NCBI GenBank assembly: GCA_903911145.1
Contig: CAIWCD010000006.1
Coordinates: 1 to 51,695, forward strand
Source of the DNA: an uncultured delta proteobacterium
GTDB taxonomy: Bacteria; Myxococcota; Myxococcia; Myxococcales; 40CM-4-68-19
Length of the DNA stretch: 51,695 nucleotides
Reading direction: 5' to 3'
The position numbers were made by a program, and so were the translations under genes. Position 1 is the stretch's first letter. The number at the start of each line of letters is the position of its first letter. Shown in pieces: positions 1-51,695 of the stretch. The notes below the pieces were generated by a model. The model ran no database searches and was not told the origin of the DNA. It worked only from the letters and a program-made list of their open reading frames with translations.

Positions 1-24
1 GAGCCTGTACATTCTTTTGTGCTC
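1..24 (+). repeat. Left terminal inverted repeat of the IS256 element
   Basis: Pairs with 1260-1283; the four mismatches are at positions 10 and 12-14. Confidence 0.85.
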
Positions 25-46
25 TCAGATGTGAGAGGAGAGCACG

Positions 47-1261
47 GTGGCGAAGAGAAAAATCCGAGACGAGTTATTGGACGAGCTGCTCGACGGGGCC
101 AAGACGCAAGCGGCGATCTTTGGGCCGGGAGGTCTGCTCAAGCAGCTGACCGGTGCGCTCGTCGAGCGAGCGCTGCGGGCTGAGTTGTCAGAGCACCTCG
201 ACGTCGAGAAGGACTCGGGCCTGCCCAATCGGCGCAACGGCAGCAGCGAGAAGACGCTTCACACCGAGCAAGGGCCGACGCCGATCGAGGTGCCGCGCGA
301 TCGCGAGGCGCGCTTCGAGCCGCGGCTGGTTCCCAAGCACGCGACGCGGGTCGAGGGTCTCGACGAGAAGATCATCGCGCTCTACAGCCGCGGCCTGTCG
401 ACGCGCGATATCCAATCGGAACTATCAGACCTATATGGGACTGATATCTCGCCGACGCTGGTGTCGCGCGTAACCGACGCCGTGCAGGAGGAGATCGAGG
501 CGTGGCAGCGGCGACGCCTCGAGCGCGTCTATGCGGTGATGTGGCTCGACGCACTGGTGGTGAAAATGCGCCACGAAGGCGTGGTGCAAAACCGCGCGGT
601 GCACGTCGCGATCGGCCTCACCAGCGATGGGCACAAGGAGATCCTCGGCCTCTGGGTCGAGACCAACGAGGGCGCGAAATTCTGGATGCGCGTGCTGTCT
701 GAGATCCAGGCTCGCGGCGTCGAGGATGTGCTGATCGCGTGCGTCGATGGACTCAAAGGGTTTCCTGCGGCGATTCAAGCGGTGTTTCCCAAGGCGATGG
801 TGCAGTCGTGCCTGGTGCATCAAGTCCGGAATTCGCTCTCGTATGTGCCGTGGAAAGATCGGAAATCCGTCGCGGCTGGGCTGCGCGCGATCTACACCGC
901 CGAGAGCGAGCAGAGCGCCCGCGAACGCCTCGATGCCTTCGAACTCGAGTGGGGAAGACGCTTCCCGATGATCGCCCGCAGCTGGCGCGCAAACTGGGAT
1001 CAGCTGACGGGATTCCTCGCGTTTCCACTCGAGGTCCGCAAGCTCATCTACACAACCAACGCGATCGAATCGCTCAACTTCCAGCTGCGCAAAGTCATCA
1101 AGAGCAAGGGCCATTTCCCGAGCGAGGAGGCCGCCCTGAAGCTGCTCTTCCTCGCTCTGCGCAACATCGAGCGCAAGTGGCTCAGACCTGCACACAGCTG
1201 GCGCGCCGCACTCGCGCAGCTCGCTGTTTACTTCGGTGACAGACTGCCTAACCCAACCTGA
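47..1261 (+). CDS. IS256-family (mutator type) DDE transposase
   Basis: 404 residues, the usual length for this family. The protein cuts and joins the element ends through a DDE active site in an RNase H-like fold. The three acidic residues can be placed: Asp in VMWLDALVV (about residue 168), Asp in ACVDGLKG (about 235) and Glu in TTNAIESLN (about 344). The family motif CLVHQVRN follows the second Asp. The start is GTG at 47, with GAGAGGAG just upstream. The reading frame is intact and both inverted repeats are present, so the element may still be active. Confidence 0.93.
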   Translation: MAKRKIRDELLDELLDGAKTQAAIFGPGGLLKQLTGALVERALRAELSEHLDVEKDSGLPNRRNGSSEKTLHTEQGPTPIEVPRDREARFEPRLVPKHATRVEGLDEKIIALYSRGLSTRDIQSELSDLYGTDISPTLVSRVTDAVQEEIEAWQRRRLERVYAVMWLDALVVKMRHEGVVQNRAVHVAIGLTSDGHKEILGLWVETNEGAKFWMRVLSEIQARGVEDVLIACVDGLKGFPAAIQAVFPKAMVQSCLVHQVRNSLSYVPWKDRKSVAAGLRAIYTAESEQSARERLDAFELEWGRRFPMIARSWRANWDQLTGFLAFPLEVRKLIYTTNAIESLNFQLRKVIKSKGHFPSEEAALKLLFLALRNIERKWLRPAHSWRAALAQLAVYFGDRLPNPT

Positions 1262-1283
1262 GCACAAAAAGGTTTACAGGCTC
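1260..1283 (-). repeat. Right terminal inverted repeat of the IS256 element
   Basis: Reverse complement matches 1-24 at 20 of 24 positions. It overlaps the last two bases of the transposase stop codon. Confidence 0.85.
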
Positions 1284-1454
1284 CATCATGGAGCCTTACC
1301 CTCGACGGGATTGTCTCGCGTTGCTCGAACGCCTCAAGCTCGTCTGACTTCGCTCGCAGTCCGCGCTGTCGCATCGGTATGCTGGAGGAGGCCCCCCGAA
1401 AAACCGCGTTGGCCGATTCCCGCCACGCAACCGATCCGGTAGAGGCGAAGGACA

Positions 1455-2684
1455 ATGACGAGACCGCTTCGCCTGACCGGACTGTTTCTCCTGCTCGCCA
1501 CCTTCACCGCCTGCGGCGTCGAAGAGGAGACGCGCGGCCACCCTGGCATCGAGCTCGATGCGTTTCGCGGCGAGCCGTCGAACGCGCTGACCGTCTGCGC
1601 GAGCGGCGTCACGCTCAATGGAATCGACGTCTCGCACTACAACGGGACGGTGAATTGGGCTGCCGTGAAGGGCGCGAATCGCAGCTTCGCGTTCGCCAAG
1701 GCCACCGAGGGGCTCACCTATTCCGACCCGCAGTTCGCGACCAACTGGGCGGCAATGAAGCAGGCGGGCATCGTGCGCGGCGCGTACCACTTCTTCCGCC
1801 GCAACGACGACGGCAAGGCGCAGGCGGACTGGTTGCTCTCGCATGTCACGTTGGAGCCGGGAGATCTGCCGCCGGTGCTCGACTGGGAGTGGGAGTCGAC
1901 GGCGGATCCGGGAGCCGCGACCTCGGTGGCGCGGGCGCAGGCGTTTGTCGACGAAATCCGCGCGCAGACAGGCGTGAGCCCCATCGTCTACTCGTCAGCG
2001 AGTTTCCTCGCGACGGTGGGAAGCCCGACGCAGTTCAACACGCTGCCACTCTGGGACGCGATCTACAGCGGGAGCTGCCCGACCATCCCCAACGCGTGGG
2101 CGACGTGGACGTTCTGGCAATACTCCTCGACCGGCACGCTTCTGGGCGATGGAGGAGTCGGCGGTGTCGACGTGAATCTCTTCAACGGAACGCTCGCGCA
2201 GCTTCAAGCACTGACGATCCCCGCCGCGGTTGCTGATGGCGGCGTCGATGCTGGCGCGCAGGACGCGGGCGAACTCGATGCAGGCCTGCACGACGCGGGT
2301 ACGGTCGACGCGGGAGAGGTGGACGCAGGCACGCTCGATGGCGGTGCAATTGACGGCGGCACGCACGATGGGGGTGCAGTCGATGCGGGCGAGGCCGACG
2401 CAGGCTCGCACGACGCTGGCATTGTTGACGCGGGAGAGACCGACGCGGGCACTTCCGACGCTGGTGCAGTCGACGGTGGCGTCCATGACGGTGGGCATGC
2501 CGATGCGGGGCATCCCGACGCTGGACTGTGGACCGTTAGCGATGGCGGCTTCGAACCTCCCGCTCCGCTGAGCGGCGGCTGCGGCACGGCCCCGACAGAG
2601 AGCGGCGCAGCCTCTCCGCTCTGGCTGCTCTTCGCGTTCCTCGCGTTGCTCCGTCTGCGCGCGCGGTTGCCGTCCGACGCTTGA
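1455..2684 (+). CDS. GH25-type lysozyme lipoprotein with Asp-Ala-Gly repeat linker and MYXO-CTERM-like tail
   Basis: 409 residues. It starts with a lipoprotein signal (hydrophobic stretch ending FTACG). A GH25 muramidase domain follows (about residues 50-250) with GIDVSHYNG, FAKATEG, GAYHFF and the catalytic segment VLDWEWE. Next comes a linker of about 100 residues with a five-residue period built on DAG/DGG. The end has a Gly-Gly-Cys motif, a hydrophobic helix and Arg residues, like the MYXO-CTERM sorting tails of myxobacteria. The family cleaves peptidoglycan glycan strands; here it would act outside the inner membrane. Start ATG 1455 is preceded by GAGGCGAAGGA. The tail is the best taxonomic hint in the window. 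Confidence 0.85.
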   Translation: MTRPLRLTGLFLLLATFTACGVEEETRGHPGIELDAFRGEPSNALTVCASGVTLNGIDVSHYNGTVNWAAVKGANRSFAFAKATEGLTYSDPQFATNWAAMKQAGIVRGAYHFFRRNDDGKAQADWLLSHVTLEPGDLPPVLDWEWESTADPGAATSVARAQAFVDEIRAQTGVSPIVYSSASFLATVGSPTQFNTLPLWDAIYSGSCPTIPNAWATWTFWQYSSTGTLLGDGGVGGVDVNLFNGTLAQLQALTIPAAVADGGVDAGAQDAGELDAGLHDAGTVDAGEVDAGTLDGGAIDGGTHDGGAVDAGEADAGSHDAGIVDAGETDAGTSDAGAVDGGVHDGGHADAGHPDAGLWTVSDGGFEPPAPLSGGCGTAPTESGAASPLWLLFAFLALLRLRARLPSDA

Positions 2685-2810
2685 CGAAAATGTTTTCCGG
2701 GGTAACGGTCTGATCGCAGCGTCGCTCCTCGAGAGACGCTGCGATCGACTGGAACACGCTGTTGCGTCCGGCGCCGCCGCACGCGCAGGCCCTCAACGCG
2801 GGAGGCAGGG

Positions 2811-3230
2811 ATGAATGCGATCGACCCGACCTGGCGCCTCGTGCAGGAGAGCCCGAATACCCGGTTCTACGAGATCGAGTCGGAGATCCTCGCGATCGTC
2901 CCCAAGCCGTCGGCCATGGACAATCGCGAGTCCGCGCTGGTCAACGTGAACATCCTCAACGCCCACTGGAGACAGAAGGGGCACCCGGGTTGCGTGGTCG
3001 CACTTTTCGACAGCGGGGCCGGACAGGACTCCGGCGCACGGGCCGTCTATCGCGACAACATGAGCCCGAAGGACTTCCCCGCCATCGCCTTTGTCGGCGG
3101 CACGCTGATGGGCCGCGCGATGGGAAATCTCTTCTTCCGGCTCAGTCGTGTCGCGATTCCGATGCAGCTGTTCGGCGAGGTCGCCCCAGCTCTCATCTGG
3201 CTGCGTAGCCAGATGGGAAAATCGAAGTAG
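2811..3230 (+). CDS. Hypothetical protein, possibly STAS/SpoIIAA-like
   Basis: 139 residues, no signal peptide or membrane segment. The start ATG 2811 follows GGGAGGCAGGG. The chain alternates short strands and amphipathic helices (for example PAIAFVGGTLMGRAMG and IPMQLFGEVAPAL). This resembles small STAS-like proteins, but no decisive motif is visible and the comparison is only by pattern. It is the last gene before the left end of element 1, so it belongs to the host chromosome. Confidence 0.6.
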   Translation: MNAIDPTWRLVQESPNTRFYEIESEILAIVPKPSAMDNRESALVNVNILNAHWRQKGHPGCVVALFDSGAGQDSGARAVYRDNMSPKDFPAIAFVGGTLMGRAMGNLFFRLSRVAIPMQLFGEVAPALIWLRSQMGKSK

Positions 3231-3330
3231 CCGGGGCCGTGCGATCGCGTTGAAGACGTCTCACCGCAACATGCGATCGTGCGCGGGCTCGATGCCGGAT
3301 CGCGCAACGGGTCCTGCCTTTTGCGGCCAG

Positions 3331-3434
3331 AAAAGGTGAGGCCCCTGACGTCTCTCGATTGCTCGAGAATCGTCAGAGGCCTCGATTGGTCGGGGCGACT
3401 GGATTCGAACCAGCGACCACTTGCACCCCAAGCA
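3331..3434 (-). repeat. Left attachment repeat of element 1 (tRNA-Pro 3' fragment plus terminator copy)
   Basis: 101 of 104 bases match 13661-13764. Bases 3387-3434 equal the last 48 bases of tRNA-Pro including the encoded CCA; 3331-3386 repeat the tRNA terminator region. The match stops in the anticodon stem, so this copy is not a functional tRNA. Confidence 0.92.
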
Positions 3435-3547
3435 TCGACGGCTCCATCACAGCGGTTCCCAATGGTTCGCAAGCTTTGGCAATCATTGGATCTGAGGCTG
3501 CCGCTGGCGTCCATCCATCACAACGATTCGGAGGGTTTTCCAAAGAT

Positions 3548-3569
3548 TTTGGTGCCAATTTGGTGCCAC
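3548..3569. other. Candidate integrase arm-binding sites, element 1 left side
   Basis: Two tandem 11-mers, TTTGGTGCCAA and TTTGGTGCCAC. The same 24-bp block occurs at 13626-13649 on the other side of the attachment core. Paired repeats on both arms of attP are typical of lambda-type integrase arm sites. Direct binding is inferred. Confidence 0.55.
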
Positions 3570-3793
3570 GATTTTCCGCGGATTCAGCTCGTGCATCGGC
3601 GGCTGAATATCTCGGCGCGCTCGAAGAATTGCTCACCGTCAGCCAGGTCGCCGCGCACTTCGGCGTCTGCACCGCGACCATCTACAAGTGGGCCGCGAGC
3701 GGCGTCCTTCCTCACGTACGCATCGTGAACGTCATCCGCGTTCGCCGCGCGGATCTCGCGCAGCTCATCGCCAACCTGCCTTGCGTTCGTTGA
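3563..3793 (+). CDS. Excisionase-like HTH domain; distal exon of the integrase in the circular form
   Basis: The last 55 residues form a MerR/AlpA-like HTH of the excisionase type (LLTVSQVAAHFGVCTATIYKW, then a basic wing). There is no in-frame ATG inside the element. The open frame runs back through the left attachment repeat to 3359, and the only in-element starts are GTG 3563 or TTG 3560 and 3621. The frame is the same as that of the integrase across the attachment site, so in the circular form this region becomes the C-terminal 119 residues of a 574-residue integrase. As an integrated, separate gene its expression is doubtful. It is homologous to the distal HTH of element 2 (27200-27562). 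Confidence 0.6.
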   Translation: MPRFSADSARASAAEYLGALEELLTVSQVAAHFGVCTATIYKWAASGVLPHVRIVNVIRVRRADLAQLIANLPCVR

Positions 3794-3827
3794 GGAGACC
3801 CGCAATAATATTGCCCGAGGTGCGGTT

Positions 3828-4436
3828 ATGATTGTTGGTCTGAGCGAGCGTCCAAGCGGAGGATTGTCCCTCAAAGAAGCGGCTGTGCTGGCGCGGGTCA
3901 CGGAGAAGAGCATCCGGCACGAGCTGGCGGCGAAGATCGTGCGACCGCTGCGACGCGCCCATCACCACGTCGAGTTTGATCCGCGAGTCGTGTTCTATCT
4001 CGCCCTCGTCTCAAGCCTGCCTGTCGAACTTCCGAAGAGCGAGCGACGAGATCTCTTCGAGTTGCTGACGCACGATCACGCAAAACACGGGAACTGGACG
4101 CGCGAGGCGAGTCGCCTGGTTCGGGGGGGCACGGTGCCGATCGAGGTTTCCACATCGGATCTCGGCCGCACCGTCGCCGAACGGCTCAGGCTGTTCTCTC
4201 GCGGCATGAAGCGCGTGGTTGCGACGACGGAGATCCTCGGCGGCGAACCGGTGTTCAAGGGCACGCGTGTCTCTGTTCGTCACGTGGGCCTGCTCGCGAA
4301 GAGAGACGTTCCGATGCCTGAGTTGCGCGAGGACTTCCCGAGCCTGTCCGAGGACGACATTGCCTTTGCGCGGCTCTTCGTTGAACTCGGCCGCGCTCCT
4401 GGCCGCCCGCGAAAGTTGAAGCTCATCCGCTCGTGA
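3828..4436 (+). CDS. DUF433-type antitoxin (VapB45-like)
   Basis: 202 residues. The N-terminal 60 residues look like a MerR-type HTH (GLSLKEAAVLARVTEKSIRH). The C-terminal part (about residues 135-190) is a DUF433 domain with TEILGGEPVFKGTRVSVRH. Such proteins neutralise and co-regulate PIN-like DUF5615 toxins. The stop overlaps the start of the next gene in a GTGA arrangement, which fits a two-gene operon. The ATG at 3828 has GAGGTGCGG upstream. Confidence 0.82.
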   Translation: MIVGLSERPSGGLSLKEAAVLARVTEKSIRHELAAKIVRPLRRAHHHVEFDPRVVFYLALVSSLPVELPKSERRDLFELLTHDHAKHGNWTREASRLVRGGTVPIEVSTSDLGRTVAERLRLFSRGMKRVVATTEILGGEPVFKGTRVSVRHVGLLAKRDVPMPELREDFPSLSEDDIAFARLFVELGRAPGRPRKLKLIRS

Positions 4437-4807
4437 AAGCGCTCATCGACGAAAACTTGTCGCCGTCCCTCGTCGAGAGACTCGGCGAGATCGGCATCGC
4501 CGCGGTGCATGTCGTCCACGTCGGCAAGAGCGGCGTAGACGACGCTGCGCTCTGGCAGTACGCGCTTGAGCAAGCCCGGGTGGTGATCACCATCAACGCC
4601 AGCGACTTTGTGAAGCTTGCGGAAGGGTCGGGAATCCACGCCGGGCTCGTCGTCCTTCGGTCGCAGGGGCTGTCGCGCGCGGAGCAGTGGGCCTGGATAA
4701 AGCCGGTCTTCGAGGCCGTCATTGGTTCTGGCGAGGATCTCCTCAACAGGGTCGTCGAGGTGACGAGTACTGGCAAGTTCACGGTCCGCGCGATTCCGCC
4801 CACCTGA
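4433..4807 (+). CDS. DUF5615 PIN-like toxin
   Basis: 124 residues. The N-terminus KALIDENLSPSLVERL and the later TINASDFVKLA carry the conserved acidic residues of the Mut7-C/DUF5615 PIN-like nuclease fold, which is a predicted RNase. The GTG start at 4433 overlaps the antitoxin stop, so the pair is translationally coupled. It is a plausible stabilisation module of element 1. Confidence 0.8.
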   Translation: MKALIDENLSPSLVERLGEIGIAAVHVVHVGKSGVDDAALWQYALEQARVVITINASDFVKLAEGSGIHAGLVVLRSQGLSRAEQWAWIKPVFEAVIGSGEDLLNRVVEVTSTGKFTVRAIPPT

Positions 4808-4852
4808 CAAATCGGTCCATCCGCACGGTCGGAGCAGATCCGCTCCGCGAGT

Positions 4853-5116
4853 TCAGTGGCCATTCGCTTCGCCGGCGAGTTCGGCCGGGTCGTAGTCGAT
4901 GATGGGCACGCGCATGCGGGAGAGCTCGTCCATGAAGCCCTGCTTCGAAAGCCCGGCGACATCCGCGGCCAGCCCCAGCGTCACCCGCTGCATCTCGAAG
5001 AGCTTGACGGCGAGCAACACACATAACTCATGCTCCAGCTCGTCCGCCGACCGCCCCGTCGCAATGGCGAGGTCGTCGAATCGCGGGACTGAAATCGAGT
5101 GCGGTTGCTGGCTCAC
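4853..5116 (-). CDS. UPF0175 family protein, orphan antitoxin-like
   Basis: 87 residues with the UPF0175 pattern: a central helix ELCVLLAVKLFE, an HTH-like LAADVAGLSKQGFMDEL and the C-terminal IDYDPAELAGE. UPF0175 proteins often precede a DUF3368 PIN toxin. No such toxin is encoded downstream here; the next gene in that direction is on the other strand, so this is an orphan. Confidence 0.72.
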   Translation of the reverse strand: MSQQPHSISVPRFDDLAIATGRSADELEHELCVLLAVKLFEMQRVTLGLAADVAGLSKQGFMDELSRMRVPIIDYDPAELAGEANGH

Positions 5117-5166
5117 GTCATGCTCCGTGTCTACGAATCATATCGCGCCCCATGCGTGACTGCGAT

Positions 5167-5430
5167 TCAGTACTCGTCGAGGTGCTCCCGAACGATCACT
5201 TTCAGCATGGGTTGGTAGCCGAGCCCCCTCTTCGCGGCTTTCTCGCGGAGCTTGTCGATCAGGTCCGGTTCGAGAACGATTGAGGTCGGCATATTCGTGC
5301 GGATCGGCCGAAGCCCACCGGCAGCGCGGATGTCCTCTCCGAGATCTCGCTTCTCAAACTCCTCGACGTGGAGGTCGTGGCTACGAACCTTCCTGGGAAC
5401 GGCGTTGGAGCTTTGCCTTCGCTTCGTCAT
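5167..5430 (-). CDS. CopG/BrnA-like antitoxin, orphan
   Basis: 87 residues. The C-terminal part (TSIVLEPDLIDKLREKAAKR, then GYQPMLKVIVREHL) is a ribbon-helix-helix of the type paired with BrnT-like toxins. Start ATG 5430 is set by a strong AGGAGG site 4 bases upstream; a possible upstream start at 5445 lies before it. No BrnT-like toxin gene is adjacent. Confidence 0.72.
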   Translation of the reverse strand: MTKRRQSSNAVPRKVRSHDLHVEEFEKRDLGEDIRAAGGLRPIRTNMPTSIVLEPDLIDKLREKAAKRGLGYQPMLKVIVREHLDEY

Positions 5431-5481
5431 AGAGCCTCCTTTCATTCCGTCGCATCGGTCGACAGCGTGCCGGTATCAGCA

Positions 5482-5709
5482 CTACTTCCCGAGGACGGCG
5501 CGCGCCCATGCCTTCGCCTCCCGAGAAGGGTTGCCATGCTCTCGCTGGATGTCCCTCACAAGCTGGGCCATCGATTCCGACTCCAACCGAGCCGACACGG
5601 CGCTTGCGATGTAGGCGCTCACGGATGGCGACCGTTGCGAGCGAACCTGGGCCCGCACTTGAGCGATGGTTCTCAGGTCCAGCGTGATGGCGATCTTCGC
5701 TTTGGACAT
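5482..5709 (-). CDS. Small RHH-type antitoxin-like protein, orphan
   Basis: 75 residues. MSKAKIAITLDLRTIAQVRA has the strand then helix pattern of VapB-like antitoxins, followed by VSAYIASAVSARLE. The C-terminal helix is charged. No toxin gene overlaps or follows. It diverges from the RT gene, with 74 bp between the two starts, so it could influence RT transcription (inference). Confidence 0.62.
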   Translation of the reverse strand: MSKAKIAITLDLRTIAQVRAQVRSQRSPSVSAYIASAVSARLESESMAQLVRDIQREHGNPSREAKAWARAVLGK

Positions 5710-5783
5710 GCTTTCATCATACCAACGGGAGGCGGCTCGCGAAACGGGGGAGTGACTACACGGACGGAGCGTGCGACTTCGGA

Positions 5784-6884
5784 GTGCGATTGCCCTCAAG
5801 CTTGCGCATGGCGCGATCCTCCGGCGACATCTTCGATGCACTCGCGAGCGTTGGTGCCCTCCAAAAGGCATGGTCGCGCGCGGCCAGGGGCAAGCGCGCG
5901 CGGCCGGACGTATGCGAGTTCGAACGAGGCTGGCCCGATGCCCTGGTCTCCCTGGCGCAGAGCCTGAGGGATGGTTCGTGGCGGCCTGCCGGATATCGCT
6001 CCTTCATCTGGCGCGAGCGCGGCAAGCGGCGGCTCATCTCGGCTGCGCCGTTCGCCGACCGTGTCGTCCACCACGCGATCACCGCCGCGATCGAGCCCAC
6101 CTACGAGCGCCGCTTCCTGCCCTGGAGCTTCGCCAACCGGCGCGGCCGGGGCACGCACGCCGCGCTCGCCCAGGCGCTGCACGGCGCGGCTCGCTTTCGC
6201 TGGGTGCTCAAGCTCGACGTGCAGCGGTTCTTCCCCAGCGTGGACCACGCCGTGCTGCTCGCTCTCCTGAGGAACGTCGTGCACGAGCGCGCGTTGCTGG
6301 AGCTGATCGAGCGCCTGTTGGCGAGCGGCAACGGCCTGCTCGCCTCCGAGTGGAAGCCGGTGCTCTTCCCCGGCGACGACCTGCTCGCGCTCACGCGGCC
6401 CAAGGGGCTGCCGATCGGCAACCAGACCAGCCAGTTCTTCGCCAACGTGCTCCTGCACCCGGTCGATCTGCTCATCGCGCAGCGGCTCCAGCCTGGGCTC
6501 GCGGCCCGCTATGTCGACGACATCCTGCTCTTCGACCACGATCGAGGCCGCTTGCACGACGCGCGCGCCGCCATCGAGGAGAAGCTCGCTTTGCTACGGC
6601 TCCGGGCGCACGAGCGAAAGACGCGGCTATGGGACGCGCGCGAAGGGGTTCCGTTCGTGGGCTATCGGGTGTTCCCGTGGGGCGCGAAGCTGCCGGGCGC
6701 GAGCGTGACTCGGTTGCGCTGCCACCTGCGCGCCGTGGCCGAGGAGTATGCGGACGGCGTTCTCGACCTGGCCGGCGCGAAGCAGCGCATCTCCGGGCTG
6801 ATTGGTCACGCTCGTCCGGCTCGTGCAGAGGCAGTCCTCGGCGATGCGCTCGATGATTTTCCGCTGGTTCGCCACCCGAAATGA
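5784..6884 (+). CDS. DGR reverse transcriptase
   Basis: 366 residues. The RT palm motifs are in order: LDVQRFFPSVDH (144-155), GLPIGNQTSQFFANV (208-222), ARYVDDILLF (241-250) and GVPFVGYRVF (288-297). The [IVL]GxxxSQ signature replaces the QGxxxSP of retron and group II RTs and is characteristic of DGR RTs. The enzyme would copy the TR RNA with adenine-specific errors into cDNA that replaces the VR. It is on the plus strand while target, avd and TR are on the minus strand, which is unusual. The start is GTG 5784 or ATG 5808; neither has a clear ribosome site. Confidence 0.92.
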   Translation: MRLPSSLRMARSSGDIFDALASVGALQKAWSRAARGKRARPDVCEFERGWPDALVSLAQSLRDGSWRPAGYRSFIWRERGKRRLISAAPFADRVVHHAITAAIEPTYERRFLPWSFANRRGRGTHAALAQALHGAARFRWVLKLDVQRFFPSVDHAVLLALLRNVVHERALLELIERLLASGNGLLASEWKPVLFPGDDLLALTRPKGLPIGNQTSQFFANVLLHPVDLLIAQRLQPGLAARYVDDILLFDHDRGRLHDARAAIEEKLALLRLRAHERKTRLWDAREGVPFVGYRVFPWGAKLPGASVTRLRCHLRAVAEEYADGVLDLAGAKQRISGLIGHARPARAEAVLGDALDDFPLVRHPK

Positions 6885-6889
6885 GCGGG

Positions 6890-7192
6890 CTACGGCAGAG
6901 GCGGACCGCTGCCCCGCGCCCCATGCCAGAGCGCATGAACGGTGGCGACTTCACCGTCGAGCGTGACGTAGAGCGCATACTGCGTGCGGGGCATCCTCAC
7001 CCGGCGCACAATCTTCCCCTCGACCTCGGCGAAGACCTGGGCGAGCAGGGGCGTGCTCTCAAGATGCGCGAGCGCGGCGGTCAGGTCCTCCTCGAATAGC
7101 TCCGCCGCTGCCAACCTGTTCACGCGCCACCAAGCGGCTGCCGCAAGGATCTGCGCTCGGGCGGCTGGCGTGAACTCGACCCGGACGGTCAA
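6890..7192 (-). CDS. ParE/RelE-superfamily toxin
   Basis: 100 residues. VEFTPAARAQILAAAAWW followed by a helical region, IVRRVRMPRTQYALYVTLD and VATVHALWHGAR matches the ParE-like fold: helical hairpin then strands. Members usually poison gyrase or ribosomal translation. The start overlaps the stop of the upstream antitoxin by 4 bp. The gene ends 6 bp from the RT stop, in convergent orientation. Confidence 0.82.
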   Translation of the reverse strand: MTVRVEFTPAARAQILAAAAWWRVNRLAAAELFEEDLTAALAHLESTPLLAQVFAEVEGKIVRRVRMPRTQYALYVTLDGEVATVHALWHGARGSGPPLP

Positions 7193-7425
7193 CGTGCGGA
7201 TCGGAGGTCGGCTAGGAGGTCGCTCGCAGGCACGCCCGTACCAGGGGAGTGGGTACGAATCGAATCTCCCAAGAAGCTGATGAGCCGCGCGCGTTCGCCA
7301 GTGTCAAGCTCGTCAATTTCGTCCATCGGAACGAGCTCAACCACAGTCCCGTCCGGCAGCGTGGTCGGCTCGTCGAGCACAAGCCGCCCACCAGACACCT
7401 TGGCTCGAAGTGGCGAAGAGGACAT
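7189..7425 (-). CDS. Antitoxin partner of the ParE-like toxin
   Basis: 78 residues from ATG 7425 (an alternative ATG is at 7437). The N-terminal half (RAKVSGGRLVLDEPTTLPDG) is a short beta-rich segment, and the C-terminal half is an acidic helix ending ASDLLADLRSAR, typical of the toxin-wrapping tail. It is coupled to the toxin by a 4-bp overlap. The pair sits between the DGR template repeat and the RT. Confidence 0.68.
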   Translation of the reverse strand: MSSSPLRAKVSGGRLVLDEPTTLPDGTVVELVPMDEIDELDTGERARLISFLGDSIRTHSPGTGVPASDLLADLRSAR

Positions 7426-7620
7426 GCCGGGAATCATAGCAGAGTGGAAAGAAAGGCGCCCCGCGCTGGCGACGCCATCCCCTGCTTCCGCGCGGCCCGG
7501 ACCCGCGCGCACGGCTCAACACCGCGCGCCGGCCCCGCCGACCACCCGAAGGAGGCCTGTAGGGTCCACCCGGCAACGACCGACCGCGAGTGGCCGCTGC
7601 TCGCTCGGGTGAAGGACTCG

Positions 7621-7731
7621 ACTGGGCACAACGAAACCCGTTGTTGTTGTTCCTGTTGGACGGATTGTTGTTGTTGCGGTTCGAAGCGCGGAAGTTCGTC
7701 GGATTGTCGTTGTTCCAGGAACCGCCGCGCA
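7621..7731 (-). other. DGR template repeat (TR)
   Basis: 111 bp, read on the minus strand. It aligns without gaps to the VR at 8312-8422 (offset 691). In the target frame it holds 14 Asn codons (12 AAC, 2 AAT), giving a large adenine load. 23 positions differ from the VR: 22 are adenines in the TR and one is C to T. Both ends match exactly: TGCGCGGCGGTTCCTGG at the 5' side and GGGTTTCGTTGTGCCCAGT at the 3' side. It lies 82 bp after avd. The GC-rich stretch 7432-7620 downstream would be the spacer part of the template RNA. Any peptide read from the TR is not a gene. Confidence 0.93.
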
Positions 7732-7813
7732 TCCGGCCTCCTCGGGCACTGCGCGCGCGAGCGTATCAGATGCTCGGCCCGGCGAACCTGCGAACCCCAA
7801 GGCGGGCATTGGA

Positions 7814-8149
7814 TCACCGAGCGAGCTTCTTGCGCCACCCGCCCAAGAGCCGGCCAGCCTCCGCGGTCAGCGTCATCAACTCGGTCGCGCGGCCCTCCGA
7901 GAACAGCCCGAGATCGACTCCGAGCCGCAGGCAGACCCGCCACCGCGCGAGCGCTACATCCGCCACACGCAGCGAGTCGAGCGGGCTCTGCGCCTGCGTC
8001 GCGCTGGTGATGGCTTCGTGGAAGTCGAACGCGGCCTCCTCCATCCGGCGGCCAAGGACCGCGCGCCGCGAGCGCGGCATCCGCTCGCTCTGCTTGCATG
8101 CTTCGCGCAACAGGTCATATGCGCGAGAGAAGAGCGGCGACTCGTTCAT
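7814..8149 (-). CDS. avd: DGR accessory variability determinant, Avd-like helical bundle
   Basis: 111 residues, almost wholly helical and rich in Arg, matching the size and four-helix-bundle character of bAvd proteins. These form a barrel that binds the RT and the template RNA and are needed for mutagenic homing. The start ATG 8149 follows GAAGGAGCCC. It sits between the target gene and TR on the same strand, the canonical position for avd. Recognition rests on position, size and fold pattern. Confidence 0.82.
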   Translation of the reverse strand: MNESPLFSRAYDLLREACKQSERMPRSRRAVLGRRMEEAAFDFHEAITSATQAQSPLDSLRVADVALARWRVCLRLGVDLGLFSEGRATELMTLTAEAGRLLGGWRKKLAR

Positions 8150-8309
8150 GGGCTCCTTCTACTCTCCTGGCGGCGGGGAAAAACCGAGCGCGACGAGCGA
8201 CCCGCCCTTCGGGCGGGAAGCATGGTGTCCACTCGCGGCCTCGTCTCTCGCTCTCGGAACTTCTGGAGTTCAGGAATCAGAAGCCAGAAATCAGGAATTC
8301 AACTGCGAC
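8150..8309. other. Target-avd intergenic region with hairpins
   Basis: Holds a perfect hairpin CCCGCCC-TTC-GGGCGGG (8201-8217), a smaller one GAACT-TCTGG-AGTTC (8257-8271), and imperfect copies of CAGGAATCAG/CAGAAATCAGGAATTC directly after the VR. Hairpins 3' of the VR are known to stimulate retrohoming in some DGRs; this could be that, or a terminator of the target gene. No T-tract follows on the minus strand. Confidence 0.45.
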
Positions 8310-10199
8310 CTACTGGGCACAACGAAACCCGAGGCTGGCGTACCTGAGGGACGGATCGTCGTAGAGGCGGTCCGAAACGCGGAAGTACGACGGATAGCCG
8401 CCGCCCCAGGAACCGCCGCGCAATTCCTTTCCGCCGTTGTAGTCGGTGTCCAACCACTCCCAGACGTTGCCCGCCAAATCCAAGAGGCCCTGCTTCGAGC
8501 GTCCGGCGGGATAGGCTCCCACCGGGCAAGTCGTCTTGCGGTTGCCCTTGCCCAGGTCACTGCCTTCTCCGTCCCAGCAGAGTTGGTTGCTCGGCGGTTG
8601 GTTACCCCAGGGATATTCGCGACCCTCGCCGCCGCTCGCAGCCCACTCGCGCTCTTCGGACTTCGGCAGGCGTCCGCCAATCCAGCCGCAGAACGCGGTC
8701 GCTTGGTTCCAATCGACGCAGTTGATGGGATGGTTCTCGCGTCGCGTCTTCCAGTTGCAGGCGGCGCCGGTCTGCGGCTCAGTGCACGCGCCCGCCGCGA
8801 CGCACTTCCCATACGCGGCCACCGTCGTCGCCGTGCGGCCCAGCGCGAACGGCGCCACGCGCGTGCCCGCGAAGTTGCCGCCCTCGAGCGCACCACCAGG
8901 GAGGTTCACGAACTCAAGCCCGCTCTTCGGCTCGATGCGCCCCTTGCCCGGAGACGCCGCCGCCGCCCGCGTAGAGAGAACGACGCGCTTCTGCGCGACC
9001 TTGCCCTCCTCGAGCTTCAGCTCGACCGCCTGCGACGAATCACTTGTCGTCACCTCGACGCTCTTGGTGCAGAGCGGGACCTTGAAGGTGCCTGGAACTT
9101 TCCCCAGCTCCTTTCCATCGAGGAGCGCACGCGCCTCGAGCGCGTTGCCCTTCTCGTCCTCGGCCGTCACTTTGAGTCCCGCGAGCCGCGGCTTGGCGAC
9201 GATGCGCAGTGGACGGTCTTCACCCTTCTTCAGCACCACCCGCTCACCGTCGCTCTGCCAGCATGGGTCGTCGATGACGACCTTGTGCTCGCCCGCTTTC
9301 AGCTCCCGCCACGCAAGAGGCGACGCCCCCGCTTCCTTGCCATCGATGCTGATGGCGATACCTGCTGGCTCGGTCTCGACGGAGACGCGAGCGGAGATGC
9401 GCACCAGCGTGACCTGCACCTTCGCGCCGTCCTTCGCCGCGAGCTGAGCGGTCTGCGGTTCGTATCCCTCGCGCTGCAACGAAACATCATGCGGCCCTTT
9501 GGCCACCAGCTTTGAGCAGGGCGTGGCTTGGCAGAGAACGGCTCCGTCGAGCAGCACCACCGCACCCGGCGGCTCGCTCGCGAACTGGACGACCACCTCG
9601 GCGTCGTCGCCGACCGCGACATCTTGCGCGGCTCCGCCGATGTGTCCTTCGCTGCCCGCGCCCTCGCTTGCGACGGTCGCACTGCGCTTCGCGGCATTCG
9701 AGCTACGCTTTGCTGTGGGAGCCGCACCAAGCGGGGAGACCAGGGTCACCAGCGCGGCGTCCGCTTGATCGACCAGCTCGTCAATGTTCGTGCCCCGCGC
9801 ATCCGCGCTCTGCAAAAGCCGCCCATCAAACGTGGAAAACAGCCGCATGGTGAGGAAGAGGTGCTTGCCGACCTGCGCGATGCGCCCGCTGACGATGTAA
9901 TCCGCGCCCAGCTTGCGGCCGGTTTCGACCTCGCACTCCCCAGTGCAATCCGCCACGGTCTTGCCGTTCGCTTGGAGCAGCGCCTCTGTGCTCTCGCGCG
10001 TCATCACGAACAGGTCGGGCGCGCGGCGGTTGACTGCGCTGCGCGCGAGATCGCTGAAAACCACTCGGTCGATCTTCAGACCCGGCGCGATCTCGAATTC
10101 GAGCACCGCGAGATGCTTCTGCTCGGCGGCGCGGGCGGAGAGAGGCGCGAGGGAGACGAGCGCGAGTCCGAGAAGGAAGGCCGAGCGAGCAGAGTTCAT
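8310..10199 (-). CDS. DGR target: secreted CsgG-like/PEGA/FGE-sulfatase-fold protein
   Basis: 629 residues. Signal peptide 1-24 (ends SARAAEQ). Residues about 28-150 resemble CsgG/TolB-type N-domains (HLAVLEFEIAPGL, ADYIVSGRIAQVG). At least two PEGA-like modules follow (about 195-325; SEPPGAVVLLDG, TEPAGIAISIDGKEAG). The C-terminal 215 residues form a formylglycine-generating-enzyme/C-type-lectin-like fold (NHPINCVDWNQATAFCGW, ELRGGSW, GFRCAQ). The VR is the last 36 codons, so diversity falls on the exposed lectin-fold surface. The likely role is a periplasmic or surface ligand-binding protein; the ligand is unknown. Start ATG 10199 is chosen because the signal peptide begins there. Confidence 0.88.
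   Translation of the reverse strand: MNSARSAFLLGLALVSLAPLSARAAEQKHLAVLEFEIAPGLKIDRVVFSDLARSAVNRRAPDLFVMTRESTEALLQANGKTVADCTGECEVETGRKLGADYIVSGRIAQVGKHLFLTMRLFSTFDGRLLQSADARGTNIDELVDQADAALVTLVSPLGAAPTAKRSSNAAKRSATVASEGAGSEGHIGGAAQDVAVGDDAEVVVQFASEPPGAVVLLDGAVLCQATPCSKLVAKGPHDVSLQREGYEPQTAQLAAKDGAKVQVTLVRISARVSVETEPAGIAISIDGKEAGASPLAWRELKAGEHKVVIDDPCWQSDGERVVLKKGEDRPLRIVAKPRLAGLKVTAEDEKGNALEARALLDGKELGKVPGTFKVPLCTKSVEVTTSDSSQAVELKLEEGKVAQKRVVLSTRAAAASPGKGRIEPKSGLEFVNLPGGALEGGNFAGTRVAPFALGRTATTVAAYGKCVAAGACTEPQTGAACNWKTRRENHPINCVDWNQATAFCGWIGGRLPKSEEREWAASGGEGREYPWGNQPPSNQLCWDGEGSDLGKGNRKTTCPVGAYPAGRSKQGLLDLAGNVWEWLDTDYNGGKELRGGSWGGGYPSYFRVSDRLYDDPSLRYASLGFRCAQ
8312..8422 (-). repeat. DGR variable repeat (VR)
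   Basis: The last 36 codons of the target gene. Relative to the TR, 17 of 36 residues differ; all but one change (Ala to Val) come from adenine substitutions. The codons next to the invariant RGGSW and GFRCAQ ends are unchanged. Confidence 0.93.
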
Positions 10200-10298
10200 T
10201 CTTGGGTCCCCGTGCGAGAGCGGTTCAGTCGGCACACTTAGCAGGTCTGGAGAAACCGCTCGAGCCGCGGCTCGAACTGTCGTCGCTTCCAGCGCCGT

Positions 10299-11451
10299 TC
10301 AATCAGCCCCCGGGATGCCGTATTTCGCCAGCGCCTCGCTGCCGCGCCGGGCATACTCGTTCATGACACGCAGGATCCCCGGCACTCGCTCCGGCACTGC
10401 CGGCAGCGCGTCGGCTGGCACTTTGAACCGCGCCAAAGCCTCACGAGCACGACTCAGCGCCGCGAGCGTGTTCTGCATCGTCTTCTCAAACTCAACGAGC
10501 TGCTCCCCGCGTACCGCGACGCGCCCGCGACGCAGCCGCTCGTCCATCGCGCTTTGCGCCGGACCGAGCGAATTCGCTGGCAGCGGCGGAGGCTGGGCCA
10601 CCACCGGCGGTGGCGCCGGATTCCGCGCGGCGCTGTTCCTACGAACTGGGTCTGGAACCCGATCGGCGTTGTAGATCGCGCGGCGCAAATAGAACCGGGC
10701 CTCGCCGAGCGTGAACACGCGCACCGGCATTTTCCTCCGCGCCTTCTCCTCTCGCTCGCGAATCACCTGATCGATCGTCTCGCGGCGCGCCTCGCTCTGC
10801 GCCACGAAGATCACCTCGGCCGGCCAGCCGTCCTTGAATGCGCTCGAGTAGAACGTCGAGCTATCGCCGTGATGCACGTTTCCGGCGTAGCCGGTCAAGA
10901 AGTGCGCGTAGCGGTCCAGCTTCGCCAGCGTCGACGTCGACTTCTTCACGTCGCGCACCGTCGCGGTGCCCGTCGAACTCCTTGAACGGCAGATCGAGAT
11001 ATTCGCCGAGCACCCACCGGAAATTCCGTGGCACCTTCGCCGGCGTCTTTCCGTCTTGCGCCACCAGACCGAGAAACACCTCATTGAGCAGAACTTCGTG
11101 TTTCAAAAACTGCTGCCCGACATCATGCTTTGGAGCCCGCTCCAGCTTCAGATTCAGACGCTCACAACCGATCTCGAATCCCTCTGCTGTCGCTGCCCAA
11201 ACCGCCGTCCATCCCTCTGCACTTCCAAACCCCAGATCACTTCTCAACACCGCACCCTGCCCGCCGACTTTCGCTGCCAACTGCCTCAGCCTCGTCGACG
11301 ATCTTGCTTTGCTTCTTCCTGGAAACATCAACCTCTCAATCTGTTCCCTGGTCAGATACCTGCACACTGCCAAAAATCCACACAACTCCCTGTCCCGATC
11401 TGTCATCTGCCTATTCCGCCCCGCCCCCTTCTCCACCGTCACTGCCTCCAT
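10299..11451 (-). pseudogene. Replication-relaxation (Replic_Relax) family gene with a frameshift
   Basis: The 5' part (11451 to about 10970) has the winged-helix start of this family: TDRDRELCGFLAVCRYLTRE, IERLMFPGRSKARSSTRL. The protein continues in the next frame from about 10970 to 10299 (STLAKLDRYAHFLTGYAG, then EVIFVAQSEARRETIDQV). One extra G in a GGG run near 10965-10975 would explain it. The family is found on plasmids and integrative elements and is linked to replication or relaxation, poorly characterised. Start ATG 11451 has GGGAG upstream. It could be a real pseudogene, a sequencing error or programmed frameshifting. The palindrome at 11467 lies just upstream of the start. Confidence 0.7.
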
Positions 11452-11466
11452 GATTTTCTCCCTCTA

Positions 11467-11530
11467 CCTCTACCGATCCCCTGCCACCCTTTCCCGTCGT
11501 TGGGAGAGGGTGGCAGGGGATCGGTAGAGG
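11467..11530. repeat. Perfect 24-bp palindrome with 16-nt loop, element 1
   Basis: Arms 11467-11490 and 11507-11530 are perfectly complementary. The loop read on the minus strand is CTCCCAACGACGGGAA. It sits in the divergent region between the replication-relaxation gene and the RHH-HTH-integrase operon. Element 2 has a counterpart with a closely similar loop (24169-24223). Candidate origin, transfer site, terminator or REP-like repeat. Confidence 0.8.
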
Positions 11531-11712
11531 TGTTTGCGCGGCGCTCTTGCCGCGCATGGTTCGATGCGACAACACATCGATTTCGCGGGGCGGAATCGGC
11601 AGCCGCCTCGAAACCCAACTCGAAACCACCGTGGGTGCAATGACCCGAAACCATCTGATCGAGACCCCGATCGAGGCTGTTTCGCGGTCGGCTTTCCGTA
11701 GTGTGCATGACG

Positions 11713-11745
11713 TTGACTTGTATGACACGACGCTGTACACGTCAA
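11713..11745 (+). promoter_or_regulatory. Candidate promoter/operator of the RHH-HTH-integrase operon, element 1
   Basis: TTGACT (11713-11718), 17 bp, TACACG (11736-11741), 25 bp before the RHH start. The same segment forms an inverted repeat TTGACTTGTA / TACACGTCAA (9 of 10), a plausible site for autoregulation by the RHH protein. Confidence 0.45.
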
Positions 11746-11766
11746 TACGCACTGCGAGGAGCACGC

Positions 11767-12117
11767 ATGGGCCCGAAGTCGAACAACCGCATCACCTCCG
11801 ACGAGAAACCAGTCGTCTCGTTTCGCATGTCGTTCAGGCTGACCGCCTGGCTCAAGGATGTCGCTTCGAAGCGAGCCTGGTCGATGAACGAGTACGTCGT
11901 CAGCGCACTCGAGGGCCTGCAACGGATGTGGGGATTCCCCGCGATGATGGCCGACGTGCTCGAAGCCGATCGCAAGGCGATGGGGCTCGATGAGTTCGAT
12001 TACATCGGCCACCTGCTCGTGCGCCGATACAACGAGATCCGCGATCAGGGCGGGCCAGGCTTCGAGAAGAAAGCCAAGCGCAAGGGCGACCAGAGCGGCG
12101 TCGGAAGGCACGAATGA
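11767..12117 (+). CDS. RHH-like DNA-binding protein, first gene of the integrase operon
   Basis: 116 residues from ATG 11767, preceded by GCGAGGAGCACGC. Residues about 17-50 (VVSFRMSFRLTAWLKDVASK, then SMNEYVVSALEGL) follow a ribbon-helix-helix pattern. The rest is helical with a basic tail (EKKAKRKGDQ). It overlaps the next gene by 4 bp (ATGA). The same order, RHH-HTH-integrase, occurs in element 2. It probably represses the operon and may help partition or excision (inference). Confidence 0.72.
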   Translation: MGPKSNNRITSDEKPVVSFRMSFRLTAWLKDVASKRAWSMNEYVVSALEGLQRMWGFPAMMADVLEADRKAMGLDEFDYIGHLLVRRYNEIRDQGGPGFEKKAKRKGDQSGVGRHE

Positions 12118-12389
12118 GCGCCATCACGAACGCGCCGCAGATCAATGGCTCCGCATCGAGGAGCGGGATCACCTCGCGCCCACCGTCGCGAATCTCTCAG
12201 TCGTGTGACCGACTCTGGGACGCGGTCGACGTCGCCACCTTTCTCAAGACCTCGCGCTCCTGGGTCTATATGCGAGCGGAGCGCAACGAAATCCCCTTCC
12301 TGCGAATCGGTGGCCTCCTTCGCTTTCAGCCGAGCAAGATCCGCGAGTGGGCTGCGTCGGGCGCGGCTGCTGTCAGACAGATCCGCTAG
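12114..12389 (+). CDS. Excisionase-like HTH protein
   Basis: 91 residues. The C-terminal half is a HTH_17/AlpA-like domain (LWDAVDVATFLKTSRSWVYM, then FLRIGGLLRFQPSKIREWAA). Proteins of this type bend attachment DNA and direct recombination toward excision. It overlaps the RHH gene by 4 bp and ends 9 bp before the integrase start, so all three are probably one transcript. Confidence 0.78.
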   Translation: MSAITNAPQINGSASRSGITSRPPSRISQSCDRLWDAVDVATFLKTSRSWVYMRAERNEIPFLRIGGLLRFQPSKIREWAASGAAAVRQIR

Positions 12390-12398
12390 GAGTCGACA

Positions 12399-13826
<1,428 letters not shown>

Positions 13827-13916
13827 CGGGGCGTGGCTCGTACCATCGGGCACGCGCGGCGTCAACGGAAAGGGGGCGCAGAAACATCGCGCGAGGATGC
13901 AGCGCTGCGACGACGG

Positions 13917-14210
13917 CTACGTCGTGCCCGGCTCGCCATGGTTGAGCGCGCTCTTAAGCACCTGCGAAGGCCGGAACGTCAGCACGCGACGGGCGCTGAT
14001 CTCGATCTCCTGCCCCGTCTGCGGATTGCGACCAACGCGGGACTTCTTGCCGCGCACGACGAAGTTGCCAAATCCGGACAATTTGATCTTCTCGCCCTTC
14101 TCGAGAGTCTGCTTGATGGTGTCGAAGACGAGCTCGACGATCTCCGCGCTCTCCTTCTTCGAGAACCCGACCTTGCTGCACACGCTGTCGACGACGTCCG
14201 CCTTGGTCAT
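13917..14210 (-). CDS. ihfA: Integration host factor alpha subunit (HU/IHF family)
   Basis: 97 residues. MTKADVVDSV start, KKESAEIVELVFDTIKQTLE dimer helices, the beta-arm with GKKSRVGRNPQTGQEI, and ARRVLTFRPSQVLK at the end. It binds and sharply bends DNA, and many tyrosine recombinases need it. Position after pheT is the same as in E. coli, which supports ihfA over a generic HU. The start is ATG 14210. Confidence 0.9.
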   Translation of the reverse strand: MTKADVVDSVCSKVGFSKKESAEIVELVFDTIKQTLEKGEKIKLSGFGNFVVRGKKSRVGRNPQTGQEIEISARRVLTFRPSQVLKSALNHGEPGTT

Positions 14211-14267
14211 GGCGCAGAATCTATGCGGCGATTTGCACGCCTGTCAAAGGGGGTGTAGTGGCGCCGT

Positions 14268-16880
14268 TCAGCTGCGGATCTCGGCTCCGACCCGCTCGCG
14301 CAGGCGCGTGACGACTGCGGCGATCAACGCATCGGCCTCCGCGTCGGTGAGCGTGCGATCCGGCGCACGCAGCGTCAGGCTCCAGGCCACGCTCTTCTTG
14401 TCCGCGGGCACGGGCGCGCCGCGATAGACGTCGAACGGCTCGACGGCTTCGAGCAGGCCCTTGTCGTCAGCGCTGCGGATCTCTGCGCGCAGTGCGGACG
14501 CCGGCACGTTCGCAGCCACAACGAACGCGAGATCGCGCGCGACCGAGGGGAAGCGCGGCACGCCGTGGCTCTGCGGGACCGTCTGTGCCTGATTGAGGAG
14601 CAGGTCCCAATCGAGCTCTGCGACGAACACCTCGGCCGGTAGATCGAAGGCCTTGGCAACGACGGGATGCAGCTGGCCGAAAGCGCCGGCCGACGGCGCT
14701 GCGTGCGGACCAGCGGAGATCGCGCCGAGGTGAAGCACAGCGGAAAACGCAGGATGCAGCGCTTGCGTGGAGATATCGAGAGCCTTCGCCGGAGCGTGCG
14801 AATCGGTGATCGGCGCGAAGGAGATCGACGGGATTCGCAGGCTCGCGCAGAGCTCCTCGATCGCCCCCTTGAGCGCGTAGAACGCACCAGCAGAATCGAG
14901 CTCGCCAGCCTTGGGCGCGGCCCAGAAGCGCGGCTGCGTCCGGCCAACCGACGCGAGCCCGAGGCGGCGCGGCTCAGCCAGAGGCCAGGCGAGCGCGCCT
15001 TCCGCGTGGCGCGGGTCGGGCACGCCCAGATAGACGCGCCCGAGTTCGTAGAGACGCAGTTCGGTCGTGCCGCGCGCGAGGTTGTGCTGGAGATTGCGCA
15101 GGAGGCCGGGAAGCATCGAGGTGCGCATCGCGCCCTGCTCCACCGTGAGCGGATTCTTCACGCGCACGGGCCGCGGCAGCGAGACGCGGTGGCCGTCGAG
15201 TTTTTCGCCCGGCAGCGGCAGAGGAAAGAGTGCGTCGAGGTCCCTCTCGGCGACGAAGCTGTAGTTGAGCGCCTCGTCAAACCCGCACGCAGAGAGCGAT
15301 GCACGCGCTGCCGCCGTCGCAACTTCAGACGCCGCGCGACGCTGCGTCGTGCCAACTCCGGCGAGGTGCAGCGTGATCGGAATCGTGTCGAGGCCGCGCT
15401 GGCGCGCGATCTCCTCGACGCAATCGATCTCGCGCGTCAGATCGCGGCGGAATCCGGGCACCTGCCACAGACGCTTGTCTGTATTTCCCTCGATTGCTTT
15501 GAGCCCCAACGATTCGAGCCGCGCCTCGACCTCGGCAGCAGGAATCTCGACGCCGAGGGTTCGGCTCACCTGCGCGGGACGCACCCAGATCTTCGTCGGC
15601 TGGCGATGCGGCTCAGGCCAGAGGTCGATGACACCACTCACGACAGTTCCGCCCGCGAGCTGCGCAATCAACTCCGCGCAGCGATCGAGTGCGCGCCGCG
15701 CCGTCTCCTCGTCAGCGCCCTTCTCGAACCGCGCGCTCGCCTCGCTCTTGAGCCCTTGTCGCTTGCTCGTGCGGCGCGTCCCCGGCCCGTCAAATACGGC
15801 GCTCTCGAGGAGGATGCGCACGGTGCCGTCCGACACTTCGCTGGTCTGACCGCCCATGATTCCCGCGAGCGCGACGGGCCCTTCCCCGTCGCAGATCAGC
15901 AGATCATCGGCCGCGAGCTCGCGCTCCTTCGCGTCGAGCGTGATCATCTTCTCGCCCGCGCGAGCCGTGCGCACGACGATGCGTGCCCCGCGCAGCTTGT
16001 CGAGATCGAAGGCATGCAGCGGATGCCCCAGCTCGAGCAGCGCCAGGTTCGTTGCGTCGACGACGTTGCTGATCGCACGCACGCCGCTCGCGCGCAGACG
16101 TTCTTGAAGATGCAGAGGAGAGGGCGCGACGCGAACCCCTTCGATGACGCGCGCGAGATAGCGCGAGCAGCGCGGCTCGCCGAAAGCGACCGCGAGATCG
16201 GCGGCAAACTCGACCTTCGCCTTGCCATGCACAGGCAGAGACGCGTCGCTGCCTTCGCGCGCGAGTTGCGCCTCCGAAGCGCGCAACGCCATGCCCAGAG
16301 CGGCCGAGAGCTCGCGCGCAATTCCGAGATGCGAGAGCGCATCGGGACGGTTCGGGGTGACGTTCAACTCGAGAATCGTGTCCGGCAGCCCGAGCAGCGA
16401 CTCCACCGGCGTGCCCAGCTTCGTCGCGTGAGGTAGATGCATCAGCCCGGCGTGATCGTCGCCAAGACCGAGTTCGCGCGCCGAGCAGAGCATCCCGAAG
16501 CTCTCGTTGCCGCGCAGCTTCGCCGCCTTGATCTTCATCCCGCCAGGCAGGTCAGCACCGACGCGCGCCAGCGGAACCACGTCTCCGGCTGCGTAGTTCT
16601 GCGCGCCGCAGACGACCTTCCAGATCTGCGTGCCGTCGTCGACTTCGCAGAGCGAGAGATGATCCGAGCCGGCGATCGGCGAGCGCGTCACGACCCGCGC
16701 GGCGACAACTCCGGCCGGCGCGCCCTCGGCGGATTGCTGCGCGGGAAGCCCGTGCTCCTCGCGACCTTCCACCTCGAATCCGATCGCGGTGAGCTTCTGC
16801 GCGATCTCGTCGTTCGTCAGCGGGTGCGCCGAGAGCGTGACGCTGCACAGTTCGCGAAGCCAGTTCAGGGAGATCTTCAT
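14268..16880 (-). CDS. pheT: Phenylalanyl-tRNA synthetase beta subunit
   Basis: 870 residues, somewhat longer than the usual 790-830. It starts MKISLNWLRELC. The tRNA-binding domain is about 45-170 (VVCGAQNYAAGDVVPLA), followed by the B3/B4 and B5 regions (NVTPNRPDALSHLGIAREL; VEEIARQRGLDTIP) and the C-terminal anticodon-binding FDX-ACB domain (RFPSVARDLAFVV). It forms the alpha2-beta2 enzyme with PheS to charge tRNA-Phe. The gene lies 90 bp downstream of pheS and 57 bp upstream of ihfA. Confidence 0.97.
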   Translation of the reverse strand: MKISLNWLRELCSVTLSAHPLTNDEIAQKLTAIGFEVEGREEHGLPAQQSAEGAPAGVVAARVVTRSPIAGSDHLSLCEVDDGTQIWKVVCGAQNYAAGDVVPLARVGADLPGGMKIKAAKLRGNESFGMLCSARELGLGDDHAGLMHLPHATKLGTPVESLLGLPDTILELNVTPNRPDALSHLGIARELSAALGMALRASEAQLAREGSDASLPVHGKAKVEFAADLAVAFGEPRCSRYLARVIEGVRVAPSPLHLQERLRASGVRAISNVVDATNLALLELGHPLHAFDLDKLRGARIVVRTARAGEKMITLDAKERELAADDLLICDGEGPVALAGIMGGQTSEVSDGTVRILLESAVFDGPGTRRTSKRQGLKSEASARFEKGADEETARRALDRCAELIAQLAGGTVVSGVIDLWPEPHRQPTKIWVRPAQVSRTLGVEIPAAEVEARLESLGLKAIEGNTDKRLWQVPGFRRDLTREIDCVEEIARQRGLDTIPITLHLAGVGTTQRRAASEVATAAARASLSACGFDEALNYSFVAERDLDALFPLPLPGEKLDGHRVSLPRPVRVKNPLTVEQGAMRTSMLPGLLRNLQHNLARGTTELRLYELGRVYLGVPDPRHAEGALAWPLAEPRRLGLASVGRTQPRFWAAPKAGELDSAGAFYALKGAIEELCASLRIPSISFAPITDSHAPAKALDISTQALHPAFSAVLHLGAISAGPHAAPSAGAFGQLHPVVAKAFDLPAEVFVAELDWDLLLNQAQTVPQSHGVPRFPSVARDLAFVVAANVPASALRAEIRSADDKGLLEAVEPFDVYRGAPVPADKKSVAWSLTLRAPDRTLTDAEADALIAAVVTRLRERVGAEIRS

Positions 16881-16970
16881 GTCCGGGACGCCTTTTCTGC
16901 CTCAAGCCCAATCACGGCAGATGATTGCTATGCCAATCAATATGCTTTGCACTCAAACGATCGAAGCGAA

Positions 16971-18041
16971 CTAGAGCTGTTGCAGGAAGCGCACGTCGTT
17001 CTCGAAAAGCGCGCGCAGGTCGTCGATGCCGTGGCGCAGCAGCGCGAGGCGATCGATGCCGACACCGAACGCGTAGCCGCTCACGACTTCCGGATCGTAG
17101 CCGGCCATCCGGAGCACGTCGGGATTGACCATTCCCGCGCCGAGCACCTCGAGCCAGCCGGTGTTCTTGCAGAGGCGGCAGCCCTTCCCTGCGCAGGCGG
17201 GATGCGAGATGTCGACCTCGGCCGACGGCTCGGTGAACGGGAAGTAGCTCGGGCGCAGGCGCGTTTTCGTGCCCGGTCCGAAGAAGCCCTTCACGAACGA
17301 ATCGAGCGTGCCGCGCAGGTGCGCCATCGAGAGCCCCGCTTCGACGTGAAGGCACTCGACCTGGTGGAACATCGGCGTGTGCGTGACGTCCGAGTCGCAC
17401 CGGTAGACCTTGCCCGGCGCGATGATCCGCACGGGAGGCTTCTGCGCGAGCATCGTGCGGATCTGCACAGGGCTCGTGTGCGTGCGCAGCAGGAGTGCGC
17501 TCTGTGCGCCGCGCGTCGGAGGCGAGCCTGGAGGCGGCGCGGGCGCGGTCGACATGTCGATATAGAAGGTGTCCTGCATGTCGCGCGCAGGATGGTCGGG
17601 CGGGATCGCGAGCATCTCGAAGTTGTAGAGGTCCCACTCGAGCTCGGGGCCGTCGGCCGTGGCGAATCCGAGACGCGCGAAGATCTCGATGATGTCGTCC
17701 ATCGCCTGCGAGACGGGATGGCGATGGCCGCGCGCACGAGGAAGACCGGGCAGCGTGACGTCGACGGGCTCCCGCTTCAGCTCAGCCGCGAGCGCCTTCT
17801 GTCCGGCCGCAGCCTTCGCGGAGTCGAGCGCAGCTTCGATGCCGACCTTGACCCGATTCATCGCCTCGCCCGCCTTCGGGCGATCCTCGGCGGCGAGCTT
17901 GCCCATCCCGCGCAGCAGCGCCGAGAGCGAGCCCTTCTTGCCGAGATACTTCACGCGCGCGGCCTCGACATCGGCCTCAAGAGTCAGCTGCGCGATCTCG
18001 GTCGTGGCTTGTGCGAGCAGCGTTTCGAGTTCCTCAAGCAT
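16971..18041 (-). CDS. pheS: Phenylalanyl-tRNA synthetase alpha subunit
   Basis: 356 residues from ATG 18041. This start is preferred over ATG 18047 because GGAG lies 6 bases upstream. N-terminal coiled coil with VKYLGKKGSLSALLRGMGKL, then class II motifs: HPVSQAMDDI, FDSFVKGFFGPGTKTRLRPS and GCRLCKNTGWLEVLGAGMVN, and GVGIDRLALLRHGIDDLR near the end. It carries the catalytic site for phenylalanine activation. Confidence 0.97.
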   Translation of the reverse strand: MLEELETLLAQATTEIAQLTLEADVEAARVKYLGKKGSLSALLRGMGKLAAEDRPKAGEAMNRVKVGIEAALDSAKAAAGQKALAAELKREPVDVTLPGLPRARGHRHPVSQAMDDIIEIFARLGFATADGPELEWDLYNFEMLAIPPDHPARDMQDTFYIDMSTAPAPPPGSPPTRGAQSALLLRTHTSPVQIRTMLAQKPPVRIIAPGKVYRCDSDVTHTPMFHQVECLHVEAGLSMAHLRGTLDSFVKGFFGPGTKTRLRPSYFPFTEPSAEVDISHPACAGKGCRLCKNTGWLEVLGAGMVNPDVLRMAGYDPEVVSGYAFGVGIDRLALLRHGIDDLRALFENDVRFLQQL

Positions 18042-18070
18042 GAACATCTCCGAGGAGAGAACAGAGTGTA

Positions 18071-18108
18071 GAAACGAAACGGGCCGCCTGGGTTGCCCCG
18101 GCGGCCCG
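18071..18108 (-). terminator. Hairpin before pheS, terminator or attenuator
   Basis: CGGGCCGCC (18080-18088) pairs perfectly with GGCGGCCCG (18100-18108), and the loop adds an inner GGG/CCC stem. On the minus strand TTTCGTTTC follows. It lies between rplT and pheS, where E. coli has the pheST attenuator. No Phe-rich leader peptide is visible, so control by another mechanism or simple partial termination is possible. Confidence 0.6.
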
Positions 18109-18132
18109 CTCGCGTGAAGCTTGAAGCGAACT

Positions 18133-18477
18133 CTACGCCGCGGCCTTCTTCACGATGGCCGTAAAGGCCGCCGGGTCGAAGAGAGCGATGTCCGCGAGAA
18201 CCTTGCGGTCGAGGCCGATGCCGGCCTTCTTGAGCCCCGCGATGAGGCGCGAGTAGGACAATCCGTTGAGCCGGGCGCCTGCGTTGATGCGGGCGATCCA
18301 GAGCGAGCGGAAGTCGCGACGACGGATGCGGCGGCCCTTCGCCGACTGCATCATGGCCCGTTCGACGGCCTCGTTCGCACGCTTGTAGCAACCATTGCGA
18401 CGGCCGCGGAAGCCCTTGGCGAGCTTGAGGACGCGGTTACGACGCTGACGAGCTTTAAACCCACGCTTGACGCGCAT
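18133..18477 (-). CDS. rplT: 50S ribosomal protein L20
   Basis: 114 residues. [20 protein letters not shown] at the start, then [39 protein letters not shown] and [20 protein letters not shown]. It binds 23S rRNA early in assembly, and in E. coli it represses rpmI-rplT translation. The N-terminus is MRVKRG. Confidence 0.97.
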
Positions 18478-18580
18478 TGTACTTCTCCTGGTGTTCCATC
18501 ACTGGCTTGAGAACCAGAGGCCCGCCGCGGGCTTTGAACTCTGCGGCGCGTATGGATGGTTTGACTGCGACTGCAGAAAT

Positions 18581-18790
18581 CTACTTCGGCAACCCGTACG
18601 GGAGCGCCTTCTTGAGGTGCTTCTCGTCAACGCGCTTGAGCACGGCGCTTCCGCGCAGGCTCCGCTTGCGCTTGCGGGACTTGCTCAGGGTGAGATTGTG
18701 GCGCCGGTTGATGCTCTGCGCCTTGATCTTGCCCGTACCCGTGCTGCGGAATCGCTTCACGGCAGAGCGCTTGGTCTTAAGCTTCGGCAT
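18581..18790 (-). CDS. rpmI: 50S ribosomal protein L35
   Basis: 69 residues. MPKLKTKRSAVKRFRSTGTG start, QSINRRHNLTLSKSRKRKRS and a C-terminal HLKKALPYG. Standard length. Located between infC and rplT as in most bacteria. Confidence 0.97.
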   Translation of the reverse strand: MPKLKTKRSAVKRFRSTGTGKIKAQSINRRHNLTLSKSRKRKRSLRGSAVLKRVDEKHLKKALPYGLPK

Positions 18791-18874
18791 GGCGAACAGT
18801 TCCCTTCAATCGAAACAGAGCGCGGCGCTATACACGAACCGCCGCGCGGGTGCAAGAGAGTGTGAAGTTGACGT

Positions 18875-19573
<699 letters not shown>

Positions 19574-19637
19574 GGCAGACTCCCAAATAGAGTGAAGACA
19601 AGTTGCAGCGCGTGAGCTGCTGCAGAGAGAAAAGACT

Positions 19638-19665
19638 CCTCGCGAACGGACGGCGGCTCGCGAGG
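19638..19665 (-). promoter_or_regulatory. Leader hairpin upstream of infC
   Basis: CCTCGCGA/TCGCGAGG stem of 8 bp with a 12-nt loop, followed on the minus strand by AGTCTTTTCTC. It lies at the 5' end of the predicted infC transcript. It could attenuate or stabilise the mRNA. Confidence 0.4.
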
Positions 19666-19671
19666 CGGCGC

Positions 19672-19699
19672 ATCGTAGTCAGGGAAGGCCGACTGTCAA
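19672..19699 (-). promoter_or_regulatory. Sigma70-type promoter for infC-rpmI-rplT-pheST-ihfA
   Basis: On the minus strand TTGACA (19699-19694), 16 bp, TACGAT (19677-19672). A near-consensus promoter in the 222-bp thrS-infC gap, so the distal operon can be expressed apart from thrS. Confidence 0.65.
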
Positions 19700-19795
19700 G
19701 CGGCAGTTCCGTCTGCGTGCGACCTCTCCAGTGAGAAGTCACGCGCCGCGGGCGACGGATGTTCGCGCGCGCGGGCACGCGGACGGCCTTCTCGA

Positions 19796-21775
19796 CTAGT
19801 AGGGAACCTCCGCCTCGGCGCAGATCTTCTCGAGGAAAGCATCGAGCGTCAGCAGCCCCAGCTCGGCCTCCTTGCCCGTCCCGTGCTTGCGCGGCGAAAC
19901 GCCCTTCGCCTCGACCTCCTTGTCGCCGATGACGAGCGCATAGGGGATCTTCGCCAACTGCGCGTCGCGGATCATCGCGCCCAGCTTGCCCTGCGAGACG
20001 TCAACCTCGACGCGAAGACCCTTCTTGAGCATCGCGGCCTGCACCTCGCGCGCCCAGGCGTGGTGCCGCTCCGCGACGGGGAGAATGCGCGCCTGCTCGG
20101 GGGCGAGCCAGACCGGGAAGTTGCCCGCGAAGTGCTCGATGAGGATGCCAATGAAACGCTCGAACGAGCCATAGATCGCGCGGTGGATCACGACCGGCTT
20201 ATGCTCGGAGTTATCGCTCCCGATATAAGCGAGTTCGAACCGCTCGGGCGCGACGTAATCGAGCTGGATGGTGCCGAGTTGCCACTTGCGCCCGATGCTA
20301 TCGGCCACATCGAAGTCGATCTTCGGGCCATAGAACGCGCCGTCGCCGGGCTTGAGTTCATACGCAAGCCCCGTCTCCTCTAATGCCGCCTTTAATGCCC
20401 CTTCCGCGCGATCCCAGAGGGCGTCGTCGCCGATCTTCGTCGCCGGCCGCGTGGCGAACTTGGCAGTAAAGGTTAATCCGAAGGCGGAATAGACCTTCGA
20501 GATCATCGCGGCGAGCTTCTTCACCTCTTCGGTGATCTGCGATTCCATCAGATAGATATGCGCGTCGTCCTGCTGGAACTGCCGCACGCGGGTTAATCCC
20601 GAGAGCACGCCAGTCGCCTCATTGCGATGCAGCACGTCCTGCGTATGGAGCCTTAACGGCAGCTCGCGATAGGACTTCTTCTTCATCTGATAGAAGAGAT
20701 GGTGCGAAGGACAGTTCATCGGCTTGAGCGAGAACGTCGCGCGCTCCTCAGCCGGCAGCGTCTCATCCGCCTCCGGGTCCAACACGAGGAACATATTCTC
20801 GCGATACTTGCCCCAGTGGCCACTCTTCTCCCAGAGCAGCTTATTAAACAGCAGCGGGGTTTTAATCTCGACATAACCATTGGCCAGGCACATCCGACGC
20901 ATCGCGTACTGCAGCGTCGTGTAGATCATCGTGCCATTGGCAGTCCAGAAGACCGCCCCGGGCGCAGCCGGATGGAAGGCAAAGAGGTCGAGCTCCTTGC
21001 CAAGCTTGCGATGGTCCCGCTTGCGCGCCTCCTCCTGCAGATTCGTCCAGGCGTCGAGATCCTTCTGATTAAAAAAGGCGGTGCCATAGATGCGCTGCAG
21101 CTGCGCATTGCGGTGATCACCGCGCCAATAAGCGCCGGCGACAGAGAGGAGTTTAATCACGCCGACGCGGCCTGTCGAAGGCCCGTGCGGACCTAAGCAG
21201 AAATCAACCCAATCGCCGTGCGAATAGAGCGTGAGCGTCTTGGCGCCCTTCGAGAAGATATCCTCGATGATCTCCAGCTTGAACTTCTCGCCCATCTTCC
21301 CGAACAACTCGAGGGCCTCTTCGCGCGTGACCTCTTTGCGCACGAACGGATGATCCTTGCGGACCTCCTCATTGGCGGCCTTTTCAATCGCCTCGAGATC
21401 CTCCGGAGTAAACGGCTTCTCGCGGAAGAAGTCGTAATAGAAACCCTCGTCAGTGGTCGGGCCGATCGTAACCTGCGTACCCGGAAAAAGGCGCTGCACA
21501 ACGCTCGCGACGATATGCGCAGCGTCGTGCCGGACGAGGTCGAGACCTTCGGGATTCTTGCTCGTGAAGATGGCGAGCTTCCCCGACTGCGTGAGTGCGC
21601 GGGAGAGATCGATCTCAGCCCCATCGAACTTCGCGAAGAGCGCGGCCTTGGCGAGGCCAACGCCGATCTGCGTGCGCACAAAGTCCGCCACGGTCGTGCC
21701 CGCAGCGACGCTCTTCTGCGCTCCATCGGGTAGCGTGATGGTGACTTCGGCGGCGGAGGCGGCAGACTCGCTCAT
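19796..21775 (-). CDS. thrS: Threonyl-tRNA synthetase
   Basis: 659 residues. TGS domain ([20 protein letters not shown]), editing domain with [16 protein letters not shown], class II core with [10 protein letters not shown] and [20 protein letters not shown], and the C-terminal anticodon-binding domain ([18 protein letters not shown]). It charges tRNA-Thr and edits Ser-tRNA-Thr. The start ATG 21775 has GAGGAA 10 bases upstream; an open frame extends further up but lacks TGS homology. Confidence 0.97.
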
Positions 21776-21873
21776 GGCTTCGTCGTTCCTCAAATCGCGC
21801 TCCCCAATCGGAGCGGGCGCGGGAAGATACAACAACTCGGATCGCGCGCTGCACGATGTTGTTGACGAAGTTC

Positions 21874-21902
21874 TTGACGAGGGTGCGGGTTCCAACCTAG
21901 AA
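21874..21902 (+). promoter_or_regulatory. Candidate promoter of tRNA-Val
   Basis: TTGACG (21874-21879), 17 bp, CTAGAA (21897-21902), ending 23 bp before the tRNA. Confidence 0.5.
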
Positions 21903-21925
21903 GCCCTCCGCTGCAACGGAGCATT

Positions 21926-22000
21926 GGGCGCGTAGCTCAGTGGTAGAGCACTGCCTTGACACGGCAGTGGTCGCAGGTTCGAACCCTGCCGCGCCCACCA
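21926..22000 (+). tRNA. tRNA-Val (anticodon GAC)
   Basis: 75 nt. Acceptor stem GGGCGCG/CGCGCCC followed by ACCA, D-loop GCTCAGTGGTAGAGC, anticodon stem CTGCC/GGCAG with loop TTGACAC, T-loop GTTCGAACC. It is intact and is the integration site of element 2. Confidence 0.95.
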
Positions 22001-23316
22001 ATTTTATCCCCCGACAAACCGGTAGTTACAGACTCTCCATCGGGCTCATGCGTGCAGTTTTTCGCGTCGTGCAGCAAGAATGCAGCAAGCGGCGCGGCAG
22101 GCACCGGCGCATGCGCATCGACCGCGGCGCGCAGGTCCTCGACCAGCAGGTGCGCATAGGTCCCAGTAGTGACCCGCACATCGCTATGCCGCATTAGCCG
22201 TTGGACACGGTGAACGTCGACGCCGCAGCGGAGCATCTCGGTCGCGTACAAGTGCCGCAGGTCGTGAAAGCGCATTGGCAGCGGCACAGCTTTGGCCCAG
22301 AGCATTCGCCCGCGCGTCTCTTTCGCAGGCTTACCGAGCCCGTTGGTGCGCTTCACGCATTTCGGACAGAAACGCTGCTCGCGATCCTGATGTTGCTCGC
22401 TGTGCTTGCACCAGCGGCAGCGGTGATCCCATGCCGAGGCGATGCCGGCTCGTGCGAGCGCCCTGCGCAAGACCTTCTGCGGCTGGATATCGCGCCCGCG
22501 CTGGGAGCCATCTGGCGCAGGAAAGAGCAGCGGGCCTGGGGCGTTCTCGATCTGATGCTTGATCCAAGGCAACAGCGCTGCCGGAAGGGGAAGCAAAGCC
22601 GCTGCGCTGGTCTTGGTCGTATCGCGAAGGTGCGAGCGCGCAATGGTCAGCGTCGCCCGCTCGAGGTCAACGTCGCTCTTCCTCAACGCGTATAGCTCGC
22701 CTTTGCGCAGCCCCAGCGCAGGCCCGCACGCGAAGAGCGGTCGCCACTCCTCGGGGATGTGCTCGAGCATGCGCGCCATCTGCTCTGGCGTGAGCGTTAC
22801 ATAGACGCGCTTGGGGACCTTGCGCGGCTCGGTGGCGGTGAGAGGATTCTCGCCGATCCAGCGCCCGGCCCTGCGCGCCTTGGCGAAGACGACATGCAAC
22901 ACGCTGCGGACCTTGTTGACGCTCGCAGGCGCAGCGCCGGCCTTCTCGACGGAATGTAGAAGCCCATCGAGATCGACGTGGCGAAGGCGAGGCAGAGTGA
23001 TGGCACCGATCTTCGCGTCCAGGACGTGCTTCTTCAGGCGCCGCGTCTCGATTTCGCGGCTCGGTTCCGGGCAGCGCTCTGCAAGCCACCAGCGGCAGAG
23101 ATCGGCGAGAGTACCGGAGAGATCCTCTTGCGCCGGATCGAGCCCGGCGGTCTGGCGCAGCTTCGCGCGCCGAGCGGACTGCTCCTGCAGCTGGAGCTCG
23201 GCGATGAGCCCTTTGGCCTCCATCCGCGAATGCGCCTCGGTCGCGCGCTGGGTCCAACCCTCCGGCCCGCGCCAACGCACGTACCAGGTGCCGTTGCGAT
23301 CAAAGATGCTCGCCAT
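21937..23316 (-). CDS. int: Tyrosine integrase whose frame runs through the att site into antisense tRNA-Val
   Basis: 459 residues as integrated. Catalytic boxes: [31 protein letters not shown] and [18 protein letters not shown] zinc-ribbon-like insertion ([11 protein letters not shown] then FCPKCVKR) precedes the HxxR box. The N-terminus [20 protein letters not shown] resembles the element 1 integrase. The frame passes through the attachment repeat ([15 protein letters not shown]) and ends AVLYH in the tRNA antisense. In the circle it would continue in frame for 119 residues after that Lys to the distal HTH, giving 573 residues. ATG 23316 lies 1 base after the HTH gene's stop codon. Confidence 0.92.
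21956..22001 (+). repeat. Left attachment repeat of element 2
   Basis: Identical to 27561-27606; comprises tRNA-Val from the anticodon loop to the 3' end plus one base. Confidence 0.93.
22070..22091. other. Candidate integrase arm-binding sites, element 2 left side
   Basis: Tandem 11-mers TGCAGCAAGAA and TGCAGCAAGCG, 68 bp from the attachment repeat. The same period and arrangement as in element 1 but a different sequence. Confidence 0.5.
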
Positions 23317-23317
23317 C

Positions 23318-23623
23318 TCATCTCCCGCCGCGCGTGATCGAGATCGCGCCGGGCCGCATTCGCGTCACTCCACTCGCAAACGCGTAGAGATCGGCCGGCA
23401 CGAACCGCAGGCCCCAACCAAGGCCCACCGCGCGAGGCAGCACGCCGCTCTCGGCGGCTTTGTAGACCCACGAGACGGAGCGCGAAAGAAACGCCGCAGC
23501 CTGATGCACCGTCCAGAGCCGATCGGGCGGGAGCGACATTCGCGTGCGGGGACCTGCTGCTTCGCCAGTACCGGCCTCGATACCGCCTGGCGTGGGGGCT
23601 GGCTGTTCGTTCGCGTCGCTCAT
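23318..23623 (-). CDS. Excisionase-like HTH protein
   Basis: 101 residues from ATG 23623. HTH_17-type domain: LWTVHQAAAFLSRSVSWVYK, AVGLGWGLRFVPADLYAFAS. The Pro/Gly-rich N-terminus is probably flexible. The gene ends just before the integrase start and begins 14 bp after the RHH stop. An open frame extends upstream into the RHH gene, but the spacing supports ATG 23623. Confidence 0.75.
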   Translation of the reverse strand: MSDANEQPAPTPGGIEAGTGEAAGPRTRMSLPPDRLWTVHQAAAFLSRSVSWVYKAAESGVLPRAVGLGWGLRFVPADLYAFASGVTRMRPGAISITRGGR

Positions 23624-23637
23624 TGCTGCCTCTTGGA

Positions 23638-23850
23638 CTACTTCTTCTTGGGGAGTTGCGGGAGCGGACCGTGCTCGCGCTCGACCTGCTCGAGGCCGCG
23701 CACGATCAGCATACGGACCACTGTGCTCAGCTTCGCGTTGAGCCCAGGGTCGCGCTCGTTGAGAAAGTGCAGGTACCGGTCGAGCTTGTTCGTCGTCGCG
23801 AGATCTACGCGCGCGCTCACGACAGAGAATTCTGTGTTTGGTGTTTGCAT
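23638..23850 (-). CDS. RHH-like DNA-binding protein of element 2
   Basis: 70 residues from ATG 23850. FSVVSARVDLATTNKLDRYL, then KLSTVVRMLIVRGLEQVERE, gives the strand-helix-helix pattern of CopG/Arc-like regulators. First gene of the RHH-HTH-integrase operon, with a probable operator at 23864-23907. A longer version from 23907 is unlikely because it would cover the operator. Confidence 0.68.
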   Translation of the reverse strand: MQTPNTEFSVVSARVDLATTNKLDRYLHFLNERDPGLNAKLSTVVRMLIVRGLEQVEREHGPLPQLPKKK

Positions 23851-23863
23851 GTTGGATCCTGTT

Positions 23864-23907
23864 TTGACGATAATTGTATACAAGCACGATACCGTCACGC
23901 ACGTCAA
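23864..23907 (-). promoter_or_regulatory. Candidate operator of the element 2 integrase operon
   Basis: Inverted arms TTGACG (23864-23869) and CGTCAA (23902-23907) flank a perfect palindrome TTGTATACAA (23874-23883). Element 1 has a similar TTGAC/GTCAA inverted repeat in the same place. Confidence 0.4.
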
Positions 23908-23984
23908 AGTGATTCATCGCTCCATACGTCTGTTTGTGCGAGATCGATCTCAGCGATGTCTTGAGTTCCTCGCCAGCGAAGCCA

Positions 23985-24088
23985 GTGTGCTTCGTGGTGT
24001 CCTCGCTGGTGTGATCTCAGGTGTAGCAAGCGGTGTGGTGGACAGGAGACACCACGAAGCACACCGCCGATCACACTACGAAGCACAC
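23985..24088. repeat. Cluster of inverted and direct repeats (ACGAAGCACAC)
   Basis: A perfect 17-bp inverted repeat: GTGTGCTTCGTGGTGTC (23985-24001) and its complement at 24048-24064. A third ACGAAGCACAC is at 24078-24088. A second inverted pair GTGTGATC/GATCACAC is nested at 24009-24016 and 24069-24076. Iteron-like; a possible replication, transfer or regulator binding region. Confidence 0.6.
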
Positions 24089-24128
24089 TCGGTCGCGCGG
24101 AAGTATCCGGCGTTGCTCGAACTGCCGA

Positions 24129-24258
24129 CCATGCCTGCCCCCCGACTCTCCGCCCGACTGGCGCCTGCGGTTGATCCTGACCCCTCCCTCTCAACGACGG
24201 AGATGGAGGGGTCAGGATCAACCTGGGAGTGAGAAATCAGAATCGGGGGCAGGCATGG
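24129..24258. repeat. Nested palindrome, element 2
   Basis: Inner arms GGTTGATCCTGACCCCTCC (24169-24187) and 24205-24223 are perfectly complementary over 19 bp around a 17-nt loop, CTCTCAACGACGGAGAT. Outer arms CCATGCCTGCCCCC (24129-24142) and 24245-24258 pair over 14 bp. The loop is nearly the same as in the element 1 palindrome. Confidence 0.75.
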
Positions 24259-24628
24259 CAATTGGGAGGAAGCAGAAGAAAGAGGTGGTGAATAGAGATG
24301 TTTATGTAGGCGGCACTTAAGATGCAGAACAGTATAAGTAAGGGAAAGTAAAGATTGTGTTTTTTTTAAGACAATTAAAACGAAGAAAAAGCGAAGGGAC
24401 AAGACGAAGAGGCGGGGCCGAATCAGGAATCGGAACGAGGACCGCGCGAGACTGGGAATTGGTCGGGCACGCGGAATTAATGAAGTACGTGAGGGAGAGA
24501 CAGTTGCAGCGGTTGGTGTTCGCGTCACCGGTGTTGGCGACGAGTCGGAAGAAGAGAACAGGAGGGTGACATGTTGCGGAGAGGGGCGGGGAGAGAAACC
24601 AAGCCATCGGGAACAGCGCGTTTTGAGC
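24259..24628. other. AT-rich non-coding stretch
   Basis: No convincing gene on either strand. Base composition is distinctly AT-richer than its neighbours (for example a run of T near 24358-24366 and ATTAAAACG), which suggests foreign origin or a melting region next to the repeats. Confidence 0.5.
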
Positions 24629-26200
24629 CTATAGGGACTTTCCGTGATCCGCGGGCAGTTCCAAAATAATCAGATCACCTTCCCTACGGACCGTGCCGAG
24701 CGAGGTCAGACATGAGGCGGCTTTGTCGCGTTCTTCGGTTGTAGTGACCACTGACAGCTTTGTGGTTGATCCTTTTTCGGCTCGAGCAACTTCCGATAAC
24801 GCGAACTTCGCGACGCCAGCTTCGGCGAGACGCCCAGCGCTATCGGCGACGAGCTTTGTATCGCGTTTGATCGCATCTATTTCATTTAGGATCGCCTCGG
24901 TGTTTTGCTTGGCGCTCATCAACTCATCCAAGAAGTGACCAGTGCCTTTGTCCACATAGGCCTGCTCAACCCGGGCGTGAGCGTCCTCGAGGCGATGCCA
25001 CTCCCTGAAGTTGAGCCACCAAGTTTGAGGCCGTGTGGCCGGCATCGGGCGCACTCCAATATCATTAAAAACGGAAACATGAGAAATTGGCGCGCGTGCA
25101 ACACCCACGCAGCTTGCAACATCACAAGTAAACGCGTCCAGGGCGATCAGTAGTGGCCTTTGAGACGCGATGCTCTCTGCAATAGCGGTGGGCGGCGACG
25201 TGGCACTGCGAAATAGCACCTCCGGGTTCGAGGACGGTTGGGGCGTCGCGCTCAAGTCCTTGCCACCTAACGAGGTGACTGATCGAATGAGGTCGTCAGC
25301 GTTCCGCGACGCTGGAAGCTGCTCGTTCGCGCGCGTCAGAATGCTCCGCAGTTTTGCAAGATCGCCCTCAAATGCCGCCCTGTTTTGTGCGACCTGCTTA
25401 AGCCGGTGCTCGTGGTCTTCCTGCTTCCGCAATTCGAGACGAACTTCGGCGGCTTCCTGTTCCGCGCGATTGAATACAGCAGATGCAGTGAGTGCAAACA
25501 CAACTGAAATTGAAACTGGGATTATCCAAGCCTTAACCGAAAATCCGGTTACAGGTTTCGTGGGTTGGATGGCGGCAACACGAGCATCGGCGGTCAATGC
25601 TTCGCGGAAGAAGCGGAGTTGGATCACCACGATATTTAACAGCAGAGGTACCGTTGTGCTGAGGAGCAGTAGGAAATGCCTTCCATTGAGGACACAGCCT
25701 CGCGCGGATATGCTCGATGTCAGCACCGCGATCACGATGAACACGGATACCGCGCACGCGACAGAGATAAACCTCGTTCGTGCGACACGACTAGGATCTG
25801 GCCGTCCAAGAGAATCGACGAGGAGTATCAGCCAAGAAATGGCTATAGTGGCGCATACGACTGCGCTTGTTTGCTCCCCGAGCGTTGTGCACTGTGCTTG
25901 CATGGCCCCGCCGGCGACGTCATTACTCGCCAAACATCCTCGCTGAATCTCTTCGGCCGCAGCGCAGGTAAACACCGCCAGTAGAGCAGCATAGAAGTCC
26001 GCACGCGCGAGACGAAAAAGCAGGTTGCCGTTCCGCCAAAGCCGGCGAACTATCGCCGCGGTGATAACTGGCGCAATAAGAACAACCCCCTTCTCGAAAG
26101 AGACATGCGGAGTTGTAATCGCGGCCCCCGTCACGAGGACGCCGAGGAAGAGAGGAATCGCGAGAACCGAAATCGATGTCCAGTAGGCGACGCGTCGCAT
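24629..26200 (-). CDS. Large membrane protein of unknown function, cargo of element 2
   Basis: 523 residues. About six or seven hydrophobic segments lie in residues 5-245 (first ISVLAIPLFLGVLVTGAA, last AWIIPVSISVVFALTASAVF). A charged helical, coiled-coil-like region follows (about 245-290), then a soluble C-terminal half with further helices near 410-470. I do not recognise the family. It is the only large cargo gene of the element, in AT-richer DNA, which makes a defence or accessory role possible but unproven. Start ATG 26200 has AAGGG upstream. Confidence 0.7.
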   Translation of the reverse strand: MRRVAYWTSISVLAIPLFLGVLVTGAAITTPHVSFEKGVVLIAPVITAAIVRRLWRNGNLLFRLARADFYAALLAVFTCAAAEEIQRGCLASNDVAGGAMQAQCTTLGEQTSAVVCATIAISWLILLVDSLGRPDPSRVARTRFISVACAVSVFIVIAVLTSSISARGCVLNGRHFLLLLSTTVPLLLNIVVIQLRFFREALTADARVAAIQPTKPVTGFSVKAWIIPVSISVVFALTASAVFNRAEQEAAEVRLELRKQEDHEHRLKQVAQNRAAFEGDLAKLRSILTRANEQLPASRNADDLIRSVTSLGGKDLSATPQPSSNPEVLFRSATSPPTAIAESIASQRPLLIALDAFTCDVASCVGVARAPISHVSVFNDIGVRPMPATRPQTWWLNFREWHRLEDAHARVEQAYVDKGTGHFLDELMSAKQNTEAILNEIDAIKRDTKLVADSAGRLAEAGVAKFALSEVARAEKGSTTKLSVVTTTEERDKAASCLTSLGTVRREGDLIILELPADHGKSL

Positions 26201-26474
26201 TCGACACCCTTACCATTTCCTGTTCCCGGGCATCCCTGGAACGACATTCCATCTCATCGCGTCGTGACGATAGCCGCTTTTGTGCGTCGCGTAGCGGCAT
26301 CGACGCAGCGGGTGCAAATCCCGTCCGGGTAAGTCATCGAAGCGCCCGGCAGCATGCCCTGCGCTTGCGTCAGTATGCCGGGCCAACATTATGCGGCGAC
26401 AGACGAACCGTCGGCCCCCTTCTCTCCGCGAAACCTGAGTGCTAGAATGGGACAAACGTAACACGAGGCTCCCC

Positions 26475-26738
26475 ATGCCCAAGACCGTCGAGACTTATCG
26501 GACCACCAAGGCGCTGCGCGAGCTCGTGCGACGCGCGGCCAAGATGGAAAGCAAGCGGCCGTCCGAGTTTCTCCGCGAGGCCGCTGAGGAAAAGGCGAAG
26601 GCCGTGTTGGCAGCAGCGGCGCGCGAGGAGCTGCGCGCAATGCTCGCCAAGCTACCGCCAGGTCGCGCTGCAACCAACAAGGCGGCAGAGCACCTCGGGG
26701 AAGAGGCGGCACGAGCGGCTCGGAACGCGCGCAAGTGA
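26475..26738 (+). CDS. RHH-like antitoxin
   Basis: 87 residues from ATG 26475. TYRTTKALRELVRRAAKMES, RPSEFLREAAEEKAKAV: an RHH-like DNA-binding start and a charged helical tail. It overlaps the following PIN gene by 4 bp. A longer form from 26439 would add 12 residues without clear ribosome site. Confidence 0.72.
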   Translation: MPKTVETYRTTKALRELVRRAAKMESKRPSEFLREAAEEKAKAVLAAAAREELRAMLAKLPPGRAATNKAAEHLGEEAARAARNARK

Positions 26739-27169
26739 GGATCGTCCTCGACTCCTCCGTGGTGGTGGCCGCGCTGACCACGCCCAACACTGCTTCTGCC
26801 TCGCGGGTCGTCCTCGCCGCGGCAGCCGCCGGAGCTATACAGTTTGTCATCACCGACGAGATCGAGGCCGAGTACCGCCGCGCCGTCGAGTATCAAAGAG
26901 TGGCGCGCTACGCGGCGAAGGTCGATCGCCAAGCCTTCGTGTCTATGATTGTCGCCACAGCGGACCGCGTGAAAGCAGAGCCAGCAATCGGCGTCGTTCC
27001 CGACGATCCCGGCGACGACATGGTCATGGGCGCGGCCTTCGCTGGGCGGGTCGAGTTCGTGGTGAGCCTCGATCAGCACCTGCTTCGTCTGAAGAAGCTC
27101 CGCGGCATCGCGATCGTTAAACCAGGTGACCTCCTGCGCGAGATGCGTTTGCACCTTTTGCCAGAGTGA
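26735..27169 (+). CDS. PIN-domain toxin (VapC-like)
   Basis: 144 residues. Conserved acidic residues in RIVLDSSVVVAALTTP (Asp 6), ITDEIEAEYRRAV, VPDDPGDDMVMGAA and VSLDQHLLRLKKL match PIN nucleases of the COG1569 type. Start GTG 26735 overlaps the antitoxin stop. Probably a ribonuclease toxin that stabilises element 2. Confidence 0.82.
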   Translation: MRIVLDSSVVVAALTTPNTASASRVVLAAAAAGAIQFVITDEIEAEYRRAVEYQRVARYAAKVDRQAFVSMIVATADRVKAEPAIGVVPDDPGDDMVMGAAFAGRVEFVVSLDQHLLRLKKLRGIAIVKPGDLLREMRLHLLPE

Positions 27170-27199
27170 ATTCGGGCAGCGCGCAACTGGCGCAATGCC

Positions 27200-27562
27200 T
27201 CATCGAGCGCCGCCGCGCAGCCGCGCAACGTACGCGGCCAGTTCATCGAGCGAGACCCGAATGGCAGCGCCAACGCGCACGTGCCCCAGCTCACCGCGTT
27301 CGCAGAGGCGGTAGACAATTGGCGTGCTTACGCCAAGCCTGCGAGCGACTTCGCGAACTCCAAGCAACGTCAGACCGAACGTTGGAGGGAACCTGCCTCC
27401 ACTGCCTTTTTCGTGCAGCAAATTTGCAGCAAGAGGCCCTCCAACCCCTGCTAAATCCTGCCGATCCGAGCCAATCGAGGCTTTGCGCTCATGCAGCAAG
27501 GCACTGTGATTTCCAGTGCTTGCCAGCGGTGATGAAATACTGCTATCGCTTTGGACGGGTTT
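27200..27562 (-). CDS. Excisionase-like HTH domain; distal exon of the element 2 integrase in the circular form
   Basis: The last 55 residues are an HTH_17 domain (LTLLGVREVARRLGVSTPIV, LGHVRVGAAIRVSLDELAAY). There is no ATG or GTG in frame inside the element. The open frame runs back through the right attachment repeat into host DNA (first ATG 27688). Its frame equals the integrase frame across the attachment site, so circularisation gives a 573-residue integrase ending here. Similar in sequence to the distal HTH of element 1. Confidence 0.6.
   Translation of the reverse strand, partial: KPVQSDSSISSPLASTGNHSALLHERKASIGSDRQDLAGVGGPLAANLLHEKGSGGRFPPTFGLTLLGVREVARRLGVSTPIVYRLCERGELGHVRVGAAIRVSLDELAAYVARLRGGAR
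27414..27435. other. Candidate integrase arm-binding sites, element 2 right side
   Basis: Tandem TGCAGCAAATT and TGCAGCAAGAG; a single TGCAGCAAGGC follows at 27492-27502. Same orientation as 22070-22091. Confidence 0.5.
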
Positions 27563-27606
27563 GACACGGCAGTGGTCGCAGGTTCGAACCCTGCCGCGCC
27601 CACCAA
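27561..27606 (+). repeat. Right attachment repeat of element 2 (tRNA-Val 3' fragment)
   Basis: Identical to 21956-22001. Lacks the 5' half of the tRNA, so it is not a functional tRNA. Confidence 0.93.
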
Positions 27607-27876
27607 CTATCCCCTCATAATGCGAGCAGATACGGGATCCAGTTCGGACCTTCGCGTTCGCGCGGGTGGCGCTGCAAGTCGCCTGCAAGTCGCCACCGGG
27701 ACATCGGCTGCCTCGAGAGGATCAGGCTGATGCGCCCACGAGGCGCTCATGGAGCGTTCGCGACCGTTGCCGCCGACCGCTTCAGACTCGCCGAAACAGC
27801 TCCGCGGCATCGACATCGAATGCAGCGCAGATGCGCTCGATCGTCCGTAGCGCCCGCCGACATCGAGGTGATCGGC

Positions 27877-28038
27877 GCTGCGAAGCTGCCCGTCTTCCGC
27901 CTGCGACAACTCGAGCAGCGCATATACGAGCGCATCGACGCGGTCGCGCGAGTTCGCATCGCCCGGTTCCCATGAAGACAACGGCTCGTCGAGATGTGCC
28001 AGCGGCGGCTCGCACCACTCCAGCGGCGAGACGCGCAA
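27877..28038 (-). pseudogene. Remnant resembling the C-terminus of a phage terminase large subunit
   Basis: The segment WEPGDANSRDRVDALVYALL resembles the last conserved motif of phage terminase large subunits (an Asp-Arg-hydrophobic-Asp-Ala core). Nothing else of the gene is recognisable in this frame. A neighbouring frame (27782-27850) encodes a fragment like the end of a Cro/CI-type HTH (TIERICAAFDVDAAELFRR). The area 27607-28188 is therefore decayed phage-like DNA next to the tRNA site. Confidence 0.35.
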
Positions 28039-28188
28039 AACGCGGCCTGGGCTGCGCGCAGCGATTCGCGAACCTGATTGGCTGCCGCGGTGGCGAGCGG
28101 ATGCAGCGCGGCCGGATCGAACGAGCTCGGGTGCTGATCCGTGGCGAGCGGCGCCAGTGCGATCAAGTGGCGATCCGGGTCTGACAAC

Positions 28189-28743
28189 TCAATTGCCGCG
28201 CTGATCACTCGCGTCGTCAGGCGCGGCGATTTGCGTCGCTCGTCGTCGCGCGGAGACGCCGACGAGCAACGCTCCAAGCGCCAGAATCCGCCAAGTGCAA
28301 TGTACGGTCAGGGCCCGGTGTTGGTCCGTCCCGATATTGACCCCAACTATCGTCGCAATGTTCAGGAGCAGCGACAACGCCTGCACCACTGCAAGACAAC
28401 CGACGGACGCATTCGACGGACGCGCCCAGAGCCACGAGACGGACACCAACAAGAGCGCGATGTCGATCGCGACCGGCGCCCACTGGCCCGAGATGATCGC
28501 CGCCGCCACGAACCAGGCCAGGTGGCCAAGAGTGATGGCGATGGCCCCACGGTATGCCTTGGGTCCACCGAGCTTCGTGAATACGAAGGCGAGCAGCAAT
28601 GTCACGGCGGCGGGAATCCAAAGCGCTGAGCCGACGTAGCGCGAGAAGATCCACGCAGCCCCCGCAGAAGCGACCCCAAGCAAAGAGGAAGAAGGACTCG
28701 CTTTGGTCCCTGATGCGAACACGATTCGCTCCGTATTCTCCAA
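28189..28743 (-). CDS. Hypothetical integral membrane protein
   Basis: 184 residues with about five hydrophobic segments (for example SALWIPAAVTLLLAFVF, LGHLAWFVAAAIISG, VAIDIALLLVSVSWLW). No conserved motif recognised. It is divergent from the ArsR gene, with 223 bp between the starts. Confidence 0.55.
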   Translation of the reverse strand: MENTERIVFASGTKASPSSSLLGVASAGAAWIFSRYVGSALWIPAAVTLLLAFVFTKLGGPKAYRGAIAITLGHLAWFVAAAIISGQWAPVAIDIALLLVSVSWLWARPSNASVGCLAVVQALSLLLNIATIVGVNIGTDQHRALTVHCTWRILALGALLVGVSARRRATQIAAPDDASDQRGN

Positions 28744-28966
28744 AATGGGCTCAACTTGGCCATCGCGTGCGGCAATGACAACGCGAGTGGCAACCTATCA
28801 CTCCCCTCCGCACCTCGGCCGGACTCACCGTTTCTTGAGTGCCGCACTCGTCTCGATCTCACCGAGTGCTGCATCCGCGTTCGTGAACGCGATACCGTGG
28901 ACGCCAGAGTGGCAGCGAAGGAGCCCGCGTCGAAATCCCGTTGACGTCGAACTACCTCCGCCGATA

Positions 28967-29407
28967 GTGAACCACGTGGCTCACTATTCGCTCGACGCTG
29001 CCTTCGGGGCGATTTCGGACGCCACGCGACGCTGCGTTCTTGAACAACTTGGACGCTCGGACGCGTCGATCAGCGAGCTTGCCGAGAAGTTCCACATGAC
29101 CCTCACGGGCATGAAGAAGCACGTCGTCGTCCTTGAGCAGGCGGGCCTCGTCACGACGGAGAAGGTCGGGCGCGTGCGCACCTGCAAGCTCGGGAAGCGC
29201 CAACTTGGAGCAGAACGCGCGTGGATCGAGCGGTACCGCAGGCTGTGGAACGCGCGCTTCGGCGCGCTGGACGCGGAGACAAACAACGTTCGAGCGCGGC
29301 GCATTGTCAATCGCGGTAGGGACACCGCGGGAAACAGTCAAGCGCTGTCCGCGCCCCGCGGGCTCGAGCTGAAACGGAATTTCCGATCGGCAGGCGACCT
29401 CACATAG
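28967..29407 (+). CDS. ArsR-family transcriptional regulator
   Basis: 146 residues from GTG 28967. Winged HTH: LDAAFGAISDATRRCVLEQL, SISELAEKFHMTLTGMKKHV, VLEQAGLVTTEKVGRVRTCK. No metal-binding Cys pair in the recognition helix, so it is more like the SdpR-type members that often sit with SRPBCC (AHSA1) genes. No such partner is adjacent. The C-terminus beyond about residue 105 is not conserved-looking and may be an extension. Confidence 0.8.
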   Translation: MNHVAHYSLDAAFGAISDATRRCVLEQLGRSDASISELAEKFHMTLTGMKKHVVVLEQAGLVTTEKVGRVRTCKLGKRQLGAERAWIERYRRLWNARFGALDAETNNVRARRIVNRGRDTAGNSQALSAPRGLELKRNFRSAGDLT

Positions 29408-29416
29408 GGTTGCCGA

Positions 29417-29905
29417 ATGAAGACGACGCAGAGGATGCTCCGCAGCTGTCTTCTTGCCGCATCGCTCGTCTGCGTACTGGGCGGGAGAGGTGCAAACGCC
29501 GTGGATGATGAATCGGATCGCGATTGGATCGAGCCCGCCCCCGCTGCCTATGCCGGGCGCTATCTCCTGTTTCAAGCGGATGCGACCGATCCGGAACTCT
29601 TGATTCGCTCTGAGATCGTGCTGCATCTCGACGCCGCCAACCGGCTCTCCGCCGACTATCGCGTCGCACGAGTGAGGAAAGGCAAGGAGACCGACTCGTC
29701 TGCGTCGCCGTTGTCCGCGCTGGCGATCGCAGGAAACCATTTCGAAGCAATGGCCCCCGCGATGAAGCTCGGATGGCACGGAACTCCCGCGCACAGCATC
29801 AAGGGCCGGTTCGTGACCCGCTATCCGCCGAGCAATGCCAAGGGGCCGGTCGAGAATGGCATCCTCCTCGACGAGCGACTTTTTCTTCGCCGCCGCGACG
29901 GGTGA
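29417..29905 (+). CDS. Hypothetical secreted protein
   Basis: 162 residues. Signal peptide (SCLLAASLVCVLGGRGANA) then a beta-rich domain. No motif recognised. It begins 9 bp after the ArsR gene and could be cotranscribed with it. Confidence 0.6.
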   Translation: MKTTQRMLRSCLLAASLVCVLGGRGANAVDDESDRDWIEPAPAAYAGRYLLFQADATDPELLIRSEIVLHLDAANRLSADYRVARVRKGKETDSSASPLSALAIAGNHFEAMAPAMKLGWHGTPAHSIKGRFVTRYPPSNAKGPVENGILLDERLFLRRRDG

Positions 29906-29911
29906 TTCGGA

Positions 29912-30694
29912 TTGAACGCGATCAGATCTCACGCGGGACCGCAGGAGTCCGTCCACGTCGTTCAGCACGCGCGCATCGCGCCGGTCCGCCTCGACCGCAA
30001 TCCACCTGCGTGCGACATTCGCCGCAGAGCCGTGCGATGGGGCACGACCCTCTTCCTCGCGCTGCTCTGGCTGCCAGGGGCTTCACTCATGGCCGATCCT
30101 TCGCCGACAGTTCTGCGCGCGCGCGTTGAGCAGCGCGTGCTCGATGCGCTGGCCGCGCTCAATGCCACAACGACCGCGCAACTGGTCTCCGGCGGCCCCG
30201 CGCGGACTCTGCGCCTTGGAGATATGCCCGCGTCGCCATACTCGAAAGGCCGCATCCTGTTCGCCGAGTTGGTGGTCGCCCCCGGCGCGCCAGGAGACCT
30301 TGGTGTGCCGAGCGAGCTTTCGCTGCGCTGCGTGGTTCAACTCGATGGGGAGAAGATCTCCATCTCGGAATGCCCGACCCGCGCCGATCTCGAGACAGCC
30401 GTGCGCCAGATGCTCTCGACCGAGGCACGCGCATATGCCGCGGCGGAGAAGGCCTTCGCGCAGGGCGATCTGTTGCCCGGCCCCGGTTTCTCCTCGTGGA
30501 AGCAAGCGCTGCGCGCAGCGCGGCTCGATCCGCGTCTGCCGCGCGAGATGTTCGCCGGCACACCGACGTGGCACTTCATCTTCAATCCCTGGAACGAGCG
30601 CAGTGGATATCGCAGCGTGCTGCTCGACGCCGCGTCCGGCGCGGTCCAGCTGCTCAACGGCCAGCCACCACGCGGCCGAGGAGATTCACCATGA
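29912..30694 (+). CDS. Hypothetical secreted protein
   Basis: 260 residues from TTG 29912. The hydrophobic segment TLFLALLWLPGASLMADP begins only at about residue 45, so the true start may be GTG 30032. The mature part has a helix-rich C-terminus ending NPWNERSGYRSVLLD. Overlaps the next gene by 4 bp (ATGA), so the two are coupled. Confidence 0.55.
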   Translation: MNAIRSHAGPQESVHVVQHARIAPVRLDRNPPACDIRRRAVRWGTTLFLALLWLPGASLMADPSPTVLRARVEQRVLDALAALNATTTAQLVSGGPARTLRLGDMPASPYSKGRILFAELVVAPGAPGDLGVPSELSLRCVVQLDGEKISISECPTRADLETAVRQMLSTEARAYAAAEKAFAQGDLLPGPGFSSWKQALRAARLDPRLPREMFAGTPTWHFIFNPWNERSGYRSVLLDAASGAVQLLNGQPPRGRGDSP

Positions 30695-31254
30695 ATGGTT
30701 TCGACGCCTGCGAACTTCTCTCGCGCAACTTGAGCACGCCGCGCGCGCTCCTCCGGATGAATCGATTCGCAGAAGGCCGCGCGGGAGTCCTTGCCGCGCT
30801 GCGCGCGATTGATATTCCGCTCGAAGCGGCGGCACCGATGGACGACGCGGCCCTCGCGCAGCTCCCTGCGCACACGCTGGTGATCTTCGGGAACAGCAAC
30901 GGATATGGAACCTTTCTGCGCCTCGTGCCCGAAGAGGCACTCGATGCGGAGCTCGCGGCAGCGCTTGCGCTCGTCGATGACAGCCCGCTCTCGTTCGACG
31001 CCTGCAGCGAGGATCCTCCGCGATACTTTGCGTTCGCGAAATCGGCGCTCGCGGGTTCAGCGATGGATCCGGAAGACGTCACCATGGAGCAGGAGGACGC
31101 GCCTGCCGAGTTCCGCCTCTCCAGTGACATCATGAACGCACTCTTTGAACGCTGGGATACCCATCGCGTGACGACGCACAGCCAGGCCGCGAGAAACGGG
31201 TGCGAGCTCAATACGCGCATTGCTGCTGTACGACATCTGTACCGGGAGCTTTAG
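30691..31254 (+). CDS. Hypothetical cytoplasmic protein, possible RiPP-maturation-like helper
   Basis: 187 residues from ATG 30691, preceded by GAGGAG. Short helices (LLSRNLSTPRALLRMNRFAE) with an acidic centre. No signal peptide and no recognised motif. Coupled to the upstream gene. Its function is unknown; the helper idea rests only on the small size and coupling and is weak. Confidence 0.5.
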   Translation: MNGFDACELLSRNLSTPRALLRMNRFAEGRAGVLAALRAIDIPLEAAAPMDDAALAQLPAHTLVIFGNSNGYGTFLRLVPEEALDAELAAALALVDDSPLSFDACSEDPPRYFAFAKSALAGSAMDPEDVTMEQEDAPAEFRLSSDIMNALFERWDTHRVTTHSQAARNGCELNTRIAAVRHLYREL

Positions 31255-31429
31255 GTCCCACGGCGCAGAGCCACTCGACCGCGCAGGTGCGGTTCGACTG
31301 ATCTGGATATTCCCTTCCTCTGCATGACGGGCGCGCGCGGAGGGATTGCCGGTATATGTGACGCCCAGCGCGAGCCTCCGCGCGGCTTGAGTACGCGGGC
31401 ACTCTTCAGCGTGCCAAAGGTTGGAATCC

Positions 31430-34400
31430 ATGATCCAGGCAACTCGCTCAACGACTATCGGGCTCATCGTGGCCCTCTTTGCCTGCCTGCTCGGGTGTGG
31501 ATCACCGCCGGCGCATCAACCGATCGCAATCAGTCTCAGTCCCACCAGCGCCTCAGTTCAGACCAGTGCGGCTCAGGCATTCACGGCCAGCGTGACGGGA
31601 ACCACCAACACCGGCGTCAACTGGTCGGTGATCGAGGGAAGCAGCGGTGGAGTGATCACGACCTCAGGCGCATATACCGCGCCTTCCGTTCCGGGCCGCT
31701 ATCACGTCGTCGTTGCGAGCCAAGCCGATCTCCACGCGACCGCGACCGCACTGGTGACCGTAACCGCGATTCCTCCTCCACCGACGATCACCAGCGTTTC
31801 GGTCAGTCCGGGCAGCGTCACCCTCGACGCAGGCACGACGCAGTTGTTCGCGGCGCAGGTCAACGGATCGCCGAGTGACGCGGTCGTCTGGACCGTCCGC
31901 GCGGGAGGGCCAGGGGGAACCATCGATTCGACTGGCCTCTACACTGCACCCCTGCGCGCCGGCCTGGATCAAGTGCTTGCGACGAGCACCGTCGACGCGA
32001 CCATGGGCGGCATCGGCAACGTGACCGTGACGACTCCGGCTCCGACCGGCCTTGGTTATTCGCCCTCCTCCATCAGTTGCACGCGCGCAGTTGCATGCGC
32101 TCTGGCTGCGCCCGCGCTCTCCGGCGGCACGGAGGTGTCGTTCTCGATTCTTCCCACGCTGCCGGCGGGTCTCGCCGTGAACACGTCAACCGGCGCGATC
32201 TCCGGCACGCCAACGACCCTCAGCGCGCTCTCGACCTATCGAGTGACAGCGACCAATTCCTGGGGCTCGGCGAGCACCACGATCCGCATCGAGGTCAAGG
32301 ACAGCCTGCCTTCGTTGGTCTACTCGCCCAGCGCGCTGATCTGTCTGGAACAGACTCCCTGCGCACTCGCAGCGCCCACCAACTCCGGAGGCGCAGTCGT
32401 CTCCTATGCCATTGCACCAGCGCTACCAATCGGCCTCGCTCTCGACACCGGGACCGGCGCGATCTCAGGGACTCCAACCAACCCGATGGTCACTGAACAC
32501 TACACGGTGACAGCGACGAACTCAGGCGGCGCTGTGCCGGTCGCGATCTCAGTCGCGGTTACGACCCCGCCTGGACAAGCACCTGGCCATACTGAGGTCC
32601 AGCAGTGCGATAACTTCGTTTATCTGGACGACGGGGCGTTCAAATTGAACGGCGCGCCCTTCCCGCTCAAGAGCGCGAACTTCCACTTGAGCCTTCTCGC
32701 GAAGACAGTGCAGGCCGGCGACCCGATCGTCTACGACACGCCGCGCGTGGCCCAGGGCGGCGCTCTGTACGATCTCTCTCTGCAGATGGACGTCAACTAC
32801 GACCCAGCTTCCAACACCTGCGTCGATAAGGATTCGTGCGAAGCGCTGATGGCCGCGCAGGTCACGAACCTGAAAGCCCTCGGTATCAATTCAGTCAGGT
32901 TGATGATCGACCACTCTCTATTTGGAAACGGCGATCCCGCGTCCTCGATCCCCGACGCAGATCAGCAGGACATGTTCTTCCGGACAGATCCATGGCAGTG
33001 GAATTTCATGCTCGACATGGCCAACCCGAGCGCCATGGATGCCGTGCTTCTCCTCGAGAAACGGGCGGTCGAGTTCCTCGGCGCGCGCGGCATTCGAAGC
33101 CTGCTGCTGCTGACGGGAACGCCGTATATGTATGGCAACGTCCCCGAAAACAAAGCCTTCACGGACTATCTGGCAAAGCTCTCCGCCACGATGGCCGACG
33201 AGCCCTATCTGATTGGTTATGACTTTGATAACGAGCCGACCTGGGCCTCGGGTGCACCGGCCGGGAGTTCCTTCAGCATCACCAAGGATCAGACGCAGAG
33301 TCTGGTCCAGAGCTGGGTTGATGCAGTCAGGTCAACCAACTCGCACGCATTGACCACGGTCGGCAACGCCTTCGCGATCGCTTCCGTCGACACCTGGGAT
33401 CCGCAATTCCTTCCCATCGATTTCGCCTCCTATCATATCTATCCGGACGCTCCGATGAACTGGAGCCACGACGCGGACTACGTCCAGCGCGAGACCTGGT
33501 TCGTCAAACTCAATAGCTGCGGAAGCGTCTGCCCTGTCGGGACGACATTCACTGGCGGCAACTGCCACGTCCTCGACGGCCCACCCGGCAGCACCGGGGC
33601 AGCACAGAACGGCCAGTTCCAGACGACAGACTCCGGAGGCCATACCGCTGTGGTTGGATCTTATGAGGTCGGTTACGACCAACCGCTGCTCGAGACGCGT
33701 CCGTTCTACTATGTGCAGCCACACGCCGCGTCGTGTCCCGCGGGGTCGAGTTCAGACGGCGCGAACTGTCTGGTTGCAATCGGCCCGGCAGGCGCCCATG
33801 GATTTACCTATGGCCAGAATTTCTATTACCAATATCTAAGCTCCAGCCACCACTGCCTGCCTCCGGCCGTCGACGACGGAGCCAACTGCAACGTCGCGCC
33901 GATTCCAACCGGATACAATCCATTCATCCTGAATGGTCCGGTCTTCTTCATCGCGGCCCGACACTGCGGAGTGAATGGGCGTAAGCCGGCGATCGTCGGC
34001 GAGTTCGGCATGAGCACATCTGATCTCGATCCGAATACCGGCGCGGTATTGAAGGTCAACGACGGCAGCGCGCAGGATCAGGCGACCTGGCTGACCAACG
34101 TCGCGACGCGCGCATATAACTGCGGATACCAGGGCATTCAATGGTGGGAATATGAAGACGAGCATTGGGCCTTCCCGGACCATTTCGGGATGTGGGGATT
34201 CTGGAGCGCGGTGCACCCCGGCGAGCCCGCGCCGGATCCCAGCGCCATTGCAATGCGCCCATCGGGACTGGCGATGGCAGCGCTCAACCCCGCGGCGCTG
34301 CTACCTGGAAGCTGCCCCGCGCCCTGGGATTTCACCTGGCCTCATTACGGCAGCGATTATGCCGGCGGCACGGGATACAGCTACAGCGGCACGGTCTCAG

Positions 34401-34675
34401 ACACGAGCGGGAATCCGATCCCGTATGCGCTGGTCATGGGCCGCCTGTTGAACGACCCCGATTTCTTCATCAACACCGACGCAAACGGAAATTGGTCGAT
34501 GAATACGCCCAAGCTCATCAACTACATCACCGCCACCCAGTTCGGATACGAGAGCTCAAGCCGCCACTATCCCGTTCCGCTGATCAACTCGAGCATTGAA
34601 CTGAGCCCGGGAAATCTGCCGGCCTATCACCCGCCTTCGAGCAACGATCAGGCGTGCCGGGTGATCGTGTATTGA
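31430..34675 (+). CDS. GH5-like glycosidase lipoprotein with Ig-like/putative-Ig modules
   Basis: 1081 residues from ATG 31430. The lipobox LLGCG is near residue 20. Two Big-2-like repeats come first, then two putative Ig repeats (YSPSSISCTRAVACALAAPA; LALDTGTGAISGTP). The catalytic TIM-barrel is about 380-940: FDNEPTWASG carries the acid/base Glu and IVGEFGMSTSD the nucleophile, the two-glutamate pattern of GH5/clan A. A C-terminal carboxypeptidase-regulatory-like domain (GTVSDTSGNPIPYALVMG) ends the chain. Probably degrades a polysaccharide at the cell surface; the substrate is unknown. Confidence 0.75.
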   Translation: MIQATRSTTIGLIVALFACLLGCGSPPAHQPIAISLSPTSASVQTSAAQAFTASVTGTTNTGVNWSVIEGSSGGVITTSGAYTAPSVPGRYHVVVASQADLHATATALVTVTAIPPPPTITSVSVSPGSVTLDAGTTQLFAAQVNGSPSDAVVWTVRAGGPGGTIDSTGLYTAPLRAGLDQVLATSTVDATMGGIGNVTVTTPAPTGLGYSPSSISCTRAVACALAAPALSGGTEVSFSILPTLPAGLAVNTSTGAISGTPTTLSALSTYRVTATNSWGSASTTIRIEVKDSLPSLVYSPSALICLEQTPCALAAPTNSGGAVVSYAIAPALPIGLALDTGTGAISGTPTNPMVTEHYTVTATNSGGAVPVAISVAVTTPPGQAPGHTEVQQCDNFVYLDDGAFKLNGAPFPLKSANFHLSLLAKTVQAGDPIVYDTPRVAQGGALYDLSLQMDVNYDPASNTCVDKDSCEALMAAQVTNLKALGINSVRLMIDHSLFGNGDPASSIPDADQQDMFFRTDPWQWNFMLDMANPSAMDAVLLLEKRAVEFLGARGIRSLLLLTGTPYMYGNVPENKAFTDYLAKLSATMADEPYLIGYDFDNEPTWASGAPAGSSFSITKDQTQSLVQSWVDAVRSTNSHALTTVGNAFAIASVDTWDPQFLPIDFASYHIYPDAPMNWSHDADYVQRETWFVKLNSCGSVCPVGTTFTGGNCHVLDGPPGSTGAAQNGQFQTTDSGGHTAVVGSYEVGYDQPLLETRPFYYVQPHAASCPAGSSSDGANCLVAIGPAGAHGFTYGQNFYYQYLSSSHHCLPPAVDDGANCNVAPIPTGYNPFILNGPVFFIAARHCGVNGRKPAIVGEFGMSTSDLDPNTGAVLKVNDGSAQDQATWLTNVATRAYNCGYQGIQWWEYEDEHWAFPDHFGMWGFWSAVHPGEPAPDPSAIAMRPSGLAMAALNPAALLPGSCPAPWDFTWPHYGSDYAGGTGYSYSGTVSDTSGNPIPYALVMGRLLNDPDFFINTDANGNWSMNTPKLINYITATQFGYESSSRHYPVPLINSSIELSPGNLPAYHPPSSNDQACRVIVY

Positions 34676-34786
34676 TCCGGATGCTGACGCTCACCCGTCT
34701 TGCCGACGTTCCGGGCCATCTGAGCTGGGATGGACACTGGAATCGATCAGGCAAGACGAATAAGCGCACCGCGCCGTTCGCAGCGA
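34676..34786. terminator. Possible bidirectional terminator between convergent genes
   Basis: Inverted repeat CGTCTTGCC (34696-34704) and GGCAAGACG (34750-34758) lies between convergent genes; the loop is long (45 nt) and there is no clear T-tract. Confidence 0.25.
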
Positions 34787-35956
34787 CTACTTCTTCGCGT
34801 ATCCCTCCGGAATCGAAATATTCGCGGCGGGAACCTCTGCGGCAATCAAGTCGCTCATCGTCGCCGTCAGGTGCCAGGGTTTCTCCGCCTGCGCGTCGGC
34901 GGGGCCCGTCGCAGTCGTATCTGCCGCGCCCGAGGAGGCGTCGTCGGTTGCGTCCGCAAGATCGGATCCCGTATCGCTCGAGGCCATCGCTTTCATCACG
35001 CCGGCCATCCGATATTTTAATCCCTGGCCCTTCAAATCGTATTCGACCTTCAGCGGGATCCCCGGCATTGCGGCGAGTGCCTTCTCGAACTGCTCGCGGA
35101 CCGCGTCGGAATTAATCAGATAGAGAGCGGCGTCCATGTTCTCACGCAGCGAGATGCCACCAATACCGCCCTTCCTACGCGCCCCGCTGTAAGCGCGCCA
35201 CTGCGCGCCGAGCTCCTTCTCCTTTGAAGCGTCCATCCAATATCTAATGTCCCCGGAGAACTCGCTCGACTCCTTCGAGGCGGCATGCGCCAACGTCCAC
35301 TTCATATGGAGGACATAGAGTTTGGCTGCACCATCCGCAACGGGCTTCTCTTGCGAGAAGGAAGAGGATGCCGTCTCCCATCCATTGCCGGACTTGTTGG
35401 AGGCAACCAGGTTCTTCTGGCTGTACTCCTTCGGCTTGCCTGCCATATCCAGATACCGCACTGCCGTCTTTGCTTTCAGGTCAATCAGAGAGAAGACCGA
35501 GCTTCCTCCCGTGGTGGCCGCCGGCTTCTGTGCACCCTGCGCGGTCGCGTTCTGGTTGGCTTGGTTGGCCGCCTGCGCCTGCGCGCCGCCCATCTGCGCC
35601 TGCATCATCGCCATCTTCTGGCGCATCTCTTCCTTCTTCTTCGGGTCAGTTATCATCTCCAGATACTGGTTCATCTTGGCCATCTGGTCGCTCATCGCCT
35701 GGCTCTGGGCTGTCTGCGCGCCTTGCTGCGCTGTCGCCGCCGTATCAGCCGTGCTGGCGCCGGCCAGCGCGCCGAGATTCGAGAGGCTCATTTCAGCGCG
35801 CGAGCGATCGCCTGAGACCTGCACGCCGAGCTTCATGGTCATTGCCTGTGGAGACGTGAGCTCTTCCACTGTCGTGTAGGTCATGCCGGCGCGCGCCGGG
35901 CCGACCAGCGAGGTGCAGGCGACCGCGAAGATCGCCAGATGTGTTGCCTTACCCAT
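34787..35956 (-). CDS. Hypothetical secreted protein with Gln/Ala/Met-rich helix
   Basis: 389 residues from ATG 35956, with GGAGGACG upstream. Signal peptide ends GPARA. Residues about 70-145 are a Gln/Ala/Met-rich, coiled-coil-like stretch (KKKEEMRQKMAMMQAQMGG). A soluble domain follows and ends EVPAANISIPEGYAKK. It lies 17 bp downstream of the next gene and is probably in one operon with it. Family not recognised. Confidence 0.6.
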   Translation of the reverse strand: MGKATHLAIFAVACTSLVGPARAGMTYTTVEELTSPQAMTMKLGVQVSGDRSRAEMSLSNLGALAGASTADTAATAQQGAQTAQSQAMSDQMAKMNQYLEMITDPKKKEEMRQKMAMMQAQMGGAQAQAANQANQNATAQGAQKPAATTGGSSVFSLIDLKAKTAVRYLDMAGKPKEYSQKNLVASNKSGNGWETASSSFSQEKPVADGAAKLYVLHMKWTLAHAASKESSEFSGDIRYWMDASKEKELGAQWRAYSGARRKGGIGGISLRENMDAALYLINSDAVREQFEKALAAMPGIPLKVEYDLKGQGLKYRMAGVMKAMASSDTGSDLADATDDASSGAADTTATGPADAQAEKPWHLTATMSDLIAAEVPAANISIPEGYAKK

Positions 35957-35973
35957 GGGTACGTCCTCCGTGA

Positions 35974-37815
35974 TTACTGTTGGTGAACCAGATCCGGAAC
36001 GATCAGCTTCCAATCGACAGCTTTCATGACGCTGGCGGTTCCAAACTCCCGCGCACTCATGATCATGATCGGCGGTTGGTAGTTCAGGTAAGGAGGCTTG
36101 ACGATCCAGATCGCCTTCTCCGCGAGAGGAAAGCTCAGAGAGCGTGCCGCACCACTTTCGTGCAGCGTCAGCTTGAGCGAATCGAAACCACCACTCTGGG
36201 TATTGAACGAGACGAGCCCTGTCCACGACTGGCCGGGCTCGATTCGCAGATTCGTCCCCTGATGCGGCAGCACGGAATCGGAGTTGAGAAAGCGCTCGAG
36301 CTTCTTGGACGCGAGTCGAAGAGTGATCTTGGCCTCGAGCTTCGTCAGTCGGTCAGACGCGGATTCCTCCCACGCCGCCGGGGTGATCGCGACCATGACG
36401 CCATCCATCGTCTTGACCATTCCTGCGGGTACGGGCGCGTCGCCAGAACCAATGGCGTTGATATCGGCCTGCATCGACTCCTTCCACCGCTTGCGGCTCT
36501 CGTCGCCCTGCTTGATATTGTCGAGTTCCCAGCGCGCTCGGTTCTCGTAGAGGTTGGCCGTGTTGTATGCATGGGCACTGCGCGCCTGCGAGGCCAGCTG
36601 CTGATCGTGCCGGGCATCTGCGGCATTAATCCCATTCAGCATGGAGTGCGACGCATCGCCGAAGGCCTGAGACATGGCGGCTGCGCGTTCCGCTCGTTCT
36701 CGAATCGCGGCACGCTCGTGCGAGTCCATTCTCTCTTGCCAGTCGGCGCTCCATTGCTGCTCAGCCAGCTTTCCGTTCAACTCGATCTGGGTCTCGTTGA
36801 ACTCCGTCGCGGAGAGATTCGAGAACGTATACGGCGTCAACTCGGGATACATGAACTGCTGCAGACTCATCCCGTTGGCCAGCACGTCGGGACCCAACTC
36901 GCCGACGGGGAGCGCCGCGAGGGTGCCGGCGGTTGCGGCAGAGAGAACGATATCGTCGCTGGAGAATTCGATCGGCGCGGTTCCGCTGTTCTTGACGGTC
37001 AGGCCGAACGTTTGCGTCTTATATAGAAACGGTAGTTCGTAATTCAGCTTCTTATCTGTCTGCTCAGGATACCAGGGCTCCAGAGTGACCTGGGCCGTTC
37101 CGGATTGTCTGGAACCGGAGGAACTCGGCGCCAGCCACGGTCGCGTTGCAGCAAGAGATGTGTCACCAATGGCCGTGAGGAGCTCTTCGCCCTTCTTGCG
37201 GCTCTCCGCATCGTCGCCGCTGATACCAAGCTCCATATAATAGGTCCACGTGCGCCGCAGCCCGGCCCAGACTTTCATCCGTTCCACGGCCGCCTGCAGC
37301 CTGGGGATTGCATCCTTGTTCCGCTTCTGCCGCGCCGACTCTTCGTAATAGGCTTTGAAGAGATCGAGCTGCTCCAGTTCCTTAGACTCGGCGTGCCACG
37401 CATCCCAGAGCTTCTGTAGATGGTCGGCCTCGGGCTTCTCGTGCGCCGTGGCAATTGCGACCGGGTCTTCTACTCCCTTGGGCAGGAAGTCGGCCGAACC
37501 GAGTTGCGCGGCCGCCAGCCTGTAATATTTCGCCGCCTCCGCAGACTTCCCGGGAACCTGGGCGTAGGTATGGGCAGTGAGCAGGTAGTAATCGGCCAGC
37601 GCGAGCGCTCCGCCCTTACCGGAGGTCTTCATCTCGTCGAGCGAGGCGGCAAGCGTTGGGGCCAGCTCCGCAGGTTTCTGACCGAACACGGCCTCGACAA
37701 CTGTGCGCGGATAGCACGCTGGCAACGTCGTGTCCGCGGGCACCTGCGCAGCGTGGGCGTTGGCGGTATGCAACAGAATCAAGAATGCGAGAGCGCGGCC
37801 GCTATTTGTCGTCAT
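35974..37815 (-). CDS. Hypothetical secreted protein, 613 residues
   Basis: Signal peptide LAFLILLHTANAHA. The first 200 residues are helical with a TPR/Sel1-like feel (AADYYLLTAHTYAQV-type stretches, YYRLAAAQLGSAD). A beta-rich segment about 225-330 is followed by a long charged helical region (350-450) and a beta-rich end. No family recognised. It precedes the Gln-rich protein gene, suggesting a joint envelope role. Confidence 0.6.
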   Translation of the reverse strand: MTTNSGRALAFLILLHTANAHAAQVPADTTLPACYPRTVVEAVFGQKPAELAPTLAASLDEMKTSGKGGALALADYYLLTAHTYAQVPGKSAEAAKYYRLAAAQLGSADFLPKGVEDPVAIATAHEKPEADHLQKLWDAWHAESKELEQLDLFKAYYEESARQKRNKDAIPRLQAAVERMKVWAGLRRTWTYYMELGISGDDAESRKKGEELLTAIGDTSLAATRPWLAPSSSGSRQSGTAQVTLEPWYPEQTDKKLNYELPFLYKTQTFGLTVKNSGTAPIEFSSDDIVLSAATAGTLAALPVGELGPDVLANGMSLQQFMYPELTPYTFSNLSATEFNETQIELNGKLAEQQWSADWQERMDSHERAAIRERAERAAAMSQAFGDASHSMLNGINAADARHDQQLASQARSAHAYNTANLYENRARWELDNIKQGDESRKRWKESMQADINAIGSGDAPVPAGMVKTMDGVMVAITPAAWEESASDRLTKLEAKITLRLASKKLERFLNSDSVLPHQGTNLRIEPGQSWTGLVSFNTQSGGFDSLKLTLHESGAARSLSFPLAEKAIWIVKPPYLNYQPPIMIMSAREFGTASVMKAVDWKLIVPDLVHQQ

Positions 37816-37928
37816 ACGGGGATCGTCCGCAAGGCAGCGCGGCAGAGTCGTTTACTGGAGCCTCTGCCGCGCTTCCGGAAGGCTGGTTGGGTTGCAGCGG
37901 CCAGTCGCGCAGGCCGCGCGCCCTGCAA

Positions 37929-38552
37929 CTACTGCGCGATGTCGTAAGGATCGACCTCGATGAATCCGTCGAGCTGGAACGTCCCCAGGCCCGACATGAC
38001 GCTTCCGACAATCGGCGCCATGGTCACCGAGCCCAGATTCCAGCGAACGACATACGCCTCCGGGACGCTCGGGTCGTGAACGCTGGTCGCCACCGAGGCA
38101 ACCTGGAGCGTGCCTCCCGTCGCCGACCACATCTGGGGAATCGGGCGCGTGCAGGTATCGGTGAACGTGATCGACGCCTGTCCTTGCGACAACGGTGAGC
38201 CGAGCGACGGCGGCGCAACGATGGTGCTCGACTGCCCCGCCACGGGTTTGGCATTGGCACCGCCGATGGTGATCTGCATGCAGTTCCCCGTGTACTGCAC
38301 CGAATACGTTCCCTTGCCGTCGGGCGGATTGTCGAGTTGGCTCCAGATGCCGCCGAACGCACCGTTGGCGAGGGGACTCACCGCGCAGAGGTCAGCGCCG
38401 TTCTCGTGCGTGATCGTCAGGGAGGACGTTCCCATCGCGGTCGAATTGCTATTGCTCCCAGTCGCGCAGTTGCTGCCTCCGTCAGATCCGCCGTCAGACG
38501 GGCTGTTCGTCGTGCCCGCTCCGCAACCTGCCAATGCCAAGGTCAACAACAC
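37929..38552 (-). CDS. Hypothetical lipoprotein, signal interrupted by an in-frame TGA
   Basis: 207 residues from GTG 38552. Lipobox LALAGCG, then a Ser/Gly/Asp-rich linker and a beta-rich domain. Upstream in the same frame lies ATG 38564 with an ideal GGAGG site, but codon 3 is TGA (ATG AAT TGA CTC GGC GTG). The start is therefore either reinitiation at GTG 38552, or the gene has lost its normal start by a nonsense mutation. Followed by 113 bp and the 613-residue gene on the same strand. Confidence 0.6.
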   Translation of the reverse strand: MLLTLALAGCGAGTTNSPSDGGSDGGSNCATGSNSNSTAMGTSSLTITHENGADLCAVSPLANGAFGGIWSQLDNPPDGKGTYSVQYTGNCMQITIGGANAKPVAGQSSTIVAPPSLGSPLSQGQASITFTDTCTRPIPQMWSATGGTLQVASVATSVHDPSVPEAYVVRWNLGSVTMAPIVGSVMSGLGTFQLDGFIEVDPYDIAQ

Positions 38553-38885
38553 GCCGAGTCAATTCATGGTGAGCCTCCGGTTGAGATAGTCGTCAACCTC
38601 CAAGCTGCCGGTCGAACGATCACGAAGATAGAGTGGCATACCGGGTCGGCGTTGGCGACTGTTCATGGTGTCCCGTGGCGGAGTTTGAATCCAAAGCGCG
38701 ATTTCCATTGTTGTGGCCAATCGCCGCAGAGGGACCTCGGCGCACGTCACCGGCGAACCGGCGCCCCACGCCAACGTGAACTCGGACCGATCCGACATTC
38801 AACAGGCGATTCGGGTCTGAGAATGGATCGTCCGTCGAACCGATCTCAGACCTTCGAGCGCGCGCTCCTGTTAGAACCCGAGGCT
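38553..38885. other. Intergenic region
   Basis: Holds the original ribosome site and ATG of the lipoprotein gene (38564-38577 on the minus strand) and the upstream region of the repeat-protein gene. No further gene is supported. Confidence 0.4.
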
Positions 38886-39284
38886 ATGATCAATCGTATG
38901 TTCGGCTCATTCTCCATGCTGGCGTTCCTGCTCTCTGCCGCGCTGCTCGCGGCCGCGCCGGAACCTCTCACTGCCGGATACCGCTCGTGGTCTGCCGGTG
39001 ATTGCAAAGCGATCGTGACGGGCAACGACGCCTACTGCAAATCGAGTGACTGCAAGGGATTGGTCCGTCACAACGATGCGTACTGCGAAAGCGACGATTG
39101 CAAGGCCGTCGTTCGCCACAACGATGCCTACTGCAAGACCGACGACTGCAAGGGCGTCGTCCGCAACAACGACGCGTACTGCAAAAGCGGCGACTGCAAG
39201 GCGCTCGTTCGCAACAATGACGCCTATTGCGTCTCAGACTCCTGCAAGGCGATCGTCCGGAAGAACGACGCATACTGCCGATAG
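38886..39284 (+). CDS. Secreted protein with six Cys-containing 16-residue repeats
   Basis: 132 residues from ATG 38886. Signal peptide MLAFLLSAALLAAAPEP, then six tandem repeats of 16 residues with the core DCKxxVRxNDAYCxxx. Each repeat has two Cys with spacing C-x10-C, so 12 Cys in about 95 residues, presumably disulfide-bonded. The two varying hydrophobic positions and the His/Asn/Lys position are the main differences between copies. Function unknown; might be a small exported binding or structural protein. Confidence 0.7.
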   Translation: MINRMFGSFSMLAFLLSAALLAAAPEPLTAGYRSWSAGDCKAIVTGNDAYCKSSDCKGLVRHNDAYCESDDCKAVVRHNDAYCKTDDCKGVVRNNDAYCKSGDCKALVRNNDAYCVSDSCKAIVRKNDAYCR

Positions 39285-39759
39285 CGCGGAGCCGCAGCCG
39301 ATGCCGCTGCCCGATTTATCGAGACGTTCTTGAATCCGATTTCCGCTGCATGAAACCAACCAGGGAGAGTCATCTGCTGATGACTTGATTGACTCCGGTG
39401 CGTGCAGATCTTTCTATCAGCCTGTACGCTCGCCCCCGGCGTCACACCGAATCAACTGACACAAGAGACGGCGGGCTGGAGTACAAGCCCCGCTGCAACC
39501 AGCACCGCATTTCGACGGAACACATCTCCTCTCCGGCCAGGACCGTCCCCCGGCTTGCCCCTGCCCAGGGTGCGGAACTGCCCATCACTTCGAGATTGAC
39601 CATGTCGTCAACGACCGTCCCGTTCCGTGACGACAGTGCGCTGACCAGCGCGCCATCCTCGCCCAGCATCACCGTGAGCGCTGAAGACACGACCACACTC
39701 GGCGGCGCGCGCGAGTTCGTTCCAGAGCATGCCGCGCGGCCGCTTGCGGGGCCCCGCTG
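39285..39759. other. Intergenic region with no recognised feature
   Basis: 475 bp. Open frames on both strands have no convincing start, composition or homology pattern. Confidence 0.45.
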
Positions 39760-40797
39760 ATGCGCCTCGGTCTGGCACCGGAGTCGTTCGTCGAAAGGAT
39801 CGGAGCGTGGCTCGGGATGGTGCCGGCGCCTCTGGTTCACGGCTTCTACGGGATGGCCGGCTCGCGCGTCTTGATGACCGCGCTCGAGTGCGGCCTCGTC
39901 GATGCGCTCGACCGACACCCCGGACAGACCGGCGAACAGCTCGCGACCGCGCTCTGCCTGGACGCGGCGGCGATCGAACACCTCGTCGCCTGCCTGCGCA
40001 CGCTCGCGGTGGTGCAGACGCGGACCACGCGCGGAGGCGCAGCGGTGCATGCGCTCAGCAGATCCGGAGCGCGCTGGCTCTCGTCTGCGTCGCCGACCTG
40101 CATCGCCGACTTCCTCCGCTTCAACGCCCACCAGTGGCGCTGGTGGGGAGAGCTGACGCAGGCGCTTGAACCCGGAGCGGCGCCGTTCGATCTGCACGCC
40201 TGGAGCCCGGAGGATATTCGCTGGGCCGAATATACAAAAGCGATGCACCAGCTCGCGCGGCTCGCCGCGCCCGAGGTCTGCGCGAAAGTGCCGGTGGGTC
40301 GGACGGGGACCACGCTTCTCGATCTCGCGGGAGGGCACGGCGCCTTCGCGGCCGAGCTCTGCCGACGCCACCCGCGGCTCTCTGCGACCGTGCTCGATCT
40401 GCCGGGGAACAACCGGGTTGCGCGCGAGCTCTGGGCGCAGCCGCGCATCGAATGGACCGATGGGAATGTTCTTCATGGCACCTTGCCGCAGGCCGATATC
40501 GTCACCTGCTTCCAGCTGCTCGGGCATCTCCAGCGCGACGAACGGCGCGCGCTGCTCGTGCGCATGCGAGCGGCGGTGCGGCCAGGAGGAACGCTCGCGC
40601 TGATGGATCACTTCGCGTCGAGCGGCCGCGACGATGCGAGCGCCTTCGTGGCGCTCAACTACTTCCTCGTCGCCCGCACGCCCCGGCTCACCGTGGAAGA
40701 GGCGGCGCGCGAACTGCGCGAGGCGGGATGGGCGACGCCGCGGATCACGCCGATTCTCCGCCTGCCTGGACAGTCGCTCCTCTGCTCGCGCGCGTAG
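39760..40797 (+). CDS. SAM-dependent O-methyltransferase (Methyltransf_2-like)
   Basis: 345 residues. An N-terminal winged-helix dimerisation-like domain (about 20-115, SRVLMTALECGLVDALDRHP) precedes a Rossmann methyltransferase with LLDLAGGHGAFAAELCRRHP, TVLDLPGNN and PGGTLALMDHF. Members methylate hydroxyls of small aromatic or polyketide-like molecules; the substrate is unknown. The 3' end overlaps the next gene on the opposite strand by 53 bp. Confidence 0.83.
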   Translation: MRLGLAPESFVERIGAWLGMVPAPLVHGFYGMAGSRVLMTALECGLVDALDRHPGQTGEQLATALCLDAAAIEHLVACLRTLAVVQTRTTRGGAAVHALSRSGARWLSSASPTCIADFLRFNAHQWRWWGELTQALEPGAAPFDLHAWSPEDIRWAEYTKAMHQLARLAAPEVCAKVPVGRTGTTLLDLAGGHGAFAAELCRRHPRLSATVLDLPGNNRVARELWAQPRIEWTDGNVLHGTLPQADIVTCFQLLGHLQRDERRALLVRMRAAVRPGGTLALMDHFASSGRDDASAFVALNYFLVARTPRLTVEEAARELREAGWATPRITPILRLPGQSLLCSRA

Positions 40798-41215
40798 GCT
40801 CGCTCCAGCCGAGGAGTTGCTCGAGTCGGGCAACGACCAGATTCCCCGCGGGCAGGAAGGCCGCGAACCCCACGGTCATGAGCAACGTGAAGTTGCGCTC
40901 GCCGAACCATTGATCGAGCAGGTTTCCCGGATGAGCGATCGAACTCCCGATCGCGTAGCCGGGGATCTCGATGAGAGCGAGACAGAGCATCCCCCAGACG
41001 AACTGGTCGGCGGGCCCGAACCGCCTGACTGCGAGCGACCACGGCACGAGGTAGAGCACGTAGCAGGTGAGCACCTGCCAGTCGTGGCGGAACTCGGCGA
41101 TGTGCCAATGCTGGCCCAACCGCTGGTTCATCAGACCGACCGTCGCGTAGAGGATCGCATAGAGGATCCAGGTGCGCAGCGGTGTCTCTCTCCAGCGGCT
41201 CAGCAGCGTATCCAT
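40745..41215 (-). CDS. Hypothetical integral membrane protein
   Basis: 156 residues from ATG 41215. Four hydrophobic segments (TWILYAILYATVGLM, LTCYVLYLVPWSLAV, WGMLCLALIEIPGYAIG, LLMTVGFAAFLPAGNL). Family not recognised. Convergent with the methyltransferase, overlapping its 3' end. Confidence 0.6.
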   Translation of the reverse strand: MDTLLSRWRETPLRTWILYAILYATVGLMNQRLGQHWHIAEFRHDWQVLTCYVLYLVPWSLAVRRFGPADQFVWGMLCLALIEIPGYAIGSSIAHPGNLLDQWFGERNFTLLMTVGFAAFLPAGNLVVARLEQLLGWSEPTRASRGATVQAGGESA

Positions 41216-41396
41216 CGCGGCTCCGTGAGTTCCTGGCGCAGGGAGGCCTGGAGTCTCGAAACCGCGGTTGCTATCACGCGCGAACCCGATCCGGACATCG
41301 GGCCAGCGGATGCTGCGACCCCTCGCCACACGCTTCGCTCGCCCGCGATTCATGCGGGCCACAGATCGACTGCGCGGGTTGCGCGTTCTGCTCTCC

Positions 41397-44300
41397 ATGC
41401 GCAATCCGCTTTGCTCCCGAATCCCGATTCGCAGAGACTTCTTGAAGCTCGCTCTTCGCGCGAGCGCGCTGGTCGCGGCCGCCCTGCTCTGCGCCAGCGG
41501 CCCTCTGCGTGCACAGGTCATCTCACCGCTCGGGCCTCTGCTCCGCGTCGCTGCGAGCGAGCAGCCGATCACGATCGGATCTCTCGACGTGCGCGTGCTG
41601 ATCCACGGGCTGCACGCGGAGACAACGCAGACGGTGGTGTTCAACAACCCGAACGGCCGCGTGCTCGAAGGAGAACTCGAGTTTCCGCTCCCCGACGGCG
41701 CCACCGTGGCGGGGTTTGCGCTCGACGTCGATGGGCAACTGATCGATGGCGTGGTGGTCGCAAAGGACAAGGCCCGCATCGTCCTCGAGGCGGAGATTCG
41801 CAAGGGCGTCGATCCGGGTCTCGTCGAGCAGGTGCGCGGCAATCTCTATCGCGCGCGCGTCTACCCAATCCCCGCGCACGGAAGCCGCACGGTTCGCCTC
41901 AAGTGGATCTCCGAACTCGAGAGCCGCCGCGAGGAGGCCGCCTACCATCTTCCGTTGCCGTACGACGCGCCGATCGCGCAGGTCGCGATGCGGGTCGAGG
42001 TGGTGCGCGTGCCTGTGCAGCCCGAGGTCGACGGAGGCTTTGGCAACCTCAAGATGAGGCAGTGGGAGAATCGCTGGCTCGCCGAGGCGAAGTGGGCGGG
42101 CATGGCTCCTGTCCGCGATCTCCTCGTGCGACTGCCCAGGCTGCCCGCTCAGCTCGTCGACCTCGAGCCGGGGCTGGGCGCGGAGAGCTTCTTCTCGGTG
42201 AGCGATCTGCTTCCCGCAGAGCCACTGCCTCGTGATGCTGCGTTGGCGAAGCGCGCGGCTCCTGCACGGATCGCGCTGGCGTGGGATGCCTCGGGAAGCC
42301 GCACTGCCGAGGCCACCGAACGCGAGCTTGGCTTTCTGCAGAAGCTCCTCATCGCCTGGCCGAACACGGCGGTCGATCTCGTTGTGTTCCGCGATCATCC
42401 CGAGCGGCCGGTTTCCTTCGAGGCCGGTGACGCAGGCAGGAAGCTCATCGAGGCGCTGCGCAAGGAGCCGAATGATGGAGGCACCGCGCTCGCACGGCTC
42501 AACCTCACGCGCGCGGTGCTGCCGCACCACGACGATGCGTTCTGGATCGTTGCGAGCGACGGCCTTGCGACGCTCGGCGAAGCGCTGCCACCGCACGGCG
42601 ATGTTCCGATCTGGTCGGTGACCGGCTCGTCGATCGCCGACCGCAATCTTCTGCGCGAGCTCTCGAACAACGGCGGCGGCGAGCTGCTCGATCTCGTCGC
42701 GCTCGATGCAGCAGCGGCGACCCGAGCACTCGCATTTCCGCGCCCACGGCTACTGCGCGCGATCGCCACTCCTTCGAGCGCAGTGGCCGATCTGATGATC
42801 TCGCAGCGGTCCGATCGCGAGCGGGTCACGATCAGCGGGCGCATGCTCACTGCCGACGCGGAGCTCACGCTGGAGTTCGGCGGCAATGAATCAGAGAGCG
42901 CAACACGGGTCATCAAGCTCGCGCGATCAGCTGCCGCGCCTGCGGGAGATGGGCCGGGACCGGTCGCGATCGCCTGGGCGCAGGGGCGTGCAGAGTCGTT
43001 GGCCGTCTTCGCGGAGCGCAACGCGCCTGAGCTGCTCGCGCTCGGGCAACGCTTTGGCCTCGTCACCGCAGGCACGTCGCTGCTCGTTCTCGACACACTC
43101 GAGCAGCATCTGCAGCACTCGGTCGAGCCGGCCGCTTCGAGGCCCGCGATGCGCCAGCAGTACTTCGCGCAGATCGGCGATCGAGAGAAGGAGAAGCAAC
43201 GGCTGGTCAAGGATCACCTCGACGAGGTTGCGCAACTCTGGCAGGCGCGCGTCGACTGGTGGAACACCGCGCACAACGTCGAGCCGGGCTGGCGCTGGAA
43301 GGAAGAGCGCGAGGAGCGAGGAGACTGGGCGCCGAGGGTGCTCAACGATGCCGCCGCGGACGGCTCGGTTGCACTCGGCTCAATCTCGGCTGGTGCAGGG
43401 GCTGGCGCACGCGCGGTCTCGCGGCCGCCATCCCCTGCACCAGCAGCCGCGGCTTCGATGAGGATGCAGGAACGGTTCGACGTCGTGAGCGAATCTGCGC
43501 CCGCAGCGAGTCGCGCGATGGCGAAGAAGTTCATGAGCGAAGCAGCGCCGAGCACCGAGGCCTCGATCGCCATCGCGCCGTGGGACCCGAAGGTTCCGTA
43601 CCTTGCGATGCTGCGCCAAGCCAGTCCTGGCGCGGCCTACGTCGCATATCTCGCGCAGAAGTCGCGCTACGGCGGACCGGCCTTCTTCCTCGACTGCGCC
43701 GAGTTCCTCATCCGCGCAGGAGAGAAGGAGAAGGGGCTGCGCGTGCTCTCGAACCTCGCCGAGTTGCGCCTCGATGATCCCGCGCTCCTGCGCGTGCTCG
43801 CATGGCGGATGGCGCAGGGGGGCGATTACGATGCGGCCGCGGGGATCCTCGAGAAAGTGCTGCGGCTGCGTCCCGAGGAGCCGCACTCGCGCCGCGATCT
43901 CGCGCTGGTCCTCGCCGATCGTGCCGAGGCCAACAACCAGCCCGCCGACGCCGAGCGCGCGATCGCTCTGCTCTATGAGGTGGTGCAGCAGCGCTGGGAG
44001 CGCTTCCCCGAGATCGAGCTCGTCGCTCTGATGGAACTCAATCGCATCCTCGCCCGCGCCGAGCGCCGCAACTGGAGCGAGCAGATGCACGCAGAGCGGC
44101 TCGACTCACGCCTGATCAAGCTGCTCGATATGGACCTGCGCGTCTCGCTCTCGTGGGATGCCGATCTGACCGACGTCGACCTGCACGTCTTCGAGCCCAC
44201 CGGCGAGCACGCCTTCTATAGCCACAACCGCACCGAGATCGGAGGTCTGGTATCGCGCGATATGACGCAGGGATATGGCCCCGAGGAGTATCTCGTGCGT

Positions 44301-44552
44301 CGCGCGGTGCCGGGCAACTATGCAGTCAAGGTCCATTACTACGGCTCGGGCGCTCAGACGCTGGTTGGGCCGGCGACGATGACCGCGACTGTATTCACCA
44401 ACTGGGGGCGCGCCGACGAGAAGCGGCAGGTGCTCACGCTGCGACTTGATCGTCCAAAGGATATGGAGGCGGTCGGGATCGTGAAGATCGCGGGAGCGGC
44501 CATCACACGCGGCGCAGCCCTGGAGTCAGCGCATTCATCAAAGCAGAGGTAA
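41397..44552 (+). CDS. VIT/von Willebrand A domain protein with Tat-type signal and DUF2135 end
   Basis: 1051 residues from ATG 41397 (alternative ATG 41352). IRRDFLKLALRASALVAAAL is a twin-arginine signal. The VIT domain follows (VVFNNPNGRVLEGELEFPLP), then a VWA domain with the metal-site-like LAWDASGSRTA (about 300). Residues 730-880 include TPR-like helices (GILEKVLRLRPEEPHSRRDL). The C-terminus is a DUF2135-like domain (WDADLTDVDLHVFEPTGEHA). Such proteins are periplasmic or outer-surface. They are thought to bind proteins; the partner here is unknown. Confidence 0.82.
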   Translation: MRNPLCSRIPIRRDFLKLALRASALVAAALLCASGPLRAQVISPLGPLLRVAASEQPITIGSLDVRVLIHGLHAETTQTVVFNNPNGRVLEGELEFPLPDGATVAGFALDVDGQLIDGVVVAKDKARIVLEAEIRKGVDPGLVEQVRGNLYRARVYPIPAHGSRTVRLKWISELESRREEAAYHLPLPYDAPIAQVAMRVEVVRVPVQPEVDGGFGNLKMRQWENRWLAEAKWAGMAPVRDLLVRLPRLPAQLVDLEPGLGAESFFSVSDLLPAEPLPRDAALAKRAAPARIALAWDASGSRTAEATERELGFLQKLLIAWPNTAVDLVVFRDHPERPVSFEAGDAGRKLIEALRKEPNDGGTALARLNLTRAVLPHHDDAFWIVASDGLATLGEALPPHGDVPIWSVTGSSIADRNLLRELSNNGGGELLDLVALDAAAATRALAFPRPRLLRAIATPSSAVADLMISQRSDRERVTISGRMLTADAELTLEFGGNESESATRVIKLARSAAAPAGDGPGPVAIAWAQGRAESLAVFAERNAPELLALGQRFGLVTAGTSLLVLDTLEQHLQHSVEPAASRPAMRQQYFAQIGDREKEKQRLVKDHLDEVAQLWQARVDWWNTAHNVEPGWRWKEEREERGDWAPRVLNDAAADGSVALGSISAGAGAGARAVSRPPSPAPAAAASMRMQERFDVVSESAPAASRAMAKKFMSEAAPSTEASIAIAPWDPKVPYLAMLRQASPGAAYVAYLAQKSRYGGPAFFLDCAEFLIRAGEKEKGLRVLSNLAELRLDDPALLRVLAWRMAQGGDYDAAAGILEKVLRLRPEEPHSRRDLALVLADRAEANNQPADAERAIALLYEVVQQRWERFPEIELVALMELNRILARAERRNWSEQMHAERLDSRLIKLLDMDLRVSLSWDADLTDVDLHVFEPTGEHAFYSHNRTEIGGLVSRDMTQGYGPEEYLVRRAVPGNYAVKVHYYGSGAQTLVGPATMTATVFTNWGRADEKRQVLTLRLDRPKDMEAVGIVKIAGAAITRGAALESAHSSKQR

Positions 44553-44561
44553 GCTCTGGCG

Positions 44562-44966
44562 ATGAATATCGCAGGGGTACTCTGCATCAAAGACGAGTTG
44601 GATATCGTCGAGCCATTTGTCCGGCACACGCAGCTGATTCGTTCCTATGAGCGCTGGGCGCAGCCAATGGCGGTCGCGGGCGAACCCTTCAATGGACAGT
44701 TTGTCGATGAGCCGATTGAGTATCTTGGTGGGCCGCTTCGATATACCGCAGCGCCCGGAGGCGAGCTGGCCCGGGCCGCAAAGACGCTGCTCGTTCTGGC
44801 CGAGTCGATGGCCCTGGCGCACGCAGCGCGGTCAGAGGAACTGGAAGCCGTTCGAGGAGAGTTCGAGGAATCCAAGGCAGCGGCGCAAACCGAGCGGGAG
44901 CAGTTGCAGGCGGCTCTTGATGTGATGGCGAGCTCGAGCGCAGAAGATGCTCCAGCTCGGTTCTAG
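44562..44966 (+). pseudogene. Internally deleted glycosyltransferase remnant
   Basis: 134 residues. The first 22 residues (MNIAGVLCIKDELDIVEPFV) match the start of GT2-like glycosyltransferases (NxAGVxxxKNELDIIEP). The rest (LGGPLRYTAAPGGELARAAK, AESMALAHAARSEELEA) looks like the C-terminal part of a larger protein. The catalytic core with the DxD motif is missing, so an in-frame deletion has joined the two ends. Confidence 0.5.
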
Positions 44967-45268
44967 AAAACAGATCGTCGATCAAACAAAGGCGGCAGTT
45001 AACGCAACCCAGGCCGCATGGATCCTCCGACTGGGCCTCGCCGATATCTACACGCACGATGGGCCCGCCGAGCAGCTGCTTCCTGCAGCGCGGGCCCGAT
45101 TCGCAGCGCGCATCCCGGACGCCCAGGCCCAGTTCGCCAGGAAGCGATACGCGCGACACGCGCCCGGGGTTCAACGAGCGATGGGTCTCGACTGAACTCG
45201 CCCAGGGCGCTTTCCTCTGGGAGCGGGTGGCCCCTAGACAATAGAGCGCCGCACTCCATGCCGAGCGA
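44967..45268. other. Intergenic region, possible degraded coding DNA
   Basis: About 300 bp. A short open frame (44947-45195, plus) has no recognisable feature and overlaps the remnant above. I see nothing else. Confidence 0.35.
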
Positions 45269-46063
45269 TTACGGCAATTCGACTCGCTCGACCAGTTGCC
45301 ACGGCTGACCGGGATATTGCGTGCGCTCGATCGTCCACGCCAGGCGGCCATGGTCGTCGCGTCGCAGCGTCGCGCGACCCTTGACTGGCGGCGCATAAGC
45401 ACCGGGCGGCCCTCCAGGACCAACCGGCCCCGATATGGGCCCCGATATGGGTCCTGATATCGGCTCTGATATCGGCCTCGCACTCGGACCTGGCGCGCCC
45501 GCGTCTACCGGCATCGCGACCAGTTGCGCATCGGTGACACGCGGCCGATAGACCCAGGGGATACGAACAAGCGTCAATGTGAAGGGAGACAAGTGCAGTC
45601 CTGCGCCATCGCGCTCGAACCCCGGACCGGGTTGGCCGCCGCCAATCGGCTCGAACGGACGCGCGTCGTCACCGGAGAATCCCGCCGGCGCCGCATCCAG
45701 CGCATCGAGCAGATGCACCATGCCGTCGAGGTTGAATCCCGCGTCGTGCGTGGGCGGATGGCGCTTGAGGTAATGCGCCAGCGCGCCGTCTCCGCGCGAG
45801 GACACCGCTCGCCCCGAGTCCCAGACAACTGTCTGCATTGCCCTTGTTCCTGCGCGCAGCGTCTCGGGCACGAATATGACCTGCCACACGTCTGGCAAGA
45901 TCCGGGTGCAACTGCGGACCACCGCGGCGGGCTGCTCAATCAGAATTGCGCCAGCGCGTGCACAATCGAACGGCGCATCGGCGATTGGGTCTGCCATGGA
46001 CATGCTCCCAGAGGGCGCCCAGGCCACCAACCAACAGAAGAGGATCGCCTGGCCGCGGGTCAT
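45269..46063 (-). CDS. Hypothetical secreted protein with ISGP repeats
   Basis: 264 residues from ATG 46063. Signal-like ILFCWLVAWAPSGSMSMADP. A stretch of 12-bp repeats encodes ISGP/ISEP units about four times (45443-45480). The ends PGQPWQLVERVELP and GYGF-type elements give no family. Divergent from the next gene, 220 bp between starts. Confidence 0.55.
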   Translation of the reverse strand: MTRGQAILFCWLVAWAPSGSMSMADPIADAPFDCARAGAILIEQPAAVVRSCTRILPDVWQVIFVPETLRAGTRAMQTVVWDSGRAVSSRGDGALAHYLKRHPPTHDAGFNLDGMVHLLDALDAAPAGFSGDDARPFEPIGGGQPGPGFERDGAGLHLSPFTLTLVRIPWVYRPRVTDAQLVAMPVDAGAPGPSARPISEPISGPISGPISGPVGPGGPPGAYAPPVKGRATLRRDDHGRLAWTIERTQYPGQPWQLVERVELP

Positions 46064-46283
46064 TGGAGAATGATAGCCGATGACGGGCAATCTGAGGTGC
46101 CGCCTGGTGGCCGCAGAGTCCGAATCCCCTAATCAAGGCGTGCAGGCCGATCGTTCTCAAACGTTCGCTGGGCAGTTCTGCTCGCCCGAGAGGCCGGCGC
46201 GCACTCGACGGGACGCGCGCTGGCCAACGGCACAACCCGTGCGGAGTGAAGGCTGGTTCAACCTTCAACGCTCGGAGCAACTC

Positions 46284-48027
46284 GTGGGCAACCCATTGAT
46301 TGGTACACAGCGCAGCGTCTATGCGGCGCTCCTCTATTCGGCCGTACTCGTCGCCTGCGGAGGAGGCACCTCGCCCATCGCTGACGCCGCAGTTTCCGTC
46401 AGCGCAACCAGCCCGGCGAACGCAGCGACGGGCGTCGCGCTCAACAGCGGTCTCTCCGCAACCTTCAACGAACCGCTCGACCCGTCGTCGATCACCGCAG
46501 CGAGCTTTACGCTCCTCTGTGGCACCACACCTGTCGTCGGTGCGGTCTATGCGTCCGGTGTCACCGCGACGTTCCTTCCCTCCCAGCCGTTGGCAGCGAA
46601 CTCAAGCTACACAGCGAGGATCGCGGCCTCAGCAAAGAGCCATTCCGGAATTGCGATGGCAAGCAGCTACAGTTGGACGTTCACCACAGGCACCACTGCA
46701 AACGTCACCGCACCAACCGTCACGTCGACGAGTCCAGCGACCGGCGCGACCTCCGTACCAATCAACACGTCGATCACCGCGACCTTCAGCGAGTCGATGG
46801 CTCCTGCGACACTGGTCACAACAACCTTCCTGCTGGCTGCGGCGGGCTCAGTCGCGATCACGGGAACGGTGACCTACTCAGGATTGACCGCCGTCTTCCA
46901 CCCGGCGGCGGCGCTCCCCAGCAACACGGTATTCACCGCGACGATCACCCAGGCGGCGTCCAACCTCTCCGGCAAGACACTCGCGGCAGAGTTCAACTGG
47001 ACGTTCACCACGGGGATCGCCCCGGACACGACGCCACCGACCGTCTCGTCGACAATTCCAACACCGGATGCAACGGCGATTGCCGCGACAGCAGCGCTCA
47101 GCGCGACCTTCAGCAAATCGATCTCACCCGCCACCATCAACAGCGCGACCTTCACACTCTCAGGGCCGGGCGGTGTCGCAGTGCCGGGCACAGTCTCGTT
47201 TGACGCGGCCACAAACGTCGCCACCTTCCAGGCCTCAGCTTCCCTGGCAGCCCACAGTGGATACGTTGCAACCATCCATGGCGCAGCCGGCGGAGTCTCA
47301 GACGTCTCAGGAAATCTGCTCATCAGCGATCATGCCTGGAGCTTCACGACCGGCGGTCGTGTTCTCCTGACTCCGATTCTCCTCGGCTCGAGTGCCAACT
47401 ATGCTGTCCTTGCAAAGACGGCAATCTCGACGGTGCCGGCCTCGAAGATCACCGGCGACATCGCGCTCAGTCCGGCCGCCGCGACGTTCATCACCGGCTT
47501 CTCGCTGGTCGCCGACTCCACCAATGCCTTCTCTACCTCGCCCCAGGTGGTCGGCAAGCTCTACGCGGCTCCCGACTCCAATGACCCTGACCACCGCAAT
47601 CTCAGACATGTTGACTGGGTATACTGATGCCGCCGGCCGACCAACGCCCGACTTTCTCAACCTGGGCACGGGAAACATTGGCGGCCTCACTCTCGCTCCC
47701 GGCCTCTACAAGTGGACGAGCACGGTGACGATGCCCTCAGACGTCACGCTCACCGGAAGCGCCACCGACGTCTGGATCTTCCAGATCTCAGGCGACCTCA
47801 CCATGAGTGCCGCGAAGAACGTCATCCTCAGTGGCGGCGCCATGAGTAAGAATATTTTCTGGCAAGTGGCCGGCACGGCCAGCATCGGCACCAACGCACA
47901 CCTCGAGGGAATCATCCTCTCCCAGACGGCGATCACGCTGCAGACCGGCGCTTCGATGAACGGACGGGCGCTGGCCCAGACGCAGGTCGCGCTGCAGGTC
48001 GCAACCATCACGAGTCCAGCGCCTTGA
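46284..48027 (+). pseudogene. Ice-binding-like (DUF3494) lipoprotein with three Ig-like domains, frameshifted
   Basis: Start GTG 46284 with GGAG upstream; signal ends LVACGGG. Three Big_5-type Ig-like modules follow (TSPANAATGVALNSGLSATF and similar, each about 100 residues). A DUF3494 domain begins LLGSSANYAVLAKTAIST and runs to 47627 in one frame (VVGKLYAA, then a wrong tail). The conserved continuation (TTAISDMLTGYTDAAGRPTP, LTLAPGLYKWTSTVT, IFWQVAGTASIGTNAH) is in the next frame up to 48027. A one- or two-base change near 47565-47585 is needed. Could be a sequencing error. Confidence 0.75.
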
Positions 48028-48139
48028 CGGGAGCAACGTAGTCACCAACGACGGCTCCGTTTCCACTTGAAGCGAGAGTGGAATCGGAGCACCTTGCTCT
48101 CATGCACTTGCCCTCTGCTCATCACCGCGAGTGCACGCG

Positions 48140-48889
48140 ATGACGGACGAACCGTTCGATCCAATCAGCAGCGCTTCTGCGCTCTTGTTCCCGTCCGGTT
48201 TTTCCAACCTCAGAGGAAATGCCTGGCGCGCAGATCTGAAGGCGGCGTTCCGTCGGCGCGTGTTGGACGCCCACCCGGATCGCGCCCAGGTGCTGGGGAA
48301 GTCTCAGGCGGAACTTCAGCAGGCGTTTCTTGCCATCACCGAAGCCTATCGCCTGCTGGCTTCCTATGGAGAGCCTCCCTGCAGACGAGAACCGACTCGG
48401 CCTGCAACCCCAAAGGGCACTGCCTGCGCGCCACCTTCCGCATGGAGGCCCGCCCGTCCCATGGAGCAGCCGCGCGGCCCTCAATTCCATCGCGGCTCCA
48501 TACCGGAAGGACGACTGCGCCTTGCCGAGTATCTCTACTATTCGGGTCGCATCTCCTGGCGCACGCTCGTGGATGCGATCGCCTGGCAACGCGCACAGCG
48601 ACCGACTCTCGGGCGCATCGCCGTCGACTGGGGACACCTCAACGAACTCGATGTGCGTGAGGTTCTCGCCTCCCGACGGCGCGACAGGGCGCACGGCGTT
48701 CTCTTCGGTGAGCAGGCAGTGCGATGTGGACTGATCACCCCGCGTCAACTGCTCGCGCTCGTCGGTCGCCAGCGTTTTCTTCAGCGCAGGATCGGTGAGT
48801 ACTTTGTAGATTTCGGATTCCTCAGACCGGAGGAGATTCCTGAGATCCGTCTCGCCATCATCAGGCACAACCTCGGCCTGGGCGAGTAG
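48140..48889 (+). CDS. J-domain-like protein
   Basis: 249 residues from ATG 48140 (GTG 48131 possible). Residues about 30-80 resemble a J-domain helix set: WRADLKAAFRRRVLDAHPDR, then ELQQAFLAITEAYRLLASYG. The HPD motif is present. The C-terminal half (LAEYLYYSGRISWRTLVDAI, LGEYFVDFGFLRPEEIPEIR) resembles the N-terminal helical units of type II/IV pilus ATPases (T2SSE-N). A DnaJ-like protein with such a domain occurs in myxobacteria, but the partner is unknown. Confidence 0.7.
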   Translation: MTDEPFDPISSASALLFPSGFSNLRGNAWRADLKAAFRRRVLDAHPDRAQVLGKSQAELQQAFLAITEAYRLLASYGEPPCRREPTRPATPKGTACAPPSAWRPARPMEQPRGPQFHRGSIPEGRLRLAEYLYYSGRISWRTLVDAIAWQRAQRPTLGRIAVDWGHLNELDVREVLASRRRDRAHGVLFGEQAVRCGLITPRQLLALVGRQRFLQRRIGEYFVDFGFLRPEEIPEIRLAIIRHNLGLGE

Positions 48890-48918
48890 GATGTTGCGCC
48901 GCTGAAGCAACCCAGAGG

Positions 48919-50034
48919 CTATCCGCCGGATCGCTGTGCGGAAGGCGGCAGACTCGCTGCCGAGAGAACCTCTCGCGCAATCCGCTCCAGTGGAAGAACC
49001 TTCTCGACTCCACCGAGTTTGATCGCCTCGTTCGGCATTCCAAAGACCACAGAGGTCGCCTCATCCTGCGCGATCGTATAGGCGCCCGCCTCTTTCATCT
49101 CCGCCATTCCGTGTGCCCCGTCGTCTCCCATGCCAGTCAGGATCACCCCGACGGCATTTCGCCCGGCGTAGCGCGCCACGGAGCGGAAGAGCACATCGAC
49201 AGAGGGGCGGTGCCGCGAGACGAGCGGCCCATCGCGCACCTCTACATAATATCGAGCACCGCTGCGCTTGAGCATCGTGTGTTTGTTTCCGGGCGCAATC
49301 AGCACCCTCCCGCGCACCACCGTGTCACCATCCTCGGCTTCTTTCACTGTCACGGCACAGAGACCATCGAGGCGGGCGGCAAATGCCGCGGTGAACTTCT
49401 CCGGCATGTGCTGCACGATCACCATCCCTGGAGCGTCGCCAGGCAGCGCCTCAAGGAACACGCGCAAGGCTTCCGTACCGCCGGTCGAGGCTCCCACCGC
49501 AACGACCCGTTCGGTCGTCTGGAGCATCGCCTGAGAACGCCCTTTGGCGATCATGACATCGGCGCTCAACTTCGGTTGCACCACCATCCTGGGTGCTGTC
49601 CGTGGGCGGGCGCGCGCTGCGGCCCGGATCGCATCGCAGATGCGTACGCGCGACTCCTCGAGGAAGAGTCGCGTCCCCATCTTCGGCTTCTGAATCACAT
49701 CGACGGCGCCCTGCTCAAGCGCGTGCAGCGTCGATTCGCAATCCTCACCGGCAAGACTGGAACAGATGATCACAGGAAATGGATGCTGGGCCATCAACTT
49801 GGAAAGGAAGGTCAACCCGTCCATCCGCGGCATCTCGATATCGAGCGTGATCACGTCGGGCGCGCGCTCACGGATCCGCTCGGCAGCGATGAACGGATCT
49901 CCCGCGGTTGCGATCACCTCAAGCGCCGGATCGGAATTGATCACCTCCGTAAGCGCCTGCCTGACGATCGCCGAGTCGTCGACAATCAGAACGCCAATCT
50001 TCCGTCCGGTAGCGCCGATGCGCGTCTCGCTCAT
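48919..50034 (-). CDS. cheB: Chemotaxis response regulator protein-glutamate methylesterase CheB
   Basis: 371 residues from ATG 50034, with GAGGAGG upstream. Receiver domain: [18 protein letters not shown], phospho-acceptor Asp in [12 protein letters not shown]. Methylesterase domain: catalytic Ser in [11 protein letters not shown], His in [11 protein letters not shown], Asp in [12 protein letters not shown]. It removes methyl groups from chemoreceptors. The start overlaps the end of cheR. Confidence 0.95.
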
Positions 50035-50963
50035 TTGCGCCTCCTCTTCACATCCACCTTGCAATAGACGGTGGGTGCAACCTGGGTCAGCGCGACGTCG
50101 AATCCATTGATGGACTCAGAGTGCCCCAGGAACAGATAGCCGCCAGGAACCAGATTGCTGACGAATCGATCGAGGATCTCAGACTGCAGTCTCCGGCTGA
50201 AGTAGATGAAGACGTTGCGACAGAAAATCGCCTCCAGCGGCGGCCCGAGCGCGTAGTCAGAGTCCATGAGATTGAGACGCCGGAAGCGCACCCGATCCCG
50301 CAGCGTTGGAACCACCCTGACCTGAGGCGTCCCGTCGCGCCGACGCAGCAGATATTTCTGTCTCAGCGCCAGCGGCACGGGCTCCACTGTCACTGCGTCG
50401 TAGGTCGCGGCCCGCGCGCGAGAGAGCATCTCGGTGGAGATATCACTCGCGAGGATCTGGAAACTCAGACCGGGTGACACAAGCGCGGCCTCTGAGAGCA
50501 CCATCGCCAGCGTGAACGGTTCCTCACCGCTGGAGCATGCCGCGCTCCAGATCCGGACCAACCGCTGACCGCCCGATTCGCGAAGCAATGCGGGCAACGC
50601 CTGGGTAGTCAGATAGTCGAAGTGATGTGACTCCCGGAAGAAGTCGGTCTTGTTGGTGCTGATCTCGTCGATCATCAACCGCACTTCTGCTTCGTCACCG
50701 CCGGCCAGAACCCGGTTGGTGTAGTCGGAGAAGTTGTCCAACCCCAGCTGGCGGAGCCGGCGGCGCAGCCGGCCCTCCAGCATGATCTTCTTCCCCGCTG
50801 CCACCTGGATGCCGCAGACACTCTCGATGAACGCGCCAAGGCGGGCGAAGTCCGCATCGGAGATCTGCGCGCCAGTCAGCGGCGCGAGCCAACCCGGGTC
50901 AGGCGGCGACGGGTGCAACGGGCACGCTCTCTGTCGGCGCGGATGAGCTGACGGGGCCAGCAA
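50031..50963 (-). CDS. cheR: Chemotaxis protein methyltransferase CheR
   Basis: 310 residues if started at 50963. This start overlaps cheW by 65 bp; TTG 50918 (295 residues, 20-bp overlap) is more plausible. N-terminal helical domain with [32 protein letters not shown], the SAM-binding [36 protein letters not shown] and [11 protein letters not shown]. It methylates glutamates of MCPs. Confidence 0.94.
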
Positions 50964-51426
50964 CGCTCCGAAGTTCGTCCTCCGTGAGCACGCGGTCGAT
51001 GTCGAGGATGATGAGGAACTGCTCTTCCCTTTTTCCGATTCCGCGGATGAAGTCGATGTTCACCCTCGTCCCCATCTTCGGCGGCGGCTCGATGTTCTTC
51101 GCCTCCAGCTCGATCACCTCCTGCACTGAATCGGCAAGAGCTCCCAACACGATCTTCTCTCCGTTCGCCTCCACCTCTGTGATCACCACACAGGTATCGA
51201 TCGTCCGCTCGGTCCGGGCCATCCCGAACTTCAAGCGAAGATCCACCACTGGAACCACACTCCCGCGCAGATTGATCACCCCCCGCATGAAATCAGGAGT
51301 GCGCGGTACCTTGGTCGCCGAGGTGAACTCCAGGACTTCGCGGACCTTGGAGATGTCGACCGCAAACTGCTCCTTGTCGAGCGTGAACGTCAGATACTGA
51401 GACGGCTCGTTGGTGACGGTGGCCAT
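50899..51426 (-). CDS. cheW: Chemotaxis coupling protein CheW
   Basis: 175 residues. YLTFTLDKEQFAVDISKVRE, PDFMRGVINLRGSVVPVVDL and IIEVANGEK-type strands make the SH3-like pair. The tail ([18 protein letters not shown]) is an extension. It links receptors to CheA; no cheA is visible in the window. Confidence 0.95.
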   Translation of the reverse strand: MATVTNEPSQYLTFTLDKEQFAVDISKVREVLEFTSATKVPRTPDFMRGVINLRGSVVPVVDLRLKFGMARTERTIDTCVVITEVEANGEKIVLGALADSVQEVIELEAKNIEPPPKMGTRVNIDFIRGIGKREEQFLIILDIDRVLTEDELRSVAGPVSSSAPTESVPVAPVAA

Positions 51427-51434
51427 GTCATCCC

Positions 51435-51695
51435 TCAGTAGGCAGTGAATTCGCGGTCGCCCGCATCCGCATTGCCGAGTTGGATCTGAGGCCCGTTGCC
51501 GTTGCCATTGCTTTCGCCGTTGCTCTTGGCCTTTGTGTTGAACGCAATCTCAGAGGCCGCCTTCAGTTGCCGAGCCGGCGCCTTGAGTTGCTTGCGCGCA
51601 GGCCCAGCGCGGTGCTCTTGCGCGCCCACCTTGAAGAAGCCGATGGTCGACTGCAGTTGCTCTGCCTGGCCCGACAATTCCTGAGACGTAGAGGC
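51435..51695 (-). CDS. Methyl-accepting chemotaxis protein, 3' end (partial)
   Basis: The window cuts the 5' part. The frame is open to the window edge and begins ASTSQELSGQAEQLQSTIGFF, the typical end of the MCP signalling domain, then a Lys/Ala and Asn/Gly-rich tail ending REFTAY. It lies 8 bp upstream of cheW on the same strand, so an mcp-cheW-cheR-cheB operon is likely. Confidence 0.88.
   Translation of the reverse strand, partial: ASTSQELSGQAEQLQSTIGFFKVGAQEHRAGPARKQLKAPARQLKAASEIAFNTKAKSNGESNGNGNGPQIQLGNADAGDREFTAY

Follow-up and report, generated by a model that had tools for sequence, protein, structure and literature searches.

Integrase genes of Myxococcota tRNA elements that contain the attachment site and are continued in frame by an HTH-coding element end

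Two tRNA-integrated elements and their integrase genes

The window, by which we mean the whole stretch of 51,695 nucleotides that was analysed from an uncultured delta proteobacterium, contains two integrated elements, each of which carries an integrase gene (int) that is read antisense into the tRNA gene serving as its target. Element 2 occupies tRNA-Val(gac), an intact gene located by ARAGORN at 21926-22000 on the plus strand, and has at its borders a 46-nt direct repeat, identical in both copies, that represents the attachment site (att), with one copy on the int side in the 3' half of the tRNA (21956-22001) and the other at the distal end (27561-27606). The integrated form of its tyrosine integrase (459 aa; 21937-23316, minus strand; phrog_1, and PF00589 in the fused form described below) is read antisense into this 3' half, traversing the repeat and reaching its stop codon within the tRNA gene, so that the product ends in CRVKAVLYH, of which AVLYH is host-derived. 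The catalytic Phage_integrase match lies wholly before att and is retained in the 459-aa form. Directly upstream of int is a standalone AlpA/excisionase-like HTH gene (23318-23611, minus strand; HTH_17, E=7e-4; phrog_25665, excisionase), and the cargo of the element includes a TacA-like antitoxin and a PIN-domain protein (26475-27169, plus strand; PF08681 and PF13470).

When the ends of element 2 were joined in silico as they would be in an excised circle (21956 to 27560), the integrase frame remained open for 119 further residues up to a stop at 27200, yielding a fusion of 573 aa. The distal 3' part of int that is in frame across this junction (119 codons and a stop; 27200-27560, minus strand) encodes an HTH_17/excisionase-family DNA-binding domain at 27221-27367 on the minus strand. 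This domain matches PF12728 (E=2.5e-11) and TIGR01764 (E=1.7e-11) with scores above both curated cut-offs (44.1 bits versus 27 and 44.3 versus 28.8, respectively), and a profile search of the fusion placed HTH_17 at residues 519-567 (E=1.5e-10). PF00589 and PF12728 are the only Pfam domains of the fusion, and the removable HTH accounts for about the last fifth of the integrase gene. The distal end had no match in the phage records searched, and coverage of the fusion by plasmid records always stayed below 80%. The in-frame Int-HTH split at tRNA-Val, with its 119 added residues and stop at 27200, is thus as the original prediction had described it.

The same arrangement is present in element 1, whose target is tRNA-Pro (13717-13793). 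Its integrase in the integrated form comprises 475 aa (12399-13826, plus strand) and runs antisense into the tRNA; the att repeat is 104 nt long (int side, 13661-13764; distal side, 3331-3434), and the distal part of the gene (3435-3793, plus strand) carries HTH_17 at about 3629-3772. A standalone excisionase-like HTH of 91 aa is encoded upstream of int (12114-12389, plus strand), its gene ending, as in element 2, beside the start of int. Joining the ends in silico gives a protein of 574 aa that ends at 3793 and has the same two domains as the element 2 fusion, integrase and HTH_17 (residues 521-568, E=1.1e-11). The alignment of the two fusions that had been proposed as a check extends from end to end (BLASTP 1e-56). 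The predicted totals of 573 and 574 residues were reproduced on recomputation; their near-equality is not a rule of the family, in which other fusions, measured from the preceding stop, span 536-661 codons.

A search with the fusion as query revealed three more full-length integrase copies in the same genome, two of them resolvable; the copy on contig C16 lies too close to the contig start and was left out of the count. The element on contig C13 (12.5 kb) is integrated at tRNA-Arg(ccg) with a 52-nt repeat, and that on contig C18 (9.3 kb) at tRNA-Arg(acg) with an imperfect repeat. Their joined ends produce open in-frame Int-HTH fusions of 649 and 653 aa, respectively, and the design is therefore found in all four resolvable elements of this genome.

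Integrase frames across element junctions in Myxococcota

The broad integrase family was matched in 178 of 179 Myxococcota genomes, many of which are metagenome bins. We sampled 74 regions around the better matches and obtained 32 elements with a usable repeat, of which 29 were kept; L019 (the same locus as L177), L235 (a doubtful repeat and no tRNA) and L022, a remnant of 1.4 kb whose integrase is truncated and whose HTH lies in a different frame, were left out of the counts. The elements range from 4 to 17 kb, and the targets of these relatives are tRNA-Arg, Gly, Met, Asp and Leu. Several elements (for example L180, L181 and L217) sit in single-contig genomes, and L212 is assigned to the isolate Archangium lansinium.

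An open in-frame Int-HTH fusion, in most cases an in-silico join of element ends, was recovered from 23 of the 29 usable elements, and these fusions form 13 clusters at 50% identity. One further element (L224) has the HTH in frame but a stop just past the junction. In three others (L229, L230 and L242) the frame continues for 90-109 residues with no recognisable HTH, which indicates that the HTH is not obligatory, and in the remaining two (L186 and L192), counted as broken, the integrase stops before att. The HTH lay in another frame than int in none of the 29. The HTH model used in the survey was built on five family members, two of which are the window elements. When 26 distal parts were scanned with Pfam and NCBIfam, which are independent of that model, 23 of them proved to contain an HTH. 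With the clusters taken as independent, the chance of the frame match alone is about 6e-7, or (1/3)^13. Because different elements read att in different tRNA frames, a common tRNA frame does not explain the match. The original prediction, which had judged coincidence unlikely from the repetition of the design, is upheld by its recurrence in every one of the four elements that could be resolved in the genome and in 13 clusters of the survey; relatives of the kind it had named as counter-evidence, were they many, amount to three of 29 without an HTH and none out of frame, alongside two of 29 with an early int stop.

Across the survey, integration takes off 90-161 C-terminal residues, and the host-derived tail that follows the core in read-through elements has a median of 6 codons. 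Among Myxococcota integrases with an adjacent tRNA, 56 of 59 read into it. The corresponding outgroup integrases, from Bacillota, Chloroflexota and others, number five, of which three stop before the tRNA and two read in; none of the five has an HTH. Among the loci examined in the free viral copies of IMG/VR, no HTH was found on any integrase reading frame, and the HTH profile had no match there.

Fused genes also exist intact in nature. The integrase of phage Mx9 (AY247757) resembles the fusions in combining a tyrosine integrase and a C-terminal HTH_17 (residues 489-537) in one gene of 548 aa, and in containing, directly before the HTH, a stretch of 42 nt (nt 2000-2041) identical to tRNA-Gly(ccc); it differs in belonging to a phage and in matching the 5' half of the tRNA. 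Contig L250 (genome G040) bears an intact Int-HTH frame of 549 aa that spans one half of a tRNA-Gly sequence (47 nt) at a place where a tRNA gene is absent. The arrangement on L191 is as in L250, but the frame runs off the contig end. Finally, L210 consists of elements in tandem: int of one element runs on, without a change of frame, into the HTH end belonging to a different element, and the joined circle of L210 itself is likewise in frame.

Attachment sites within int and a proposed switch of the enzyme

A precedent is provided by the phages Mx8 and Mx9, in which attP lies inside int and the 3' end of the gene is replaced on integration (PMC6070905). Integration of Mx8 creates a new int 3' end that modifies the specificity of the integrase, with no inactivation, and Mx9, working on a comparable principle, recombines at specific attachment sites when it integrates (PMC6070905). 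The Mx9 Int has the same domain order as the fusions and the principle of these phages is known; the Myxococcota elements thus follow a known principle.

We consider it highly likely that attP of these elements lies inside int, that the gene is split by integration and restored by excision, and that Int-HTH probably inserts the element and the shortened Int probably excises it. The attP-in-int anatomy can be read from the sequence itself; the roles in integration and excision are drawn from Mx8 and from that anatomy. In elements 1 and 2, the linker that connects the catalytic core with the C-terminal excisionase-family HTH holds attP. In the excised circle the gene would be whole and its product would be Int-HTH. 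Recombination at the tRNA 3' half on integration would part the int core from the HTH-coding piece; the integrated state holds a complete Int core with a short host tail, and the HTH-coding piece at the element's other end, and excision would make the gene whole again. On the model of Mx8, Int-HTH may be the integration-competent form, and the shortened Int, together with the separate upstream HTH protein, may promote excision. Integration would in this way switch the enzyme reversibly, through a rewritten gene, from inserting to leaving, and the part played by the HTH is probably that of setting direction.

The organization of the attachment site is relevant to this proposal. Arm-type sites with an 11-bp tandem period were found on the distal side of 28 of the 29 elements and on the int side of 27, in most cases at 80-93 nt ahead of att and at 115-131 nt past the distal repeat. 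In element 2 the int-side site, two copies of GCTGCA with an 11-bp period, is inside int (22069-22089, minus strand), and the distal site (27413-27433, minus strand) shows the same repeat, again with the 11-bp period, in the same reading frame. In element 1 the int-side site (GTGCCAATTTGGTGCCACGA; 13630-13649, plus strand) and the distal site (3552-3571, plus strand) are identical in 20 of 20 bases and also share a frame. Over the survey, the arms of the two sides have 16-20 of 20 bases in common and, three elements excepted, lie in the same reading frame. These arms are reminiscent of the 11-bp direct repeats to which Tn916 Int binds through its N-terminal domain. In Mx9, two-sided 11-bp arm repeats were not found by the search used on the surveyed elements.

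Arm sites occur inside coding sequence at either end, and coding sequence thus encloses attP complete with its two arms. This is what a compact module predicts, and the HTH is not needed to complete the catalytic core; it could be, then, that attP is in int merely so that the site always moves with its gene, the HTH being needed for integration and its loss having no regulatory meaning. We regard this reading as rather unlikely. A separate excisionase-like HTH gene is located upstream of int in at least 24 of the 29 elements, where it is present in both the integrated and the circular state, and the changed Int of Mx8 has an altered specificity (PMC6070905); both observations favour a functional switch.

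The distal HTH of element 2 had been described as having no ATG or GTG start, and for this element the description holds, although TTG codons are present. It fails for element 1, which has an in-frame GTG in the linker, and for 18 of the 23 survey elements with open fusions, whose distal parts contain an in-frame ATG or GTG. With 63 ATG or GTG codons observed over the 23 distal parts versus 54.7 expected from base composition, and only five elements (element 2 included) lacking both, the absence of start codons was rejected as a general sign of the design. The in-frame codons in 18 distal parts leave room for separate production of the HTH once the element has integrated. The HTH, whether translation starts internally or reads in from the host, such as at the in-frame TTG at 27688 on the host side of element 2, might act in trans with the shortened Int as a split enzyme. 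We judge this improbable, given that the number of start codons is close to the one expected from base composition, that ATG and GTG are missing from element 2 and four other elements, and that the host flanks vary between sites.

The substitution pattern bears on the unity of the gene. In seven comparable element pairs, dN/dS of the HTH end in the fused frame is 0 to 0.33, mostly 0.1-0.3, and to judge from these ratios the HTH is under purifying selection in that frame. The linker is weakly constrained (dN/dS about 0.26-0.86), and its codon length is equal in six of the seven pairs. Pairwise distances of Int and HTH are correlated (Mantel r=0.80, p=2e-4; r=0.57, p=0.002 for 14 cluster representatives), and the C-terminal HTHs cluster separately from the standalone HTHs beside int, the long-branch Uoi of Mx8 being the exception. 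That the HTH is an independent end-of-element gene, a second excisionase or a regulator, whose frame relation to int is coincidental can be set aside as very improbable: HTH_17 proteins are common as separate excisionases and in-frame starts precede the HTH in 18 of 23 elements, but the 23 open fusions of 13 clusters, the lack of any usable element with the HTH out of frame, the separate grouping of the C-terminal HTHs and the intact fused genes of Mx9 and L250 all argue against it.

Returning to the integration-dependent switch, we tentatively extend it to a phylum-wide class of integrases, a distinct possibility at this stage, in which gain and loss of the HTH by recombination would set direction: Int-HTH would insert, the shortened Int with a separate HTH would excise, and tandem insertion at one tRNA, as in L210, would allow HTH ends to be exchanged.

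Relation to known systems

Elements 1 and 2 share with the Mx8/Mx9 type an attP core in int, a host-derived tail with the catalytic core kept, a tRNA target and an upstream excisionase-like gene. In Mx8 itself, attP lies in int at the 3' end of tRNA-Asp and the separate excisionase-like Uoi is encoded upstream; unlike the fusions described here, its C-terminal part is without HTH_17, as in L229, L230 and L242. Magrini and colleagues (1999) reportedly described the Mx8 case as regulation by reversible covalent modification, and are said to have regarded Uoi as a probable excisionase. The principle of integrase tail replacement is already known from Mx8 and Mx9. What is new is that it extends across the phylum in elements 4-17 kb in size, that the part removed is usually the HTH and that the arms are embedded; we found none of this described in the searchable literature.

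The archaeal 'suicidal' integrases (SSV1, pTN3 and pT26-2) likewise have att inside the integrase gene, which is parted by integration. In these enzymes the catalytic domain is parted from the N-terminal part (PMC8371274), whereas in elements 1 and 2 the core stays whole and only the added HTH is lost; Phage_integr_3 (PF16795), a trait of the SSV type, is absent from the element 2 fusion in Pfam. According to a 2021 review, recombinases that disrupt the gene encoding them occur solely in archaea (PMC8371274). The Myxococcota elements, together with Mx8 and Mx9, are bacterial counterparts that counter this statement, in a milder form in which the catalytic core survives. The integration-dependent immunity of mycobacteriophage BPs and its relatives is similar in having attP in a coding gene whose C-terminus is changed; the gene altered there, however, is the repressor and not the integrase (PMC4557955), and in element 2 attP is in int.

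An old and little-followed observation on two Myxococcus phages thereby becomes a common rule for the tRNA elements of the phylum. The integrase would represent an enzyme whose self-editing is naturally reversible and whose gained and lost part is a defined DNA-binding domain. As integration tools for myxobacteria, the compact int-attP modules may prove useful.

Genes carried by the two elements

The tRNA-Pro element (element 1) contains a diversity-generating retroelement (5784-6884, 7621-7731 and 8310-10235) whose reverse transcriptase matches RVT_1 (7e-19). Its template and variable repeats differ at 23 sites, 22 of which are adenines in the template, and the variable repeat lies at the end of the target, a PEGA/FGE-sulfatase protein. 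The largest gene of the tRNA-Val element (element 2; 24629-26200) encodes a 523-residue protein that appears to be membrane-bound and had no Pfam matches. Both elements also bear toxin-antitoxin-like cargo, DUF433 with DUF5615 in element 1 (3828-4807) and a TacA-like protein with PIN in element 2 (26475-27169).

Integrase tails and read-through in related elements

At three of the surveyed integrase regions (L229, L230 and L242) the in-frame C-terminal extension is alanine-rich rather than an HTH, and is perhaps a second type of removable tail; the integrase of the Myxococcus phage Mx8 likewise lacks a C-terminal HTH. Integrases of Dormibacterota and Chloroflexota (L046, L056) also read into a tRNA gene, and a search for the distal ends of these two elements did not find them.

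A tandem array in tRNA-Asp

Positions 1-8700 of region L210 comprise a tandem array in tRNA-Asp, in which the intact integrase gene of one element shares its reading frame with a neighboring element's HTH end, an arrangement that suggests the exchange of HTH ends between elements.
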